DNA of 64,000 nt from Ligula intestinalis (lineage: Eukaryota > Platyhelminthes > Cestoda > Diphyllobothriidea > Diphyllobothriidae). The notes beneath the pieces are model-generated. The model made no database searches. It worked only from the letters and a program-made list of their open reading frames with translations, and was not told the DNA's origin. This document shows, in pieces, positions 1 through 64,000 of this stretch (positions are counted from its first letter, which is position 1; each line of letters opens with the position of its first letter). Both the position numbers and the translations under genes were made by a program. The stretch covers positions 69,203,522 through 69,267,521 of the forward strand of contig JAYGXS010000003.1 of assembly GCA_036362985.1 (NCBI GenBank). The letters run 5' to 3'.

Positions 1-769
1 AAAAGTGATATTTGGTAATCTTTAATTTTAGAAATAAGTGAACTTAATAAGTATATCTTCCCTTATATTGCGGTAATTCAGACTATTTTTCACATCGGTA
101 TTAGGCTGATAGTCAACTGGCAGTGAATACTAGCGGAAGATTACAATAAGAGGCATCTAAGAGACAGCCTGTCATCCTCATTTATGCAAATTTTGTAGAT
201 TAAACTCGTTAAGGATCTTATGCTGGCAATCACGTTCTTATTGCCATGAACATGCCCACTTATGTAATAGTACTGCTAGAATGAGCTCAACCGGCTTACT
301 TAATGACAGTGTAACTGCTAAGCTGCAACAGATAAGGGCAGGATTATTTTTTTGGTTGACATTAAGTCTATCGTTAGCAGTAGCGCTGTGATAGTCGCGG
401 AGGGTTTGCGGTTGCTTAACAATTATTCAGGAAATTCCGTTTTTCCATTTGCACGTTGCCTCATGAACTGTTTTGGCTTATAAAAACAAGCCACTTCATA
501 TTTTCTGTTTTTGCACTACCTTCGCCTATCATTTGCCATTTATTCACTGTTAAATCGAAAACTACTTCCATTCCTTTTAGTACAATAGACCCTGCCTACT
601 GGATTTTGAAGTTGTTTCCGTCACTTAATGCTTACAAAAAATCCCTTTAGGCAAACAGTTTGTTAATAACTCTTCATTTCAGAACGAAATTTATTGATAT
701 GGCATGCACATGAGTCATCATCTTGAGGGCAACAGAACAAAGGAGGTTTACATGCTAGTAGAGGTAGGC
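1..769. other. AT-rich stretch with no recognised feature
   Basis: No ORF with recognisable similarity, no tRNA-like box and no repeat shared with other parts of the window was seen. The small plus-strand ORF at 456-650 has no family signature and no convincing splice borders. Confidence 0.4.
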
Positions 770-1400
770 AAAACTAGACGAAAACGCGACCTTCAAAGGA
801 CCGACACGTGAGAACGCTACGACAGCCACCGGACGCGTTCAGAGGCCACACCTGGGCAGGGACAAAGTGCGTACGCCAAGTGTCACACTGAGGACACTCC
901 TCGATGCTGCTCTCATGGACCACTAGCAGAGGGGCCAATAGGGCACAGAGGCCGTGGGTCCTTAGATGTGCTGCCACCGACAGGAGGCAGCAATCTGCTG
1001 CTGGGGACAGGAAATACTGCACCTATTAACACGAGACTGTGTTGCTGGAGACACGGGACTGTGTTGGCCTAGACGAGAGACCAGTGGTTGGCCGAGACGA
1101 GAACGACGACAAAACACACACTGCTGGCCGACATAGGAAAAGCTGCAGACATTACCGCGGTGCAGTCAAGACCGAGGTGCAGACACTTCCGAGCTGCAAG
1201 CAAGACCGAGGTGCGAACACAACCAAGCCGCAGACAAGACCTATCTGCACAGGAGGACAAGCTGTCGGACACACGAAAGACAACTCTGAGGTTCAAGCAG
1301 AACCGGTGACAGTAAACTATTATCTGCTTTCCTGTCTGCCTTTCTTTTCTTACATACGACTGGAGGATATAACCAGTGTTGACGCAGGCACGCACAAGGT
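770..1400. other. GC-richer block with short degenerate internal repeats, unidentified
   Basis: This block is clearly GC-richer than its flanks. It carries short imperfect repeats, such as a 'caagaccgaggtgc' unit at about 1168 and 1203 and a 'ggccNagacgaga' unit near 1066 and 1090. Overlapping ORFs run on both strands, as expected from GC-rich non-coding DNA, and none resembles a known protein. It could be part of an LTR or a satellite-like insertion; no boundary is visible. Confidence 0.25.
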
Positions 1401-1424
1401 ATAACAAAATTCCTCTGTTCTACC

Positions 1425-1710
1425 TGACTGTTAACTGGTCATTAAGTTTAAATAGTCAGACTGTCTGCATGCTATTAAACTGTATTGTACGAAACCCGTC
1501 AACAAAAAAACCCACATAAGTGGGAACATTAAATACTTGACGTTGACGGAATTAAAGTGTCATCCTCTTACATACACACAAACTTAATGAAATCTATTAG
1601 CAGTCTGAGGACAGTTCCATTTTCGAAAGCCATTGTAGTAATTAGGCGACCTAAGCGGGTTTCAACATCGAAGGCGTTTGTCAATTTTGTTAAATACTTA
1701 GTCTAGTCTA
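1425..1710 (+). repeat. Dispersed repeat, copy A (partner at 18140-18405)
   Basis: This segment aligns in the same orientation with 18140-18405. Shared landmarks in order are an 'actggtc' start, a 'tctgcatg' block, 'ta(t/c)naaacccgt', 'tcatc...tacacac', and the run ending 'aaatacttagt'. Divergence and small indels indicate an old duplication or an old repeat family. No coding content was seen. Confidence 0.5.
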
Positions 1711-2272
1711 GTCTAATTAGTCCTAGAGAGGTAGGATCGATATACTTCCTACGAAGCCGCATTGCAGATGCACAATTTTGCAAGTAGTTAGGAAATGGGC
1801 AGCCAGTCCGTAGTTATTGGCCATCGGGAGGTTGATAATTTATTGATATTTGAAACATTTATTTACTCGCCTATTGGTAATCGGGGCTCGTGTCAGGTGT
1901 GTGATCATGTGAGCTTTAGGTAAATCAGGTAGACATGATTAAAAGCAAGCTCTGCTCGCCCTAGAACGCATTTTATCACAGTTAGTTTATGCTAGTGTAT
2001 GCGCTTCAAAACGCGCACAAATACTGGCGATTTTATGTTGAGCTTGTTAATAACTAGATGCATTTAGACAATTTTTCATCAAATATTTGAACTTGTTTTG
2101 AAAATCACAACGGCTGCGGTATGATTTGAGCTCAAGAAGAATATTTTAAAACCAAAACTGAATACGCAGAAAAAGCCATGCTATATCATATTATAAGATA
2201 GACTTGTTTGCTTGCATAAAAATGTTATGGATGCGGAAGTAGTCGGGTCGAGCATCAGATCAATCGATTTAT

Positions 2273-2318
2273 TGTTCTGAGCTTTCGAACACTTACAGGT
2301 GTCCATATTCAGAGATGA
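2273..2318 (-). ncRNA. Hammerhead-like motif, core-mutated (left end)
   Basis: On the minus strand this reads CTGAATA, a stem-loop (gacacctgtaagtgttc), GAAAGCTC, AGAAC. Position G8 of the CTGANGA box is changed to T, so this copy should be inactive if it was a ribozyme. It is the inverted counterpart of the motif at 3357-3402. Confidence 0.45.
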
Positions 2319-2417
2319 GAAAGCAACCAAAAAGAGAGTAATTTAAGATGCCATAAGCCAACAAACTGTCAGAAATCTTTAGGTTGTCAAAGAGTTAGAA
2401 ACAGCAATCGAACAAGG

Positions 2418-2690
2418 GTTGGGGAGGGGAAAAATTAACTGTCACGGGGGTCAGAGGGGCAATTACAGTGGTGTAGGCTACTTAACTCTCAGTGGGGCTG
2501 GGGGTCATGAAAGGCAATAAGCGTTACCAGGGCCCTCTAATGGGTGACAAGGTGGCACGCTAATTGCTGTTCATGACACCCCAGCCCCACTAACAGATAA
2601 TGAGGCTGCACCACTATGATTGAGCCTCCGAACCCTCTGACCCCAGTGGCAGCTAATTTTCCCCCTCCCCCACGCTTTTTCGATAGCTGT
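2418..2690. repeat. Palindromic (foldback/MITE-like) insert, about 270 bp
   Basis: 2420-2530 is an imperfect reverse complement of 2565-2690. Both arms carry the polypurine 'ggggaggggaaaa' end, 'ggtcagagg', 'gtggtg' and 'agtggggctgggg'. A short centre lies near 2540. The insert splits a sequence that is continuous in the other arm of the host repeat (compare 'gttagaaacagc' then 'gcttatgtagcc' read on the minus strand near 3250-3285). A half copy of the same family is at 43470-43610. Confidence 0.5.
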
Positions 2691-3356
2691 TTTGAAAAAA
2701 GTAGCTTATGTAGCCCCACTCATATACCCCTAGTCCCAGCATTTTGTCGTGAAAATTCAGTGGTGATAGAGTTTTGTAGGGCGGGGAAATAGGATAGGCA
2801 GAGAAGAAATGTTTTACAAGTAAGCGTTAAGTGATAAAATGTAGTCGAAGTTGCTTCCCACGGCCGCTGGGAGCAAGTTGTTCCGCAAGTAAATTGAAGG
2901 TGTGCGAAGCGCTTCGCGCTGCGGACTTTAATTATCTTACTCCAGAACGGTAAGTTGGACCACTGGTAAGTTGAAGTAGACGACCTCGTAACCACCATTT
3001 CATATTTTCAGACATTCAAGAAACCAGCAATTTGTTGATCAGGTTTTTGCCCCAATAAGTAAAATGGTAATACAATTTAGGAAAATCTGCAGATATAAAT
3101 CAACAACACTTCTAAATAGAGTAGAATAAAATTGCATTTAGCATTTATTAAAGTATAGCCCACTACCGTCCCCAATTTTCCGCACATATAACCCAATAAC
3201 CACCATTTTTGTAGGAAAACATGCGGGTTGAAGGAATAAATAAGTAGGGCTACATAAGCTCCTGTTGCCGCTGTTTCTAACCCTTTCACAATCTGACGAT
3301 TTCTGACAGTTGATTGTCCTATGCCCTCCATAATTACCCTCTTTTTGGTTGCTTTC

Positions 3357-3402
3357 TCATCTCTGAAGATGGACACTTGTAAGTGTTTGAAAGCTCAGAA
3401 CA
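3357..3402 (+). ncRNA. Hammerhead-ribozyme-like motif (right end)
   Basis: CTGAAGA is at 3363-3369, then one extra T. An 8-bp helix II follows (ggacactt / aagtgttt), then GAAA, a two-pair helix III (AGCT) and cleavage-site C. A three-pair helix I forms between 'tct' and 'aga'. An AATAAAT signal follows at once. Hammerhead ribozymes in PLE terminal repeats are established in the literature. Activity here is inferred, and the extra base after the CTGANGA box departs from the canonical core. Confidence 0.5.
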
Positions 3403-3454
3403 ATAAATCAATTGATCTGCTGCTCGAACCGCCTTCTTCCGCATCCATACGAAT

Positions 3455-4585
3455 ACCTGGATTGCGAACCTTCTCATTCATTCAATAAAAATGTTAGCTT
3501 GACCTATTTTTATTTTGTAAAATATGTAATATCTCTACCGCTCGCGACATAATTATGTTATAGATGTTATCTGTTTTACACATTTGCTGAACTGTATTTA
3601 CTTATAAAATGAGGCAAATGTTACTTAGTGGAGACGGTAGCTTAACCACACTTTAAATGTAGTGAGGTTGAATGTGGGAAGTTAACAACAAAATCCAGGC
3701 CACAATTTAAATGTGACGACAAGGAATACACAGGACGCGATTCTTGCGGAAAGCCAAAAACGGTGGAACGCCTTTTCAACCTCTTGTGCGCCAGGCGTGC
3801 TGTAGGAAGATGGGTCGTGGGTAGGCAGATAGAAACTTCTAGAAGAAACATTTAAACACAAGTAATGGAATAGCTGGAGTGCGCAAGGAATAGATTGCAA
3901 ACAATAAACTGCGAGGGCGAACCCTAGCGTATTTAGGTAACACGAATTTATAAGTTAGGCCTTCAATTACTCAGGCCAAAATTTTCCAGCAGCTTAACTG
4001 TTTTGGCCATCTAAATATGGAATGTACGGATTTGTAGATAATTTTAGCTGAAAATAGACTGTGTGAGTAAAGGTATAACTAAATGTAAAGAGTTCGGTGC
4101 TGTTTCGAAAAACATATTTCTTCTCTTTCACATGGGGTGTACTTGCAGCATGTCTTTGGGATCTCCGGAAGCAGCGATAAGTAAATAGTATATAATCATG
4201 GTCTTTGAGGACTTTTTATTCAAAATTCCCCGTTGTTTCTCGCAGATGCCATATATTGTACAAATAGTTTTCCTGATGTTTACAACTTTTCTGCCTTCCT
4301 TCCAGTTCGATGCTCTCTTCAGTAATTTTCACGAAAAACAGGCTAGTTATTTACGATACTGTGTTATGACTTTAGACATTGTTGGACATTTTATGCTTAG
4401 AGCCATCACACACACAGCACAGAAAATGTATCTAGCCTGAGTCTTAGCAAGTGTATTTCTATCGAAAGCCAAAAATTTAGGTAATTTCAGCAAATTGTGA
4501 TAAAATGCATGGCTACCAGCGGGTCCTTGTAGTTTATTTGAATGGAGCGTTGACTGAACCAAAGTCTCCAAATTGTTGGCGTGGG
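3455..4585. other. Unassigned, no gene recognised
   Basis: Several short ORFs overlap on both strands (3642-3900 minus, 4198-4440 plus). None has a domain signature. The minus-strand ORF at 3642-3900 in two frames looks like random open sequence. Confidence 0.4.
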
Positions 4586-5460
4586 TTTCAGCCCCACCAA
4601 GACCAAGGACCCTGCCATCAAGACACGTTCACATTTATTGACGACATCAGGGACATAAACCTAAAGGCATGATGATGCTCTCCTTAGACGTCTCGTCGCT
4701 ATTTACGAACGTCCCGGTCGTGGAAACAGTAGATTACATCTGCGACTTCCTATTGACGAATCAGACAGAAGGAGGAATTCCAATAGAAGCCCTGAAGGAA
4801 CTTCTACTAAAATGCACATTAAATGTGCAGTTCCTTTTTGATAACCAACTATATCGACAGATAGACGGCGTCGCCATGGGCTCCCCTTTGGGCCTCTCCT
4901 AGCAAATATCTTCATGGGCAGGCTGGAGAAGTTTCAACTTAGCGACCAGATTCATGAATTTAAACACTACGATCGCTATGTCGATGATACCTTTGCTATC
5001 GCCCCAGCAGACACTAATATAGACTTTCTCCTAAATACTGTCAACCGTGATTTACAAGGTCTCATTAGATTACCCAAAGTCCCTGGGTCAACGGCTGCTG
5101 GCAACAGCGGAGGCCACGGCCATTCGCCTGATGAAGTCGGTGTTGTGCGCACAGTAAAACCATCTCCAGGCCCCAAGCCTGGCATAGCCAGCGGCCGCAG
5201 AACTACCAGCATTTTCCACGCGTTTTTTCCCCTGTCCCTCTCTTAATTACCCTGTCACTACCCTTTTTTATCAACCCAAACCCAAAGCCCCCATTCCCAA
5301 GACTAAGTTGATTAGGACGATAATTAATTGATTGTTTATCACCTTTTACCTTCCCCTTCCATGTAAATGTAATAGCCCAAAGAGAATTTATCGAAAGTAT
5401 ACGTATGCTCGCCAACTGTCCTTCTGAATTATCGAATGGGGATTTTCGCAATTTTCTGTG
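4586..5460 (+). mobile_element. PLE copy 1: RT palm fused by deletion to GIY-YIG tail
   Basis: This is a Penelope-like retroelement fragment. The RT palm is readable: MLSLDVSSLFTNVP (motif A, from about 4675), QIDGVAMGSPLG (from about 4860), and DRYVDDTFAIAPAD (catalytic YVDD, near 4978-5015) after one frameshift at about 4900. At about 5052 the sequence jumps straight to the end of the GIY-YIG domain (homologous to 22621-22770), out of frame. This removes about 0.7 kb relative to the 21.6-kb copy; the junction carries 'atttacaaggtc', found at the equivalent endonuclease position. The 3' end (5380-5460) retains degraded PLTR sequence. The element is non-functional. Confidence 0.8.
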
Positions 5461-6035
5461 TAATACTGAGGTTTACATTTGGGGATCAGCTAATCTCATG
5501 GAGAAAATGACCAGCTTACCTTGTTAATGTATTTTATGCAAACGGCTTTAGACCGAGTCCATCAAAGTTATTTGTATCTTTCTCCAATTTTGAGTACATG
5601 AGAGATTTATTTGGTAAGTTACTTTGCGAGTTTTATTTGCACATATTATTTTGTGCAAAAAAAATTGTGTTTGACCGAACACACACAAAAATATTTTGTG
5701 AGGTGTTTGGAACCCGTATTCAAACGATCATTCAGACAATAACACGTTACTGTCAGACCCTTTAAGAAAACATTTTAAATGATTGTATGAGTTTATAGGG
5801 GTGAAATTTGCATAATTGTGGATATGCAAGTGATTTAAAACGCAATGTGCCACGTGAGGTTACTATCCTTTGGTTTATGTCAGCAAATCACTGATTTAAG
5901 CTTACGATTTGGCAAGTCGGAGTGCATACCACATTGGCCGGCAAGTACCTCTTAAAAACAGTGGAATAATATAGATCGAAAACGTTGTATAAAAACGCTG
6001 TCCAGTAATAACAGTCTGGCATATAATCAGCTCAC

Positions 6036-6122
6036 CCCATTTCGTGTTTGCACTGCTCACAGGCAACCACTGGCCGACAGTTGCATTTGTATTTTGGACG
6101 GGCTTTCGCGTTACGAGTTTTG
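6036..6122 (-). CDS. Candidate Cys-rich exon (DUR3-like gene, downstream part)
   Basis: An 87-bp minus-strand segment is bounded by an acceptor (ttctttacag) and a donor (ATGG|gtgagc). It reads open in one frame as a basic stretch followed by four cysteines (KYKCNCRP, VACEQCKHEM). From memory, some animal DUR3-like sodium:solute symporters carry a Cys-rich insert after the segment encoded by the 8.1-kb exon, which would fit the order here. The exon is small and the family link is inference; an unrelated zinc-binding segment is possible. Confidence 0.3.
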
Positions 6123-8047
6123 CTGTAAAGAAGGCAACACGTTGCAAACACGGAATGGCTGGAAAGGAGTAAAAAAGATCTATGACAGGTGACAACTTAA
6201 GCACTGTGGCCAGATAATCCTAGATTTTGTAGCTGTGGCCGGTGTGGGCGTTAGAACCGGATACCTGAATAATCTGCAAACTTTCGAATGTAAATCCGAA
6301 GTTAATCATAGCATTTGGCTTGTTTTTACAGAGCGATTTATGTATCTAGTCAAAATAGACTTTTGCATATAGAAGGCAGCAAACTCAGGTCGCTTATGCT
6401 TGAAACTGTCCTCAATCTGCTAGCCGGAAGAACTTAAGCAGCAAACTCTAATTTCTTGTGATAAATATTTTAAAAATCAAGCAGGGAGGCTTCAGTCTCA
6501 TGGTCGACAATCCAGATAAATGTGCATTTGCCATCCAAGATGATCAGTAGAAAATTAGAGCAAAAAAAGCGTCATACTGCTGACGTGGTTAGGATAATTT
6601 AAGTATAATTATGTACGAATCAACCTCATTCCAACAAGACAGAACGGTTACAGTCTACTTTAACTAAAATTTTCGATAACGGAAAATTACTTTTTATGGT
6701 CGGGCATGTCAAGGATGTACAGATGTTTGTAGAGCTTTGAACTGCGAGTTAGGATGTATTTGGCTTGACTGATATTATCATTTAGTTGCTTTGAGGGTCA
6801 AAGTGAATGCTTATCAATAAATCTGGTACTTGACCCTATATGTTAATTCAGGAACGCTGAGCAGTTTCTGTTTAGGACGTTTCCCATTTCCTTCAAGGTG
6901 ATGGTAAAAGAAGGAGACAGTGTGTAGTACTCATTGGGATATATCTTCCACTGGCCACATACCTTTTTTTCTGCTTAAAGCACCTATTATCTGTCGGCTA
7001 ACACAACCTGGCTGATGACTGCAGAACTTTTTTGTTGATCCCGAGCAAAATTAAAAATATCCAAAATGTCCAGACCTCCCGAGCAGAGCAATCTGAGCAT
7101 TTTGCAATAATATTTGGAACTATTGGTCGACAGGGTGTAAAGTCACCTATGTACTCTCTGCTGGAATCGACATAGGCATCGCTTTTTAAAGAATAAAATT
7201 AGCACATTGAATCCGCATCAATATATTTATTATGATCGGGAATTTTACTGGCACAGCTCATAGAATATTTTCGCTTCAGCAGCTGCTTTCTAGATAGCAG
7301 ATCTAAGCTTACTTGAACCAGCGTCTACCCCGTCACTGCGGCTAAAAATTTTAGTCATGGAGTATTCATTGATAGAATTCCGTTTTAAAAAACAAGATCC
7401 TTTATTTTGCGAACAGCGTCTTCACGTTCTCGATATTCTATTGGAGGGCAACAGTTTTCTCGATAGGACAGTTTATTTATATTGAGTAAAATTGATCAAA
7501 CGGGTTACATTAAAAACAACATTGTATACTACTGTGTAATATTTTTTATATTTGGTCTCAGTTGCACAATTTCCAGAAGTGGAATTGTCTTTGCTCTTAG
7601 CAGGTCGATGCTTACTTCTTTACTTCAATATTATATAAAAGGAAGATTATCGAGTGTCGCTATCGAGGCAGTACTCGCGATAGCTCATAACAGTAAAAAA
7701 CAGGCACAGGTTGGCAAAATTAATTGAATATTCAACTCCTGAACTGGGAGAGCTATTAAGATTTGTGTTTATATTTCCAGCAAGAATAATCCGAACAGAA
7801 TATCCAGAATTAGTTTCAAGCCAACAATCAGCTAATAAATTGACGGCCCTAGCTCTTATGTCAGGATGGTTGTCAAATTCAGTACATGAACGGACCATTT
7901 ACAATATCTGACTACAAACCCAAATCCAACAAACTTGGAGTTTTTCTTATGTTTCCTGTTCTTTTTGTTTAAGCTTCAATCTGGAAGCTTAAGTTTGGCG
8001 AATAATGATAAAGCGGAACGGTACAACAAATATTCACTACATCTTAC
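6123..8047. other. Presumed intron, nothing recognised
   Basis: AT-rich sequence lies between two candidate minus-strand exons. ORFs at 7482-7727 (plus) and 7647-7898 (minus) overlap each other and match nothing known to me. Confidence 0.35.
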
Positions 8048-8205
8048 TTTAATGTGAGTTGAGAAAATATCAACCGTAAGCATGGAACTGATTGAGAAGA
8101 TTAGAAATAATCCGGCAGTCACCAGGACATAGGCATTCATTGCAAACAACAGGAGAACACCGTTCCGTCCAAACAATTCTTCGTACATCGTGATCGGTGC
8201 CATTG
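8048..8205 (-). CDS. Candidate exon of a sodium:solute symporter (DUR3-like)
   Basis: A 158-bp minus-strand exon has a strong acceptor (ccattttcag) and a donor (TTAAA|gtaaga). It encodes about 52 residues: ELFGRNGVLLL, then a hydrophobic helix, then SISSMLTVDIFSTHIK. In the SSF/DUR3 family the equivalent transmembrane segment reads roughly as 'lGk.Ga.ll...AVTS..SaE.iAvSSi.tyDIYkTY'; the spacing of the hydrophobic helix, the SS pair and the DI pair agrees. DUR3 proteins carry urea or polyamines across the plasma membrane with sodium or protons. The catalytic-like neighbours cannot be checked from one exon. The exon at 14.6 kb would lie upstream and 6.1 kb downstream. Confidence 0.5.
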
Positions 8206-8555
8206 CTGAAAATGGAAAACAGAATTAAAGTTTATCAGTGGTAATATAAATTCATACAGAAGACTAGTAATTTGTTGTAACTTAGTCCACTATCATAGCT
8301 TGTAAATTCAAATATATTTACTTTCCCTAATTTGGCTTGATGTTTCAGTTAAAAAAAAAACTGTGGGACCCTTTCTTTTTATCCTTACTTAACTTAATAG
8401 CCATTTTAAGTAAAAACTTGCATTATGCTTGGAAGTCCGTGTATTTAAAAAAATTTAATCATGGATTTGTGTTCACCTTCATATTATGCTTTATGAAGAA
8501 AAATCTAGATTCTCACACCAGCTGCGACGCTAATTTTCAATGTAAAGCCTTCTGA
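8206..8555. other. Presumed intron, nothing recognised
   Basis: The plus-strand ORF at 8337-8555 is AT-rich (KKKLW, FFLSLL) and has no family signature. Confidence 0.35.
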
Positions 8556-8559
8556 AATT

Positions 8560-8640
8560 TTAAAGTCAATTATACAAACATGCGTTTTCTGTGTCTCATC
8601 ATCGGGCCGGTACAATTTCAGTAAAAATTAATAGAACATT
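8560..8640 (-). repeat. PLTR remnant with hammerhead-like core
   Basis: On the minus strand this reads 'accggcccgatgatga', a short loop, GAAAACGCATGT. It matches the PLE terminal-repeat pieces at 55680-55775 (minus) and 57530-57600 (plus), which share 'ccggcccgatgatga' and 'GAAAACAT'. It is probably the 3' end of an otherwise lost PLE insertion. The CTGATGA box appears here as CGATGATGA. Confidence 0.4.
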
Positions 8641-9285
8641 TTTGAACAGGGTTTATAAATGTCTTAGCAGTAAAACGCATCGTTCTTAATTCGCATGCAA
8701 GACATGGTCATTATGTTAGGGTAAACGACACTGAGGAAGAAAACCAACAGAGAAGGCTATAAACACTGTTCATAGATTGACATTGGGCAGTGAACATGGT
8801 AAAAATTTAGTTTAGGTCTCAAAAAAGCGCGCTGAAATTCCATTGTTGTGCACTACAAGACAAATGACTAAAGATTATGTACTTTGGGCATTATAAAGAA
8901 ACGAAAATTCAAATAAACCTAAAGAGCGTATAAAAGTAGAAAACTGAAATACTTATAGAATCTCATGTTTGACTACAAGATTGCACGCAATGAATAAAAT
9001 ATGCAAATACGCTGATATCGGGAAATGCTTAAACTCTCGAAGCAACGCAAAGAAATATTAATTTCCATGCCTACCAGAAAGCAAAGTGGTAAATGAAAAA
9101 AAGAAAATCTCATGTCAATAATCAATCTAAAAGTTAAGTACAAATAAAGTTAACTAACTAAAGAATGCTAAACTAAAATAAACAAAACTAACTCAATCTA
9201 AAACTAAATAACAAGAACTAAAGTTAACTAACTAAAGAAAGCTCATTTAAAATAAGCTGAACTTTAGAATATCCAGTCACAAAAC

Positions 9286-10250
9286 ATGTACAAGGCACAG
9301 AGAAATAAGGTAAAGAACCAATGCTTCAAGAGTGGCATAATCAACCGTGCAGTAGAGAAACCAAAGCTTTTCAACAATTTCATTGAGCAGTGCACTCGAA
9401 ATAGAGACGCCATCCTGTTGTTAAAAACGGATGGAGGTGCAAAGCTTTACGAAAACAACGAAAAGACTGACTATCTATCCAACTTCTTTCAGTTGGTTTT
9501 TATGAGAGTGGTTGACCTAACCGTCATCAACTTAAGTACAGAGGAGATTCTGACCATTAACTTTGTTGACCTCACGGAAGTTACCGTCCTGAATGACTTA
9601 TAAAGCTGCAAGAAACGGATACGCCGGGTGCAGATGGAATACCCGCAAAGCTGTTACACGAGCTAGCTGTGGATTTGGCGAAACGTCTGTACTTACTCCG
9701 CTGAGTCTCCCCTGCAATAGGCTAATTGCCAACCTCATGAAAGAGAGCGTGGATCTCACTAATTCACAAAAATGGGAGTCTGGCGTCCGTAAACAAGTTT
9801 GTGCAACCCCTAATTGGAGTATGACATTCAAGCCTGGAAATCCTGGAAATTCAAAGACCGAAAAACCCTTGAAAGTGTTTAACATCGCGCAGCTTAGTCA
9901 GTACCACGCCAAGGATACTTTTCTTGTGATACACACTTGAACCATCGTGACTTTTTTCCTCTGAATTACAGACAGCTACGCAGTGACCTAAATCAGACAT
10001 TTTACATGCTGCTAGGTCAGGATGTTTACCTCGCTTCCAATGATTTCTTGTAGCCGGCCACTACTACAAGCTTGGGCGGACATCTTCCTATACTACGTGT
10101 GACTGGAGCAACATTGGTTTCAAGAAAATTCTTCTTCTTAAAGAAAGAAATTTAGGCATGGAATGATTTGCCTGTGAATATTGTTAGGTCCCCTTCTCCG
10201 GATAGATTTAAGATGAAATTAGACCAGTGTATCATCTGAGATGAACACAG
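9286..10250 (+). mobile_element. CR1/Jockey-type LINE fragment, internally deleted
   Basis: 9286-9560 reads as the linker between endonuclease and RT of CR1/Jockey-type LINEs (KPKLFNNFIEQCT, then LLLKTDGGAKLYENNEK, DYLSNFFQ). 9601-9700 in another frame gives the RT fingers sequence TPGADGIPAKLLHELA, the family's 'aPGpDGIPa.lLk' motif. The RT core is then missing. The C-terminal signature reappears near 10125-10230 (FFLKKEI, stop, AWNDLPVNIVRSPSPDRFK). It carries frameshifts and stops and is a dead copy. Confidence 0.65.
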
Positions 10251-10830
10251 AGCAACTTTTAGTCGACACTGCCGAGCATTTATATGTTATAGTTCACACA
10301 ACTACCATTTTTAAATAGTTCTTGTTGAGAAATCTTACCTCATACATTTTCGTTGTCCCCCTTTGTGTTTTCACGAACTGCGAAGATCGTGTCAATCATC
10401 GCCACCACCGAACCTTGTAGTCTTAAGCTACACGGATCCTTCTGATTTCTTCGCCTGGTTGGAAGCCTCAGTAAGCAGCAACGGCGTATGTTGGGCGCAT
10501 CACCGACATTTCGGTAACGTTCTCGTGACCTTCCCCTTAGATGACGCTTACGATATTGATAAAAATCGCGATGAGCTCCTCCTGTTATGCGTCAACCACT
10601 CTTAGCAGCAGCAGGTCATCCTATCTTGCATATACTTTAAATTTCTCCAAATGGCACTCACACCCATAGGATATCCAAACAGTGCCTAAGAAGGTTTTCC
10701 TTTCCGCTCCTCCTACTTAGTTGCGTTTACTGACATCGCCACTCCTTGGAATTGCCACGGTAAATCAATGCGTGGCAAACTGCTCTGTACCAAGGTCATT
10801 TAGCTATACTGTCTTTAATAAACGTGACGT
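10251..10830. other. Unassigned between LINE and PLE
   Basis: A plus-strand ORF at 10363-10605 is open for 80 codons but I recognise nothing in it and found no paired splice borders. Confidence 0.3.
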
Positions 10831-11119
10831 GAAATCAGTTTATTGCAAACAATTGCTTTCAGCAAACCTTTATCAGACCAAAGGTTTGCAAGAGAAATTA
10901 ACGCTGTACATAACAATTAAAGTTTGAATGGGTAGAAAAATCAATTACTACCTAACATGGGTGCTGATTGGCCAACGCGGACTATGTCAGTTTGCGCATG
11001 TAGGCCATGTCAGCGTGTTGGTTGAGGGAACGTCGCTAGTTGGAAGAGGCAAAATCTTATCACCACCTGGTGTCGGTTTAGGCCATGAAAGTGAAAGAGC
11101 TTGTGTCAGAGTCTTCTGA
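10831..11119 (-). mobile_element. Inverted 3' fragment at the 5' side of PLE copy 2
   Basis: Read on the minus strand it starts with the last codons of the PLE endonuclease ORF (homologous to 13665-13790), runs through the 3' untranslated part and ends in the PLTR. The plus-strand ORF at 10928-11119 is only a shadow of this. Junction with the plus-strand copy is at about 11116-11119. Confidence 0.8.
10838..10882 (-). ncRNA. Hammerhead-like motif, core-mutated
   Basis: Minus strand: TTTGGT, CTGATAA, a loop ending 'gct', GAAA, GCAATTGT, TTGC. G8 of the box is A, which should abolish cleavage. It is the homologue of 11262-11302. Confidence 0.45.
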
Positions 11120-11261
11120 AAACCAACACGCTGACATGACCTACATGCGCAAACTGACATAGTCCGCGTTGGCCAATCAGGACCCGTGTTAGATAGTTAT
11201 TGATTTTTCTACCTATTTAAACTTTTAGTGTTATGAGCAGCGGTAATTTCCCTTGCAAACA

Positions 11262-11302
11262 TTTGGTCTGATGAAGAGTTGCTGAAAACAATTGTTTGCC
11301 AT
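11262..11302 (+). ncRNA. Hammerhead ribozyme-like motif in the 5' PLTR
   Basis: Intact box CTGATGA at 11268-11274, a short helix II (AG...CT), GAAA at 11284-11287, helix III 'AAC' with 'GTT' closing an AATT loop, cleavage position U at 11297. Helix I is formed by TGGT with GCCA (one G-U pair included). This is the type I order known for PLE hammerheads, with very short helices II and III. Helix II has only two pairs, so activity would probably need flanking or dimer context. Confidence 0.6.
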
Positions 11303-11324
11303 AAACTGACTTCTAATATTAACC

Positions 11325-13793
11325 ATGGTAATATTTGCGGAACTTAGACAATCTAAAGATCTCGTGGTTTTAAAGGAACACAATGAATTCCTAAAGTTTG
11401 ACACAAGGCTTGCATAGGCAAACGTTACAGCCAAATTCCTATCAGAATGTAAAAACCGAGGAAAATATCCAAGACAGTGCTGGAAAATCTTATGAAGAAA
11501 CCATATAAACGTTTTTTTTTGCCGCACTAGGAAGACATGCGGAAAGTTACCTGGAGACTGTTAACGCCGGAATTCTGGAATTTTACAGAAACCAAAGTCA
11601 GAGAGCAGCGTTTTCGACCGTCTTGAAACTGTAGAGAGGTTAGCGTTTGAAGACTATGTACAAACAGTAGGAGTGTCCAACCAATAAAAGTACTGACCAC
11701 CCTCCCAAACAATCCGGAGAGGTATGTGCATAACTATTTCTCAATCCGTCCTGACAAAACCTTCATAGAGGTACTATCTCGAGGCCCTAGATTCTGTTTT
11801 GCACGAAAAAGGTTAAGACAAATAGAATAAGAAACTGAATTTGAGAACCTCTTTAACCAAACCCCCGATCTAAAACCTTCCATGCCTAAAGAAGGTGATT
11901 ATCTCAAGTCGACCCTGGTTAACTGCTGCCAGCATTACTGAGAAAGACTCCAATAAACAAAGGCCCCTAAACAAAAGCCCACCTTAATAACCTAAAAGAG
12001 CTACGAAGAAATGAAAATATCGTGCTAACCAGACCAGACAAAGGATCTGGAATAGAACTGAGGGATAAAAATGATAACATCGCAAACCTAGAAGCAATTT
12101 TAGCAGATCATACAAAGTTCTCAAAAGCTGAGAAGGACGAAGATCGGACAAATACTGTTGAAGGTCAGCTGACAACAATTCTCAAAGACCTCTATAAAGA
12201 AGGTATTTTGACTGACAAAGAGCTTGAAACACTAATACCTGTAGGAACGACGATACCTAGAATGTATGGACTTCCGAAAATTCACAAACAGGGGCTACTC
12301 TTACATCTTATCTTGGATATGAGAAACTCCTCTTATCGCACCATTGCCAAATGGTTGGTAGAGAAGCTGAAACCTCTTGGAAGTTACATATATCCTCGAA
12401 GCCTGAAAGACACATTTGCATGTGTCACAGCTATAAAGAATCTGCACGTTTCAAGAAGTAAGATGCTCTCATTGGATGTATCCTCACTATTCACCAACGT
12501 ACCCGAGGCAGAAAACATAAACTACCTCTGCGACGTTATTTGGGACACCAACTACCAGATGGGTATGCCCGTAAAAACCCTCAAAGATCTCCTTACGCGA
12601 TGCACACAAAATGTCTAATTTCTCTGCAATGGTCAGTTTTACAGACAGATAGATAGTGTGGCGATGGGCTCACCACTTGGCCCGTTTCTTGCAAATGTCT
12701 TTATAGGCAAGATCGAGAAAACGAGTCTAAGGGACACCATCAATGAGCTTACATTCTACGGTCGATATGAAGATGACATCTTCTGTTTGACAGACTATAA
12801 CGCTGACATTGACGCCTTGGTTGCGAAGTTAAACAGCGCGCACCCATCGCTCAAATTTTCTGCTGAGACTGAAGTGGACGATTAAATTGCGTTCCCCATG
12901 TCCTTCTGTGAAGGCAAGAGGATGGATTTATCCTACGCAGGGTTTTCCAAAAGAAAACCTAGACAGGAAAATACACTCACTTCCACAGTTTTGTTCGCCT
13001 CAATAGGAAACGAAATCTGATCCAGGGGTTAAAAGCTAGAATACGACAGATCTGTTCTCCTGAAACTGTCTAAGCAGAACTCCAAAAGCTGCAGCATACA
13101 CTAATTGAAAATAGGTACCCGGAAAGGTTCATACTCAAAAATATTGGCCAATACGCCAAAAAGCCTGCAACCTAAACTGCAGAAAAGAAAGCTGTGTTCA
13201 TAAGGCTGCCTTTCTTAGGCGATGCAACCAGCGAGCTGGTCAGACGACGCTTGAGGACTGCAATCACTAACGCTTTCCCTTCGGCGAACTTACGGGTACT
13301 CTTCACGAACTCTCCCCTTCTTCGATTGGGAGGTAAAAACCGACTTTCTTTGAAGGCCACATCAATGTGCATTAACTCTTGTACTTGCTCCTGCGGAGCG
13401 GGATACATCGGTCGTACATCAGGGCGTCTGGAAAAGAGGACAAGTGAGCACATACCGACATGGGTAAATAAAGGTTAATCTAGATCAATCTCGAGTGCTA
13501 TTCTCGCACATCTTGTCCATACGAACCATCGAGTCGATACTAACGAAGCCTTTCAGGTGGTCTACAGAACACCATGTAATTTGTCCAAAGGCCTACGCCA
13601 ACGGATGCTTGCAACAGCTGAAGCAGTAGCTATAAGGCTCGCAAATCCAGTGCTGTGTTTTCAGAAGACTCTGACACAAGCTATTTCACTTCCATGGCCT
13701 AAACCGACACCAGGTGGCAATATGATTTTGCCTCTACCAACTAGCGACAGTCCTTCAACCAACACGCTGGCATGGCCTACATTCGCAAACTGA
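11325..13793 (+). pseudogene. PLE polyprotein: Penelope-type reverse transcriptase plus GIY-YIG endonuclease (broken)
   Basis: A single degenerate ORF of about 820 codons, the usual length for PLEs. In order: N-terminal region with ATG at 11325 (MVIFAELRQS); LSRGPRFCFARKR at about 11775; RT fingers with DKGSGIE and RMYGLPKIHK (12040-12290); motif A MLSLDVSSLFTNVP near 12462; QIDSVAMGSPLGPFLANV near 12650; and the catalytic box, which is YEDD instead of YVDD at 12766. After a frameshifted stretch (12885-13190) comes the GIY-YIG nuclease (CGAGYIGRTSGRLEKR near 13395), ending LPWPKPTPGG. The RT copies element RNA and the nuclease nicks the target. Stops occur at about 11835, 12616, 12883 and 13477; this copy cannot make a full protein. 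Confidence 0.85.
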
Positions 13794-13895
13794 CATTGTC
13801 CTCGTTGGCCAATCAGCGCCCGTGTTAGATAGTTATTGATTTTTCTACTTATTCAAACTTTAATTTTTATGTACAGCGTTAATTTCCCTTGCAAA

Positions 13896-13938
13896 CTTTT
13901 GGTCAGATAAAGGGTTGCTGAAAACAATTGTTTGCCAT
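13896..13938 (+). ncRNA. Hammerhead-like motif in the 3' PLTR, core-mutated
   Basis: Same layout as 11262-11302 but the box reads CAGATAA, with two core substitutions. GAAA, the AATT-loop helix III and the TTTGGT/GCCATAAA helix I are kept. Likely inactive. Confidence 0.45.
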
Positions 13939-14436
13939 AAACTGACTTCTAATATTATTTCGATGGAAATATTTGCAGAACTTAAACATGACCTGATCAA
14001 AAATAAAGAAAAATTCAAAACAATAAACTACCCATAAACAATTTATGGCATGCTCATTTGTTGCCGAATATTAGATTATGCAAACAATTTTGGAACCTGC
14101 AACAAAATTATACCGTACAAATTAATGTGAATTGCGCAGAGTTCAGAACTGTCATCAGGGGTGTAGTCGATATAAAGTCACCACGCGAAGTCGGAGTCTT
14201 AATACAATGTTTACCTTGTCTGGGTAATTCTATAGTCCTGATAACACAACATACGTTTGCCAGGTTAATTTGTCATGTCTTATTTTTACGTGCTTGCCTC
14301 TAATATGCAGGTAAAAATAAAATTAATTCCAAAAAAGTAAAAGTCAGAAAACTGAAACGTACTTATTGCATCCTCCAAACTCATAGTACCGAAACTGTTT
14401 TTCTTTGAGGGTTAAATAACTAAGACTGCAGAATTT

Positions 14437-14642
14437 TTAAAATGCCAGTGGGAGTGCCAACCAAATAAAGACCACCGTGATGATAGTCATGCTTTTCTGG
14501 CCCGGTATGGAGTGCGAACAGAGTTCCCAAGTGGACTGATTAATTACAACTTGCGCACAAAGAGCTTGGTAGGAACGCGTGAAAAAATCATACTCATTTT
14601 CTGGAAATGTGCAATAACAAAATTGGCCTATGACCAGAATGT
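14437..14642 (-). CDS. Candidate SSF/DUR3-like exon, possibly broken at its 3' end
   Basis: Acceptor 'gtattttccttag' precedes an open stretch of 68 codons on the minus strand. The part VVINQSTWELCSHSIPG, then VVFIWLALPLAF, follows the DUR3 pattern 'vFvDQSYWq.Aia.kP....gf.lGGl.WFAIPf', a core transmembrane block of urea/polyamine sodium:solute symporters. The reading frame hits TAA right after PLAF and no clear GT donor is visible, so the exon either ends in a non-canonical donor or is decayed. It lies upstream of the 8.1-kb exon, which is the correct order for the family. Confidence 0.4.
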
Positions 14643-14739
14643 CTAAGGAAAATACCTGTAACCGGATGCCGACTAGAACACTGTCAGGGATCTTATAAGC
14701 AAAGTTATGCATCGAAACTGTCCGCTGAAAAAATGTACA

Positions 14740-15115
14740 AAAGGCGAGCAGGCCCCCCTGGTTAACGCAAGATCTGAAGAGCCAAATAAACCGCAAGAAA
14801 AAAACTCCAGAGAAGGCACGCATCAACACGCCAGCCTTCACACTACGAAGAATTCTGCCAAAAGCGGAACGAGGTTAGATCAAACATTCGAAAACCACGG
14901 AAAGACTACGAAGCGAAAATTATCGAGCAGGCCGTAGCGAAGCCAAAGGTGCTCTACAGTTACATCAACAGCAGGCTAAAAAGCAAAGACACAGTTGCAG
15001 TACTAAAAGCTGAAAATAATGTGGAAATTAAAGACAATCTCGAAAAAGCAGAACACCTTAGCAAGTTTTTTGCAAGCATCCTAACTGTTGAGCTACGAGC
15101 TCACGGTCTTGTCAG
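14740..15115 (+). mobile_element. CR1/Jockey-type LINE linker fragment
   Basis: Across two frames it reads as the linker between endonuclease and RT: RKPRKDYEAKI, then KPKVLYSYINSRLKSKDTV, LKAENNVEIKDNLEKAEHLS, KFFASIL. The family pattern is 'pK.fw.Yi..r.k.k..i..L....g....d...kAe.ln.fF'. It is related to but not identical with the 9.3-kb copy. The RT domain does not follow. Confidence 0.6.
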
Positions 15116-15199
15116 CATTAGCTCGGGGATATACAGTGGCATGTATGCATACACCGATCCGTTAGAGGACCCACTTGTCCGTCCCTATTGCCATTAGAG

Positions 15200-16320
15200 C
15201 TCTCTCTTGAGCCCACACCGAGAGGCGGCTAGGATATGGGCAGAGGGACATAGACATACATATCGAATAGCCGACGGTAGTAATTAGGGGAACGTATCAA
15301 CGTTTGATTGTCAATGGCTTATTGCCCAGAAATGGCCATCGCTTCAATTTTCTTTTCATAATACCTCCTTATATTCGAACATAGGTACTACTCTCGGTCA
15401 CAGCAGAGAGGTCAGCGGGTCCGTGTTTTTGTGGAAGAAAAAGGTTCTACTAATGCTCGTTTAACACAAACCTCAATTTTAGGTCCCAGGCCCTACAAAT
15501 CTGGGTTAGGTTGGCTAATAACAGTCACCCAACATTTGTCATATTTGCCGATACCACTGCAGGTGCAAATACTACTGTTTGTCGCAAAGATCTGGAAGCA
15601 CATTGCGAGGTCTGCGTCCCGTAGCGTTATCAGTAAGCGCTCCGTAACCATTCACAGCCAAGGGCTCGTTTTCGATAAAGCATTGGCACATACTTTCGCG
15701 GGTAAATTAAGTTAGATATACAATTTACGATTTATGCCAACTGTCAGTCTTTAATAATATTTCACTTTAATAGGCGAACAAGGAACGGAAATATATTTGA
15801 CCACCGATGTTCTTTAAGACCTTTCTCATCTGTTCTATATTGCGGGTATGCAAAGCTTATTGTAAGACAAGCCGCAAACATCGTCAATAAAGCAGTTTTT
15901 TTCAGTTGCAAACATATGTTTTCCTTTGCATTCGTGTAAGAAACTGATAAAGATTTTGGTACAGTATATAATTCATTTCGTAGGGCACATACTGAACACC
16001 TGACGTTTGCTAAATATTTTGTTAATCAAAAAGTTGCAGGTATTTATTTTTCGGTTCTTGGTCGATTATCGAAAAAAACATTCACAAACTTTTCCCAGTC
16101 TCGTAAAACCCTTTTAGGTCTCATGTTTAGATATTGTGAACCGCTCGTCTTTTTTGAATTGGCTCGGGCACTATCGGTCTTCACGATTCTCATTAAAAAA
16201 TGAAAGGTAAAAACGTGCAAAACGCTCACGTTCCGGGGTAGATTAGTGAACCTTATTGAAAATAAATTAAGACCCTACGTAATAATACATGCCTTTTGCA
16301 TATATATCATAGTATAAGTA
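15200..16320. other. Unassigned
   Basis: No recognisable coding or repeat content. The plus-strand ORF at 15431-15715 has no family signature. Confidence 0.35.
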
Positions 16321-16324
16321 TAAA

Positions 16325-16860
16325 CAAACACCTACCTTTCTCAAAATCCGTTTTCATATTACACTCATTATGATGCCTGTCAGCAACATGATGAGAATAT
16401 AACTCAGAAAGACAGCACAGGCCTTGGAGCGTTTCATGTCTTCGAGCTGGATATTTAGTGGTGTTTCATTCAACTACGCCACTTTCTGAGGCTTTGCCTA
16501 CAAAAATCACTAGTAGATATCAATGAAGTCGTTCTTATATGGAGCGTTTTTTCTCCAGACAAGCCCAACGAATATTAATAACACTAAGCATCTAAGTAGC
16601 TGTCACAACCTTTCTCACTAATGTTTAAAGGGTCAATTACCTTGCACGAAACCCCCTCAAGGTTTTAAATGTTTCCTTTGACACGGTTGGTTTGGCTACG
16701 CCCAGTAAGTGGCGATTGTGAACAAAGTGCTCTTAAGGTCGAAACTATATCTTCCATTCGGTTATAAGCCAATAAATTTCCTTTGAGTTAATCTGGAGAG
16801 GATTTTAAACCAATCATATCTTATTCCTTTTGTTTAGCCAGCTTAAATTATTTAAAGCGA
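16325..16860 (-). pseudogene. Decayed membrane-protein exon region (inverted partner of 26300-26835)
   Basis: This segment is the inverted homologue of 26300-26835. Inside, 16336-16497 looks like an exon on the minus strand: acceptor 'tttttgtag', donor 'AAAG|gtaggt'. It encodes one transmembrane helix (KACAVFLSYILIMLLTGII) preceded by ETPLNIQLEDM and followed by an in-frame TGA where the partner has GGA. A stop also precedes the helix. By position and composition it could be a first-helix exon of a transporter such as the DUR3-like gene. The flanking intron sequence is shared too, so a genomic block was copied, not only an mRNA. Confidence 0.4.
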
Positions 16861-17369
16861 TGCTACGGCTTACATCACACATAAAGTTATTCGTTAAGAA
16901 GGTATAACTCAGGAAACCTAAAAAACGCAAGAATTATTGAATATCCGAATACAAAGCTGTGTTACAGCCGATCGTTTTCATAGCGCAAAGGTTAGTTTAA
17001 CAGAATCGATCAGAGAACTATTATTTCACAATAAGTGTTACAATACAGAAAAGGGATGGTGAAACTGAAATTGCTGATAGACCTGTTGTCAGCCAAGATC
17101 CATATCTCAAACAAAATGAGCAAATAGACTCAGTTGCTCCTCATCTGAGTATTTTCTGAAGTGCTTCGTTACATGCTTCTGCGCCCTATCAGTTTTTAAA
17201 GTTTTGTTTTCACTTTAATATCGTCAACTAAAGAACCAGCCACATGCCTCCTACGCATTTGTGCTAGAGCATGACTTTGGCTTTCGGAGCATGGGAATAT
17301 AGTCGGTTGACCGAAAAACCGAATTCCCCGCCTGCTGCTAGAAGCGTAGCGCTCGACTTAGGACTCGAG

Positions 17370-17560
17370 TAGTAGGCATATCAATCTGTCATCTTCAATG
17401 CAACTGTGGGACGTGCAATTATGTTGGAGAAACCGGCCAACAACTTCAAACGCGAATGCAGGAGCATAAGCGAGCCGTGAGGTTGCTGGACCCAAAGTCG
17501 GAGGTAGCCACACATGCTCATATTCCAAGTATTATTTCGGTCTAGTTCAGTATATTAAGG
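17370..17560 (+). mobile_element. PLE GIY-YIG endonuclease fragment, YVGET type
   Basis: In one frame it reads CNCGTCNYVGETGQQLQTRM, then QEHKRAVRLLDPKSEVATHA. This is the GIY-YIG core with the preceding CxC zinc-like cysteines. The YVGETG..LQTR wording differs from the YIGRTS.RL..R type in copies at 13.4 and 22.5 kb, so a second PLE lineage is present. The fragment ends in stops within about 200 bp, and no RT is adjacent. Confidence 0.65.
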
Positions 17561-18139
17561 GTAGTAGGCAATGTCGTAGCGTTTCTGAAAAAACTGAGAA
17601 TTACCTAAGACGACACCTCTCATCAGCTGCCCTCAAATATTCTTTCAAACAGTCCCATCAATAATCTAAGGTTGGCAACCATGTTTTTACTGGTGTAGAC
17701 AAGTTTACGCAATTGATTGCAGTAGGCATGTATTAAGAGAATATCTGTGGACCTTAATTACTGTTTGGATTCTTTGGCTGGGGTAACTTTAGAGGAATAG
17801 TCGGTTAAAGAGTTAGAGTTTATGGGTGGGAGTTGTGCTTGCTAGATATTGTAGATGTCTGTCATTGTAGTTGTAAGTTACGACACTCAATTTAATGATT
17901 AGCAAGCTGCTTCCGAGACTGTATTAGCAAACTTAAACATACCTTTTCGTATTATTTATTTTTCCTCTACATTTACCCATCATGTGTCATTTCTCACAGC
18001 CATAAAACCTCTGATTAACACGCTTTCTTTCTAGCTTGTTCACTTTCCAAGTGGTTGCAGATATTAAATCAGTACGCAAAACCTTATACGCAAAGAGAAA
18101 GGCAGTTAATCCTTGGTTCCACACGGGATTCCGTTGTCA

Positions 18140-18405
18140 TCCCCGAGTACTCACTGGTCTTAGAGTATTAGCAGACAGATTTTCTGCATGTAATTTAACT
18201 GCATTATACTAAACCCGTAACCACAAAGCCCTGTCGGTGTGAAAATTAAACACTTTTGTCTTTAGGAAAGATAGTGCCATTTGCCCATATGTGTACACAC
18301 TACATCTGATCTGTAAACAGTTTGCACACAATTCCTTTCCCTTTATGTTTGAAACCCAGTTTTATTGCGCTTTCGCCGACAAAATACTTACTTAGCATAC
18401 ACTGC
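18140..18405 (+). repeat. Dispersed repeat, copy B (partner at 1425-1710)
   Basis: Same-orientation homologue of 1425-1710 with scattered indels. Ends at a shared 'aaatacttact/agt' block. Function and family unknown. Confidence 0.5.
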
Positions 18406-18473
18406 CACCCAGAGTCTTAGAGGGTTGTTCAAATCGAAAAGTCTCTGCCAAAAGTGACATACTTATATGGCAC

Positions 18474-18564
18474 CTTTGGGTTTTGAGCAGAACACACTGA
18501 GGACAGGCAAGATGGATCCTGCTAAAAATCCGGTCGTCGAAGATACCAAAAAGGCCGCATCGTA
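18474..18564 (-). CDS. Candidate transmembrane exon (minus-strand transporter-like gene)
   Basis: A 91-bp segment lies between acceptor 'ctctgtacag' and a possible donor (CAAAG|gtgcca). It encodes YDAAFLVSSTTGFLAGSILP followed by a short basic end (SVFCSKP). One hydrophobic helix is evident. It could be one of the early helices of the DUR3-like gene, whose other candidate exons lie on both sides on the same strand, but there is no diagnostic motif. Confidence 0.3.
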
Positions 18565-19774
18565 CTGTACAGAGTTCACATGAAAAACTAGCATTCCAAA
18601 AAATAAAACTTTCAAGTATGAAAGCAAAATACTTATGATGGGGAATAAATCAAAAAATAAACACATGTATGTCGCTCTTAGTTCATAAAACACACCAGAA
18701 ACTACAGGAATTATACAAGACAAGTTAATGCGCAGTATTTGCTCACCATTATAAGTTCGTAAAAATCTCTGTGACAATGCTGCTTTGACGTTAAGCACTA
18801 CAGTTTAAGATCGATTGCCTTATCTAGACTAAGCAAACCATACATTCTAGAATACTGTATTTTACTTATTTGGTGAGTTTCATGTGCCCTGCGCAACACG
18901 TTTTTTAACGTCTTGGCTTTCTGAATTTTTATTTCATGGATGACAGATTATCAACCATCTTTTCAGAAGACAGATCTTAATGAAACGCAGCATGCCAAAC
19001 GCAGTCGAAACATGCGTAGGGTTTATCTATTTTTTGCTGTACACGACGGAACCACCATCGACATGGTGCACCTTGTCGTAAAGGTAATTATGATGTGCAA
19101 GACAATAAGTCGCCAGAAACTCATTGAAAACTGACAAGTTGTTTGCCTGATTCTTGCAAAATGTACCATTCTCTTATTCTCAAGTATGCAAGAGCAAATT
19201 GTTCAATATAATGCCGACTTCAAAAAGAATTGAGGATTTATTATTTTAACTAATGATTTCAGAAACACTTCCTCAACATGCAAACATTCCTACTATCGAG
19301 CGATGTCAATCATCAACTTATCATATGTGTTGTCTTAAGGTTATCTGCACTTCAAAATTCAGATAATTAGACGTTAAACATAAAATTTTCCATAATACGA
19401 CGACCTGGACCGGCTTTATTCGTTATTTTGCTTTGGACAAGGGATAAGTCCGTGATTTGCGACAAAACCCGCGTCGGTATAAAATAAAACAGATATGGTC
19501 CCTACAATTCACATATCACCCTCAAAATAGATTTCTCATTTAATACAAAAGGTAATGACAGCCACCATTTAAATAGCTTCTACTCAAATAACATGTCTGA
19601 CCGCACGTTATTCATCGATTTAAAGGAATCTCAGAAACTAAGAATACTGCGGTTCACAAAATTTATTTTTAGGTCATATTACCATAAGACAGAGAAGCCA
19701 GAATGGCTATTTATGTCTCATAAGGCATCTTCAGCTGGATATACTCTACTCAAGTGTAGCAGCGAAAATTGTTG

Positions 19775-19857
19775 CCACACTCGAGTTTCGAACCCGCGTC
19801 TCTCCGGTCTGAGGCAACCGCCCTACCCGTTGAGCTATCAGGCCCAACCTCTTGACG
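19775..19857 (-). repeat. tRNA-derived SINE head
   Basis: The minus strand carries an A box (TAGCTCAACGGGTAG) and a B box (GGTTCGAAACTC) at tRNA spacing, like an RNA polymerase III promoter. The presumed acceptor strands (gggcctg and the 3' side) do not pair, so a functional tRNA gene is unlikely and a tRNA-like SINE is the better call. The body would run to about 19650; its end is not visible. Confidence 0.5.
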
Positions 19858-20304
19858 GTTGTCGATCTGGACTATACATTAATAGAAAGATGTACACCGC
19901 TCAGTTGCAAGGTGCACATGCCCTGGTTTTCAATGCCCTGTGCGCTCCTGCACCAAAGAACGTGCCATATGGATAATTTTAATGTTACCTTTTATGTTTA
20001 AGTAACATTTTCGTTATCTGAGTACTTATTAGAGTGCGGGTGTGCCCTGTAATTGAGCAGTGTACGTTTATCTACAAATATATTTCTTAATTTTGATTTT
20101 TGTTCAAGAAGTTGTGACAATACACATGCCCAAAAACTATTTTCTGTAAGCATGGTTCTTATTTGAATAGCAGAGAAGGAAAAAATCAAGTTGGTTATCA
20201 TCTTATAGAATTATTTAATACGCGTGGGTAGTAGTGGTCCTTTTCTGAGGCAGTCCGATTTAAAGCACACGAAAAGAGCCAGAGCGTGCTAAATGTACAC
20301 CCAC

Positions 20305-20413
20305 CGACCATTGCTGCACCAGTTAATCTGCACGAGAAGATGTAGCAGACGTCATTACCGAGAGCCCCACGCACAGCGATGCTGATGGCCACAATAATCG
20401 CTTTAGCATCAAC
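20305..20413 (-). CDS. Candidate small exon (minus-strand gene), weak
   Basis: Acceptor 'caatgtttag' and donor 'GGTCG|gtgggt' bracket 109 bp with one open frame (VDAKAIIVAISIAVRGALG, ending LTGAAMVG). Composition is membrane-protein-like. A second acceptor lies inside. It is on the same strand as other candidate transporter exons, but I cannot place it in a family alignment. Confidence 0.25.
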
Positions 20414-21599
20414 CTAAACATTGAGATGTTATTGCATTCCACTTAAATCTTTGGAGGCAATCGCAAACTTTTGGACAGTAACGGCAAAAAATAAATGTGA
20501 AATAGGTGCTTGAACGCGGGAGACGTTAGGTAGCATGCTTCAATGTATTATTATTATTATTGATGAATTTTGCTGAAATAAAACTGCAGTAGAATATAAT
20601 TCCGAAGTATTTAATACGTTCCCAGTTAACTGCTTTTTATGCATCTCAGCGAACGTTCGGGTTTCGAAAAAGGAGCCTCCATTTTTCTGTTCGCAGTTTG
20701 CATTTTAATATTTTATATATTCAGTAAAGCAAGTGCTGCGAGCAAAAGTCCTGACAAAATTCGACTTTGCAGTTTAGCCTATTTTGGTCATGTTACTTCG
20801 ATTCACCGCGTTGATCTTATACTGTGGAAGCACGTTAGTTACGATATTTACCCTTTAAGTTAAGCTTATGAAGGGTAATTTGCATTATTTCGGCGCCATT
20901 GTGAGCAGTCTCATGCCAAGAAATGTCTTATTCTATTAAATACGAAGGAAACGAACTAGTGTTCATGATGCTATACAAGAACTCCAAAATAATTTAAAAA
21001 GTGTAGAAACGGAAATGTTTGTCCGAAATTGTTTAAATGCAAGTGAGAGCAAGTTTAAGGAATCGCATTTATTTTCAGAAACAAGGTAAATTTTCAAGTT
21101 TTAAACTTATATTTAGCTAACCTTTGAAGGTTATTTTCACAAAATGCAGTAGCCAAACATTTTGGCAGCATTTTGTTTTACCGCTTCACGTAGATGGCAC
21201 ATAAGCAAATGCATAAAGGTCATGTGATACAGGCATTATTAAATATGAGTGATATAAAAATATAATATTGTAGACTTCACTTTTCACTAATGTGTTATTC
21301 AGGAACAAAACAAACGGAAAAATAATAATTATTGAACTATCTTCTTCAATATACGGCCACATTATTGTGCTTTTACAAGCTTATAACAGAGTCTGAAAAT
21401 AATTCACTATGGCGGAAAATAATCCCTTATGAGGAGAAAATAGAGATTTTTTTCATTTTCAGTCAAGTTGAATCATTTGCCTTCCGGTAAATTTAAAATG
21501 TTTGTCAAAAATCTCCATTTCCAATTTGATATTACCTTGGAGCAAGATAGTATGCACATATTTCTACAGCTGAATATCCATTTAAATAATTCAGAACAC

Positions 21600-21650
21600 A
21601 ATTTTGGCGAGTGAACGCTTTCAGTAACTTCTCATCAGGCCAAACAGTTG
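21600..21650 (-). ncRNA. Hammerhead ribozyme-like motif in left inverted PLTR
   Basis: Minus strand: TGTTTGGC, intact box CTGATGA, gaagttact, GAAA, a short helix III with a mismatch, C, then GCCAAAA, which pairs with TTTGGC to give a strong helix I. Core bases are intact but helix II is weak. Confidence 0.55.
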
Positions 21651-21721
21651 CAAAGAAGGTTTACATTTAAAATTGATAGTTTGTCTTTCTTAACTCAAAT
21701 GCAAATACAATGTGATATTCG

Positions 21722-22085
21722 TTTTTGATGACCACTATACAAGCAAAAAGACGGCTTCGCTATGGGCTCACCTCTCGGGCCTCTCTTGGCCAACATCATA
21801 TTGGGCAAGCTAAAAAAGTTCAACTCAGCATGCAGATTCATCTGTTAAAACACTTTGGCCATCGCCCCAGCAGATAGTGATATAAATGCGCTTCTACATA
21901 CTGTTAATCAAGCACACCCCTCCATAAAGTTCACCTTGGAGGTGGAGACGGCAGGTTCGCTTCCTTTCTTGGATGTCCTCCTGACGGTAACATTCGAAGG
22001 AGCGTTAACCGAAAGAAAACCTGGTCCGGAGAGTGTACAAACTTTAATAGTTTTGTACCTATCCAACAGAAGCGTTACGTAGTCC
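21722..22085 (+). pseudogene. PLE reverse transcriptase remnant lacking the YVDD box
   Basis: Begins in the RT at the KKDGFAMGSPLGP motif. The segment that should hold YVDD is deleted: coding jumps from the IILGKLKKFNSA region to TLAIAPADSDINALLHTVNQ, the block just after the active site. The thumb-like part follows (HPSIKFTLEVETAGSLPFLD, VLLTV, then TERKPG). Without YVDD this RT cannot be catalytic. Confidence 0.75.
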
Positions 22086-22208
22086 GCTGCTTAACGCAAA
22101 AAGCCAGAAAACATCTGCTCAGCTAACACTATTGAAATGCAGCTCCAGAAAATCCAGGACGTGCTTTGAGAGAACGGATATCCGGACAGATTCATCATAA
22201 ACAATAAG

Positions 22209-22775
22209 ATGGAAAAAGAAACAAAGCCCACCACACTCACAGTGGAAAAGAAGACGCTATTCCTCAAAGTCCCCTTTCAAGAGGATGAAGCAAGCCACCT
22301 CTTAAGCAGACGCCTCAAGCAAGCCGTAGCACAAACCTTCCCAACAGCGAAAATTCAGTTGTTTTTTTCAACCAACCCGATACTGCATGGTGAGGGTAAG
22401 GATAAGCTGCCAACTCAGACCACTTCTATGTGTATTTGCTCATTTACTTGCTCCCATGCAGCTGGTTATATCGGTCGCACGAGTAGGCGCCTATCTAAAA
22501 GAATACGGGAACACCTCCCGGCATGGCTTGTCAAAGGTGAGACCCAAAGTAAAAGCAGTTCTATACTCGCACACATGGTTGACACCGGACATCGTGTGGA
22601 CCCAAGCAAAGCCTTTAAGGTAATTTACAAGGTCCTACCAAACTACCCAAAGTCCCTGGGTCAACGTCTGCTGGCAACAGCAGAAGCAACCGCAATCCGA
22701 TTGAGGAAACCGGTTTTGTGTGCACAAAAGGATCTCGTGCAAGCCTCCAACTTGGCATGGCCAACGATTACCTAA
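22209..22775 (+). pseudogene. PLE GIY-YIG endonuclease domain, open frame of 188 codons
   Basis: The longest open piece of any PLE here. It holds the region before the nuclease (LFLKVPFQEDEASHLLSRRL), TSMCICSFTCSHAAGYIGRT (GIY-YIG core with Cys pair, second Cys replaced by His), SRRLSKRIREHLPAW, SSSILAHMVDTGHRVD, and the C-terminal QRLLATAEATAIRLRKPVL. The GIY-YIG nuclease is thought to nick target DNA during PLE insertion. The upstream RT is broken, so this is a remnant rather than a gene, although the frame is intact. Confidence 0.75.
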
Positions 22776-22861
22776 CTGGCTGCACATTTCCCCGCTCTGA
22801 TTGAACCCTGCATGTAAAGAAAGACCAACTATCGATTTTTAAATTTAAACCTCTTTTGGAA

Positions 22862-22908
22862 CTGTTTGGCCTTATGAGAAGTTACTGAAAGCATTTGCTC
22901 GCCAAAAC
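22862..22908 (+). ncRNA. Hammerhead-like motif in the right PLTR, one core change
   Basis: GTTTGGC, CTTATGA (G5 to T), gaagttact, GAAA, helix III AGC/GCT closing ATTT, cleavage C, GCCAAAAC. Helix I is at least six pairs. The G5 change should block catalysis. Confidence 0.5.
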
Positions 22909-23369
22909 TGTGTTCTGAATTATCTAATGGAAATTTTTGCAACTTTGGAATATCAAATTAAAGTGTTTTTTTATCAAGTTTAGGAATAATAACATCAGAA
23001 CTCTGTTGCATACATTCTTCGTGCTCGACACCATGTTTTACTGTTGTTGAGCATTTCTAGATATAGTCTACGTTGCCATTTTCATAAGAACTAATGTTCA
23101 AAACCTTTTTTCTTTAAATGCTCTCAATATATATGTTTCGATGTAAACTTCGAACATAGTCTGCATAAATGAGCAGAAGCTTGACAGCACTGAAAATGCT
23201 CGAAAAGTAATCGGCATTTAAAGGTTCATATGTAAGTAATTGTAATTAAATAAAGGTAATATGTTCAAAATATGTTGGATAAGGAACATGTTTATATTTA
23301 TAACTGAACAGAATATCGATTGCATGTGCTACGGCATGAAACCTGTTTTAACACCGCAGATGCTGACTA

Positions 23370-23890
23370 AGTTGACTTCATTCCTGCCCTAGAAGCAATG
23401 CTGACGAGAACTGAAGCAATTGACAACACAAAACACTCAGTCCGATGACATGCGACCTCCTTGATGATGGCTCACAAACCAACCCGATGCATTGCACAAA
23501 CTGAGTCAAAAGCCATGAAAGAACTGAGGAAAGATGACAGAATTATCAAATTGCCTGCCGATAAGAGATGATCGACTGTCGTGATGAATCGACAGGACTA
23601 CAATGACAAAGCTAAGACTCTTCCGGGCGACAAAGAGTTTTACAGACCAACCCCGAACTCGCAAGCCAAAGCAGTATCCGACTGACTGATTAAACTACTA
23701 AGATAATGTCGATGCAAAAACGTGATCACGGTGAATAAGTGGCACGAAATGAAAGTAACGGATACTGCTCCGGCCCGATTCTTTTGACTGCCAAAAATCT
23801 ACAGACCAAGTGCCCATCTTCGGCCAGTCGTTGCCTTTAAACGCAGCCTTACATATAAATTGGCAAAGTGGATGTATATAAATCTGCGAA
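23370..23890 (+). mobile_element. PLE RT N-terminal fragment
   Basis: In one frame with stops it reads KAMKELRKDDRIIKLPADKR, a stop, STVVMNRQDYNDKAKTLPGD, KEFYRPTPN, VITVNKWHEMKV, LPKIYRPSAHLRPVVAF, LTYKLAKWM. This is the Penelope-type RT fingers region (family pattern 'D..i.i.pADKg.avVvmd..dY', 'YGLPKiHK', 'plRPivs'). The active-site part does not follow. No clear association with copy 3 was seen. Confidence 0.65.
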
Positions 23891-24689
23891 TTATGTATTG
23901 GCCGTGATCTCCCGATGCTCTGTCGTTTGTGTGTCCTAGTTTATTCATAGTTAATGTTTAGAAATTGTTGTTCAAAAACTATTGCCCCTATGTTCATGTC
24001 TGTAAATTTTACTTATTCTAAAAAGCTACTTAATTTTGAGATGTTTTTTTTGTTTATCTTCGATGCGATTTTATTAAAGAAAGCAAAATTTTAACACAAG
24101 AGATATAGGTGCAATTTATTTTGGAAAAATTTCTAGCCATGTTTGTGTACTATAATATTAATGTTAAGCTAATTTTTTCGCAGACTACTGCGGAAATAGT
24201 GAGCGAAATATATTACAGTAGCCTATAACAACTGTCTCTGCCTGGTTTCTCTGGTCAACTGCTATTGAAGTGTCACCATGGGGTAGGGCTGATTTCTTTG
24301 TCTGTTTGAATAGGGAATAGAAAAGTCCCCCACATTAAAATTAAGAAGGGCTAAATATACCCGTGCCTTCACCCTATAGCCTTACGTGACAAAAACTAAA
24401 CTGTTACCTTAATGATAAGCTCAGCCCTAGTCAAAACTTAAACTCTCTAGTTATTGCTGACAAAAAACTAAATCCCTGACATACCCGATACTTAAGTATA
24501 ATCTCCAACTTAACCATAATCCTCACCTTAGTCCTCAGCTTAATTTACATGGAAACTGACGGAAGATCAAATGTATTGCGGGCCGCTCCTTTTCCCGTGT
24601 TGTGTTTAGACGGTCATAAACATCCACCTAACCCCTTAAGCCATACGTTTTGCTTGAAAACATTTCAAAATATCAATGATTCAACGTTT

Positions 24690-24900
24690 ATTTTACATAC
24701 TTCAATTTCGTGCGGGAAAATACTGAGCGTATCCACAGAACACTTCAAACTTAAACTTCATCCCAGCAGAGCAAGTACTGATGGACGAAAATACTTCCTC
24801 AGGAACAGAGTAGTTGCAGCGTGAAACGACCATCCCGAAGAGTTTGTCCGCTGTGCCTGGATAAAATCAATTAAGATCTCAAGTGAAGTTCAAAGTCTTT
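24690..24900 (+). mobile_element. LINE RT C-terminal fragment
   Basis: FKLKLHPSRASTDGRKYFLR, NRVVAA, then a stop and NDHPEEFVRC matches the C-terminal signature of CR1/Jockey-type LINEs (LKL.....R..FFs.RVv.aWN.LP..vv). The same signature is seen at 10.15 kb (plus) and 32.2 kb (minus). Confidence 0.55.
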
Positions 24901-26299
24901 CGGTACCTAGTAGGAAAATTCAAGGACTGCATTACGTGCTCTAATTGAGTCAGTTCTGAAAGTACCCATCACTCGTTTCGTTTGCAGCCAACAGCGTGTC
25001 TCTCGATGATCTCCGAAAATTTGTGCTCCGTTCTATCCCAGATCCGGTGATTTACTGGCTGACGTGATAGTATAACCTCGCGAAATGCTAACAACTAGTT
25101 CTCGGCACCATTAAATTCAAGATAGGAGATTAAAAATTGCCAAATATAATTTTTTTACTTTACAAGCTGAAACAGCATTGGGATTTTAATGATATTTAAT
25201 AAAGCGCAGTTAATTCGGTTTCGGAATAAATTTCGGACGCAGGGCAAAACGAGAAATATAGGTAAAAACATTAAAATTCCGTTCAGGTCAAAGTATTTTA
25301 CATTGTCAATCGATTCCGTGGCATCTCTTTAGCTATATGAAACTTGCTGATCTTGTACAAGTTTTGTTTTCTTCCATAGACATTCTATTATGCCAGGTTC
25401 GTCGTATGTTGAAGGAGCTGGTTCAAAAAAATATTTTAGGGATTCGGCAAGCCACTTACCAAAGGTTTGGCTGTACTGACAGGTCATGTTTTCTCATAAA
25501 ACTTTCCGCTGGACGCCTATTGAAATAGTCTCTTTTGATTAAACCTCATTTGTGCAATCCTTTTCCTTTCTGCCTTTGAGCTCGTGATAGTTGGGTTTCG
25601 GCCAGGCTCAGAAAAACATGCGCTAAAACCGAAACGCCTGGAACAAGGTTTTATCAAAGTATACAAAGGAGATGGAAAGACGCCTTCGAGAACCAAGTGT
25701 TTATTAATCTGCCGTTTCGAATCTCATGCGAACACATCCTCAAGGGATAAATGAGTATGCGACTCATTGCATATTAAGCTGAGCTCGGCAAAAAATGACC
25801 TTCAGCAGTCCCATATCTTTGTTCAGGCATCGTCTGATGAAGAGATGGCAGACTGATATGTCTATTGTTCAAGTCCTACGTTGAGTGCCACGCTTCCTGC
25901 AGCAGGTGTGAAATTCGCTCTTTCCATCGATCGACTACATCTACATGCTCTCAAAGCCAAATTTGTGCCCTGGCAAGGAGGCGTGGGTGGCAAGTAAGTG
26001 GGTCTTTGAGTGGAAATACCTCTATTACAAAGGATAGGGCACAGAAACGTGTGATTAAGTGCTTTAGAAAATACTCGGATGATGATCAACTGTGGTTGAT
26101 GGCCCATGGCGTTTGGTGCATGAACGTTGGCTGCCAACAGTCCCCTTACACATCCTGTTAATCAAACTCTTTTCTTTTTAAACAACCGGTTGTAACCCAC
26201 CTATCTATTCGTATATTCAGCCGTTTTAGCGTTTCGAAGATTTGCGCAATTTATGGAAGGTTATATTTTCTGTGAGAAAGAGGCCATTTTGGATGTAGG

Positions 26300-26835
26300 C
26301 CGTAACATTTATCCGAATAATTTGAGCTGGCTAAACAAAAGGAATTATATAAGGTTGGTTTGGAATCACCTCCAGCTTAACTCAAAGGAAATTAATAGGT
26401 TTATAACCAAATGGAAGATATAGTTTTGACCTTAAGAGCACTTTGTTCACAATCGCCAATTACTGGGCGTAGCCAAAGCAACCGTGTCAAAGGAAACATT
26501 TAAAACCTTGATGGGGTTTCGTGCATGGTCATTGGCCCTTTAAACGTTAGTAAGAAAGATTGTGATGCCAAATCAAACATTTAGCGTTCATAATTTTCGT
26601 TGGACTTGTCTGGAGTAAAAACGCTACATAGAAGGACGACTTCATTGTTATCGGCCTTGTGAGTTCTGTAGGTAAAGCCTTAAAAGTGATTTTGTTAGAT
26701 GAAACACCACTACATATCCTTTTTTAAGACATGGAACTCTCCGAGGCCTGTGCTGTCTTTCTGAGTTATTTTCTCATTATGTTGCTGATAGGCGTCATAA
26801 TGAGTGTAATAGGAAAATGGACTTTGAAAAATAAG
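26300..26835 (+). pseudogene. Decayed membrane-protein exon region (partner of 16325-16860)
   Basis: The plus-strand partner of the 16.3-kb block. The exon part at about 26670-26830 reads ILLDETPLHILF, stop, DMELSEACAVFLSYFLIMLL, IGVIMSVIGKWTLKNK, stop. It keeps GGA where the 16.4-kb copy has TGA, so each copy preserves codons the other has lost. The shared intron flank extends about 370 bp upstream. Confidence 0.4.
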
Positions 26836-26839
26836 TGAT

Positions 26840-29350
26840 TGCTTATACTGATAGTGTAAGGCCTAGGATTCGTGAAGCATGCCGAAATATGCGAAAGATT
26901 GATACCCTTTCGCTAATCAGCATTGCGTTATGTTGTAATACTGTTTAACGTGTAGGCTTTTGTGAATTTATTTTAGTCACGATAGGATGCCGGAGTTTAA
27001 AAGGCTTTTTTCTGACCGCTAAACAAAACATATGCACTGTAAAACGTGGCTACTTAAGTACTGTGCACATTTTTCATTGATTTCGACTGCTTTTGTAAAT
27101 GCAAATATATTTTATAGAAGACATAAATGAAAATATTTATCCTTGTACTCCTTTGGTAGCAAATTACGCACTCCTAAAATTTTAATCTTACTCCAATATG
27201 TTGCCAATTTAAAAGGCTTGTGTAGTATGAACGCTTTAATCATTGAACTTATATGAATGTAGATTATCCGGAATGCCCAGAAACTAGGTTGGTATCATCT
27301 ATTTTCTATATTTCTATGCGTCCTTTGTTTTTTTCCATTTAAGAAAAAGGACCCCATTGGATTTGAGGGTTTGGCAAACTTTAGAACATTGATCATGGCT
27401 TTTATTGCTGAATTCACATGGGTGGCAGCGTTTCTCCACAGTAGCTCCTTCGGAATGAATGTTAGCTTGCCCTTAATGTGTAAACAACTAGAATTCACGT
27501 AAAATGTTTGTTTTGATTTTCTTCATGCTTTCCTACACACTATCGTCGCAAACTGCGGCCACAGTAATTCTAACGCCCTTACTGTTCTTTAGCCTCCGTA
27601 GTTTGGCATATCTGGTCCATTCTGTTTCGCCACCACGGCTGTATATCCCACCGTCCTTTACGCTTTCCTCTTCACGCAGTTAAGACGACGGGTATCGAGG
27701 GCACGAACCTTTCTTAAAGTGTCATACGCCAGATTTGGGAAGACCGCGCACATGTCCTGCGTGCTTTTGCCCTCCTTAACAAATTTTCCATCCTTGCCTC
27801 AGTGATCTTAAGTACATTTTTGGCAAATGACCCTTTTTTTCTATTCCTATATACTATTTTCGTTTTCCGTCAATGTGATTGGAATGACGCATTTGGTTTT
27901 TGTTAAACTTAAAAATATTTTTTCCTATTTGGGAGGCTCAAGGGGACGGTTAATAGAAACGAAAGGAAGCTAAAGTAAGAACGAACCTAATGACTCACTA
28001 TCAGAGGAAAAAATAATGCCTTTTCTAGTCCCCAGTATACATTCACAATCCAACCTTTTTTATTCGCTCCTTTTTTATTTTGCGTAACCTTTCTTGTCTA
28101 TCCCTACCATCATCATTATCATCATCATAAGGAAGTCCAGCATAGAGTTTTAAAGGATTTCACTAGATTTTGCAACGGGCACTGTTTGTAGCAAATCACG
28201 GAAATACAAAACGTTTAATATGCCGAGGACATTGCGCAAATTTTCAGGGAGATTAAAGTTCACTGTAAGGATGGATTTAATGCTGGGGCTAGGATTGGGG
28301 GTAAAGTCTATTCTACGGTGCGTTTTCTCTAAGGAAAGGTCTACGACTAAGTAATGGATTAGGGTTTATAAGGCATGGGGGTATGAAAAACTGATATTTA
28401 ACTTTCCTATATTCTTTCGATACACCATCTGGATTCCAATTGGGGTTATTTTCCTGCTCCCGCCCCTCAACCTTTCTGTGATTTTACCTTCCACTGAATT
28501 CGCTCGGCTCGTGTTTTTTTTTCTCTTGCTATCAGTTAATTTTTTGCCTCATACGTATATCTTCACCCACGCCAGCGAGAGCACCACAGCATAATCAACA
28601 CCATCGCCATTTTGATAATGAGTTAAGTCTCCATAATTGTCATCGTTGGCCTCCACCTCATTAGCTCCCTCTTCTTTATCCCCTTTTTTCTCTTCACACA
28701 ATCAGCATTAGTGCAATAGATGTGATCGGCATCAAACTCATCTCACCGGCAACCATCTTCATCCTCTGTCTTCCAGTGCTCCTGCACCGCTATTCTTTAG
28801 GGTTTGATGATGCGCACTCACATGGCACATACTTATATCAGTTAGTAGGCTGTATGTCTTGTTGAAACTAATTTTCAGGACTATTTCCCTTCGCATTAAA
28901 TGCATTGAAGTTTTTTCTCCTGACCTTTATTCTTTCCTACTGCTGTAATTTAATGAAAGATATGCTATCATTGTGTGGTATTGCTATCATAACTTAAAAT
29001 GTCGATCCTCCCTTTTCCTACCTGTTAGGTTATTTTCTTTGCATTCTTTATTTTTGTCCACGAGGTGTTTAATCAGCACCATGTTTATACACAAGCAAAT
29101 AAAGTTGACTTGGACATTCTGAGCCGTTTACCTTTGCCTGAGAGTCATACTCAAGTCCATATAGGAGTTGAAATGCGAGACAACTATAACTTCAACAAAC
29201 ACAATACCATCAACTAGCTGACTACTGCTTCCCAGGTTGCGAGGTAAAATCATGCAGTCTTCAAACGACCTCTCTAAATGTCTGGAGTATAGTAAACGGA
29301 CAAGGTCACCACAGACTCTCCGTTCGCATGACCAATAATTGACTGTTCTG
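26840..29350. other. Long AT-rich stretch, no gene recognised
   Basis: Low-complexity T-rich and C/T-rich tracts. The minus ORF at 27295-27498 has no domain signature and no repeat partner was noticed in the window. Confidence 0.4.
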
Positions 29351-29379
29351 CTTTGCGGAAGAGCCATTGCAGGGGTCTT

Positions 29380-30147
29380 CTTGCCATCTTCATCTCAAAT
29401 TTAGATGGGAGCCGCGTGTTTTCTGGTATCGCGACACACATCTCCATTGAAATGTTATGGGTCATTACCCGAGGTAGTGACCGGACAGCCAGAGAAACAC
29501 TTGAAGCATGGCACACTGCACCAAATTCCATCAACCGCTGTACGATTCTCCCGGCGGCTTACCAGGCTTTACGCGTGCGGCTCAATCAACGAAATCGCCG
29601 GCAGGAAGTCAGACGGGTCGCAACGACTAGCAACCCCACACCGGGCCAGAAAACAGGCGTCCGGTATCCTACCCCAGACACCAATGCAGCCGTCAGCGAC
29701 GCCGCAGGCAACGTGAACCAACAAGACCTCCTGTCGGGCTTGAACGCAGTTGCACATGACAACGGTCTCTGCATAAACACTGATGGCGGGGTTCGATATT
29801 CCGCCGGCGGGACGAACACGGGAAAGTGCCAACGGGGGAAGCCAGCAGGACATGCGGCACCGACGCGATCGATGCAGACGCGAGCAATGACCGCTAGCAG
29901 GCGAACACTGCCCTCCCCCTCCGACGAGGTGACGGCGAGAAACCTTGGTCAGCAGGACGATGACGGAGCTCCAGCCCCACCCCCGCAGGGGATCTAGCGC
30001 CAATAGACGGAGAACGAACGAGAAGTCAGTGGTAACACCTATGAAAGACTGTGAGGCGTGTACAAACACCAACCTCCGACGATGCAAGCCTGTACGCTTT
30101 CGAAACGTCAGGATATTATACCCATTATTCCCGAGATCGCCTCTTCT

Positions 30148-30150
<3 letters not shown>
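29380..30150 (+). mobile_element. PLE 3' fragment (EAWHT-type endonuclease tail) with hammerhead-like 3' end
   Basis: 29420-29640 reads GSDRTARETLEAWHTAPNSI, NRCTILPAAYQALRVRL. This is the C-terminal part of the GIY-YIG domain in the PLE lineage that also occurs at 30.6, 34.9 and 47.4 kb (R..lEAW.s...SiNR...l...Y..L). The open frame then continues through a low-similarity tail to 29997. The 3' end has a hammerhead-like motif (30071-30113) and a 'cgcctcttcttct' run. Confidence 0.65.
30071..30113 (+). ncRNA. Hammerhead-like motif of the GAAACGTC type
   Basis: CCT, box CCGACGA (U4 to C), helix II AAGC/GCTT, GAAACGTC, AGG. Helix I pairs CCT with AGG. The U4 change argues against activity. Confidence 0.4.

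Positions 30151-30151
<1 letters not shown>

Positions 30152-30183
<32 letters not shown>
30152..30183. repeat. (TA)n microsatellite between two converging PLE fragments
   Basis: About 16 uninterrupted TA units follow directly on the CTT run of the plus-strand PLE 3' end. The next identifiable sequence, from about 30205, is the 3' side of the minus-strand PLE. Confidence 0.9.
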
Positions 30184-30185
<2 letters not shown>

Positions 30186-30204
30186 CAATGATATTATACT
30201 ATAC

Positions 30205-30740
30205 TTCCGCATAGATACTAGCTAAAAGCCCAGACACGTGTTTCGCCGATGTTTCTGCTACTGCATGATACAGCAACGAAGTGTTCGGCTCTTCAGTATA
30301 TATATATTGGGGGCAGAGGTTACAATGAACGGGAGAATTGGGTGGGAGGGTTATGGTGACGTGAATTTTGCGGCGATAGGTTGTGCTGGTGAGGGGAGAG
30401 AGGGGTTAACGTTTGGACTGTTGGCCTCGTGTTCGGGGGAGAGAAGGCTGGTTCAGAGTCAGTGAAAGTTTACTTGCCCGAACACGGACAGCCTGCTGTT
30501 GTTTCAGGCTGGGTCCAGATTAGTCGACAATACACGGTAACCGGTATAGTGTGAGCCAAGGTCTACGTGTCTGTTTATACTAGTCGGGCTCGAGTGCCAA
30601 GCTTCGAGGAATTCTCTCGCTTGTCGCGTATTAACCATTGCGATCACGTTGGTGCCATCCCAATTGAGGCGGTGATCGCACTCAAGGGACTGTGTAAGTA
30701 CGAGTGATAAACGGTCCCGTAGACGAGATGCTAACTTATA
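30205..30740 (-). mobile_element. PLE 3' fragment, minus strand; holds the intact Tigger target site
   Basis: Minus strand from about 30740: KLASRLRDRLSLVLTQ, LECDHRLNWDGTNVIAMVNT, RQAREFLEAWHSSPTSINRH, then the 3' untranslated part (C-rich, with 'aacctctgcccccaa' shared with 37440-37460). The site 'ctagTAtaaac' (TA at 30578-30579 on plus) is the empty version of the transposon target at 34967. A possible hammerhead-like fold (CTGAAGA, GCCGA/TCGGC stem, GAAACACGTGTC) lies at about 30235-30305. Confidence 0.7.
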
Positions 30741-31380
30741 TTTGCAATATGCATATCAGATAGGAATATGCACCTACCAGCTTCCCCTTCTCAACTGAGG
30801 TGCTCTTGTGAACACCCGGTTTATACTGTGACGGTATTGGCGAACACGTTGTCTCTGCACGGAAGACGCAAACCAGCAGATTTGAGGTCCAAACATGCGT
30901 CTCGTCTCCTCTCTCCAAGTCTGAACTCTAAAAACCAGACATATATTGTAAAAAACAATGCTTCTCACTGTTTGCCAATACTATGTTAGTAGTGGTAAAT
31001 TTTTATAGGTGCTTGGACACGTTCTAAATAGGGTTTTCAAAGGCATTGCCTATTATCCTCACCAAATAAACTGAATTTGAAAAAAACAGACTAGTGCGGT
31101 GATTCTGCGTGAATCAGTTTTAAGTGAAAGTTGACTTTTCGCAGCACCCACACGCACTCCTGCTCTCCTCTCTTTCACCTTAGCCCGATTTTTTTCAGTC
31201 CAGAGCGCAGTAGGCAGCTTTAAAATTTTGAGGTGACTATCGTAGACAGTCCCAAGGCATTTATGCTGGAGCAGGTGATAGCCACGTTAGCAGGGCATTA
31301 GAAGGGGGGCAGGCTTATACTCACAGTAGGGGTGGGAGTCTTTTAATACCCTGCATCATGCTGTCGGGTCGAGTTCGGGG
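30741..31380. other. Unassigned
   Basis: Overlapping ORFs on both strands at 30736-30989 show no family signature; nothing recognised. Confidence 0.35.
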
Positions 31381-31385
31381 AGTTA

Positions 31386-33160
31386 GTCAAGTCAAGTCAA
31401 ATTTATTAAAGGAAATATAGGCAAATGCCTTTGAACTCCCTCTTGGTACATAGGATTTAAGAAATGCATTGGCAAAGCCGAACATTCCAAAGAAGTCGTT
31501 GACACAATTTCAAACGACTGCTCGCTTGTTTCAAATAATAAACTCGCACGCAGTTTACACGAGCCAGCAGTGTAACTGAGCAAAAAGAGCAGACAGTGAA
31601 AAAACTCCTAAGGCTGACTCATAATTCAAAATGGAATGTCATTTTTGGTTTTTAGGAGAAAAACTGTCGCTCGTGGGGAAGTATGTGAATGATAGGGGCA
31701 TGATGCTTCTGTGAATGTTGACGGTATCCATGGCGTCCATGACGAGTAATATCTACATCCGAAGGACCATACGAGAAGGAGACCTCGGAGTCACGAGAAC
31801 GTCCCGAAGACCGGAGATGTGACCATGATACGCCTTTGCTGTGCCAAGAGCCGAGGAACCCATCACGTCGTCAGCAGTCGGTCGATACGAGAAAGGGTTT
31901 GACAGGGCCGCGTAGCCTAGGACCATAGGTGCGGTAGATGCGTCCTCAGACACGATCGGCGCAGATCGCATAGTGAGTAGATACGTCATAGCTAGATAAT
32001 GTCAGAAACTCATTTGGTTAAGTACTAATAATAATACTACTTACAAATTACTATTAGTATATATTTATAGAATTTCTAGCATTTCAGGGTTTGGATGTAG
32101 AGTGCTTCAATTTTTAGAATCGGAATACTTCAGTGATTGGATTTGGAGTACTTAATCGTGACGATACTCATTAAATCGGTCTAGGTTTGCCTTACAAACA
32201 TCCACGGAAGGGGACATGACAATATCCGCAGGAAGGGCATTCCATGCCTGGATTACCCTCTTAGAGAAAAAGAATTTTCTTGGGTCATGTCTTGCCCCAG
32301 TCACACGTAATTTGAGGGGGTGTCCTCGCAGCCTAGAGGTGGTGGCCCGCTCATTTGTTTGAAGGCAGCAATCCTGATCACGCAACATGCGAAATGCCTG
32401 GATTAGGTCCCCACGTAGCTACCTGTAATCCAGAGGAAACAAGTCAAGATTTACCAATCGGGTCTCATAAGGGAGGTTCCGTTGGCATCGTACTAATTTT
32501 GTTGCGCGTCTTTGTACCCTTTCGAGGTTTTTTTGTCTTTGGCTGTCCAAGGTCTCCAGGCTTGGATGGCAAATTCCAGTTGAGGTCGCACGAACGTGCC
32601 GAATACCTTGCCAAATACAACTTTGTCAAACTTAGCAAAGGCTCGCTTGATTAGATACAAGCTCGACATTGCGGATTTAGCCACTTTCAGGACGTGGAGT
32701 GATGGCTTCAGTGAAGGCGTAAACCACACACCCAGATCTTTCTGAGCTTCTACCTCTGGCAGCGGCGTGTGATTCAGGTAATTCACCCTCCGAGGCGTAT
32801 TGCTGGTTCTACCAAAGCGCATTAGGTTGCATTTGGCCACATTGAATGGCATGAGCCAAAGGGTCGAAAATTGCTCCAGTCTATGCAAATTTGCCTGGAG
32901 GTTTAATTCATCGTCTTGGTTGCGTATGACCTTCCAAAGTTTTATGTCATCAGCAAACAATGCGATTTCGCAGTCTAGTCCGCTTATGCAGTCATCAATA
33001 AATAAAAGGAAGAGAATAGGGCCACGAACAGATCCCTGTGGAACCCCGCTCTCAACTGCTACCTCCGCCGACCGCTGTTCGCCAATACATACGGTTGTAT
33101 GTATACATAAAGTTGTTTCGGCCAAGGCGATTATCGATCACATGAACACAGAGTTGAACC
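31386..33160 (-). mobile_element. CR1-type LINE, 5'-truncated, with (TTGAC)n tail
   Basis: Minus-strand RT reads SGVPQGSVRGPILFLLFIDD, LDCEIALFADDIKLWKVI (motif C FADD intact), WLMPFNVAKCNLMRFGR, LGVWFTPSLKPSLH, FGTFVRPQLEFAIQAWRPW. After a frameshift near 32490 comes the C-terminus LRGHPLKLRVTGARHDPRKF, FFSKRVIQAWNALPADIVMS. The stop is at 32152. A long 3' untranslated part ends with AATAAATTTGAC and TTGAC repeats at 31386-31400, a microsatellite-like tail typical of such LINEs. It begins inside the RT at about 33160, consistent with 5' truncation during target-primed reverse transcription. Confidence 0.8.
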
Positions 33161-33480
33161 CTGGTAAGCTGGAGGTCGAACGCATCATCCTCGTTTGCTG
33201 TACGCTAATCGTATCTGAAAGAACTTGGGTAACGATACACGGCCCATACCAGTCAAATACAAATTTTGACGGCATCCCTTTACTAGTCGAATAGGTTATC
33301 TGGTATTCGCATATGGCGGCCGCATGTGAGGGCGAAAGGAGTCTAATGTGTCGATGAGTAAAACGTGAAAAGATAGGCAAGCTGTCGCGTGGCACACGCA
33401 TATTTTGCAAATGGCCTTCAACGTCCTTTCCAAGTAGGATAATGCTATCGAGAAACACCAAACAGGTCTTCGGGATGAGC
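33138..33480 (-). mobile_element. Degenerate LTR-retrotransposon-like C-terminal domain
   Basis: The minus frame includes GMPSKFVFDWYGPCIVTQVL, SDTISVQQ. This is reminiscent of the chromodomain-proximal 'GPY/F' module behind Gypsy integrases (k....w.GPy.V..v.s...y.v). Only this motif supports the call; catalytic integrase residues are not present. It abuts the 5'-truncated end of the LINE. Confidence 0.3.
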
Positions 33481-33489
33481 TGTGTGAGG

Positions 33490-34730
33490 CTCAGTCTTTA
33501 GAATGTACAAGGCAAATTAGCCAAATCAAAGTGAATGGGGTTCGAATTCCTATAGGCCGGAGGGAACCGAAAAAGCAATTTATTAACGGTCGAACGGCCT
33601 GACAATACCCGGTGAATAAAGTTTAGAGCAAAAAAGTCCAATAGACTGACAGGGCATCTAGGGCTTCGTCAAGCCTAGTTCAAGCCCATTCAAGATTGTT
33701 CAACCACCGATTTTGACTAAGTTTTATCGTGTGGTCCCAACAGGTTGGTGCAGAGAAGGTGACTGGAAACAGGGGTTAGCTTTTCAGTATTGTAGACGTC
33801 GGAACTATCTGTCACAGTTTATACCTTTACGCGCCATAGCCGGCGACAAGACAGAGTCAACACTCACTCAAGAAGGACGACACTGCTACTGCTACTACGA
33901 TTTCTACTACTAATTACCAGCTATGTAGCTGAGTGAAGTAGTAGTGACACCATTTTTGACACTAATATAAGTCACAGCTGACGCTGATTAGAGTCGCCAC
34001 TGGCCTCATGTCTTCTCGATCTCAAGGAGGAGTGTCTAGCTGGATTGATACTTTTCCAAATAAATACATGTTTTCGGTTCGGAGCGCATCAGGGCTTGCT
34101 TTAACTTCCGCGCAAATATTCCGCTTTAACTGTAAACGTTGATGGCATTTTGCCGAGCAGGTAAAGTAAGCAGAAGGTGTTTTAGGGCGGGTCTCTAGCT
34201 CTTTAATGTCTGCGTTAAGGTATAGCACGAACACTAGAAAACCGGCATAAATCGCCGAAGTAAAATGAGCCCATGAGAAGGAATTTTATCAAACAACAAG
34301 CGTAGTATAAACACGTGCATAGTGTATATTTTAGGACACTTTCTAAATTTTTGTTAAATTCATCACTGCATAACCTGTAGAGGGCATAACTCAAAGTAAG
34401 CTATGCAAGGAGTAACTTCTTACGGTCTCTGAAAACTCCGAACAGACCTGGGGTCAGACGAAGGAAGCACTTGTAAAATAACCGGGTATTGGCAGCTATT
34501 TGGTAGAAAATGAACCAGAAGCAGCCTCTGGGTGGAAAACAATGCTTTGTATTATTTTTAACATCCACGAGTTTCAGTTTCAGTTATTTTCCTCAGCCAT
34601 TCCGGTCCTTGGTCCATTTTGTTAGTGCAAAGTTTCACAGAATGTGATAATGCTTATTTTTGTACGCTCCTGCACAGCTGTTTCTGCAAAGACTCTCATG
34701 GATCAGTCCGCTTGGAAACTCTGATCGAAG
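33490..34730. other. Unassigned
   Basis: Short tracts of 'ctactgctactacga' near 33885. No family signature in the ORFs at 33713-33913 or 34022-34234. Confidence 0.35.
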
Positions 34731-34968
34731 TCAATACCGATAAACGACGTTACTTATTTGTCCCACGGGTAGAGCGTCCTCTACCTTGAGACTCGCATCA
34801 ACGAACACAAGTCAGCCGTTCGCCTACGTAACCATTTATCACTCGTCTTTGCACACTTTATTGAGTGTGATCACCGCTTTAATTGGGATGCCACCGACGT
34901 GATCGCAATGACTAATACGCGACAACCGAGAGAATTCCTTGAAGCTTGGCACTCGAATCCGGCTAGTA

Positions 34969-37172
34969 CAGTGGAGTCCGGTTAATCTGGACACCTCCGT
35001 TCCAGGCCAACTGTCCATATTAACCGGTTGTCCACATTAAGCGAACTGACCCCAAACCAGTCATTTCTACGAATAAAAAACAGAATTTTGCATCTGAATG
35101 AAGTTTTATTGAAAGAACATGCTCAGTTTTGATTGCTTTGGTGGTAACTTTTCTCTTAAAGCTCCCCTAAAGTTCTTAATCACAGTGTCAAAATTCTCCA
35201 CATCAAAACCTTGTTGTCGATGCCCCGTTTCGAGTACGGCCAATGCCGCGCTCATTTCTTTTGATGAGACTGGGGGCTCGACTTCTTCGTCTTCCTCTTC
35301 AGACTCTTCTTCCTGCTCGTCTGGTACCTTCTTGGCATCTGCAATTGCTTCGGCGAGTTCGCTTGTCACCTCCTCCAGTGTTGCCTCCTCGGCGACTTCG
35401 GCATCGTCGTCGATTGAAACCCAGTCTAGGAAACTCTCGATCCTGTCCTCGTTCGCGACTTCATTCTCTGCAACTTCCTCTTCAGTGGTGACGAAGCCCC
35501 TTTCCTCCAGCAATTTACGATTGTCTCCGACTTCACCTTTTTCCCCGAAGTGCTCAACATCTCCATGGCCTGAAGAACGTCAATCTTCTTCAAAACGTTG
35601 TGAGCCAAACGCATGCCAGTCTCATCGTCTTCCACTAGGTCTTGGATGATCTGCAAAATCTCTCGCCGGATCGCGGTCCGAAAGAAGGCTTTAAGCGATC
35701 GAATGATGCCCTGATCACAGGGTTGCAGAACTGAAGTTGTGTTGGGTGGCAAAAATCGAAGTGTGATGTTCCTCAGTCCTTCAACTCGAGTATGGGCACT
35801 GCAGTTATCTGCCAAGAGAAAGATCTTGCGCTTCTGGCGCCCCATTCTGAGGTCAGGTTCTCGTAAGAAATTTTCCCACAGCCCAGACGTCCTCCATGCG
35901 TTCTTCCCGAATGCGTAATGCACTCCCGATGGAATGTTCTTTCCTTTTAAGCACCTTGGCTGCTTTGATTTCCCGATCACAAGAAGCGGCAGTTTTTCTC
36001 CTTCCAGATTGCACGTAACCAGAGCGGTGATTCTGTCCTTCGTCGTATTGAATCCCTTTGCCGACTTCTTTGACTTTTGGGTCAGGTACGTTGAGTCTGG
36101 AAGTGCCCGAAAATAAATTGCTGTCTCGTCAGTGTTGAAGACATCCTTGGGTTGAAACTGCTTCAACAGGTCAGGCCAATCTTTCTTGAGGAAATCATCA
36201 GCTCTGGAGGTGCTGCCTCACCACGCAGAGTCGCAAAGACGAGTCCATTCCTCTTCTTCCGCCTCGCAAACCACCCTACGGTGGGAGTGAAGTTGACTCC
36301 CGCTACTTCTGCGATTTTCGCAGCCTTCTCCATAAGCAGCGGACGATTGAGAGGGATGTTACGATCGTGGGCCCAATTATAAAACTGCAAAAGTGCTGCC
36401 TCGAGCTCCTTGTCCTTTCCATATCTATTGCGTTTCTGTGCAGGGCCCTGTTCATCTTCTGAAGCCTCACGACGAAGTTCCTCCTCTTTTTTCACCAATT
36501 TTCCCAACTCCAAGCTGGTCGGCTGCCTCTCGAAGACCAATTCGGGGTGACTGCTTCTTAAGGTCATGGAACTTGTCCAATACATCCAGTTTCACTGTTG
36601 GTGTTCGATCCTTTCGCTTCCCCATCTGGGAAAGAAGGGAAAGAAAGATTGCAGAAGTCGAAGAACGACAGTCAAAAGCACTTCACGTTCTCGGGATCAG
36701 CCTCCACACGTACACAACCACAGGCAAACCAACAGAAAAGCTTTGTGTACTGTTCATCTGAAGCAAAACTTTCAGAACAGGACGCGGGAATTCCCTGCCG
36801 CGGGCGATTCGGACTGGATTTTTGACAAAATCTGTGGGAAAGCAGATAAGGGAGACAAGGGTGAGGATATGGGAGCAGGGCAGAGGGAGTGGAAATAGCC
36901 TAGATGACGTATTGGCGGCCTCCTTCGACAACTGCACCTCCCAACTGTGGCGAACAGGATGCGGGAATTCCCCGCCGCGGGCGATTTGGACTGGATTTTT
37001 GACAAAATCTGTGGGTCGACCGACCGGTTGACAGCTTGGTGCTGTCCACATTAAGCGGTGGCTGTCCAGATTAACCGGAGGATTTTACTATGGAGAAATG
37101 CCGTTCCTGGCCAACTGTCCACATTAAGCAGTTGTCCACATTAACCGTGTCCACATTAACCGGACTCCACTG
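34969..37172 (-). mobile_element. pogo/Tigger-type DNA transposon, 2204 bp, TA target duplication
   Basis: Terminal inverted repeats begin CAGTGGAGTCCGGTTAAT on both ends (34969 onward; reverse complement ending 37172), differing at about one position in the first 26. Each end is followed by a TA (34967-34968 and 37173-37174). Subterminal repeats of 'tccacattaa(g/c)cgg' type occur several times at both ends, probable transposase-binding sites. The single gene is the minus-strand transposase. A direct repeat of about 60 bp lies at 36776-36835 and 36955-37014. Confidence 0.93.
35106..36625 (-). pseudogene. Tigger/pogo-family DDE transposase, three frameshifts
   Basis: ATG at 36625 (MGKRKDRTPTVKLDVLDKFH) opens the CENP-B-like N-terminal HTH. 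A frameshift near 36505 leads into the second HTH (ELEAALLQFYNWAHDRNIPL, FTPTVGWFARRKKRNGL). Another near 36215 precedes the DDE catalytic domain: FNTDETAIYFRALP (first Asp), LLADNCSAHT (second Asp), LPPNTTSVLQPCDQGIIRSL (third Asp). A third near 35510 leads to an acidic C-terminal tail (EEESEEEDEEVEP) and the terminal SKLSMFFQ. About 500 codons overall, the usual length. All three catalytic aspartates survive, but the frameshifts prevent a full product. Confidence 0.9.
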
Positions 37173-37535
37173 TATAAACCGGCACGTAGAGCTTGACTCA
37201 CACTATACCGTGTTTCGTGCATGGTCTACCAATTTGGACACAGCCTGAAACAACAAATGGCTCTCTATGCCCGGTCAAGTGGAATTTCTCTGACTCTTAA
37301 CCAGCCCCCCCTCCCCCGAACACGCGGCCCATAGTCCAAACTCTAAAACCCCCCACTCCCCTCACTAGCACAACCTATCGCCGTGGGTGTCACGTCACCA
37401 TAACCCTTCCACCCAATCCCCCCTTCAATCCCCGGTCCGTTGTAACCTCTGCCTCCAAAACCTCTAGTGTGACATTCCCAGCCCTCACTTTTAATTTATT
37501 CTGACGACGAACACGTGATATTTGTTCGAAAATTC

Positions 37536-38044
37536 ACGAGTACAGCTTGATTTTCCGAAGATCTTCTTTCTTTTCATCATATAATCTCGGAATGCAACTT
37601 GCTTCACTTATCCATATATGCATTTTTCAAATGCTCAAATTATGAGAATCACCAATTTTAAAATTATGTGAAATGTGTACATATTTTTTCAGGAGACCTT
37701 TTATAGTGTGACTTAGAGGAAGCATGGTCATTTAAGTCAGGCTTAGAGTTTGACAGCACATCATGTCAACAGATATTGTTTTTTTAGAAAATTATTTCAA
37801 AATGGTTAAGATTACCTAAGCGGATGGCTTAAACATGCAGTGTACTTTCTCCAGGATAGTTAAACCAGAGATCATTTGGAAGCATTCCACCCGAAATCAA
37901 GAGGATGGCTGTTCCCTTCACTTTCTCCAAGCAATTTTTATAGTTTTGAATGCTGGTATGGACTCTGCAGCTAGACGTGAGATTCGCCGGTCCAGCGACA
38001 TTGCTACGGGCCCTAAAATTTCAAAAAGACAAACAGTAAACATA
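37536..38044. other. Unassigned
   Basis: AT-rich flank after the PLE; ORF at 37835-38068 unrecognised. Confidence 0.35.
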
Positions 38045-38290
38045 CACCTGGTAAATACAGTAAAATAAAAATGCATTTAGCATTTATTAAAGTATATTCC
38101 ACTGCGTGTCTAAATTACTTGCACGTAACCACCGTTTTCTTGGGAAAACAAGCAGGTTGCAGGGAGTAATGAGTGGGGCTACATTAGCTACTGTTGCCAG
38201 AAACTATTTCGATCTCGTAAGCATTACCTATGTAGGCATTGCACGCAAGCTTGCAGTTTTTGTGCTCTTTGGTTGTCTGAGGTTTTTTAT
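38045..38290 (+). repeat. Truncated copy of the 3085-3290 repeat
   Basis: Shares 'aaaataaaaNtgcatttagcatttattaaagtata' pattern, 'aaccaccNttttNtNggaaaac', and 'agtNgggctaca...gctNctgttgcc' with 3085-3290. The hammerhead-like end of that element is not recognisable here. Confidence 0.5.
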
Positions 38291-41200
38291 TTGTTAATAT
38301 TCGCTAAAATTTCAATGAAAACATAGAACGAGAATGATTTGCCTCAAAACATTAATTTTTTTATTCTCCTTAAACCAATCACTAAATTCAGTTAGTATTT
38401 TATTTTGAGAAAATGACGGAAGCATTTAAAAACTCAGAAATGCACAGAAAGTAGTGAATAGGCTAAAAATTGATGTCTGTGAAAAGTAGCAGCATAACAC
38501 GCGTTCATTGCAGTTCCTTCATGAAATTCTCAGCTAACCGAAATTTTTTCTGAATAAAATGTCGATTGAAATAAAAGCGAGTAGGAACATGCATGAAGCT
38601 GTAAATATTTTGCGAATAAAGATTTGTTACTAATTCCGCATCTTTCTTTTCCTTTAGGTTGGCACAATCAAAAGACCCTCTTTGTGAACCGGAGACAAAA
38701 TAATTCTAATTCCTTTTGGACATGAGCAAAGGCAGATTGTTTCGTGAATGCAAACACAAAGCCGGATGTCCTTGCTCTCCTTACTTATTTTTGGTGCAGA
38801 TGTCACAAAATGAGTTCTGCTATAGTGCTAAGCGGATTTAATCTATTTAAGTGGTGGATGAGTCCTATTTTACAGTTCCTGAGCGTTAAAATTCCGGTTA
38901 ATTATCTTTTTCACGTTCCTGCATTAGATAATTATCTTGGCTTGTGCATAATCCGTTTAGTTGCTTTGAATATATCATTGTTGCACTCTCTTGTTTAGTA
39001 AATATTGTTAAGAAGGATAAATGACAATCATTGTTTGAAGATAAATTAATATTTTCTGAAACACGTGAAAATTGAGCGTGCAGTAAAAAATCTGATTGGC
39101 GAAAGACTAATTCAAAGTCAGCGTGAGGTTGTCTCTAGCGGTCTTTTTTGGGTCCTTAAGTATTGTAGCTACCTACTTAAGTTTTTAAGTAGGTTGAATT
39201 ACCTGTATACTTCTGGTTTTGTACGTGCCATCCATCGACCTAGCAGAGATTTTCTGATGGCATTGGAATGCAGAACGGTTCTACGAAGTCAAACACAGCC
39301 CATAACTGCCTAAATCGGCAAACTATGCAAAATTGGCCTTTTAAATTACCCACGGGAACTACGGCTTGCTTAAAATTTTGAGTAAGGTGATTTGCCTAAG
39401 CTTCCTGCCTTTTGTACTTTGTTAAGATTTTTTCTAGTTTTTTTGGTGATAGCACTGTAAAGTCTCTCAGTGACCTCGCCCGAGGTTTGGGCACACCCCT
39501 CTCTATGCACGCGTTCGCTGTTGGTCGGGCGTGGGGTTAGCGATGGTATTAAAGCTTCCTTCAGCGTTTTTTCCCAAGGTTTGAGTACGCGACCCAAATT
39601 GCCCTCGTAACTTTTTTATTGGGCATTCAAATTGGGTTCTAATTTTTTCCTGTCTTGCCCCGCCCATCCTCTCCCTTAAAATCACTCGTTCGTATGTCTG
39701 CGGGGCGCGCTTCCTACTTTTCCCAGACGACCCCACGACACAATCCTACCAAAGTCAGTTATAAAACGATTTCTTTGAATAGGTAAGTTGACAATCAAGG
39801 TTATGATACCCACATTGAAATTTGCATTGCCTACGTAAGACTTGTTTTGTATATTTTCTCTATAGTGTGTAAAATGTGGCCTGATTTATACAACGTAGTA
39901 CTGGTAATGTGTGTTCATAAACTGACTATATATGAAATTGAGTTTGTTTACAATAGTTCATTTTGAGGACGGGAAAGTTAAGATTGCCAAAAGGCATAGT
40001 TTCGTGCATAGAGTAGCTTTTTGCTTCGCAGTAAATGTTAATCTTAATTCGGAAACGTGTGTCCTATTCAAAAAATGACTTAAGCAAAGTTTCTTTAAAC
40101 CTAATCTCGAGCTTGTCCAGTCATTCCAGGATGGCGGCTTTTAAATGGACTGTAGTGCCCTTATAAATCAAATGTTTTTTGTGGATAACATGCAATAAAA
40201 TTTGTAGCAAATTTGACCGTCATCGAGTTGTAGAAAACATTTGTTAAGTTTTAAATTTTATTCTAAAATATTGATTAATGTTGAACTTTGCTAGGTCTTA
40301 CACTCCCATTCAGCGTTTTAAAACTATTAATTGTAATAATTCTGCATAAGAACACAACACCAATGAGGGTAGTTCGTTGTACTACAGTAAATACCTGGAT
40401 TTTTGTAACTTGTTCAAGTTGGTGAGTATCATGTATCATGCAAGAGATAAGAGCATTGAGCTCCAAGCCATAAATAGGCTTTTATTCGGCTGAACTGTCA
40501 TGGAATTGGCTAGTAAAAGGGGTGCACTTCCATATTGTCTTCTTCGGTAACTGGCAGTCGTTGTGTTATCTTTGTCCACCAGTAGTGTTATGCTATCGTT
40601 ACCTGACTGCAATTTCCTAAATGCTTGTTATTCAGCAGCGAACGGGACTATTATTTACCTTAAGCTCAGAGTGACATACGCTTTATTTTTAAAATATCAT
40701 CCCAAATTTTTCAGCAAAAGCATCCTCCATTCACCATGAGTAAAATCAAGCACACAAACCGCACTTGTCGACATCGTAGAAATATGTCTTTTAAATCGGC
40801 GCTAGCATCGTGCGCCGATGACCTCATTATTGTAGTCCAAATAAACAATAAGGAATACAAATTGGTTTTTAACGGGCGTACTGGGCCAACCGATGTGTAT
40901 GAAAAAAAATTTACATGCGAATGGAGGGCATACAATTGGCGGCTCACTTTCAAAAAACCACGAACTGTGAGGTGTTTACGTCCTCATCAGTAATTACATG
41001 TCCTGGCAAAAGCGTACGTGGCTAAATGTCTTGCAGGCTGATTGCTGAAGTTTAATGGAAAATCTTCAATAGCTCTTTCAGTTTTTTTGAAATATTTTTC
41101 GGAATGTTCATATTTGCAAAAAAGGCTATGAACAGTATCTTTTTTAGATTACTTTAATCGGCTATCGTCTAGCCTGTATTATCAAAATAGTATTCGTGCA

Positions 41201-42111
41201 ATCTGCAAGGAATTCAGTGGACCGCCATATTGACCTTTCACTTGTGTATAAAGATCTGCAACTTTATATTTTGAACAGCCTCCCACTTGCCTCTGATTAA
41301 ACAAAACGAACTGTAAATCTCGCATATTGTTTATTCCTCACTCTTTCAAATGCTGGTCATTAAAAGAAGCTGCAAGGGGATCATACCAACAACATTTTTG
41401 CTCCCTTACCTCAGCATGTCTCTGATTATGCGTTCAAACGATAATACACAACGTCAAGCTAAGAAGCTTCATGTTCTTATAGTCTTTTCTTTTAATAAAT
41501 ATATTTATTTGTTTTATCTTAAGCTCTTCTCTATTACTAGTCACCCACATAAATTTTGTTTAATTCGGAAAAACAATTGGATCGGCGTTCCCCATCCCTG
41601 CGTGAATAAATAAATATGTATGTATCCTAACTAGCGATGAGGACCTTAAGCATTATTGGTCAGATTACGAACCTAGCAAATAAAAATCTGCAAGTGTTTG
41701 ACCTAGTTGTTCCCACTAAAACTTTCATGGGTTTATTTCTTCTAGCTCTTTAATAAGCATCGAGTTCCTAGGTGGAGACTAAGCTTCTTCATCACGTGTT
41801 AGGGGAACTAAAACCGTGGCCAAGCTATTAGTATCTGTTTTATTTGGGTGTGGTATGCAGGATTTTAATGCAGTTAACCTTGCACGCAACATCAGGCTTT
41901 TAGCCTTTCCATGTGACCAGTAAAAAACAAATCCCTAAAAGCGCCCTGCTTGGTCGTGCTAAGAAGCCCTTCCAAATATCTGATACCAACAGACTTCGTT
42001 AATACGGCCAAATGTTGAGGTGTCGCGTGCACAAATTCGGGCGTTCCATAGCAACGGTGTACGCAAGCTATCTAATATCTGATTGTTTAATATAAAATAT
42101 ATATCAGATAC
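38291..42111. other. Long unassigned stretch, presumed intron or intergenic
   Basis: No RT, transposase, exon pair or tRNA-like signal was recognised. ORFs at 38744-38998, 39370-39736, 40711-40993 and 41350-41613 lack family signatures and overlap ORFs on the other strand. Confidence 0.4.
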
Positions 42112-42183
42112 AGAAGCATTTGCAGTAAATATCAAAGTGCCTTGAATAGCCGCGTCGGACTTTTTGGCCGTCATCAGCATGCC
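42112..42183 (-). CDS. Candidate exon of the DUR3-like gene, early part
   Basis: A 72-bp in-phase exon (24 codons) between acceptor 'cattcctctag' and donor 'CTTCT|gtatct'. It encodes GMLMTAKKSDAAIQGTLIFT plus ANAS. After helix 1, DUR3/SSF proteins have a conserved block of the form 'f.TAgR.v..Gl.a..ivs.w.wa'; MTAKKSDAAIQG fits the MTAgR..k.G spacing, but without the conserved Arg. Family assignment is inference from this short match and from same-strand exons downstream. Confidence 0.3.
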
Positions 42184-42189
42184 CTAGAG

Positions 42190-43460
42190 GAATGTAAAAT
42201 GGTATTAGAACACGCAAGGAATTCCTAGAAGTGACCTTTTTAGTCATTATATGAAACCTGGAATACTTACCAAAGGAATTACACATGCTAGCGCCTTGAA
42301 TTTGTAGTCCTGTACTTTCTACGAGTAAATAAGTGAATGCCACCGCCTACCTGCCTTAAACGCCATTCTACTTTTCATTATACCCACTTTTGTCCCTCAA
42401 AATTCTATATATGGCCAAAAATTTATCGAAATACCTCACTTTAAATCCTCCAAATTGACTTTGGGACTTTCGTTGGTGTGACCATTATTTTAACGGCTTC
42501 TCTCAAAGCAAAGGTTATGTCCTAGTAGTAGCTGCTCCAAAAACCATAGTACTAGGTGTCTTCGCTTATCTTTACAGATCTTAAGGTATGCTGTATGTTT
42601 TTGTTTCCGTAATAGGAATACTGTTGGGGTTTGCGCCTTAATTTATAGGTAACTGACCATATGGACTCTTCCTGACATTCTAAGTCAATTTGACTGAGCA
42701 AAACGTCCTTAACTTTGTGTTTATCACCAGTGATGAAAAGTAAAATGGTTAATAAACCGTTATCTTAACAACTCATACTCAGATAGCCAAAGCTTTTAGA
42801 TGTTCCTGGACGAGAATACGAAACAAATAAAGAAGAAGAAGAAAGCACCAAACCGAGAAGTGTTACCTCGCACTGCCTCATTAAAAACCAGTTTAAGCTT
42901 TTTAAACGAACTACGAAGTAAATATAAGTGATCTCGTATTAAAGATTGATATGGTGTGCGCCGTAACCTCGGAAACAATTTTCTACCATTAGAAATAGGC
43001 CTTCGAACAGATAAGGGTAGTTAATTAGCTCAAAGAACGAGTGAAATGACCCGCTCATTCCGGTTTGCTTTGGTGCTTGTCCTACAGCTCAACAGGCGGG
43101 CACATGACGACTGGTAACACAGGCAAGGGCTTTTCACCAAAAAAACAGTGAAACTGAGATGACCAGTTTCGGCTTATTGATCGTCTTCAACTACTTAATT
43201 TGGGTGGAGGAACCTGAAAGTACTTGAGCGAAGCTAACAAAAAAACAATTCGTTTGGGGTGTAAAATACTTGTCTTCCTAGCTGATGGTGTGCAGGCCAA
43301 ATCACAAGATAATTTGATATTCGAGCCTAATGAATGCATGGATTTTTAAATCGTTGTATTTTACTCAGTCCACCATACCCACCAGACAGGCTTTGAAGAA
43401 TCATGACGCAAGAAACAAGACCAAACCTAACGTTAGGATTGCAACCGAAGAGGACCCCAC
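42190..43460. other. Unassigned, AT-rich
   Basis: Contains a short GAAGAAGAAGAA tract at about 42830-42842. No gene recognised. Confidence 0.4.
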
Positions 43461-43469
43461 GAAAAACCG

Positions 43470-43610
43470 GCTGACAAGGCGCCACACTAATTGCTGTTCA
43501 TGACCCCCTGTTCCACTAACAGCTAATACGCGTACACCACGATAATTGCTCCCGACTCCACTGACAGCTAATTGCCTTTCTTCCCCATCTTTTTTTAATT
43601 ATTTATCTTC
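43470..43610 (+). repeat. Half copy of the palindromic element at 2418-2690
   Basis: Matches 2547-2690: 'tgacaaggNgNcacNctaattgctgttcatgac', 'ccactaacagNtaat', 'ccactgNcagctaatt', then a pyrimidine-rich end. The other arm is absent. Confidence 0.5.
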
Positions 43611-43924
43611 GGACTGTGGGATAGTGTTAGTTGATGATTCTACATTTTACTCACAAGCAAAGTCAACCTGATATTTTTCGGTCTCTGATCAAGATATCAC
43701 TTGCTTTCCCTTCCAAGAACATTATTTACTCTTTCAGTTCTATATGAACTTTTACTCACACATGCGGATACATGTCTTCTTACTTTTCGTATCTTTATGT
43801 GATCTCGTTTGACGTTAAGTTACTCGTCTTCATTTAAGTTTTAAAAATGACCATCGGATGATTTACTTAAGCTAATGGAGCCGGCGTTTGTCCAAGAGTA
43901 TAAGAATACATTCCAGAATGGTTA

Positions 43925-44390
43925 AGGAAGGGCCAAATAAAGGGTCTAAACAGTTCCATTCTAGCGCACCTAGTAGACTTAGACCATTGCGTGGATACCA
44001 GGGAGGCCTTCCGAGTGACCTACAAGGTGCCTTCAAACTATTTCAAATCCCTTAGACAGCGTCTGTTGGCTACGGCCGAAGAAACCACCATCAGGCTACA
44101 CCGACCAGTCCCGTGCGCCAAAAGGAACTTCGTCCCGGCGCCGTAGTTACCACGGCCGAAAGTCTCTAATCCAACAGCCCTCAGCTTATCACCTTTTTCG
44201 GCTATCAGTCACCCTAACGCTGATCAGAGTTTTGACCTCGATTTCCCCACCCCCCTCCGCATGCCCCATCTACCCTGACAACCGCATTATTTGTTCTACT
44301 AACCTACACAGTTTATTTAGCTAATTACCATATAAATATAAAGGCCTGACGAGAATTTATCGGAAACAGTCGCATGTTTACCTATTTTTC
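43925..44390 (+). mobile_element. PLE GIY-YIG C-terminal fragment and 3' end
   Basis: Reads SSILAHLVDLDHCVDTREAF, RVTYKVPSNYFKSLRQRLLA, TAEETTIRLHRPVPCAKRNF, then a stop. It is the end of the nuclease domain, homologous to 22560-22770. A 3' untranslated part follows. Near 44345 lies a decayed hammerhead-like motif (GGC CTGACGA ... GAAAC). Confidence 0.75.
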
Positions 44391-44954
44391 TTCTTATTGG
44401 TTAGACACTATTCAAATCGGTGTCCTTGACGGCCTGTGAAAAAGAAGTCAAGGTAATACTTTTCTCTTCCCAAATTCACTAAGCAACGGATGGGTATAGG
44501 CAACTGAATTCATCCAAGTATCTGAATGCCTCGTCGACATATTAGTTTCCAGAAAGTGAGACGTTCTCTCTCTGAGGCAACTGCCGTTTCATGCTTTTTG
44601 CTAAAGTAGCAAATGCAGTTGTTCCTTTTCCTGCCTGTTTATGTTTGACCCAATCCTCTATCTATTGAAATAAGCGCGCAAACTAATAGGAGACCCTCGC
44701 GTAGCTTGCCTAAGAATAATTTATATTCGTTCTGAACGCCTGATTTATGCTTAATGAATGCCCAATAACTCCATTCGATTTCGCTAAATACGAGCCGAAG
44801 TATAGCTTATTGCTTCTTATATGAGTGATTCCCATATAATATCCTTAAATACCCAGAACCATGACAAAAACTAATCGATGGAAGTTCAGCTAAACGGTTT
44901 TTTTAACAGCTGATGGGGGACCCTTTAAATAACACTATTCACTTAGAGTAACGC

Positions 44955-44960
44955 TTTATT
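44955..44960 (-). terminator. DNALI1: AATAAA polyadenylation signal of DNALI1
   Basis: AATAAA on the minus strand, 84 bases past the stop codon; preceded by ordinary 3' untranslated sequence. Confidence 0.65.
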
Positions 44961-45043
44961 ATCAACAAGAAAAACTAAGTCCTTGCTTGATGATATTGTC
45001 CAGTAGTTGCACGCGCGGGCACATTAGATTTTTCGCCATTCTC

Positions 45044-45442
45044 CTAACCCGCGGATATTTTGAATTGGTTCAGAATGTCCTCCAGCTGGGCCTTCAGTTG
45101 TTCATGGCCCTTTCGCAGAAAATTCACATCTTCCTCAGCCCTCCGCGTAGCAGCGGCCAGACGATTGGCCTCCTTCTCCTCTAATGCGCGTGAATTCAGC
45201 GCCTCTACCTTGACTCGCTTCTTTAGCTGTGCGATCTCGTTCTCCAGTTCCACCACGCGGTTCTCCTGGCGATTTCGATCCGCTTCCCGGGCCAGGGACT
45301 TCTGCAGGCCGAACACCACTCCTGAGGCGTAGATTGACTGCAAAGCCGCTATGGTGGTGGCAACCTCGTTGCGGACTCGCAGCAAGAGCAGGCCGCGTTC
45401 TGCACAGTGGATGGTCAACTGTCGAATTAGTTCATCAAAAAC
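45044..45442 (-). CDS. DNALI1: DNALI1 exon 2: C-terminal coiled coil of axonemal dynein light intermediate chain
   Basis: Acceptor 'ttaattttag' then VFDELIRQLTIHCAERGLLL, LRVRNEVATTIAALQSIYAS, GVVFGLQKSLA. The exon continues as a heptad-rich coiled coil (ENRVVELENEIAQLKKRV, AATRRAEEDVNFLRKGHEQL, KAQLEDIL) to the stop at 45044. The CAERGLLLLRVR(D/N)E block and the C-terminal KaQLE motif are hallmarks of p28/DNALI1, a subunit of inner-arm dyneins in cilia and flagella. Joined in phase to exon 1 the protein is 244 residues, close to the usual 250-280. Start of the exon was chosen from the splice acceptor, not from an internal codon. Expression would be expected in ciliated and sperm cells. Confidence 0.93.
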   Translation of the reverse strand, partial: VFDELIRQLTIHCAERGLLLLRVRNEVATTIAALQSIYASGVVFGLQKSLAREADRNRQENRVVELENEIAQLKKRVKVEALNSRALEEKEANRLAAATRRAEEDVNFLRKGHEQLKAQLEDILNQFKISAG

Positions 45443-46537
45443 CTAAAATTAACGTAGACAGTGTAATCAAACATGTATACCGTTGCTTTCATGCGTCATC
45501 AAAGGCCAGCAGATTAGTGGTAGCAGTTCCAAATAAACGTTAATTGTGATCTGTCCCCGTGGTTTCGTGCGCTAATCAAATACCTGGTAGAATGACTGAT
45601 ATATGTAGAAAAATTCCTCACGTTTGCTAATATACGTTTTCGCACTCATTGTCTCTCAAAGAAGAAGAAGAAGAAGGTGTTGCGTTTTCTTGGACCAAAT
45701 TACATTTGAACTGACGTAGAGTATTGTAGTTTTTGTGCCCGGTGGTCTTGAGTTACCCAGCCTTGCCGTCTGCTTCTTATTATATCTGTGCTGTACGCAC
45801 GAACTCTGACCTGTCCGCTCGTTGCCAATTACATTTGGTCTCCCAGAGTTTGTCTGCCGGCGGGCTTGCGTGACTTTCGTCCCCTCTGCGGTCAGCGCAG
45901 TGTAGGCGAGTCAATACGCTTGCTGATCTCTCCCACGTCAATCGGCGGACTGATCACTCGTTGCTGTTGGCTTCAGTTTTTCTCCCCTTCGCAAGTGAGT
46001 CTTAAAGGCAGTGTTTGATGTTGGCCGCGTGGCCTCCAACCACCATCCCTACTTTCCGTAAACATAGGCTCTTGGTTCTGTGTGCTCGTCTGCCCTACTG
46101 GCCCTTTCCAAGTTGATCCAAGTCTTGTGCGAGGCGCCTGATAGGCAAGGGTCAAATCTATAGCTCTATTGATTGTCCCAGTGGCGAACCAATTTTCACG
46201 CTTCTCACATCAAACACTGTCTCATCGACACATCACAAACTAAGTACTTACGGTTTTGTTATTGCTTTTTGTTAAATTTCCTAAGGAGCTAATCGCTAGC
46301 TTTGAGGAAGTTAGTCAATTGAAGAGTTTAGAAGTGTAGACTGAATATTGGGCCGATGTCTGTCAGGTACGATAGGATAACCACGTAATAGTAATTAAAC
46401 TGCCCGATAGGAGACACACCAATGAGCCGAATCCCTCACCGCTGTGTCGGGCAGCGGCGGAATACGAACCGGACATATGTCTGGGTCTTTAGTTAATATC
46501 TATGCTGCTAATATGGTCTATCGTGTTACATCGCTGT

Positions 46538-46977
46538 TGTGTCAGATCACAATGAGAGAATGTCAGAGGTGTAAGTCTTTATTTCGTTATCATAATATGA
46601 GGAAGTTGGATCTGATAGTACTGGTAAATTCTCTGATTTCCTCTCTTTCTGTTGTATATTTCTTTCATATGTCGTGGATCCTCGAGCACTAGAAAAGAGC
46701 CATAGTGTTTTGAGAGCTTATTTGCTAGACATAGTGAAAATGTATTGGTTGTCCCGAAGGCGTTAGAGGAACAGCTGCTGCGTGCATGAATGAGCATTGA
46801 TTTTGTTCCTTATTTCTAACCCATTTAACTGCATCAATCCACGTCGGAATAGAGGAGTGAGGGAACTTGACATATTCTATCAAAGTTAAACCACATTTAA
46901 CCTATCGCAAGGCTAATTAAGATATCAGACAAAGAACATGGTCCACCTAAATGCATCACAATGGTGAACTCACGTTC
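46538..46977 (-). repeat. Long inverted repeat, left arm (440 bp)
   Basis: The reverse complement matches 48007-48453 at roughly nine bases in ten. The arm contains the conserved blocks 'gtgagttcaccattg', 'attccgacgtggattgatgc', 'aacgccttcgggacaacc' and 'gaaataaagactta' (AATAAA included). Minus-strand frames read LIEYVKFPHSSIPTWIDAV, then, after a frame change relative to the other arm, NAFGTTNTFSLCLANKLSKH. It lies inside the DNALI1 intron. No known protein recognised. Confidence 0.85.
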
Positions 46978-47184
46978 GGCGAACGCCTCGAATTATTGTG
47001 TCAACTCAAATTATCATTGTGTCTTCTGGGCTTATCTGCTGGCCTGTTTTCATCTTGTAAAAGTCTCCGAACTCACTGGCTTCTACAGTCAGCCAGCTGT
47101 TCGAATACTGTCTACTGTATTCTCAAGCATTTGTTGACTGTTTATTTGACAGAACCTTTAGTGGACAATGTAATTTTTTTAGAA

Positions 47185-47820
47185 GTCGTTGCGAGCACCG
47201 GAATCGTAATTTTATTCATCTGAATTTTTGGGCTCTTGTTGGATTCCATCGTTAGAAATAAACCATCAACGAAAAGCGAGTTACAGTTATAGGGGCAGGA
47301 CGAATGCTTGGCTCGCGCACGTACGAAAATAAGCTAGCTGTCAAACGGGGGGAGACACAGTCGCAAGTGGCGGCCCACAGCTATGCGACGGGCCATGAAT
47401 TCAATTTCGCAGCCGCAAGGATAGTTGCTTACGCCGACAGCAACACCGCACGAGAGCTAATTGAAGCCTGGACCTCGGATGACAACTCAGTCAACCGGTG
47501 CACTGAGTTGGCTCACGCCTACGTCGCTCTCCACAGGCATGTACGCACGACCGAAACTGGTGATTAACGAGTCTCTCCACGCCCCTCCCTCCTCCTTCTC
47601 CTCTACCTCTCGATTACTCCTCCTCTCCCCCTTTCTCTACTCTTCGCCTCTTCCCTCCCCCCTCCCTACCCCTATAACAGTTGATTGGTTCCTCCCCCCT
47701 ATAACTGTTGCTCGCTTTTCGTTGACAGTTAATCTGTGATGATGGACTCCAGCATGAGCCCGAAAGCTCAGGTGAATAAAATTACGATTTTGGTGATCGC
47801 AACGACTTCTTCTTCTAGAC
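47185..47820 (+). mobile_element. PLE fragment with outward 3' ends, inside the long inverted repeat
   Basis: The plus part, 47293-47820, reads ENKLAVKRGETQSQVAAHSY, ATGHEFNFAAARIVAYADSN, ARELIEAWTSDDNSVNRCTE (C-terminal GIY-YIG domain). The 3' end then has hammerhead-like TGATGA, helix GGACTC/GAGCCC, GAAAGCTC, AATAAAATTACG and a CTTCTTCTT run. The left part, about 47185-47285, is the reverse complement of 47715-47815 (shared 'gaataaaattacgatt', 'gcaacgacttct', 'ctcgcttttcgttga'). Both outer ends are therefore 3' ends. Confidence 0.75.
47731..47775 (+). ncRNA. Hammerhead-like motif of the GAAAGCTC type
   Basis: TGTGATGATGG, helix II GGACTC/GAGCCC with loop 'cagcat', GAAAGCTC, AGG, AATAAA. 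The CTGATGA box is disturbed (ctgtgatga). It matches the layout at 3357-3402. Confidence 0.45.
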
Positions 47821-48006
47821 ATATACCTAGAATGCGAACCTTCACCTCTATTCGTAATATAATTTGTCCCTATTTACTATCCACAGACATTTTTACTAAC
47901 CATTTCCTTAAAATTTAATGAAAGGCAGCCTGTGAAAACTACAATATTCCTTTCTCCGTTCATTATAAATCACTACGAAAAACATAACTACCAGTGATAA
48001 TGATTA

Positions 48007-48453
48007 ACGTGAGTTCACCATTGCGATGTATTTAGATGGACCATGTACTTAGCCTGATATCTTAATTGGCCTTTCGATGGGTTAAATGTAGTTTAACTTT
48101 GATAGAATATGTCAACTTCCCTCTCTCCTCTATTCCGACGTGGATTGATGCAGTAAGGGTAAGGAATAAGGGACAAAAATCAATACTCGTTCATGCGCGC
48201 AGCAGCCCTTCCTCTAACGCCTTCGGGACAACCAATACATTTTCACTATGTCTAGCAAATAAGCTCTCAAAGCACTATGGCTCTTTTCTAGTGCTCCAGG
48301 CTCCGCGAAATCTGAAAGAAATATACAACAAGATGAGAGGAAATCAGAGAATTTACCAGTACTATCAGATCCAACTACATCATAGCATGATAACGAAATA
48401 AAGACTTACTCCTCTGTCGTTCTCTTATTGTTCTTTGACATCAAAAATAGGCT
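48007..48453 (+). repeat. Long inverted repeat, right arm (447 bp)
   Basis: Partner of 46538-46977. The plus-strand ORF 48066-48401 (SSIPTWIDAVRVRNKGQKS, then NAFGTTNTFSLCLANKLSKH, YYQIQL) is open for 111 codons but differs in frame from the left arm around 48165-48180, where there are a short deletion and an extra A. AATAAA follows the ORF. Which frame was ancestral is uncertain. Confidence 0.85.
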
Positions 48454-48825
48454 ATATATCTACTCTTTGTTTGACGTGCCTGAGAACTGCTCAATCCCTT
48501 CTTTTATCCCTCCTGTAATGTGTTCCTTGTTACGACCGTGCCAGGACGTCCATTAATGCAAAGAGGTACCAAAACTCTTAAGGATAGTGCAGTGTAGGTT
48601 TGAGTACGAAAGTTGTCATCATTAAGCATTTGGATAGACTTTATCCACTTGAGATATCGGATTAGCTAGATTACGGTTGACATCAGCGTTAGGAAGCATT
48701 GCTCGTGAATGGAGTTTAAAAACCAACCCTACGTGCTGAATATAAACAGGCATAACAGAGAAGTTGACCCTTGTAGATGAAGACCAGCTGTCCTGATTTA
48801 TTTAAATTCAAGGTTGCCGTGGGTT

Positions 48826-49299
48826 TGTAGTGGTCACTGCTGCCTAAAGCCCACCTAAATATTGACGCCACAGACAAGGCCACTCAGAGCAGGCCCCTGT
48901 GCGAATGTACTTTTCAGCCTGCTACCGACGAGAAGCAAACTGGCGCATGAGACACTCACCACCCACGCCAGTGTCTACCTTCGCGTGCTCCAACCAATCA
49001 CCATCAAGGCCACGAGACAGAGCGGGGATTTGGCTGCCGCCCCCGAGTATTGACGCTAGACTCACTTGGCATTCTGCCCCCTCACGGGGCGAACGCGACA
49101 CCGCTGCTCTCTCACATGGCTCTCGCGGTCGAAAGCACGCCAGACCGAGTCAACCTTCCTATGAACTATTTTTCAACTCATTCTGTAAATAATATATTGT
49201 TCCTACTCCTCTGGCTTTCCAAGTCTTATCCCATCTCTTAAGGAACTGGGCCTGGAAGATCGCAGTAGTTAGGGTTAAACTGTAGTAGCCTTAACACCT
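48826..49299 (+). repeat. Solo LTR, family member 1
   Basis: Starts TGTAGTGGTCACTG and ends GTAGCCTTAACACC. The 3' third matches the LTRs at 54344 and 61451 (ctctggctttcc, cctggaagatcg, gttaa...agccttaac). The middle differs, suggesting subfamily divergence. No internal gag-pol region accompanies it. Confidence 0.55.
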
Positions 49300-51275
49300 T
49301 TGCGATAGGTTTTCTATTAACCATTCGAAAATGCAAACAGAAGTGTCTCATCACTTCTTACTGCATAAATTACGCTCCTTAAGACCTTTTCTTTAATGCC
49401 TTTTGTAGTATCTTTTTCTGATTTTTAAACTGCTTATTTGTACCTATCGTTTGTTGGCGAAGAGAATCTGCTCCAGATCCATGAGAGATCTGGTGCACGG
49501 ATCAGTGGCAATAATCTTCTCCAAATAATGAGAACCTGTTCTGGAAGTATTGACCAGCTTCCATGTAATTTAACGAGCCTAGTTCATGCTACTCAATGCA
49601 TTTTCAGTCATGACCATGAACTTATTAAGAATTAACATGATTCGACATAGCGGGCAGTGAAGAGGTTGAAAACCGTTGTCATTGCTGGTCTAGTCTTGTG
49701 AAAAATTCGTGCATATTCTTTTTTCTGTCCGAAATGCCGAAACTGGTGACAAAGGTGACAGCCTCACAAGTAACGGCCTAGTAACTGTGACACTTATTAG
49801 TCATGGCGCGGTAATTTCTGAACATTACCAGCACCTTTGAATATATCTCAGCAAACTGTATAGCAAAAGACATGGCAATTAGGACGGACTTTGGCAGCAT
49901 CGATACGGCGAGCAATTAATGCTCGCGAAGATGGTTATCATATTACGCACAAATAGCTGCTTTAACATGCCGTCGACGGGGAGTGCTGGATGGCTGTCCT
50001 AGTCAAAAAGTCATCCCAAGGGCAGAAATGGCACATGCCTTGATGAAATATCGCGCGTCTTTCAGTGCTGAGGAATGTAGATTGGGTGTAAAGTGCGTCA
50101 ACACTACCAGTGATTTCCATAAATGCACAGTCGTTTGGTTAAATACCACCTCACATGATAAAAGAACGCTTGACTTTACAAAATTCGCTGACTCAGCAAA
50201 TAACCTGGGAATCGTACCTTCTTACTTAGATCCGAAAGCATCACAAGTGACACTTTTGTTGTTGATGATGACATCAAATTAGGATAATTAACCAAAAAAA
50301 CTCGATCAGGAGTAACTGTAAACACTGTTTAAAGAGCTTAAGCTTTTTCCACGCCTGGTTACGAAAACCTGAATGGAAGGGAACCACGAGGTCTCCGATT
50401 CAAATTGAAAATATGCCATGCACTGTAATTTCAGTGCCTTGAGTTCGTTTTTGGCGTTCACCAAACGTTAACTGCCGAGATTAATGTCAAGTTAAGGTTA
50501 TAGAAACCCTGATAAAGGCCTCAGTGGATCTGTTTAAACGACGTTTTCGAATTGTCTACCAAATACTACAAAGGTTCCTAATAGCTTGGTATTTACATCA
50601 ACGGTTGCAGCCGACTATTCTCATAAAAACTGAAATAAAATTGCTTTGAGTTCGTTTGCTTCTGTTACGTCATGTAACCTTCGTTGATATTTAATACATA
50701 AGGGATGCAAGTCGTAATTAGGTCTGGTAGCACTTACCGGTTTATGAACTTCCGAGACTGCTATTTTACGATTATCCTAACTCCCCAACATATACAGCTA
50801 CAGCAAACGCGTGCCTGACATTGTTTTTGTGGCTGTCGTTTGCATTCAGGCGAAAAGGCAGTAAGTGGCAATTTATGTTACGTTGATGCAAGTATAAAGT
50901 TTCATATTTACTTACTCGAATAAAGCCTTCCTAAATTGTCAGAAATCAAATTTAGGCTTGCTAGGAGCATAATCTTTCTTCTAATTAATCCTATACTAAT
51001 TCATTCATTCTGGAAATCACATAGAATAGCACTTACTAGCACTAACCAAAATTTACAGCCCTTTTACATAATGATGGACACTCTTTTCAATAACAGGATG
51101 TGATACTTTTCGTACCCAGTTGTGAAAACACACGGACCCAGTGGAGTTCAAGTCTACGGCAGCAAAGGCGAGACGTTAGTGGCGTCAACTTTCTAGCCAC
51201 ATAGGTTACAAAGCCTAATCTGCTTATTTTAACCCCTCATGAAAGAAATTGCTCAAGTGATCACTAGTACCATAC
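49300..51275. other. Rest of the DNALI1 intron, nothing further recognised
   Basis: AT-rich; the ORF at 49983-50282 has no family signature. Confidence 0.4.
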
Positions 51276-51611
51276 CTGCGAAAATAACTCCCGCCGAACT
51301 GGGCAAATACCAGTCATTTTGGCGCCCCGTGCTTCAAGCTGTTGATCAAGGAGTCGTGTTAGCTGTACAACTTCAATCCTGGAAGCGGGTGAAGACGACA
51401 CTTCTTGAATGAATATTTCATCCTTTATCTTTATCCGCCGTGGTGGCATAATACTAGATAAGATGCTCTCCGTGGATTGCATTCTGCATGCAGCCCGTGG
51501 GTCAAATCCCTCAGTGGGCTTGTCATCCTCTGTCTTCTTGGTGATGCGCTGAGGGTTTCGATACTTTACCAGGCTAGTCTCTGGCTGGATGAGTTTCTGT
51601 TCTTGACTCAT
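51276..51611 (-). CDS. DNALI1: DNALI1 exon 1: N-terminal part of axonemal dynein light intermediate chain
   Basis: ATG at 51611 gives MSQEQKLIQPETSLVKYRNP, comparable to the usual 'SLLKYd.Pvl' start of the family. It continues with ESILSSIMPPRRIKIKDEIF, IQEVSSSPASRIEVVQLTRL, LDQQLEARGAKMTGICPVRR, ELFSQ. The 'ilPPReW.....w.Q.VSstPstR.DV..L...Ld..L..R.A.etGICPvRrElY.Q' signature is unmistakable; here PPRE is PPRR. Donor CGCAG|gtatgg at 51275, phase 0, joins exon 2 to give ELFSQVFDELIRQ. The intron of 5.8 kb is filled with transposable elements. No TATA-like element was identified upstream. Confidence 0.93.
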
Positions 51612-51619
51612 GGCATGTA

Positions 51620-53720
51620 CTTGTCTATTTTAAATACGCGTGCAAGAAACGCGCGCGGGGAAAAAATCGATTGACCACTCTGGAGTGGTCAATTTAGACT
51701 AAGTGCATCAGTCAGGCAAAAGATAGAAGTAAACAACATTATGCTAAAGGCATACACTGGAATGTAACTTTCTTTAAGCTTAAAACAGAAAGCGTGCTTG
51801 AATTGGATGACTTGACTTGACATATAATCTGCATTAATCACGAGTTTTTATATGCCAAGCCTCGAACCCTTTCCACTTAAAATGAAAAATTTGGTAGTAA
51901 GTCAGTTGGATGGCGGAAAGTTTGAATCGATTGTTTTGACGCAGTTAAGGCACTTGGTATTGGGGAACATCCACAGAAACCTCAGGCTGGTCACGCCGTC
52001 ATATAACCTGAAATAACCCCTTCGAATTTTCAAGTGTTCGAGTAAAACGGGTCAGTTCGCTTTTCCTATCTATGTAAATTGCTTCAAAGATAATATTTTA
52101 GGCTGGTTAGGTGAACATGCTCCCATTTATGAAGCCAATAGTAAATAACTACGTAGATTAGCAAAGGCAAATTTGCAGCAGCTGTAAAAAATACCGACAT
52201 AGTTCCCGTAAGAACATGTTTTACACTTCTAATGCTACCTAGGTGGGACACTTCAAAGAGGTGATTGCTTTCTAGAAGGCGAAGATGCGATCACTGGAAC
52301 AAGAACGTTATTGGCCTGATATTTCGAATCATCACATTGCTGCATAATTATCACGTCAACATCCAACGCAGATGCTGAAATCACGACCAGTAACGACCAT
52401 AAAACGTGATCGCGCATGTATTCACGTGACCAGTTATGTGCTCTTGCTGGCCCTTATACCATTATCTGTGATTGTCGCTGATGGTGAGTTCGAATGAATC
52501 GGAGAAGTCATGTCAATAAAACTCTCGTTTCAACGTTTTTAGTCCCTTCTGAACTGTTTCTGCAACTTGCCTATTCGGTTCTATCAGCAATGATTACTTG
52601 TGTTATCTATTCAGTAGAGCTAAGAATAGTAGGTTCTTTCTTCTCTTCGAAAATGAATCTGAACTTATTGGATGCTGCAAATGGTCTCAAAGTAGATACA
52701 CGACAATCGTTTATTGAAACCTTCATAGGCCGCACTCTTCGAAATGCAGACGATTGGAAAAATCACAATTTTAAAAAATGACAACATCGGTTTTCCTGCA
52801 GATAACTTTATTGCAATTAAGAACAATGAAGGCATGGAAACACATCGTAGAGGAATGTCCATTATCCTTCAACTAAGATGAAAGAACATGACTGTCTACA
52901 AGTGATGCAGGGTAAAATTTGTGGAGTCCGCCTTATGTCGTCGTGACCACGCTCTCTCTCTCGCCCGGAACGCTAACTGAAATAAAAGAGGAAGAAGTAA
53001 GTAAATTATAATTATAGCAGTCTTATCAAAATATGCTGCCCCTTTGGGAAACTTTTCCCTTGAGTTTGACTTCCTGAAGTTTGTTTTGGGCCACAGGGTT
53101 TTCGTATGTATTTTTGGACGTACAAATGCCACTCGTGGAGGGTGGTTAATAACGCATAGAACAAACAAGGACACAGAAACGAAGAGGCACAAGTTCTTAA
53201 AACCTGTTTTGATTATTGTTGGCTCATCAAGGCTGATAAGTCCGAAATCAAAATACTGGTCTCCATTGTATTTGTCTTAATTTTGTTTGTTCGTTCACTA
53301 CTATTGGTTTTACAGCTGCCCGCGTAGGCTCCGCAAGATGCGCTGGAACGAGCATCTCCCCTAAGTTGATCGGTTTAAGCAATTCCACCGTAATCAATAT
53401 TACTAATCATAACTGACATGACAATGACCCGTTGCAAGCTAGTCGCTGCATCGATAACAGAAGGATCCCCGAATCACAAGTCAGGGAAGTCAGCGAAGGC
53501 AAGATAAGCCACGCGCAGTTACGCTGGGTGGCAGAATCCTACAGACTTTTAGAACCAACGAACGTGGATTCGACGTGCAGACTACACAAGCCTAAGTTTT
53601 GCGAAGACTCGGCGACGACGGCTAGTTTTCCAGACATGGCAGATAGTATTGCTGGCAAAGACCAGGGAGACTGGACTGCCATTTCTAGCTGTCGTCAGTC
53701 ACTCATATCCAGCCCTCAGT
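51620..53720. other. Unassigned upstream region of DNALI1
   Basis: Holds a short GACTTGACTTGAC tract at about 51809, like a LINE tail but without recognisable LINE sequence beside it. ORFs at 52494-52781 and 53044-53280 are unrecognised. Confidence 0.35.
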
Positions 53721-53724
53721 GAAG

Positions 53725-53800
53725 CGTCATTCGAGCCTCGAACTCGCAACCCCTTTGCTCAAACTCTTACGCTCTAACTTTTGAGCCAAGAGCTCTAGCT
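53725..53800 (-). repeat. tRNA-derived SINE head, second type
   Basis: Minus strand shows an A-box-like TGGCTCAAAAGTTAGAGC and a B-box GAGTTCGAGGCTC at tRNA spacing. The cloverleaf is imperfect, with no matching acceptor stem. Different sequence from the 19.8-kb head. Confidence 0.4.
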
Positions 53801-54343
53801 TTACTGGCAAGACCCGAGAAGTAACACTCAAGGGGGAGCGACCCAAGTGAGTTCCTTTGACGGTCGGTGAACGTTCATCAACTCGTTTCGGAAATGGCAT
53901 TACCGATAGCTTCTTATCTGTATATACTATTATTCGCTGTGCGAATGCCTGCAAGGATTCTCGCTGAGCCCAAACGCGAATGCCTTCTCATGATATAAAT
54001 ATGGAAGAAATATCAGTAAAGAAGACCGAGACCTAAAAACGACATCGGTGAATTAGTATTCATCATCTACCAATAAGGCACCAACGAGCCATGAGCTCGG
54101 AACGAAAGCCTTTCTATGTTTACTGAATGCAGTGGCACATGACTTTCACATGAGGAAATATTTTCAGCGGCGAATTGCAGGGCGGCAAACCATTGACATA
54201 AGGGAACAGGATTTTTAAGTCATCATCCAGTGTGCTGGCGTGAACTCAGCTGCAGCGCAAACTCCACTACCATCACCCCCACTTCTCCCTCCTTCTTTTT
54301 GGAATAAATAAACCACTCAGCTGCCATTGCATTTTACTAGTCC

Positions 54344-54796
54344 TGTAGTGGCCTTTTGCAGCCACTTGGAACCCAAGACCAGTCGCTGACGCATTACGCC
54401 TTTAGCCTGCCTGCGCGTCCACTGCATCCTGGGGCTAGGCGCTAACTGTCGCTGACCGACGCACACATTCGCCTCAGCGTGACTGCGCACTCATGCTAGC
54501 TTGCCATCTCAAGGTCGCACGCCCACGTTAGTCTAGACATCAGCCGCGCAACTGGCCGCCGGAACAAAGCATGCGCCGGCGACGCCCGACGCCCTCGTCA
54601 CTCCGGAACCGACCCAAATATGGAACGGATGCACTAGTCCGCGAGTCAACACTCTGTCCGTCTATTCTCTTATCCTTCTGCAGAATACACTATTCCTACC
54701 AATCCGGCTTTCCCACCGTCTTCTTTCCTCACCTAAAGGAACAATGGGCCTGGAAGATCGTAGATATTAAGGGTTAATCTTCTTAGCCTTAACACC
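54344..54796 (+). repeat. Solo LTR, family member 2
   Basis: About 453 bp, TGTAGTGGCC ... AGCCTTAACACC. Closely related over its full length to the LTR at 61451-61900 (shared 'cccaagaccaNtcgctgacgca', 'gcctttagcctgcctg', 'gtctagacatcagc', 'gagtcaacactctgtcc'). No internal region adjoins it. Confidence 0.65.
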
Positions 54797-54799
54797 TGT

Positions 54800-55679
54800 T
54801 GATAGTCTAATACTAGTCTCCTGTACAAGACCGAAAGTCCAGGCTACTACTACACGCACTGTCCCAGTGCTTGCACATTTATCTTCTTTGCAGTCATAGG
54901 AATTTTCCGATTGGGACTACACATTACCCAAACCTCAGTTTTGTGTGTGAGTGACTGAAAACTGTTAATACGCGACATTGATCATTATGGACTCATCCGT
55001 TATGTCGGTATTACTTCTGCTTGCACAATAAAGCGGCAAACCCGCACGTTTTTTGTAGCCCCTCCGCTAACCCCTACCTAGTGAGCATGAATCCGCAGCT
55101 CTTATTTATAACGCCCAAAACCGTGCTGTTCACATCGTGAACAGTCACTATCTTCTAATAAAGTTTTCACTTCCCCTAAGTTACTATTCAGAATACCTAT
55201 CAGAGCCTGTTCTGGAGAGAGGTTACTACCCTATGCGGTCTCCTGAATGTAGTTATGCACAAAATGCAACACTGGTCGGAAACGAGCTGAAGAAGCTCCG
55301 CCATCTGTTAAAAGGAAACGTTTCCAGCTTCCGTGTTGATGGATGTTGCATAGATTTCGGAATGGACTTTTACTTGTGTATGTCTTGGTAAGAGGGAGCA
55401 AAAGTTTGATTATGATAGTTATTTTATACTGCGTCGTTTTAAGGTGGCACTTGTGGGTAAGGAATCTATTTTCAATAATATACCGCCTTTAAATTGACTC
55501 TAACATGATTGAGAAGTTCTCATAGCTACGAAAACTCTTTATTTCATTTTGCAGTACCACACGGTCGGAAAGTAACGAAAAGGCAAAAGACTTAATCATC
55601 AAGAACTTTAAAAGTACAGTAAGCATTGCAAAACTAGTTTACTTATATCACTGACAGACAGGCTACACAAATCTCACGC
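54800..55679. other. Unassigned
   Basis: ORF at 55137-55391 has no family signature. Nothing recognised. Confidence 0.35.
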
Positions 55680-55775
55680 ATGATGGTGAGAAAATTAAAA
55701 TTTGAAAAATTATATTCGGCAAACAAATGTTTTCAGCAATTTATTATCGGGCCGGCACAATTGCATGGAGAACGA
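55680..55775 (-). repeat. PLTR remnant with hammerhead-like core
   Basis: Minus strand: 'ccatgcaattgtgccggccc', CGATAATAA, attgct, GAAAACATTTGTTTGCCG. Homologous to 57520-57600 on both sides of the core, including the following 'ttttcaaatt' stretch. Helix I CGGC/GCCG is preserved, the box is not. Confidence 0.45.
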
Positions 55776-56025
55776 AAATCACACAGTTGATGATAACCCA
55801 TTTTTTTCACGCCACATGTCGAGATCGACGTGTCGAAGTCATTGCGATAGGGGTAGATGGAGGGGAGGGGAGGAAAGGAAATTAGGATAGACTGTGAGCA
55901 CTGGTTATGGGTTGGGCACGTCGAGTGAAGATTACTGTCACGTGTAGGGAGTTAAAAACCGTGACCAAGGGGTGAAGGCGATATGCAATCGCCATCTTGC
56001 GTCGGTCATGGAAGAGAGACCACTC

Positions 56026-56072
<47 letters not shown>

Positions 56073-56082
56073 NNNNNNNNNN

Positions 56083-56132
<50 letters not shown>
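56026..56132. repeat. (GTA)n microsatellite containing a 10-N assembly gap
   Basis: Perfect GTA units run on both sides of N at 56073-56082. The true length is unknown. Confidence 0.97.
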
Positions 56133-56159
56133 CTATTCTGACAGCAAATTACTAGACCT

Positions 56160-57600
56160 CTAGCCGTATGACCACTTCCTCGGCTGTTGCTAGCACCCGT
56201 TGGCTTAGACCGTTGGAGAAGTTAGCTGGTGTTCGGTTGATAACCTGAAAGGCTTCGTAAGGATCAACTGGGTGATTCGTATGGACAAGGTGTGCGAGAA
56301 TGGTACTTGAGATCGATCTAGTTTTATCTTTACTAAATCAGGCCAGTGTGTGGTCACGCAACCTCCTTGTTTGGCCCGTGTATCCCGTTTTGCAGGACTA
56401 AGTGAAATAGTAAATGCATGTCGATGTGGCCTCCAATCGAAGTTGGTCTTTACCTCATGCGTTTAATAGGGGAGAGTGTGTGAGTTTTAATACTCTAAAT
56501 ACTAAAGAAACTATATTCCAGCGATTTTTAGCTAGAGTGAGATGTATCTACTCCCCTGAAAATTTTTAAACAGAACTCCAATATGAAGGGCGGTAGAGTT
56601 AGCAAAAGTTTAAGCAACCAATCAGCGGTGTTTAAGGGGGAAGGGAGGAAATGTCAAGAGATCAAAGGGGGGCAGGGGGAGGAGGGAAGTGTTCCACAAT
56701 TAGGTCATATCAACTGGTCGTCTCGCCGCTTCGTGGCGTCTTGAACTAATTGCGGGACACGTCCCTCCTCCCCTTGCCCCTTTTGATCTTTTAACAATTC
56801 CCCCCCCCTTAAATACCGTTGATTGGTTGCTTAAACTTTTGCTAACTCTACCCGCCTTTATATTATTGTACACGCCCGATGATGAATTGATCGAAATTGT
56901 TCGTTCGCCTATCTTGACTTCTAGAACTCCAATAGCTGAAGAAAATGCGTCTTGGAAACGGATACCCAGAAAGGGTTATCTTCGGGAGTATTGACGAACG
57001 CAACAAAAAGCCTGCTACCCTAACTGCAGAAAAGAAAGGCGTGTTCATAAGACTGTATGTATTAGGCTATGCAACAAGCTAACTGATAAGACAGCCTCTG
57101 AAGACTGTCATCACAAGCGCTACCACCGCGGCGAAATTGCGCCTGTCATTCACGAACTCTCCCCTCCAACGATGGGGCAATAAAGACCGACTCGCATTGA
57201 AGGCCACGTCTCTGTGCATTTACTCTTTCACTTGGTCCTGTGGAGCAGGATACACGGGCCGAACAACGAAGCGCCCAGAAAAGATGGTAAATGACCACAT
57301 GCTGGCTGGCTAAGTAAGGGTGAAACAGACAGTTTATTCACATCGTAGGTGTGACAATTATTTGCACTACACGTACCCGACCCCTGACCAATGCTCACAA
57401 CCAATCCTAATTTCCTGCCCTCCCACCTCTATGCTTCGATCTCGCCATACGGACGGCGTGAAAACGATGAGCTGCAAGCATAAGACACTTAGTATCCCTG
57501 TCCAATTTCGATGTACATCCTCCATGCAATTTTACCGGCCCCATGATGAATTCCTGAAAACATGCTTTCGCTAAATAGACTTTTCAAATTCAACATGAGA
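56160..57600 (+). mobile_element. PLE copy 4 with inverted 5' piece and nested PLE insertion
   Basis: 56160-56500 is a minus-strand GIY-YIG piece (SSTILAHLVHTNHPVDPYEA, FQVINRTPANF, QRVLATAEEVVIRL). 56500-57600 is plus strand: late RT (13020-13090 homologue), then the nuclease (CGAGYTGRTTKRPEKM near 57245), stop, 3' untranslated part and a PLTR piece at 57530-57600. It belongs to the same lineage as copy 2 (10.8-14.0 kb). The plus part is interrupted by 56584-56922. Confidence 0.75.
56584..56922 (+). mobile_element. Short double-ended PLE 3'-end insertion, 12-bp target duplication
   Basis: About 339 bp inside PLE copy 4, flanked by exact 12-mers agaactccaata at 56572-56583 and 56923-56934. 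The inner structure is a long palindrome: 56592-56702 mirrors 56752-56862 (shared 'gagttagcaaaagtttaagc', 'aaccaatcaNcggt', 'ggggaggaggga'). The right end continues with a PLTR-like hammerhead core (56872-56915). So two opposite 3' tails were inserted without any coding part. Confidence 0.75.
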
Positions 57601-57945
57601 ATATTTGAAGGAATTTTAATGCTTCTAAACCTGAGAACGATCTATTAGGTGTGAAGGTTTCCTGAAAGTCTCTTCGATGGTGCTGAAATTGGCTTGCTAC
57701 AGATACCCTCCTTTCTTTCTTAGCTCTTCTAGCTGTTAAGCCACCGCGGAAGGCAAGCATAGAGGAGAGAGTGTACCAGAATGTGCAATATATCCAAGGA
57801 ACGAGGAAAAATTAATTAGATTTGCATCATGTGCTTGTTAAGAAATGCTTCTCATCACCACCTAATACGGAATGCAACCATGAATCTGACTCAATTCTAA
57901 GGCAGTTATGCATTTTTTTTATTTCTGTAGTCTATACGCGCCTTG
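57601..57945. other. Unassigned
   Basis: No recognisable coding or repeat content. Confidence 0.35.
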
Positions 57946-57949
57946 GTTA

Positions 57950-58115
57950 TGGGAAAATTAAATTTGCCAATACAAGCGAACATCCGTGTCCCAGGAAGCA
58001 ATTGAGAAGAAGAAGACTCATGTCTCTGATGACGAATCCGCGACGGATATCGAAACGTCAGGCGAATAAACATATTGTCCCAGCGATCGAGTCTTCTTCT
58101 TCTTCTGAAAATTAA
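57950..58115 (+). mobile_element. PLE 3'-end fragment with well-formed hammerhead-like motif
   Basis: The 3' end of a PLE of the GAAACGTC type: hammerhead-like motif 58021-58062, AATAAAC, 'gcgatcgag', and a CTTCTTCTTCTT run at about 58091. The ORF 57822-58115 crosses it but is unlikely to be coding. Confidence 0.5.
58021..58062 (+). ncRNA. Hammerhead-ribozyme-like motif, intact CTGATGA
   Basis: TGTCT, CTGATGA at 58026-58032, helix II ATCCG/CGGAT closing 'cga', GAAACGTC, then AGGCG. TGTCT pairs with AGGCG (two G-U pairs). Helix III would be only ACGT, without a loop, so self-cleavage as a monomer is doubtful. Confidence 0.5.
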
Positions 58116-58259
58116 ATTATTATTCTCATGGTTTGAGTGTGTTTAATTCAGTTGGGTAAGTTGCACACGCCAACTGATTTGTGTGTCCCTTTTTGTCATC
58201 TCTGATTTTTGCTAAATCATGAGTATTTTTACATTAAAGAAATTCCCTATACTATAAGG

Positions 58260-59220
58260 AAAGACAGGACAAAATTTTCCTCTTATATACATTGTGCTGT
58301 GGAAGACTTCTACAATTAGTAAAAAGGTGGAATAATAATCCCTTCCAGTACTGAAAAATTTCGTGTGAAGTCGATCAAAGGAAAGTTTAAGAAATCGCAT
58401 TTAATTTCTGAAACGAGCAGCAGTAGAAGTTTAAAAAATTATATTTAGCTATTCTGTGAAGTTTTTGCAAAAAATGCGGCAACAAAAGTTCTTGGTCGAA
58501 ACTTTTCTTTTACTGCACAGCTGGTCGTGCGCGTGAACAAAGTTTCTACATGTAACCGCGGAGACAGACAACAGAAGGCCTTATTAAATGTAAGTCATGT
58601 AGAAATATAGTTTTTTTCAAACTATAGGTTCCGTTCAAGTGTTAGTTAGAAACGGAACGTACAGAAATGCAATAAGTTTTTTTCAAAAAATGGTCATTTG
58701 CGTGGCCTGTTTTTTGCATTTGCACATTTATAACGGATCTTAGAATGAATCTCCTCAAGCAAAAAATAATCCATTATAAAGAGAAAGATGTGTTCTTTCA
58801 TCTCCCGTCAAATTTAATCGTTTTCCTTCAGATACGTTAAAAAAAATTGTCAAACGTCCCCAATGTCCCTGGGAGAATGTGTATGAAAAAGTTAATATAC
58901 ACAGAAATTCGTCAGCTAAATATCCAATAAAAGCACTTTTACAGCGGTAACCTATTATGGAAACTTTTTTATTAATCTTAGGAATAACAATGTGCGTGGT
59001 ATCTAGCAGACATGTTGTATACTCGAAAATGTTGTTTGCTCTTTTGAAGCATTTCCAAATTTGAACAAAATGACCATCTGCATAGGAAATAATATCCAGA
59101 AGCTCGTTTTTCTCGGTAAATGCTGCTTAGTTATATCTTATTTTAAAGGGTTTGATGTAAACGTCGAACAAACGGACAATTAGTTAAGTGATCCATGAAT
59201 ACACTAAAAATTACCGAAAT
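58260..59220. repeat. Duplicated block, uninterrupted copy (partner of 20940-23220)
   Basis: Matches 20940-21571 and 22963-23220 and contains the empty PLE target aaatatccaataaaa at 58918-58932. Unknown content. Confidence 0.65.
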
Positions 59221-59709
59221 GCAGAGAGAATTTATTCAACGATATTCAATAACTGTGAAAGTAATCATTCTCAAATATGCAAAATATTTCGACTAAAGGT
59301 GAGTTCTTTTTATAAAAATAAAGTGGTTGCTCTCAGTTTTATACTCAACAAACTATTTAAATTTATTTTTCTAATTTATAGCTTTTTTGACGTCTCCACA
59401 AGCTGCAAATTGTCGAGAAATTTTTATTTTTCTCAACAAACACTTATTATTTCTTTTAGTTTTTAGAGTATGTAATATACCTAATGTTGCTCATTATTAG
59501 TTATACGTTTTCGTAAATGCTTTCCCGCTAGTATGGGAGAAATAATCAAACATTTACACATTTAGGAAATTTGCTTGTAGTACTCGCAGAACTGTATACA
59601 TGGGACTTGCAATCTTCCATAAACCTACCAATTCTCAGAAATATTTAAATTTCGCACCACCCATAGGACTCACAGTTGCCCGTAGATAAACGTTGCAATC
59701 CATACGTAC
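59221..59709. other. Unassigned
   Basis: AT-rich; the ORF at 59188-59466 shows no signature. Confidence 0.35.
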
Positions 59710-59722
59710 CTTGCATGATGTT

Positions 59723-59893
59723 TCATTCAGAACTCTCCGAATACTCGATGGTTGGTAAGGTTGGATTGACAGTGATTTCAGGGGATGATGTTCTCGATTG
59801 TCTAAACTTCTTTATTGGAATACAGACGTTCAGTAAAGGTATGGTGAGGCAGGCTACGCAGGCTACTGCCAGCAATGCTGTCATGAATCCAAT
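59723..59893 (-). CDS. Candidate terminal exon of an unidentified membrane protein
   Basis: After acceptor 'tatttcctag' the minus strand reads IGFMTALLAVACVACLTIPL, LNVCIPIKKF, then a polar tail ending TIEYSESSE and a stop at 59723. One transmembrane helix followed by a basic stop-transfer (KKFRQSR) and an acidic cytosolic tail is the pattern seen. A further good donor (CAAG|gtacgt) lies 13 bases after the stop, so either the 3' untranslated region is spliced or the stop is a mutation. It would be the 3' end of a gene lying mostly beyond the right edge or in the 60-64 kb repeats. Confidence 0.4.
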   Translation of the reverse strand: MGFMTALLAVACVACLTIPLLNVCIPIKKFRQSRTSSPEITVNPTLPTIEYSESSE

Positions 59894-59899
59894 CTAGGA

Positions 59900-60479
59900 A
59901 ATACAACGTAGCCCCAGGCACACAGAGTAAGTGGACGTTAAGTAGGCAGATAGCACGTAAAAAATCTTGCAAAGAGCAAACGATTATTCACTTATATCTT
60001 TCCTCATTGACAATTTAAATAAACAAAAAATTGTTTTAATCAGACTGCTGGTTTCGCCTTACCCTCACCTCCACATACAATATTTGCGTTGCATCAATCC
60101 AGCATGCAGCGGCTTAGATAGGTGGTGAACCTTAATCATCACAATAACCAGGGCTCACTGCTGACTTTTGTGAGGAGAAGAGAACAGGTGCAAGTAGGAA
60201 GCGTATATTCAGCACAGGATCGTTTTGGTGGACAGAACCTTTAAAATACGATCGACTCTAGCCCATAGCGCGCGGGATTGGGTGATTGCGGTCTTTGTAG
60301 ATTCTTGTGCTTGGTTGTCGCGATTTAATCTACGTTCGGTCCATTCACTTGCCAGCCGTGCTCATGATTCCTAACACTTTTTTACGCGCTGTAAACACTT
60401 TGAACTATCCGGGCGGTGGGGAGGGGGGGTGTCGGTGTGCCAGTAAAAGGGGCAGCGCGTAGGTCATTCGACTTGTCTT
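59900..60479. other. Unassigned
   Basis: Includes a G-rich tract 'ggtggggagggggggtgt' near 60414. No coding signal. Confidence 0.35.
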
Positions 60480-61319
60480 GTACATTTGATGAGTGGTCTG
60501 GTGTTGGCCCTAAACTGTCATCCAGCCCTCACCTGGGGCTCCTCGAAGTTAGGACCCGCCTAGCGGCCACATGCCCGTAACCGCCTTAACCGATGAGCTT
60601 AATCAGGCGAGTGTATCCGCTATCCGCTCAACTGATAATTCTGCTTTTCTTCTCCTACTATCAAAACACCTACGGAGAGGTTGACGTGCAATCTCGTAGG
60701 TGGCCCAAACGAACTTGGGTCGCCCTTCCACTAAAAGTGGCCTGCAGAAGAGTTCAACAGATGTCTGTAACGACTTAATAGCCCTATTTAGGGACAGCAC
60801 TGCCCGCCTCATCGCGTAGTTAAAGGCTTGAAACAGAGTTTCCTAAAAAAATGCTGGGCTCATGCCCTCTGCTAAGCATGGCTGGCGGGTAACCTACTCC
60901 CGGTCAAACTACTCAAACAATAGAAACCCCTTCCCGACGACTTCACCCCACCGTACCTTCAAGGATGCTCGGGCGTGTGTACGCTCACGCTAGCAAACTG
61001 GAACGTTCGTACCCTTTGCGACAATCGAAGGAGCATCCGGCCGTAACCAAGAACGTCACTAATCGCTCACATTGTGAACATCGTTATTCTCAGCGAGACT
61101 CAATTCTCTGAAGAGAGTCAGCTGGCACAGATAGGCACCGACTACACCTTTTTCTAGGGCTGCTGCCCAAAGGCAGAGTGACGCGACGCTGGTACCTCCT
61201 TCATCGTCCGGAACGACGTCTTAGGGTGACTGCTGTCGGGCATCAAGGACAGACTCATAACCTCTTTGGGGATTTACATTCACCACCATTATCAACGCCT
61301 ACCCCGGAGCGTCTACGAC

Positions 61320-62582
61320 TTACTTGTACTTGTACTTGTAACGGCATTTTACTCGGGCGGGTTGAGCCGGCATAAGTTTTGAAATTGACTGCATCACGAA
61401 TCACAACTATCCAGGTGCCTCTATCTTGCGCCTGCTCACACGAGAGCGCCTGTAGTGGCCTTGTTGCAGCCATTTGCAGCCCAAGACCAATCGCTGACGC
61501 ACGGCGCCTTTAGCCTGCCTGAACGCCCACTGCTAGGCTGGGCGCTAACTGTACTTGACCGACTCCCACATACTCCTCAGCGCGAACACGCGCTCAGGCT
61601 AGCCAGCGTTAGCCAACTTCAAGGTCATGCGCACGCGCTAGTCTAGACATCAGCAGCCCCATTGGCCCCCGGGACAAAGCATTCGCCGGCGATTCCTGAT
61701 GCTCTAGCCACTCCGAAATTGACGCGCTAGCAGGCGGACTGCGGTCATCCACGAGTCAACACTCTGTCCATCTATTCTCCGTCCTGTGTACCCAATAAAC
61801 TCTTCCTTATACTCTGGCTTTCCCACGACTTCTCTTATCACCTAAGGAACCATGGTCTGGAAAATTGTAGGTGGTAGGGTTAATCGTCTTAGCCTCAACT
61901 CCTATAAGCCATCCATTCACGGTTCCACCGGCGTAGGCTGTAGACGCATAGGCCAGAAACGGACGACAGATCCTGCTTGACCTTTGCTGTCCAAGTTTTC
62001 AGCTGCCCGCCGCGACGTTTGTGCCAGGTGGGGGGAGGCGTCGCCACAAGCAGGTCACGAATCAGCTCACCATCATCACGTCGGGACGCATGCCCGAACA
62101 CCGAAGTTGTCACTGAAGCAGGAGTGGAGGGAGAGCGTCCAGGTGACAGCATCGGCGGAGATCGGAGCCGCGAATTCGGTCGACGCGACGGTGACGAAGG
62201 ATGCGGCGTATGCAGTCATTGTCAAACACCTCAAGGTGCCTCATGTCCTCAACGCGCATAGGCCATGTCTCTCCGCCATAGAGCAGGATAGATCGAACCA
62301 CTGCTTGGTAAACACGGGACTTTGTGCATAGTGATATTTCCCTTTTATTCCATAGAAGAGCGCACAGACGGTAGAAGGCAGATCGGGCACGGTTGACGCG
62401 TGATACAACCTCGTGGACACCTTGACCCGTTTCCGTGACCATAGAGCCCAAGTATCTAAACGAGTCGACCACTTCGAGAGGAGCACCGTCGAGAACAATA
62501 GGAGTGACAGATGTAGGACGCACACAGAAGAGCATGACTTGGGTCTTAATGACGTCTAGGCGTAATCCAATGGATCGTGCAC
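61320..62582 (-). mobile_element. RTE-type LINE, 5'-truncated insertion with 11-bp target duplication
   Basis: Minus strand from 62582: SIGLRLDVIKTQVMLFCVRP, LEVVDSFRYLGSMVTETG, ISLCTKSRVYQAVVRSILLY, GGETWPMRVEDMRHLEVFDN. After a frameshift come LIRDLLVATPPPTWHKRRGG, QLKTWTAKVKQDL, WNREWMAYR. Beyond the nested LTR the end reads RGTWIVVIRDAVN, AGSTRPSKMPLQVQVQVS. The tail is (ACAAGT)n at the left end. Flanking exact duplicates gcgtctacgac at 61309-61319 and 62583-62593. It is a typical target-primed, 5'-truncated insertion. Confidence 0.88.
61451..61900 (+). repeat. Solo LTR, family member 3, inside the RTE insertion
   Basis: TGTAGTGGCC ... AGCCTCAACT; contains AATAAA at about 61794. It splits the RTE C-terminal coding region: WMAYR before it and RALSCEQAQ after it, on the minus strand. 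Therefore it inserted after the RTE. Target duplication not clear. Confidence 0.7.
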
Positions 62583-63739
62583 GCGTCTACGACGAGCTCT
62601 GATGAGCTGATGAACAAATTATACGAGGACGTGCACGTTGCTTTGGTGTCTATACTGAAGGCGGAAAACTGGTTACCCTTGGCGACTTGCACACCCACTT
62701 CGAGACAGAGCACGCTGTCTAACGACGGAGTGCAAGGCAGTGATAAGCGTCTTCTTCTGCGAAAATCCGCAGAACATCGTCTCCTGCTGACCAACACCTT
62801 ATTCCGTCGTCTAACTCGGGAGAAGTCAACGTGGATGCACCTCCCCCCTATCGCGGAGCTGTCGGCTACCGGACTATTTTCTCCTCCGGAGGTTAGTTCG
62901 ACGGGACATGCATCTGACCAAGGTGATCTGCGACGCCGAAGGCTAGACGGTTTACCACCACGACATCAATCCCGCAGAAGGCCCCAATATAGGTTACCAC
63001 CAGATAAGGTAAATGCTGTTTTGTCAAAACTGCCTGCTCACCGTTTCCGTTTCAGCAATCAGGTGACTTGACGATTTCAAGATCTGCATCGTCCAGAAGA
63101 AAACGTTCCCCTAGACACCCGATGGTGTCAACTGCGGGACTTCGTCCACTCGATTCCTGTAGACGTCCCCGGACGCACACCACGTAAGCATGGGGATTAG
63201 TTTCATGAAAGCGATGCCGCCATTAACAACCTTGCTCGCCGTAAAACCACAGGATGCATAGAGACCACATCAGCCAACACTCTGGGCAGCAAAGTTGTGG
63301 GAACTCTAAGACTATTGGATTGCTCCCCAAGGCCGAAAACATCTAATGGTATGTGATCGCAATGAAGCAAGGATCCCCGTCACAGTAATCAAGACTATCT
63401 ACTGTTTCATGAACAATGAAACTGCTCCACTTCCCAGCACCGATGGAACTACTCCTCTAACTAGTAAAGTACCAATTCTGAAGCACTAGGCCAAGCACTT
63501 TAAAAACGTCCTCAGTCCCCCATTAACCATCTCCGACGTCATATTTGATCTACTCCCTCAGTTGGCAAGAAAAAAACGACCAGTACAACAAACGTCACGA
63601 ATACGACACTGCGTCCTGCCTTTGGGGGTTGGACATCAATGCGCCAGTTTGATTAACCTTGTATTTGTCAGGTCATATTGTGGAAGCTTACATTAGTTCG
63701 AATATTAAGATTAGAAGTTAGGACTGGTGTTTTCAAGCA

Positions 63740-64000
63740 CTCTACTTCTTGGCCTTGAAAAAAGGAGAGACTCTGGTTCCAGACCTCTTCAATGCGCATA
63801 TAAGCCTTTACACGCTCCTGTGGGGCAAGTTATATTGGTCGAACAACTAGACGGTTATCCAAGCGCATGCGAGAACACCATCCTGCTTGGCTAAACAGAG
63901 GCGTGGTAAAGTCAGTATCTAGTGCGATTTTGGCTCCCTTAGTTAACAGCGATCATCAGATAGACATAAGCCAAGAATTTTGGACTGATTTGTAAAATAC
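63740..64000 (+). mobile_element. PLE GIY-YIG fragment running off the window
   Basis: Reads TSSMRI, stop, AFTRSCGASYIGRTTRRLSK, RMREHHPAWLNRG, SVSSAILAPLVNSDHQIDIS. It is the YIGRT-type nuclease as in copies 2 and 3. The RT would lie to the left but RTE sequence ends at about 63640, so it is 5'-truncated. Confidence 0.7.

Follow-up and report, generated by a model that had tools for sequence, protein, structure and literature searches.

The window analysed here, a 64-kb stretch (64,000 nucleotides) of the genome of the tapeworm Ligula intestinalis, is repeat-rich DNA with 42% GC and a single 10-N gap, and it harbours Penelope-like elements (PLEs) of two lineages, named below by the first position of each copy. 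Clear PLE coding was recognised by translated search at 10831, 21573, 55699, 4530, 43847 and 63762, which constitute the first lineage, and Penelope-type reverse transcriptase (RT) at 10831, 21573, 55699 and 4530. Among the best 120 of 531 hits, the proteins closest to the RT-nuclease body of 10831 come from Sparganum proliferum (69% identity, 94% of the query) and Spirometra erinaceieuropaei, and the best database matches of this body are RVT_1-bearing tapeworm and fluke proteins. The relatives P0106 and P0114 carry both RVT_1 and GIY-YIG above the Pfam cut-off; RVT_1 on a piece of the 10831 body lies below it (E 1.8e-4), and GIY-YIG was not reported by Pfam on the window pieces searched. In the S. 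proliferum genome paper, Penelope accounts for 9.95% and 10.41% of two tapeworm assemblies, with 197,550 and 198,272 annotated pieces (PMC8166898). Relatives amounted to two weak loci among prokaryote contigs and to none among viral contigs.

The second lineage (47181, 29347 and 30307) carries a nuclease fragment. The relatives P0121, P0123 and P0128 of 47181 and 29347 show GIY-YIG below the Pfam cut-off only, P0123 matches the nuclease part of the full-length PLE protein P0002 (E 7e-8), and one database relative of the fragment is labelled GIY-YIG in one source. No RT was seen for this lineage in the window, so that its membership of the nuclease-bearing PLEs, to which these protein matches point, is likely rather than shown. 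Translated search also saw no RT at 2226, 47181 or 56584. At the DNA level, the 3' end of 2226 resembles that of 47181 (score 90.5, shuffle maximum 28.5), the 3' end of 56584 that of 55699 (42, maximum 28), and the 3' end of 57965 those of 47181 (44, maximum 29.5) and 29347 (58, maximum 28), while the 3' ends of the two groups do not align with each other (2226 with 10831, 20.5; maximum 28). Hammerhead-like CTGANGA...GAAA cores were found by pattern search at several 3' ends; Rfam gave no match of any kind at the gathering threshold and no hammerhead among 16 matches at E up to 10, and no clear hammerhead was obtained from single-strand folds. Most of these 16 matches are miRNA models on the 56584 palindrome.

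An earlier note on this DNA had described, at six loci, a minus-strand piece of PLE 3' end on the left and a plus-strand 3' end on the right. Self-comparison recovered such arms at all six (Table 1), with 76-90% identity and BLAST E-values of 1e-113 to 7e-9, so that the inverted arms are not due to chance, and the 3' ends face outward in 6/6 pairs (sign test 0.016). The left end placed at 56160 had to be corrected: this insertion spans about 55697-57595, and a (GTA)n tract and the 10-N gap, both inside its left arm, account for the misplacement. PLE-type coding is present in four of the six loci by translated search and absent from 2226 and 56584, for which the left-right orientation is arbitrary. 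The interior of 2226-3454 (about 860 nt) is mostly a nested MITE-like insert, without which the locus approximates one palindrome (309 columns, 81%), and the 56584 element is itself nested inside the 55697-57595 insertion. At 21573 and 47181 the inverted pieces measure about 120-130 nt and truncated bodies follow immediately. The mirrored copies of the window are old.

Table 1. Penelope-like features and associated duplications in the window
Feature	Position	Strand	Remarks
Candidate left target duplication of 10831, TAAACGTGACGTGA	10819-10832		12/14 match to 13983-13996; p 0.11 and 0.09
Inverted 3'-end piece of 10831: pLTR and last endonuclease codons	10833-11123	-	90% to reversed 13650-13949
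Direct 5' pLTR of 10831	11121-11350	+	89% to 13757-13988; hammerhead-like core at 11268 (pattern match)
Broken RT and nuclease body of 10831	11351-13656	+	stops and frameshift in frames
3' pLTR and tail of 10831	13657-13982	+	DNA self-comparison
Arms of 10831	10831-11129 / 13650-13949	inverted	90%
Arms of 2226	2226-2405 / 3270-3449	inverted	87%
Arms of 21573	21573-21703 / 22809-22935	inverted	85%
Arms of 47181	47181-47304 / 47689-47810	inverted	82%
Arms of 56580 (56584)	56580-56680 / 56769-56864	inverted	85%
Arms of 55699, block 1	55699-55770 / 57520-57590	inverted	79%
Arms of 55699, block 2	55868-55941 / 57351-57424	inverted	78%
Arms of 55699, block 3	56364-56483 / 57150-57269	inverted	76%
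Coding-free mirrored insertion (2226)	2228-3484		near-palindrome split by MITE-like insert; plus end to 3484; 12-bp duplication
Outer duplication of 2226, ATAAAAATGTTA	2216 and 3485		12/12
Mirrored insertion (21573)	21586-22947	+	minus piece ends at 21694-21703; RT/nuclease body and 3' end follow
Mirrored insertion, second lineage (47181)	47177-47855	+	minus piece ends at 47304; nuclease fragment and 3' end follow
Mirrored insertion (55699)	55697-57595	+	left arm starts at 55699 and ends at about 56483-56499; plus-strand body starts at about 56483
Coding-free palindromic insertion (56584)	56584-56922		plus 3' end longer; palindrome 56580-56864; 12-bp duplication
Outer duplication of 56584, AGAACTCCAATA	56572 and 56923		12/12
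Insertion with hammerhead-like core and without mirrored left end	57965-58106	+	142 bp; core at 58026
Truncated PLE copy, partnerless	4530-5462	+	coding; 3' end like 21573 (80.5, shuffle maximum 35.5)
Second-lineage copy, no inverted partner detected	29347-30160	+	translated search, partner test, 3'-end comparison
Truncated PLE copy, partnerless	43847-44440	+	coding; core at 44346
Lone 3' end	8520-8650	-	similar to the 55699 ends (56.5 against a shuffle maximum of 36; 57 against 34.5)
Possible seventh mirrored pair	30307-37458	+	minus 30307-30737; plus 34809-34968 and 37172-37458

With regard to the 10831 element, its inverted piece retains the last nuclease codons (protein match 11121-11020 on the minus strand, E 1.8e-12), and its direct pLTRs (11121-11350 and 13757-13988, 89%) stand in a partial tandem arrangement, shown at this locus only. 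Among 193 columns, the three pLTR copies carry 9, 10 and 8 private changes, with one site at which all differ; such near-equal numbers would be expected if the copies are equally old. The earlier note had stated that inverted pLTRs are known for Penelope elements, and rightly so: PMC3846280 gives as the typical structure, in other animals too, direct pLTRs next to which lies a shorter, inverted one, together with a tail and a short target duplication. A curation guide describes 5' truncation as the usual state and regards inverted pLTRs as peculiar to single copies (PMC8969392). The mirrored layout was thus already known. In the window, an inverted pLTR and a tail at one end occur together with a short target duplication, which is exact at two of the six loci.

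From its ends and junctions, each of the six mirrored loci looks like a single insertion event. The perfect 12/12 outer duplications at 2226 and 56584 were equalled in 0/500 random placements and 0/1000 shuffles, whereas the best candidates at 10831 (12/14), 21573 (12/14), 47181 (9/10) and 55699 (9/10) are individually non-significant (p 0.09-0.25); the combined p is 1.7e-5 for the six loci and 0.04 for the four weak ones alone. In the body-bearing loci, the inverted piece is joined to the body without a spacer in 4/4 cases, two of them via weak protein matches. At the DNA level, the minus piece of 10831 runs to 11123-11129 and the plus pLTR starts from 11121, and the minus piece of 21573 runs to 21694-21703 with the plus match from 21693. 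By protein matches, the minus piece of 47181 reaches 47304 and the plus match starts from 47301 (E 0.13), and that of 55699 reaches 56475-56499 with the plus match from 56483 (E 0.018).

The inverted pieces could also be separate copies lying beside plus-strand ones, or result from later inversion or recombination, and the high density of PLEs, about 10% of two tapeworm assemblies (PMC8166898), would favour such encounters. The inner junctions examined yielded nothing better than the outer duplications besides a 9/9 match at 10831 (11134 and 13986), which scores slightly above the outer pair; at 55699, a 9/10 match ties with the outer one. Position 11134 lies inside the pLTR, and the 9/9 match was on that account set aside as a target duplication, which is a matter of judgement. 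These two inner matches speak for independent insertions, whereas the abutting pieces at all four body-bearing loci, the perfect outer duplications at two loci, the equal ages within the 10831 element and the outward orientation of all six pairs speak against them. We therefore rejected independent insertions, and consider this family of explanations improbable.

DNA transposons or MITEs with long terminal inverted repeats would equally present mirrored ends, and one such element occurs in the window (46540-46976/48006-48440, starting with TGTCA and ending with TGACA). For the six loci, however, this origin is very hard to credit and was rejected: PLE-type coding is present in four of them, their ends are unequal, and the 3' ends of the coding-free 2226 and 56580 resemble those of coding copies (90.5 against 28.5, and 42 against 28, as given above).

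The ends had been described as uniform, but the plus end extends further 3' than its inverted copy, clearly so at five of the six loci (2226, 10831, 21573, 47181 and 56580), as judged from other copies. At 10831 the extension is seen in the direct pLTR match running to 13988, at 21573 in the 4530 copy, which matches to 22946, and at 2226 and 47181 in an outer stretch common to both; the 56584 end has a hammerhead-like part in common with 55699, and the minus arm at 56580 is without it. Up to the candidate duplications, the right-end excess amounts to 35 nt (2226), 33 nt (10831), 12 nt (21573), 45 nt (47181), 58 nt (56580) and 5 nt (55699), lengths that at four loci depend on weak duplications. 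By comparison with known elements, this excess resembles the Penelope tail, which is 31 bp long in Adineta vaga (PMC3846280) and 30-40 bp in Penelope and in PAc, a Poseidon element of the green anole, where its length matches the distance from one RT start site to the other (PMC11167929).

The asymmetry bears on self-priming, or snap-back, whereby the template or the cDNA folds back and copies itself to give the inverted piece. Self-priming is favoured in PMC3846280, the Discussion of which prefers an antisense template on the basis of palindromes at inverted junctions in A. vaga, and the near-symmetric palindromes of 2226 and 56584 are what a fold-back would give. However, a simple fold-back on the first cDNA would be expected to include the tail and to continue into target DNA, whereas the tail is missing from the left arms at five of the six loci, and at two loci the left arms end at a direct 12-bp duplication. 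Moreover, the inverted piece and the body start at different element positions at 21573, 47181 and 55699, which leaves no simple hinge. A simple fold-back on the same cDNA was therefore rejected. A variant with an antisense template having its own 5' end may escape these objections, and self-priming as a whole, although unlikely in our estimate, is a live rival.

The earlier note had also likened the loci to L1 twin priming, whose inverted part derives from an internal, upstream stretch and contains no second copy of the 3' part. Both would have in common a pair of primers at a single target, an inverted left part and joining at short homology. Unlike in L1, however, the 3' region itself recurs in the inverted piece at all six mirrored loci, so that two cDNAs begun at the 3' side would be needed, and the likeness fails at this point.

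That outward 3' ends are constant, as had been claimed, holds for the six chosen loci only. The PLE-type 3' ends of the window comprise six mirrored, five partnerless, one ambiguous and one cut by the window end, a tally that describes 64 kb and gives no genome-wide rate. A perfect 12-bp duplication, GAAAATTAAATT, flanks the 57965 insertion at 57953 and 58107 (0/300 shuffles), so that this insertion does not represent a mirrored copy that has eroded. One caveat is an internal inverted match: a 15-nt stretch near 58004-58018, about 38 nt inward from the left end, is identical in reverse complement to 15 nt of the right end (score 30, against at most 25 in shuffles). We read this match as the probable outer stem of a hammerhead-like fold, although it may represent a very short mirrored piece. 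No inverted partner rose above background in the partner test at 4530 (24.5), 29347 (25), 43847 (23.5) and 57965 (22, upstream of the insertion only), scores reached by 32, 28, 49 and 42 of 60 background stretches, respectively, taken from the same window with true relatives included; the six mirrored controls scored 133-400. For the lone end at 8520-8650, no plus partner was detected up to 10800 (29.5, matched by 6/60 background stretches). The 3' end of 43847 is like that of 4530 (54, shuffle maximum 35) and unlike that of 21573 (26, maximum 39). Since the arms of old copies may be lost, 4530, 29347, 43847 and 8520 are weaker counter-examples than 57965.

The ambiguous case is the 30307 pair, the plus arm of which is split by a pogo-like transposon; without this insert, the arms share 79% identity over 451 columns. 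They lie about 4 kb apart, no target duplication was found for the pair and its outermost ends are not alike above shuffles, and it could stem from independent insertions or rearrangement. Besides this pair and the 63762 copy at the window end, the six-versus-five count omits a coding-free fragment (43469-43573, related to 2399-2692) as well as two weak protein matches on the minus strand (25828-25938, E 0.006; 46120-46206, E 0.024).

Taken with these observations, we lean towards the mirrored loci being one-event insertions of nuclease-bearing Penelope-like retrotransposons, made of two joined cDNAs, one per nick. The enzyme of the element would cut the two strands of the target at points separated by about 12 bp, and each free 3' end would prime reverse transcription within the pLTR/ORF-start region of the element RNA. 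One cDNA would traverse the body and the other come to a halt some 0.1-0.8 kb from its start; joining at short overlaps would leave outward 3' ends on both sides and a shorter copy without the last stretch, i.e., the tail. Double nicking, two cDNAs, their joining and, for one of the sides, the use of an inner start are what we infer from the anatomy of the loci. Four non-significant outer duplications, the inner matches at 10831 and 55699 and the five partnerless ends were counted against it.

Priming from both target nicks, as the earlier note had suggested, fits this anatomy, single insertions and the both-strand activity of PAc, with self-priming still in contention. In vitro, the PAc protein cuts the target on both strands and extends each of them, with two start sites that bound the tail (PMC11167929); by analogy, this gives footing to two joined cDNAs. 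PAc shows no start-site difference between strands, so that a fixed choice of inner and outer sites is not predicted by PAc. Cleavage by the hammerhead ribozyme is not needed for PAc (PMC11167929). Like PAc, the present copies are probably RT-nuclease PLEs, with a tail-like interval, but PAc is known from biochemistry, with no joined mirrored products described (PMC11167929), whereas the mirrored loci are known from sequence alone. We can further propose, tentatively and with less confidence than for the loci themselves, that paired target-primed reverse transcription on two RNA templates, with the second cDNA begun at the inner start, is the normal route of integration for nuclease-bearing Penelope elements, and that early arrest of both cDNAs yields coding-free hairpin inserts as a by-product of this route.

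The Main text of PMC11167929 does not propose that cDNAs begun at the two nicks are joined, and our search by title and abstract, with most subscription journals outside its range, found no such proposal for Penelope. Compared with Pen2a_Av and its relatives in A. vaga (PMC3846280), the exact duplications of the tapeworm copies measure about 12 bp, two inserts lack coding, the bodies are more broken and the host is a tapeworm. The layout itself being known, what is new here is a set of tapeworm loci with measured duplications, junctions and copy ages. How Penelope integration is completed is not settled between PMC11167929, which leaves the later steps open, and PMC3846280, which favours self-priming. 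At a Penelope content of about 10%, counts of outer duplications, tail asymmetry and junction positions across a large set of copies could tell paired priming and self-priming apart; in the window, these features are readable even where the arms have diverged by 10-25%.

Nine PLE-type (Penelope-like retrotransposon) coding bodies in the window have matches that are strong or lie in their own frame, and all nine are carried by the plus strand; the minus-strand coding matches correspond to mirrored arms or are weak. This shared orientation may reflect either chance or a local bias. Between 30145 and 30310, the plus-strand 3' end of the second-lineage copy at 29347 faces the minus-strand arm at 30307, from which it is separated by (TA)n tracts; this arrangement is the opposite of the mirrored layout, in which the minus-strand 3' end lies on the left.

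Features of the window, with orientation and search
Feature	Position	Orientation	Search
PLE-type coding bodies	4675, 11971, 21675, 29347, 34809, 43847, 47331, 56951, 63762	+	translated
DDE_1 transposon	34967-37174		
MITE-like insert	2681-3270		
Relative of its right part	38052-38198		
Arms around 47181 insertion	46540-46976 / 48006-48440	inverted	
Outer arms	16313-16976 / 26180-26853	inverted	self-comparison
Inner pair	17083-17394 / 25843-26140		
Weak PLE match	25828-25938	-	translated
Long repeat	54342-54797 / 61449-61903	direct	self-comparison
Further piece of it	49191-49299		

Other elements are nested in PLE-type insertions. The transposon with a DDE_1 domain (E 2.2e-34), which we take to be pogo/Tigger-like, is hosted by an arm of a second-lineage PLE; its terminal repeats match each other, and TA is present at both ends. 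Within the coding-free palindrome at 2226, the MITE-like insert has inverted ends and is flanked on each side by a GCTGTTT repeat.

The mirrored PLE-type insertion at 47181 itself sits between two arms (90% identity) with TGTCA at the start and TGACA at the finish, and these arms look like a fold-back DNA element.

The outer arms at 16313 and 26180 (80% over 685 columns) are spaced about 9.2 kb apart and enclose a weaker second pair (68%). Translated search of both pairs found no PLE coding, except that the right arm of the inner pair has one weak minus-strand match (E 0.006). The long direct repeat (about 460 bp) shows 76% identity between its copies.
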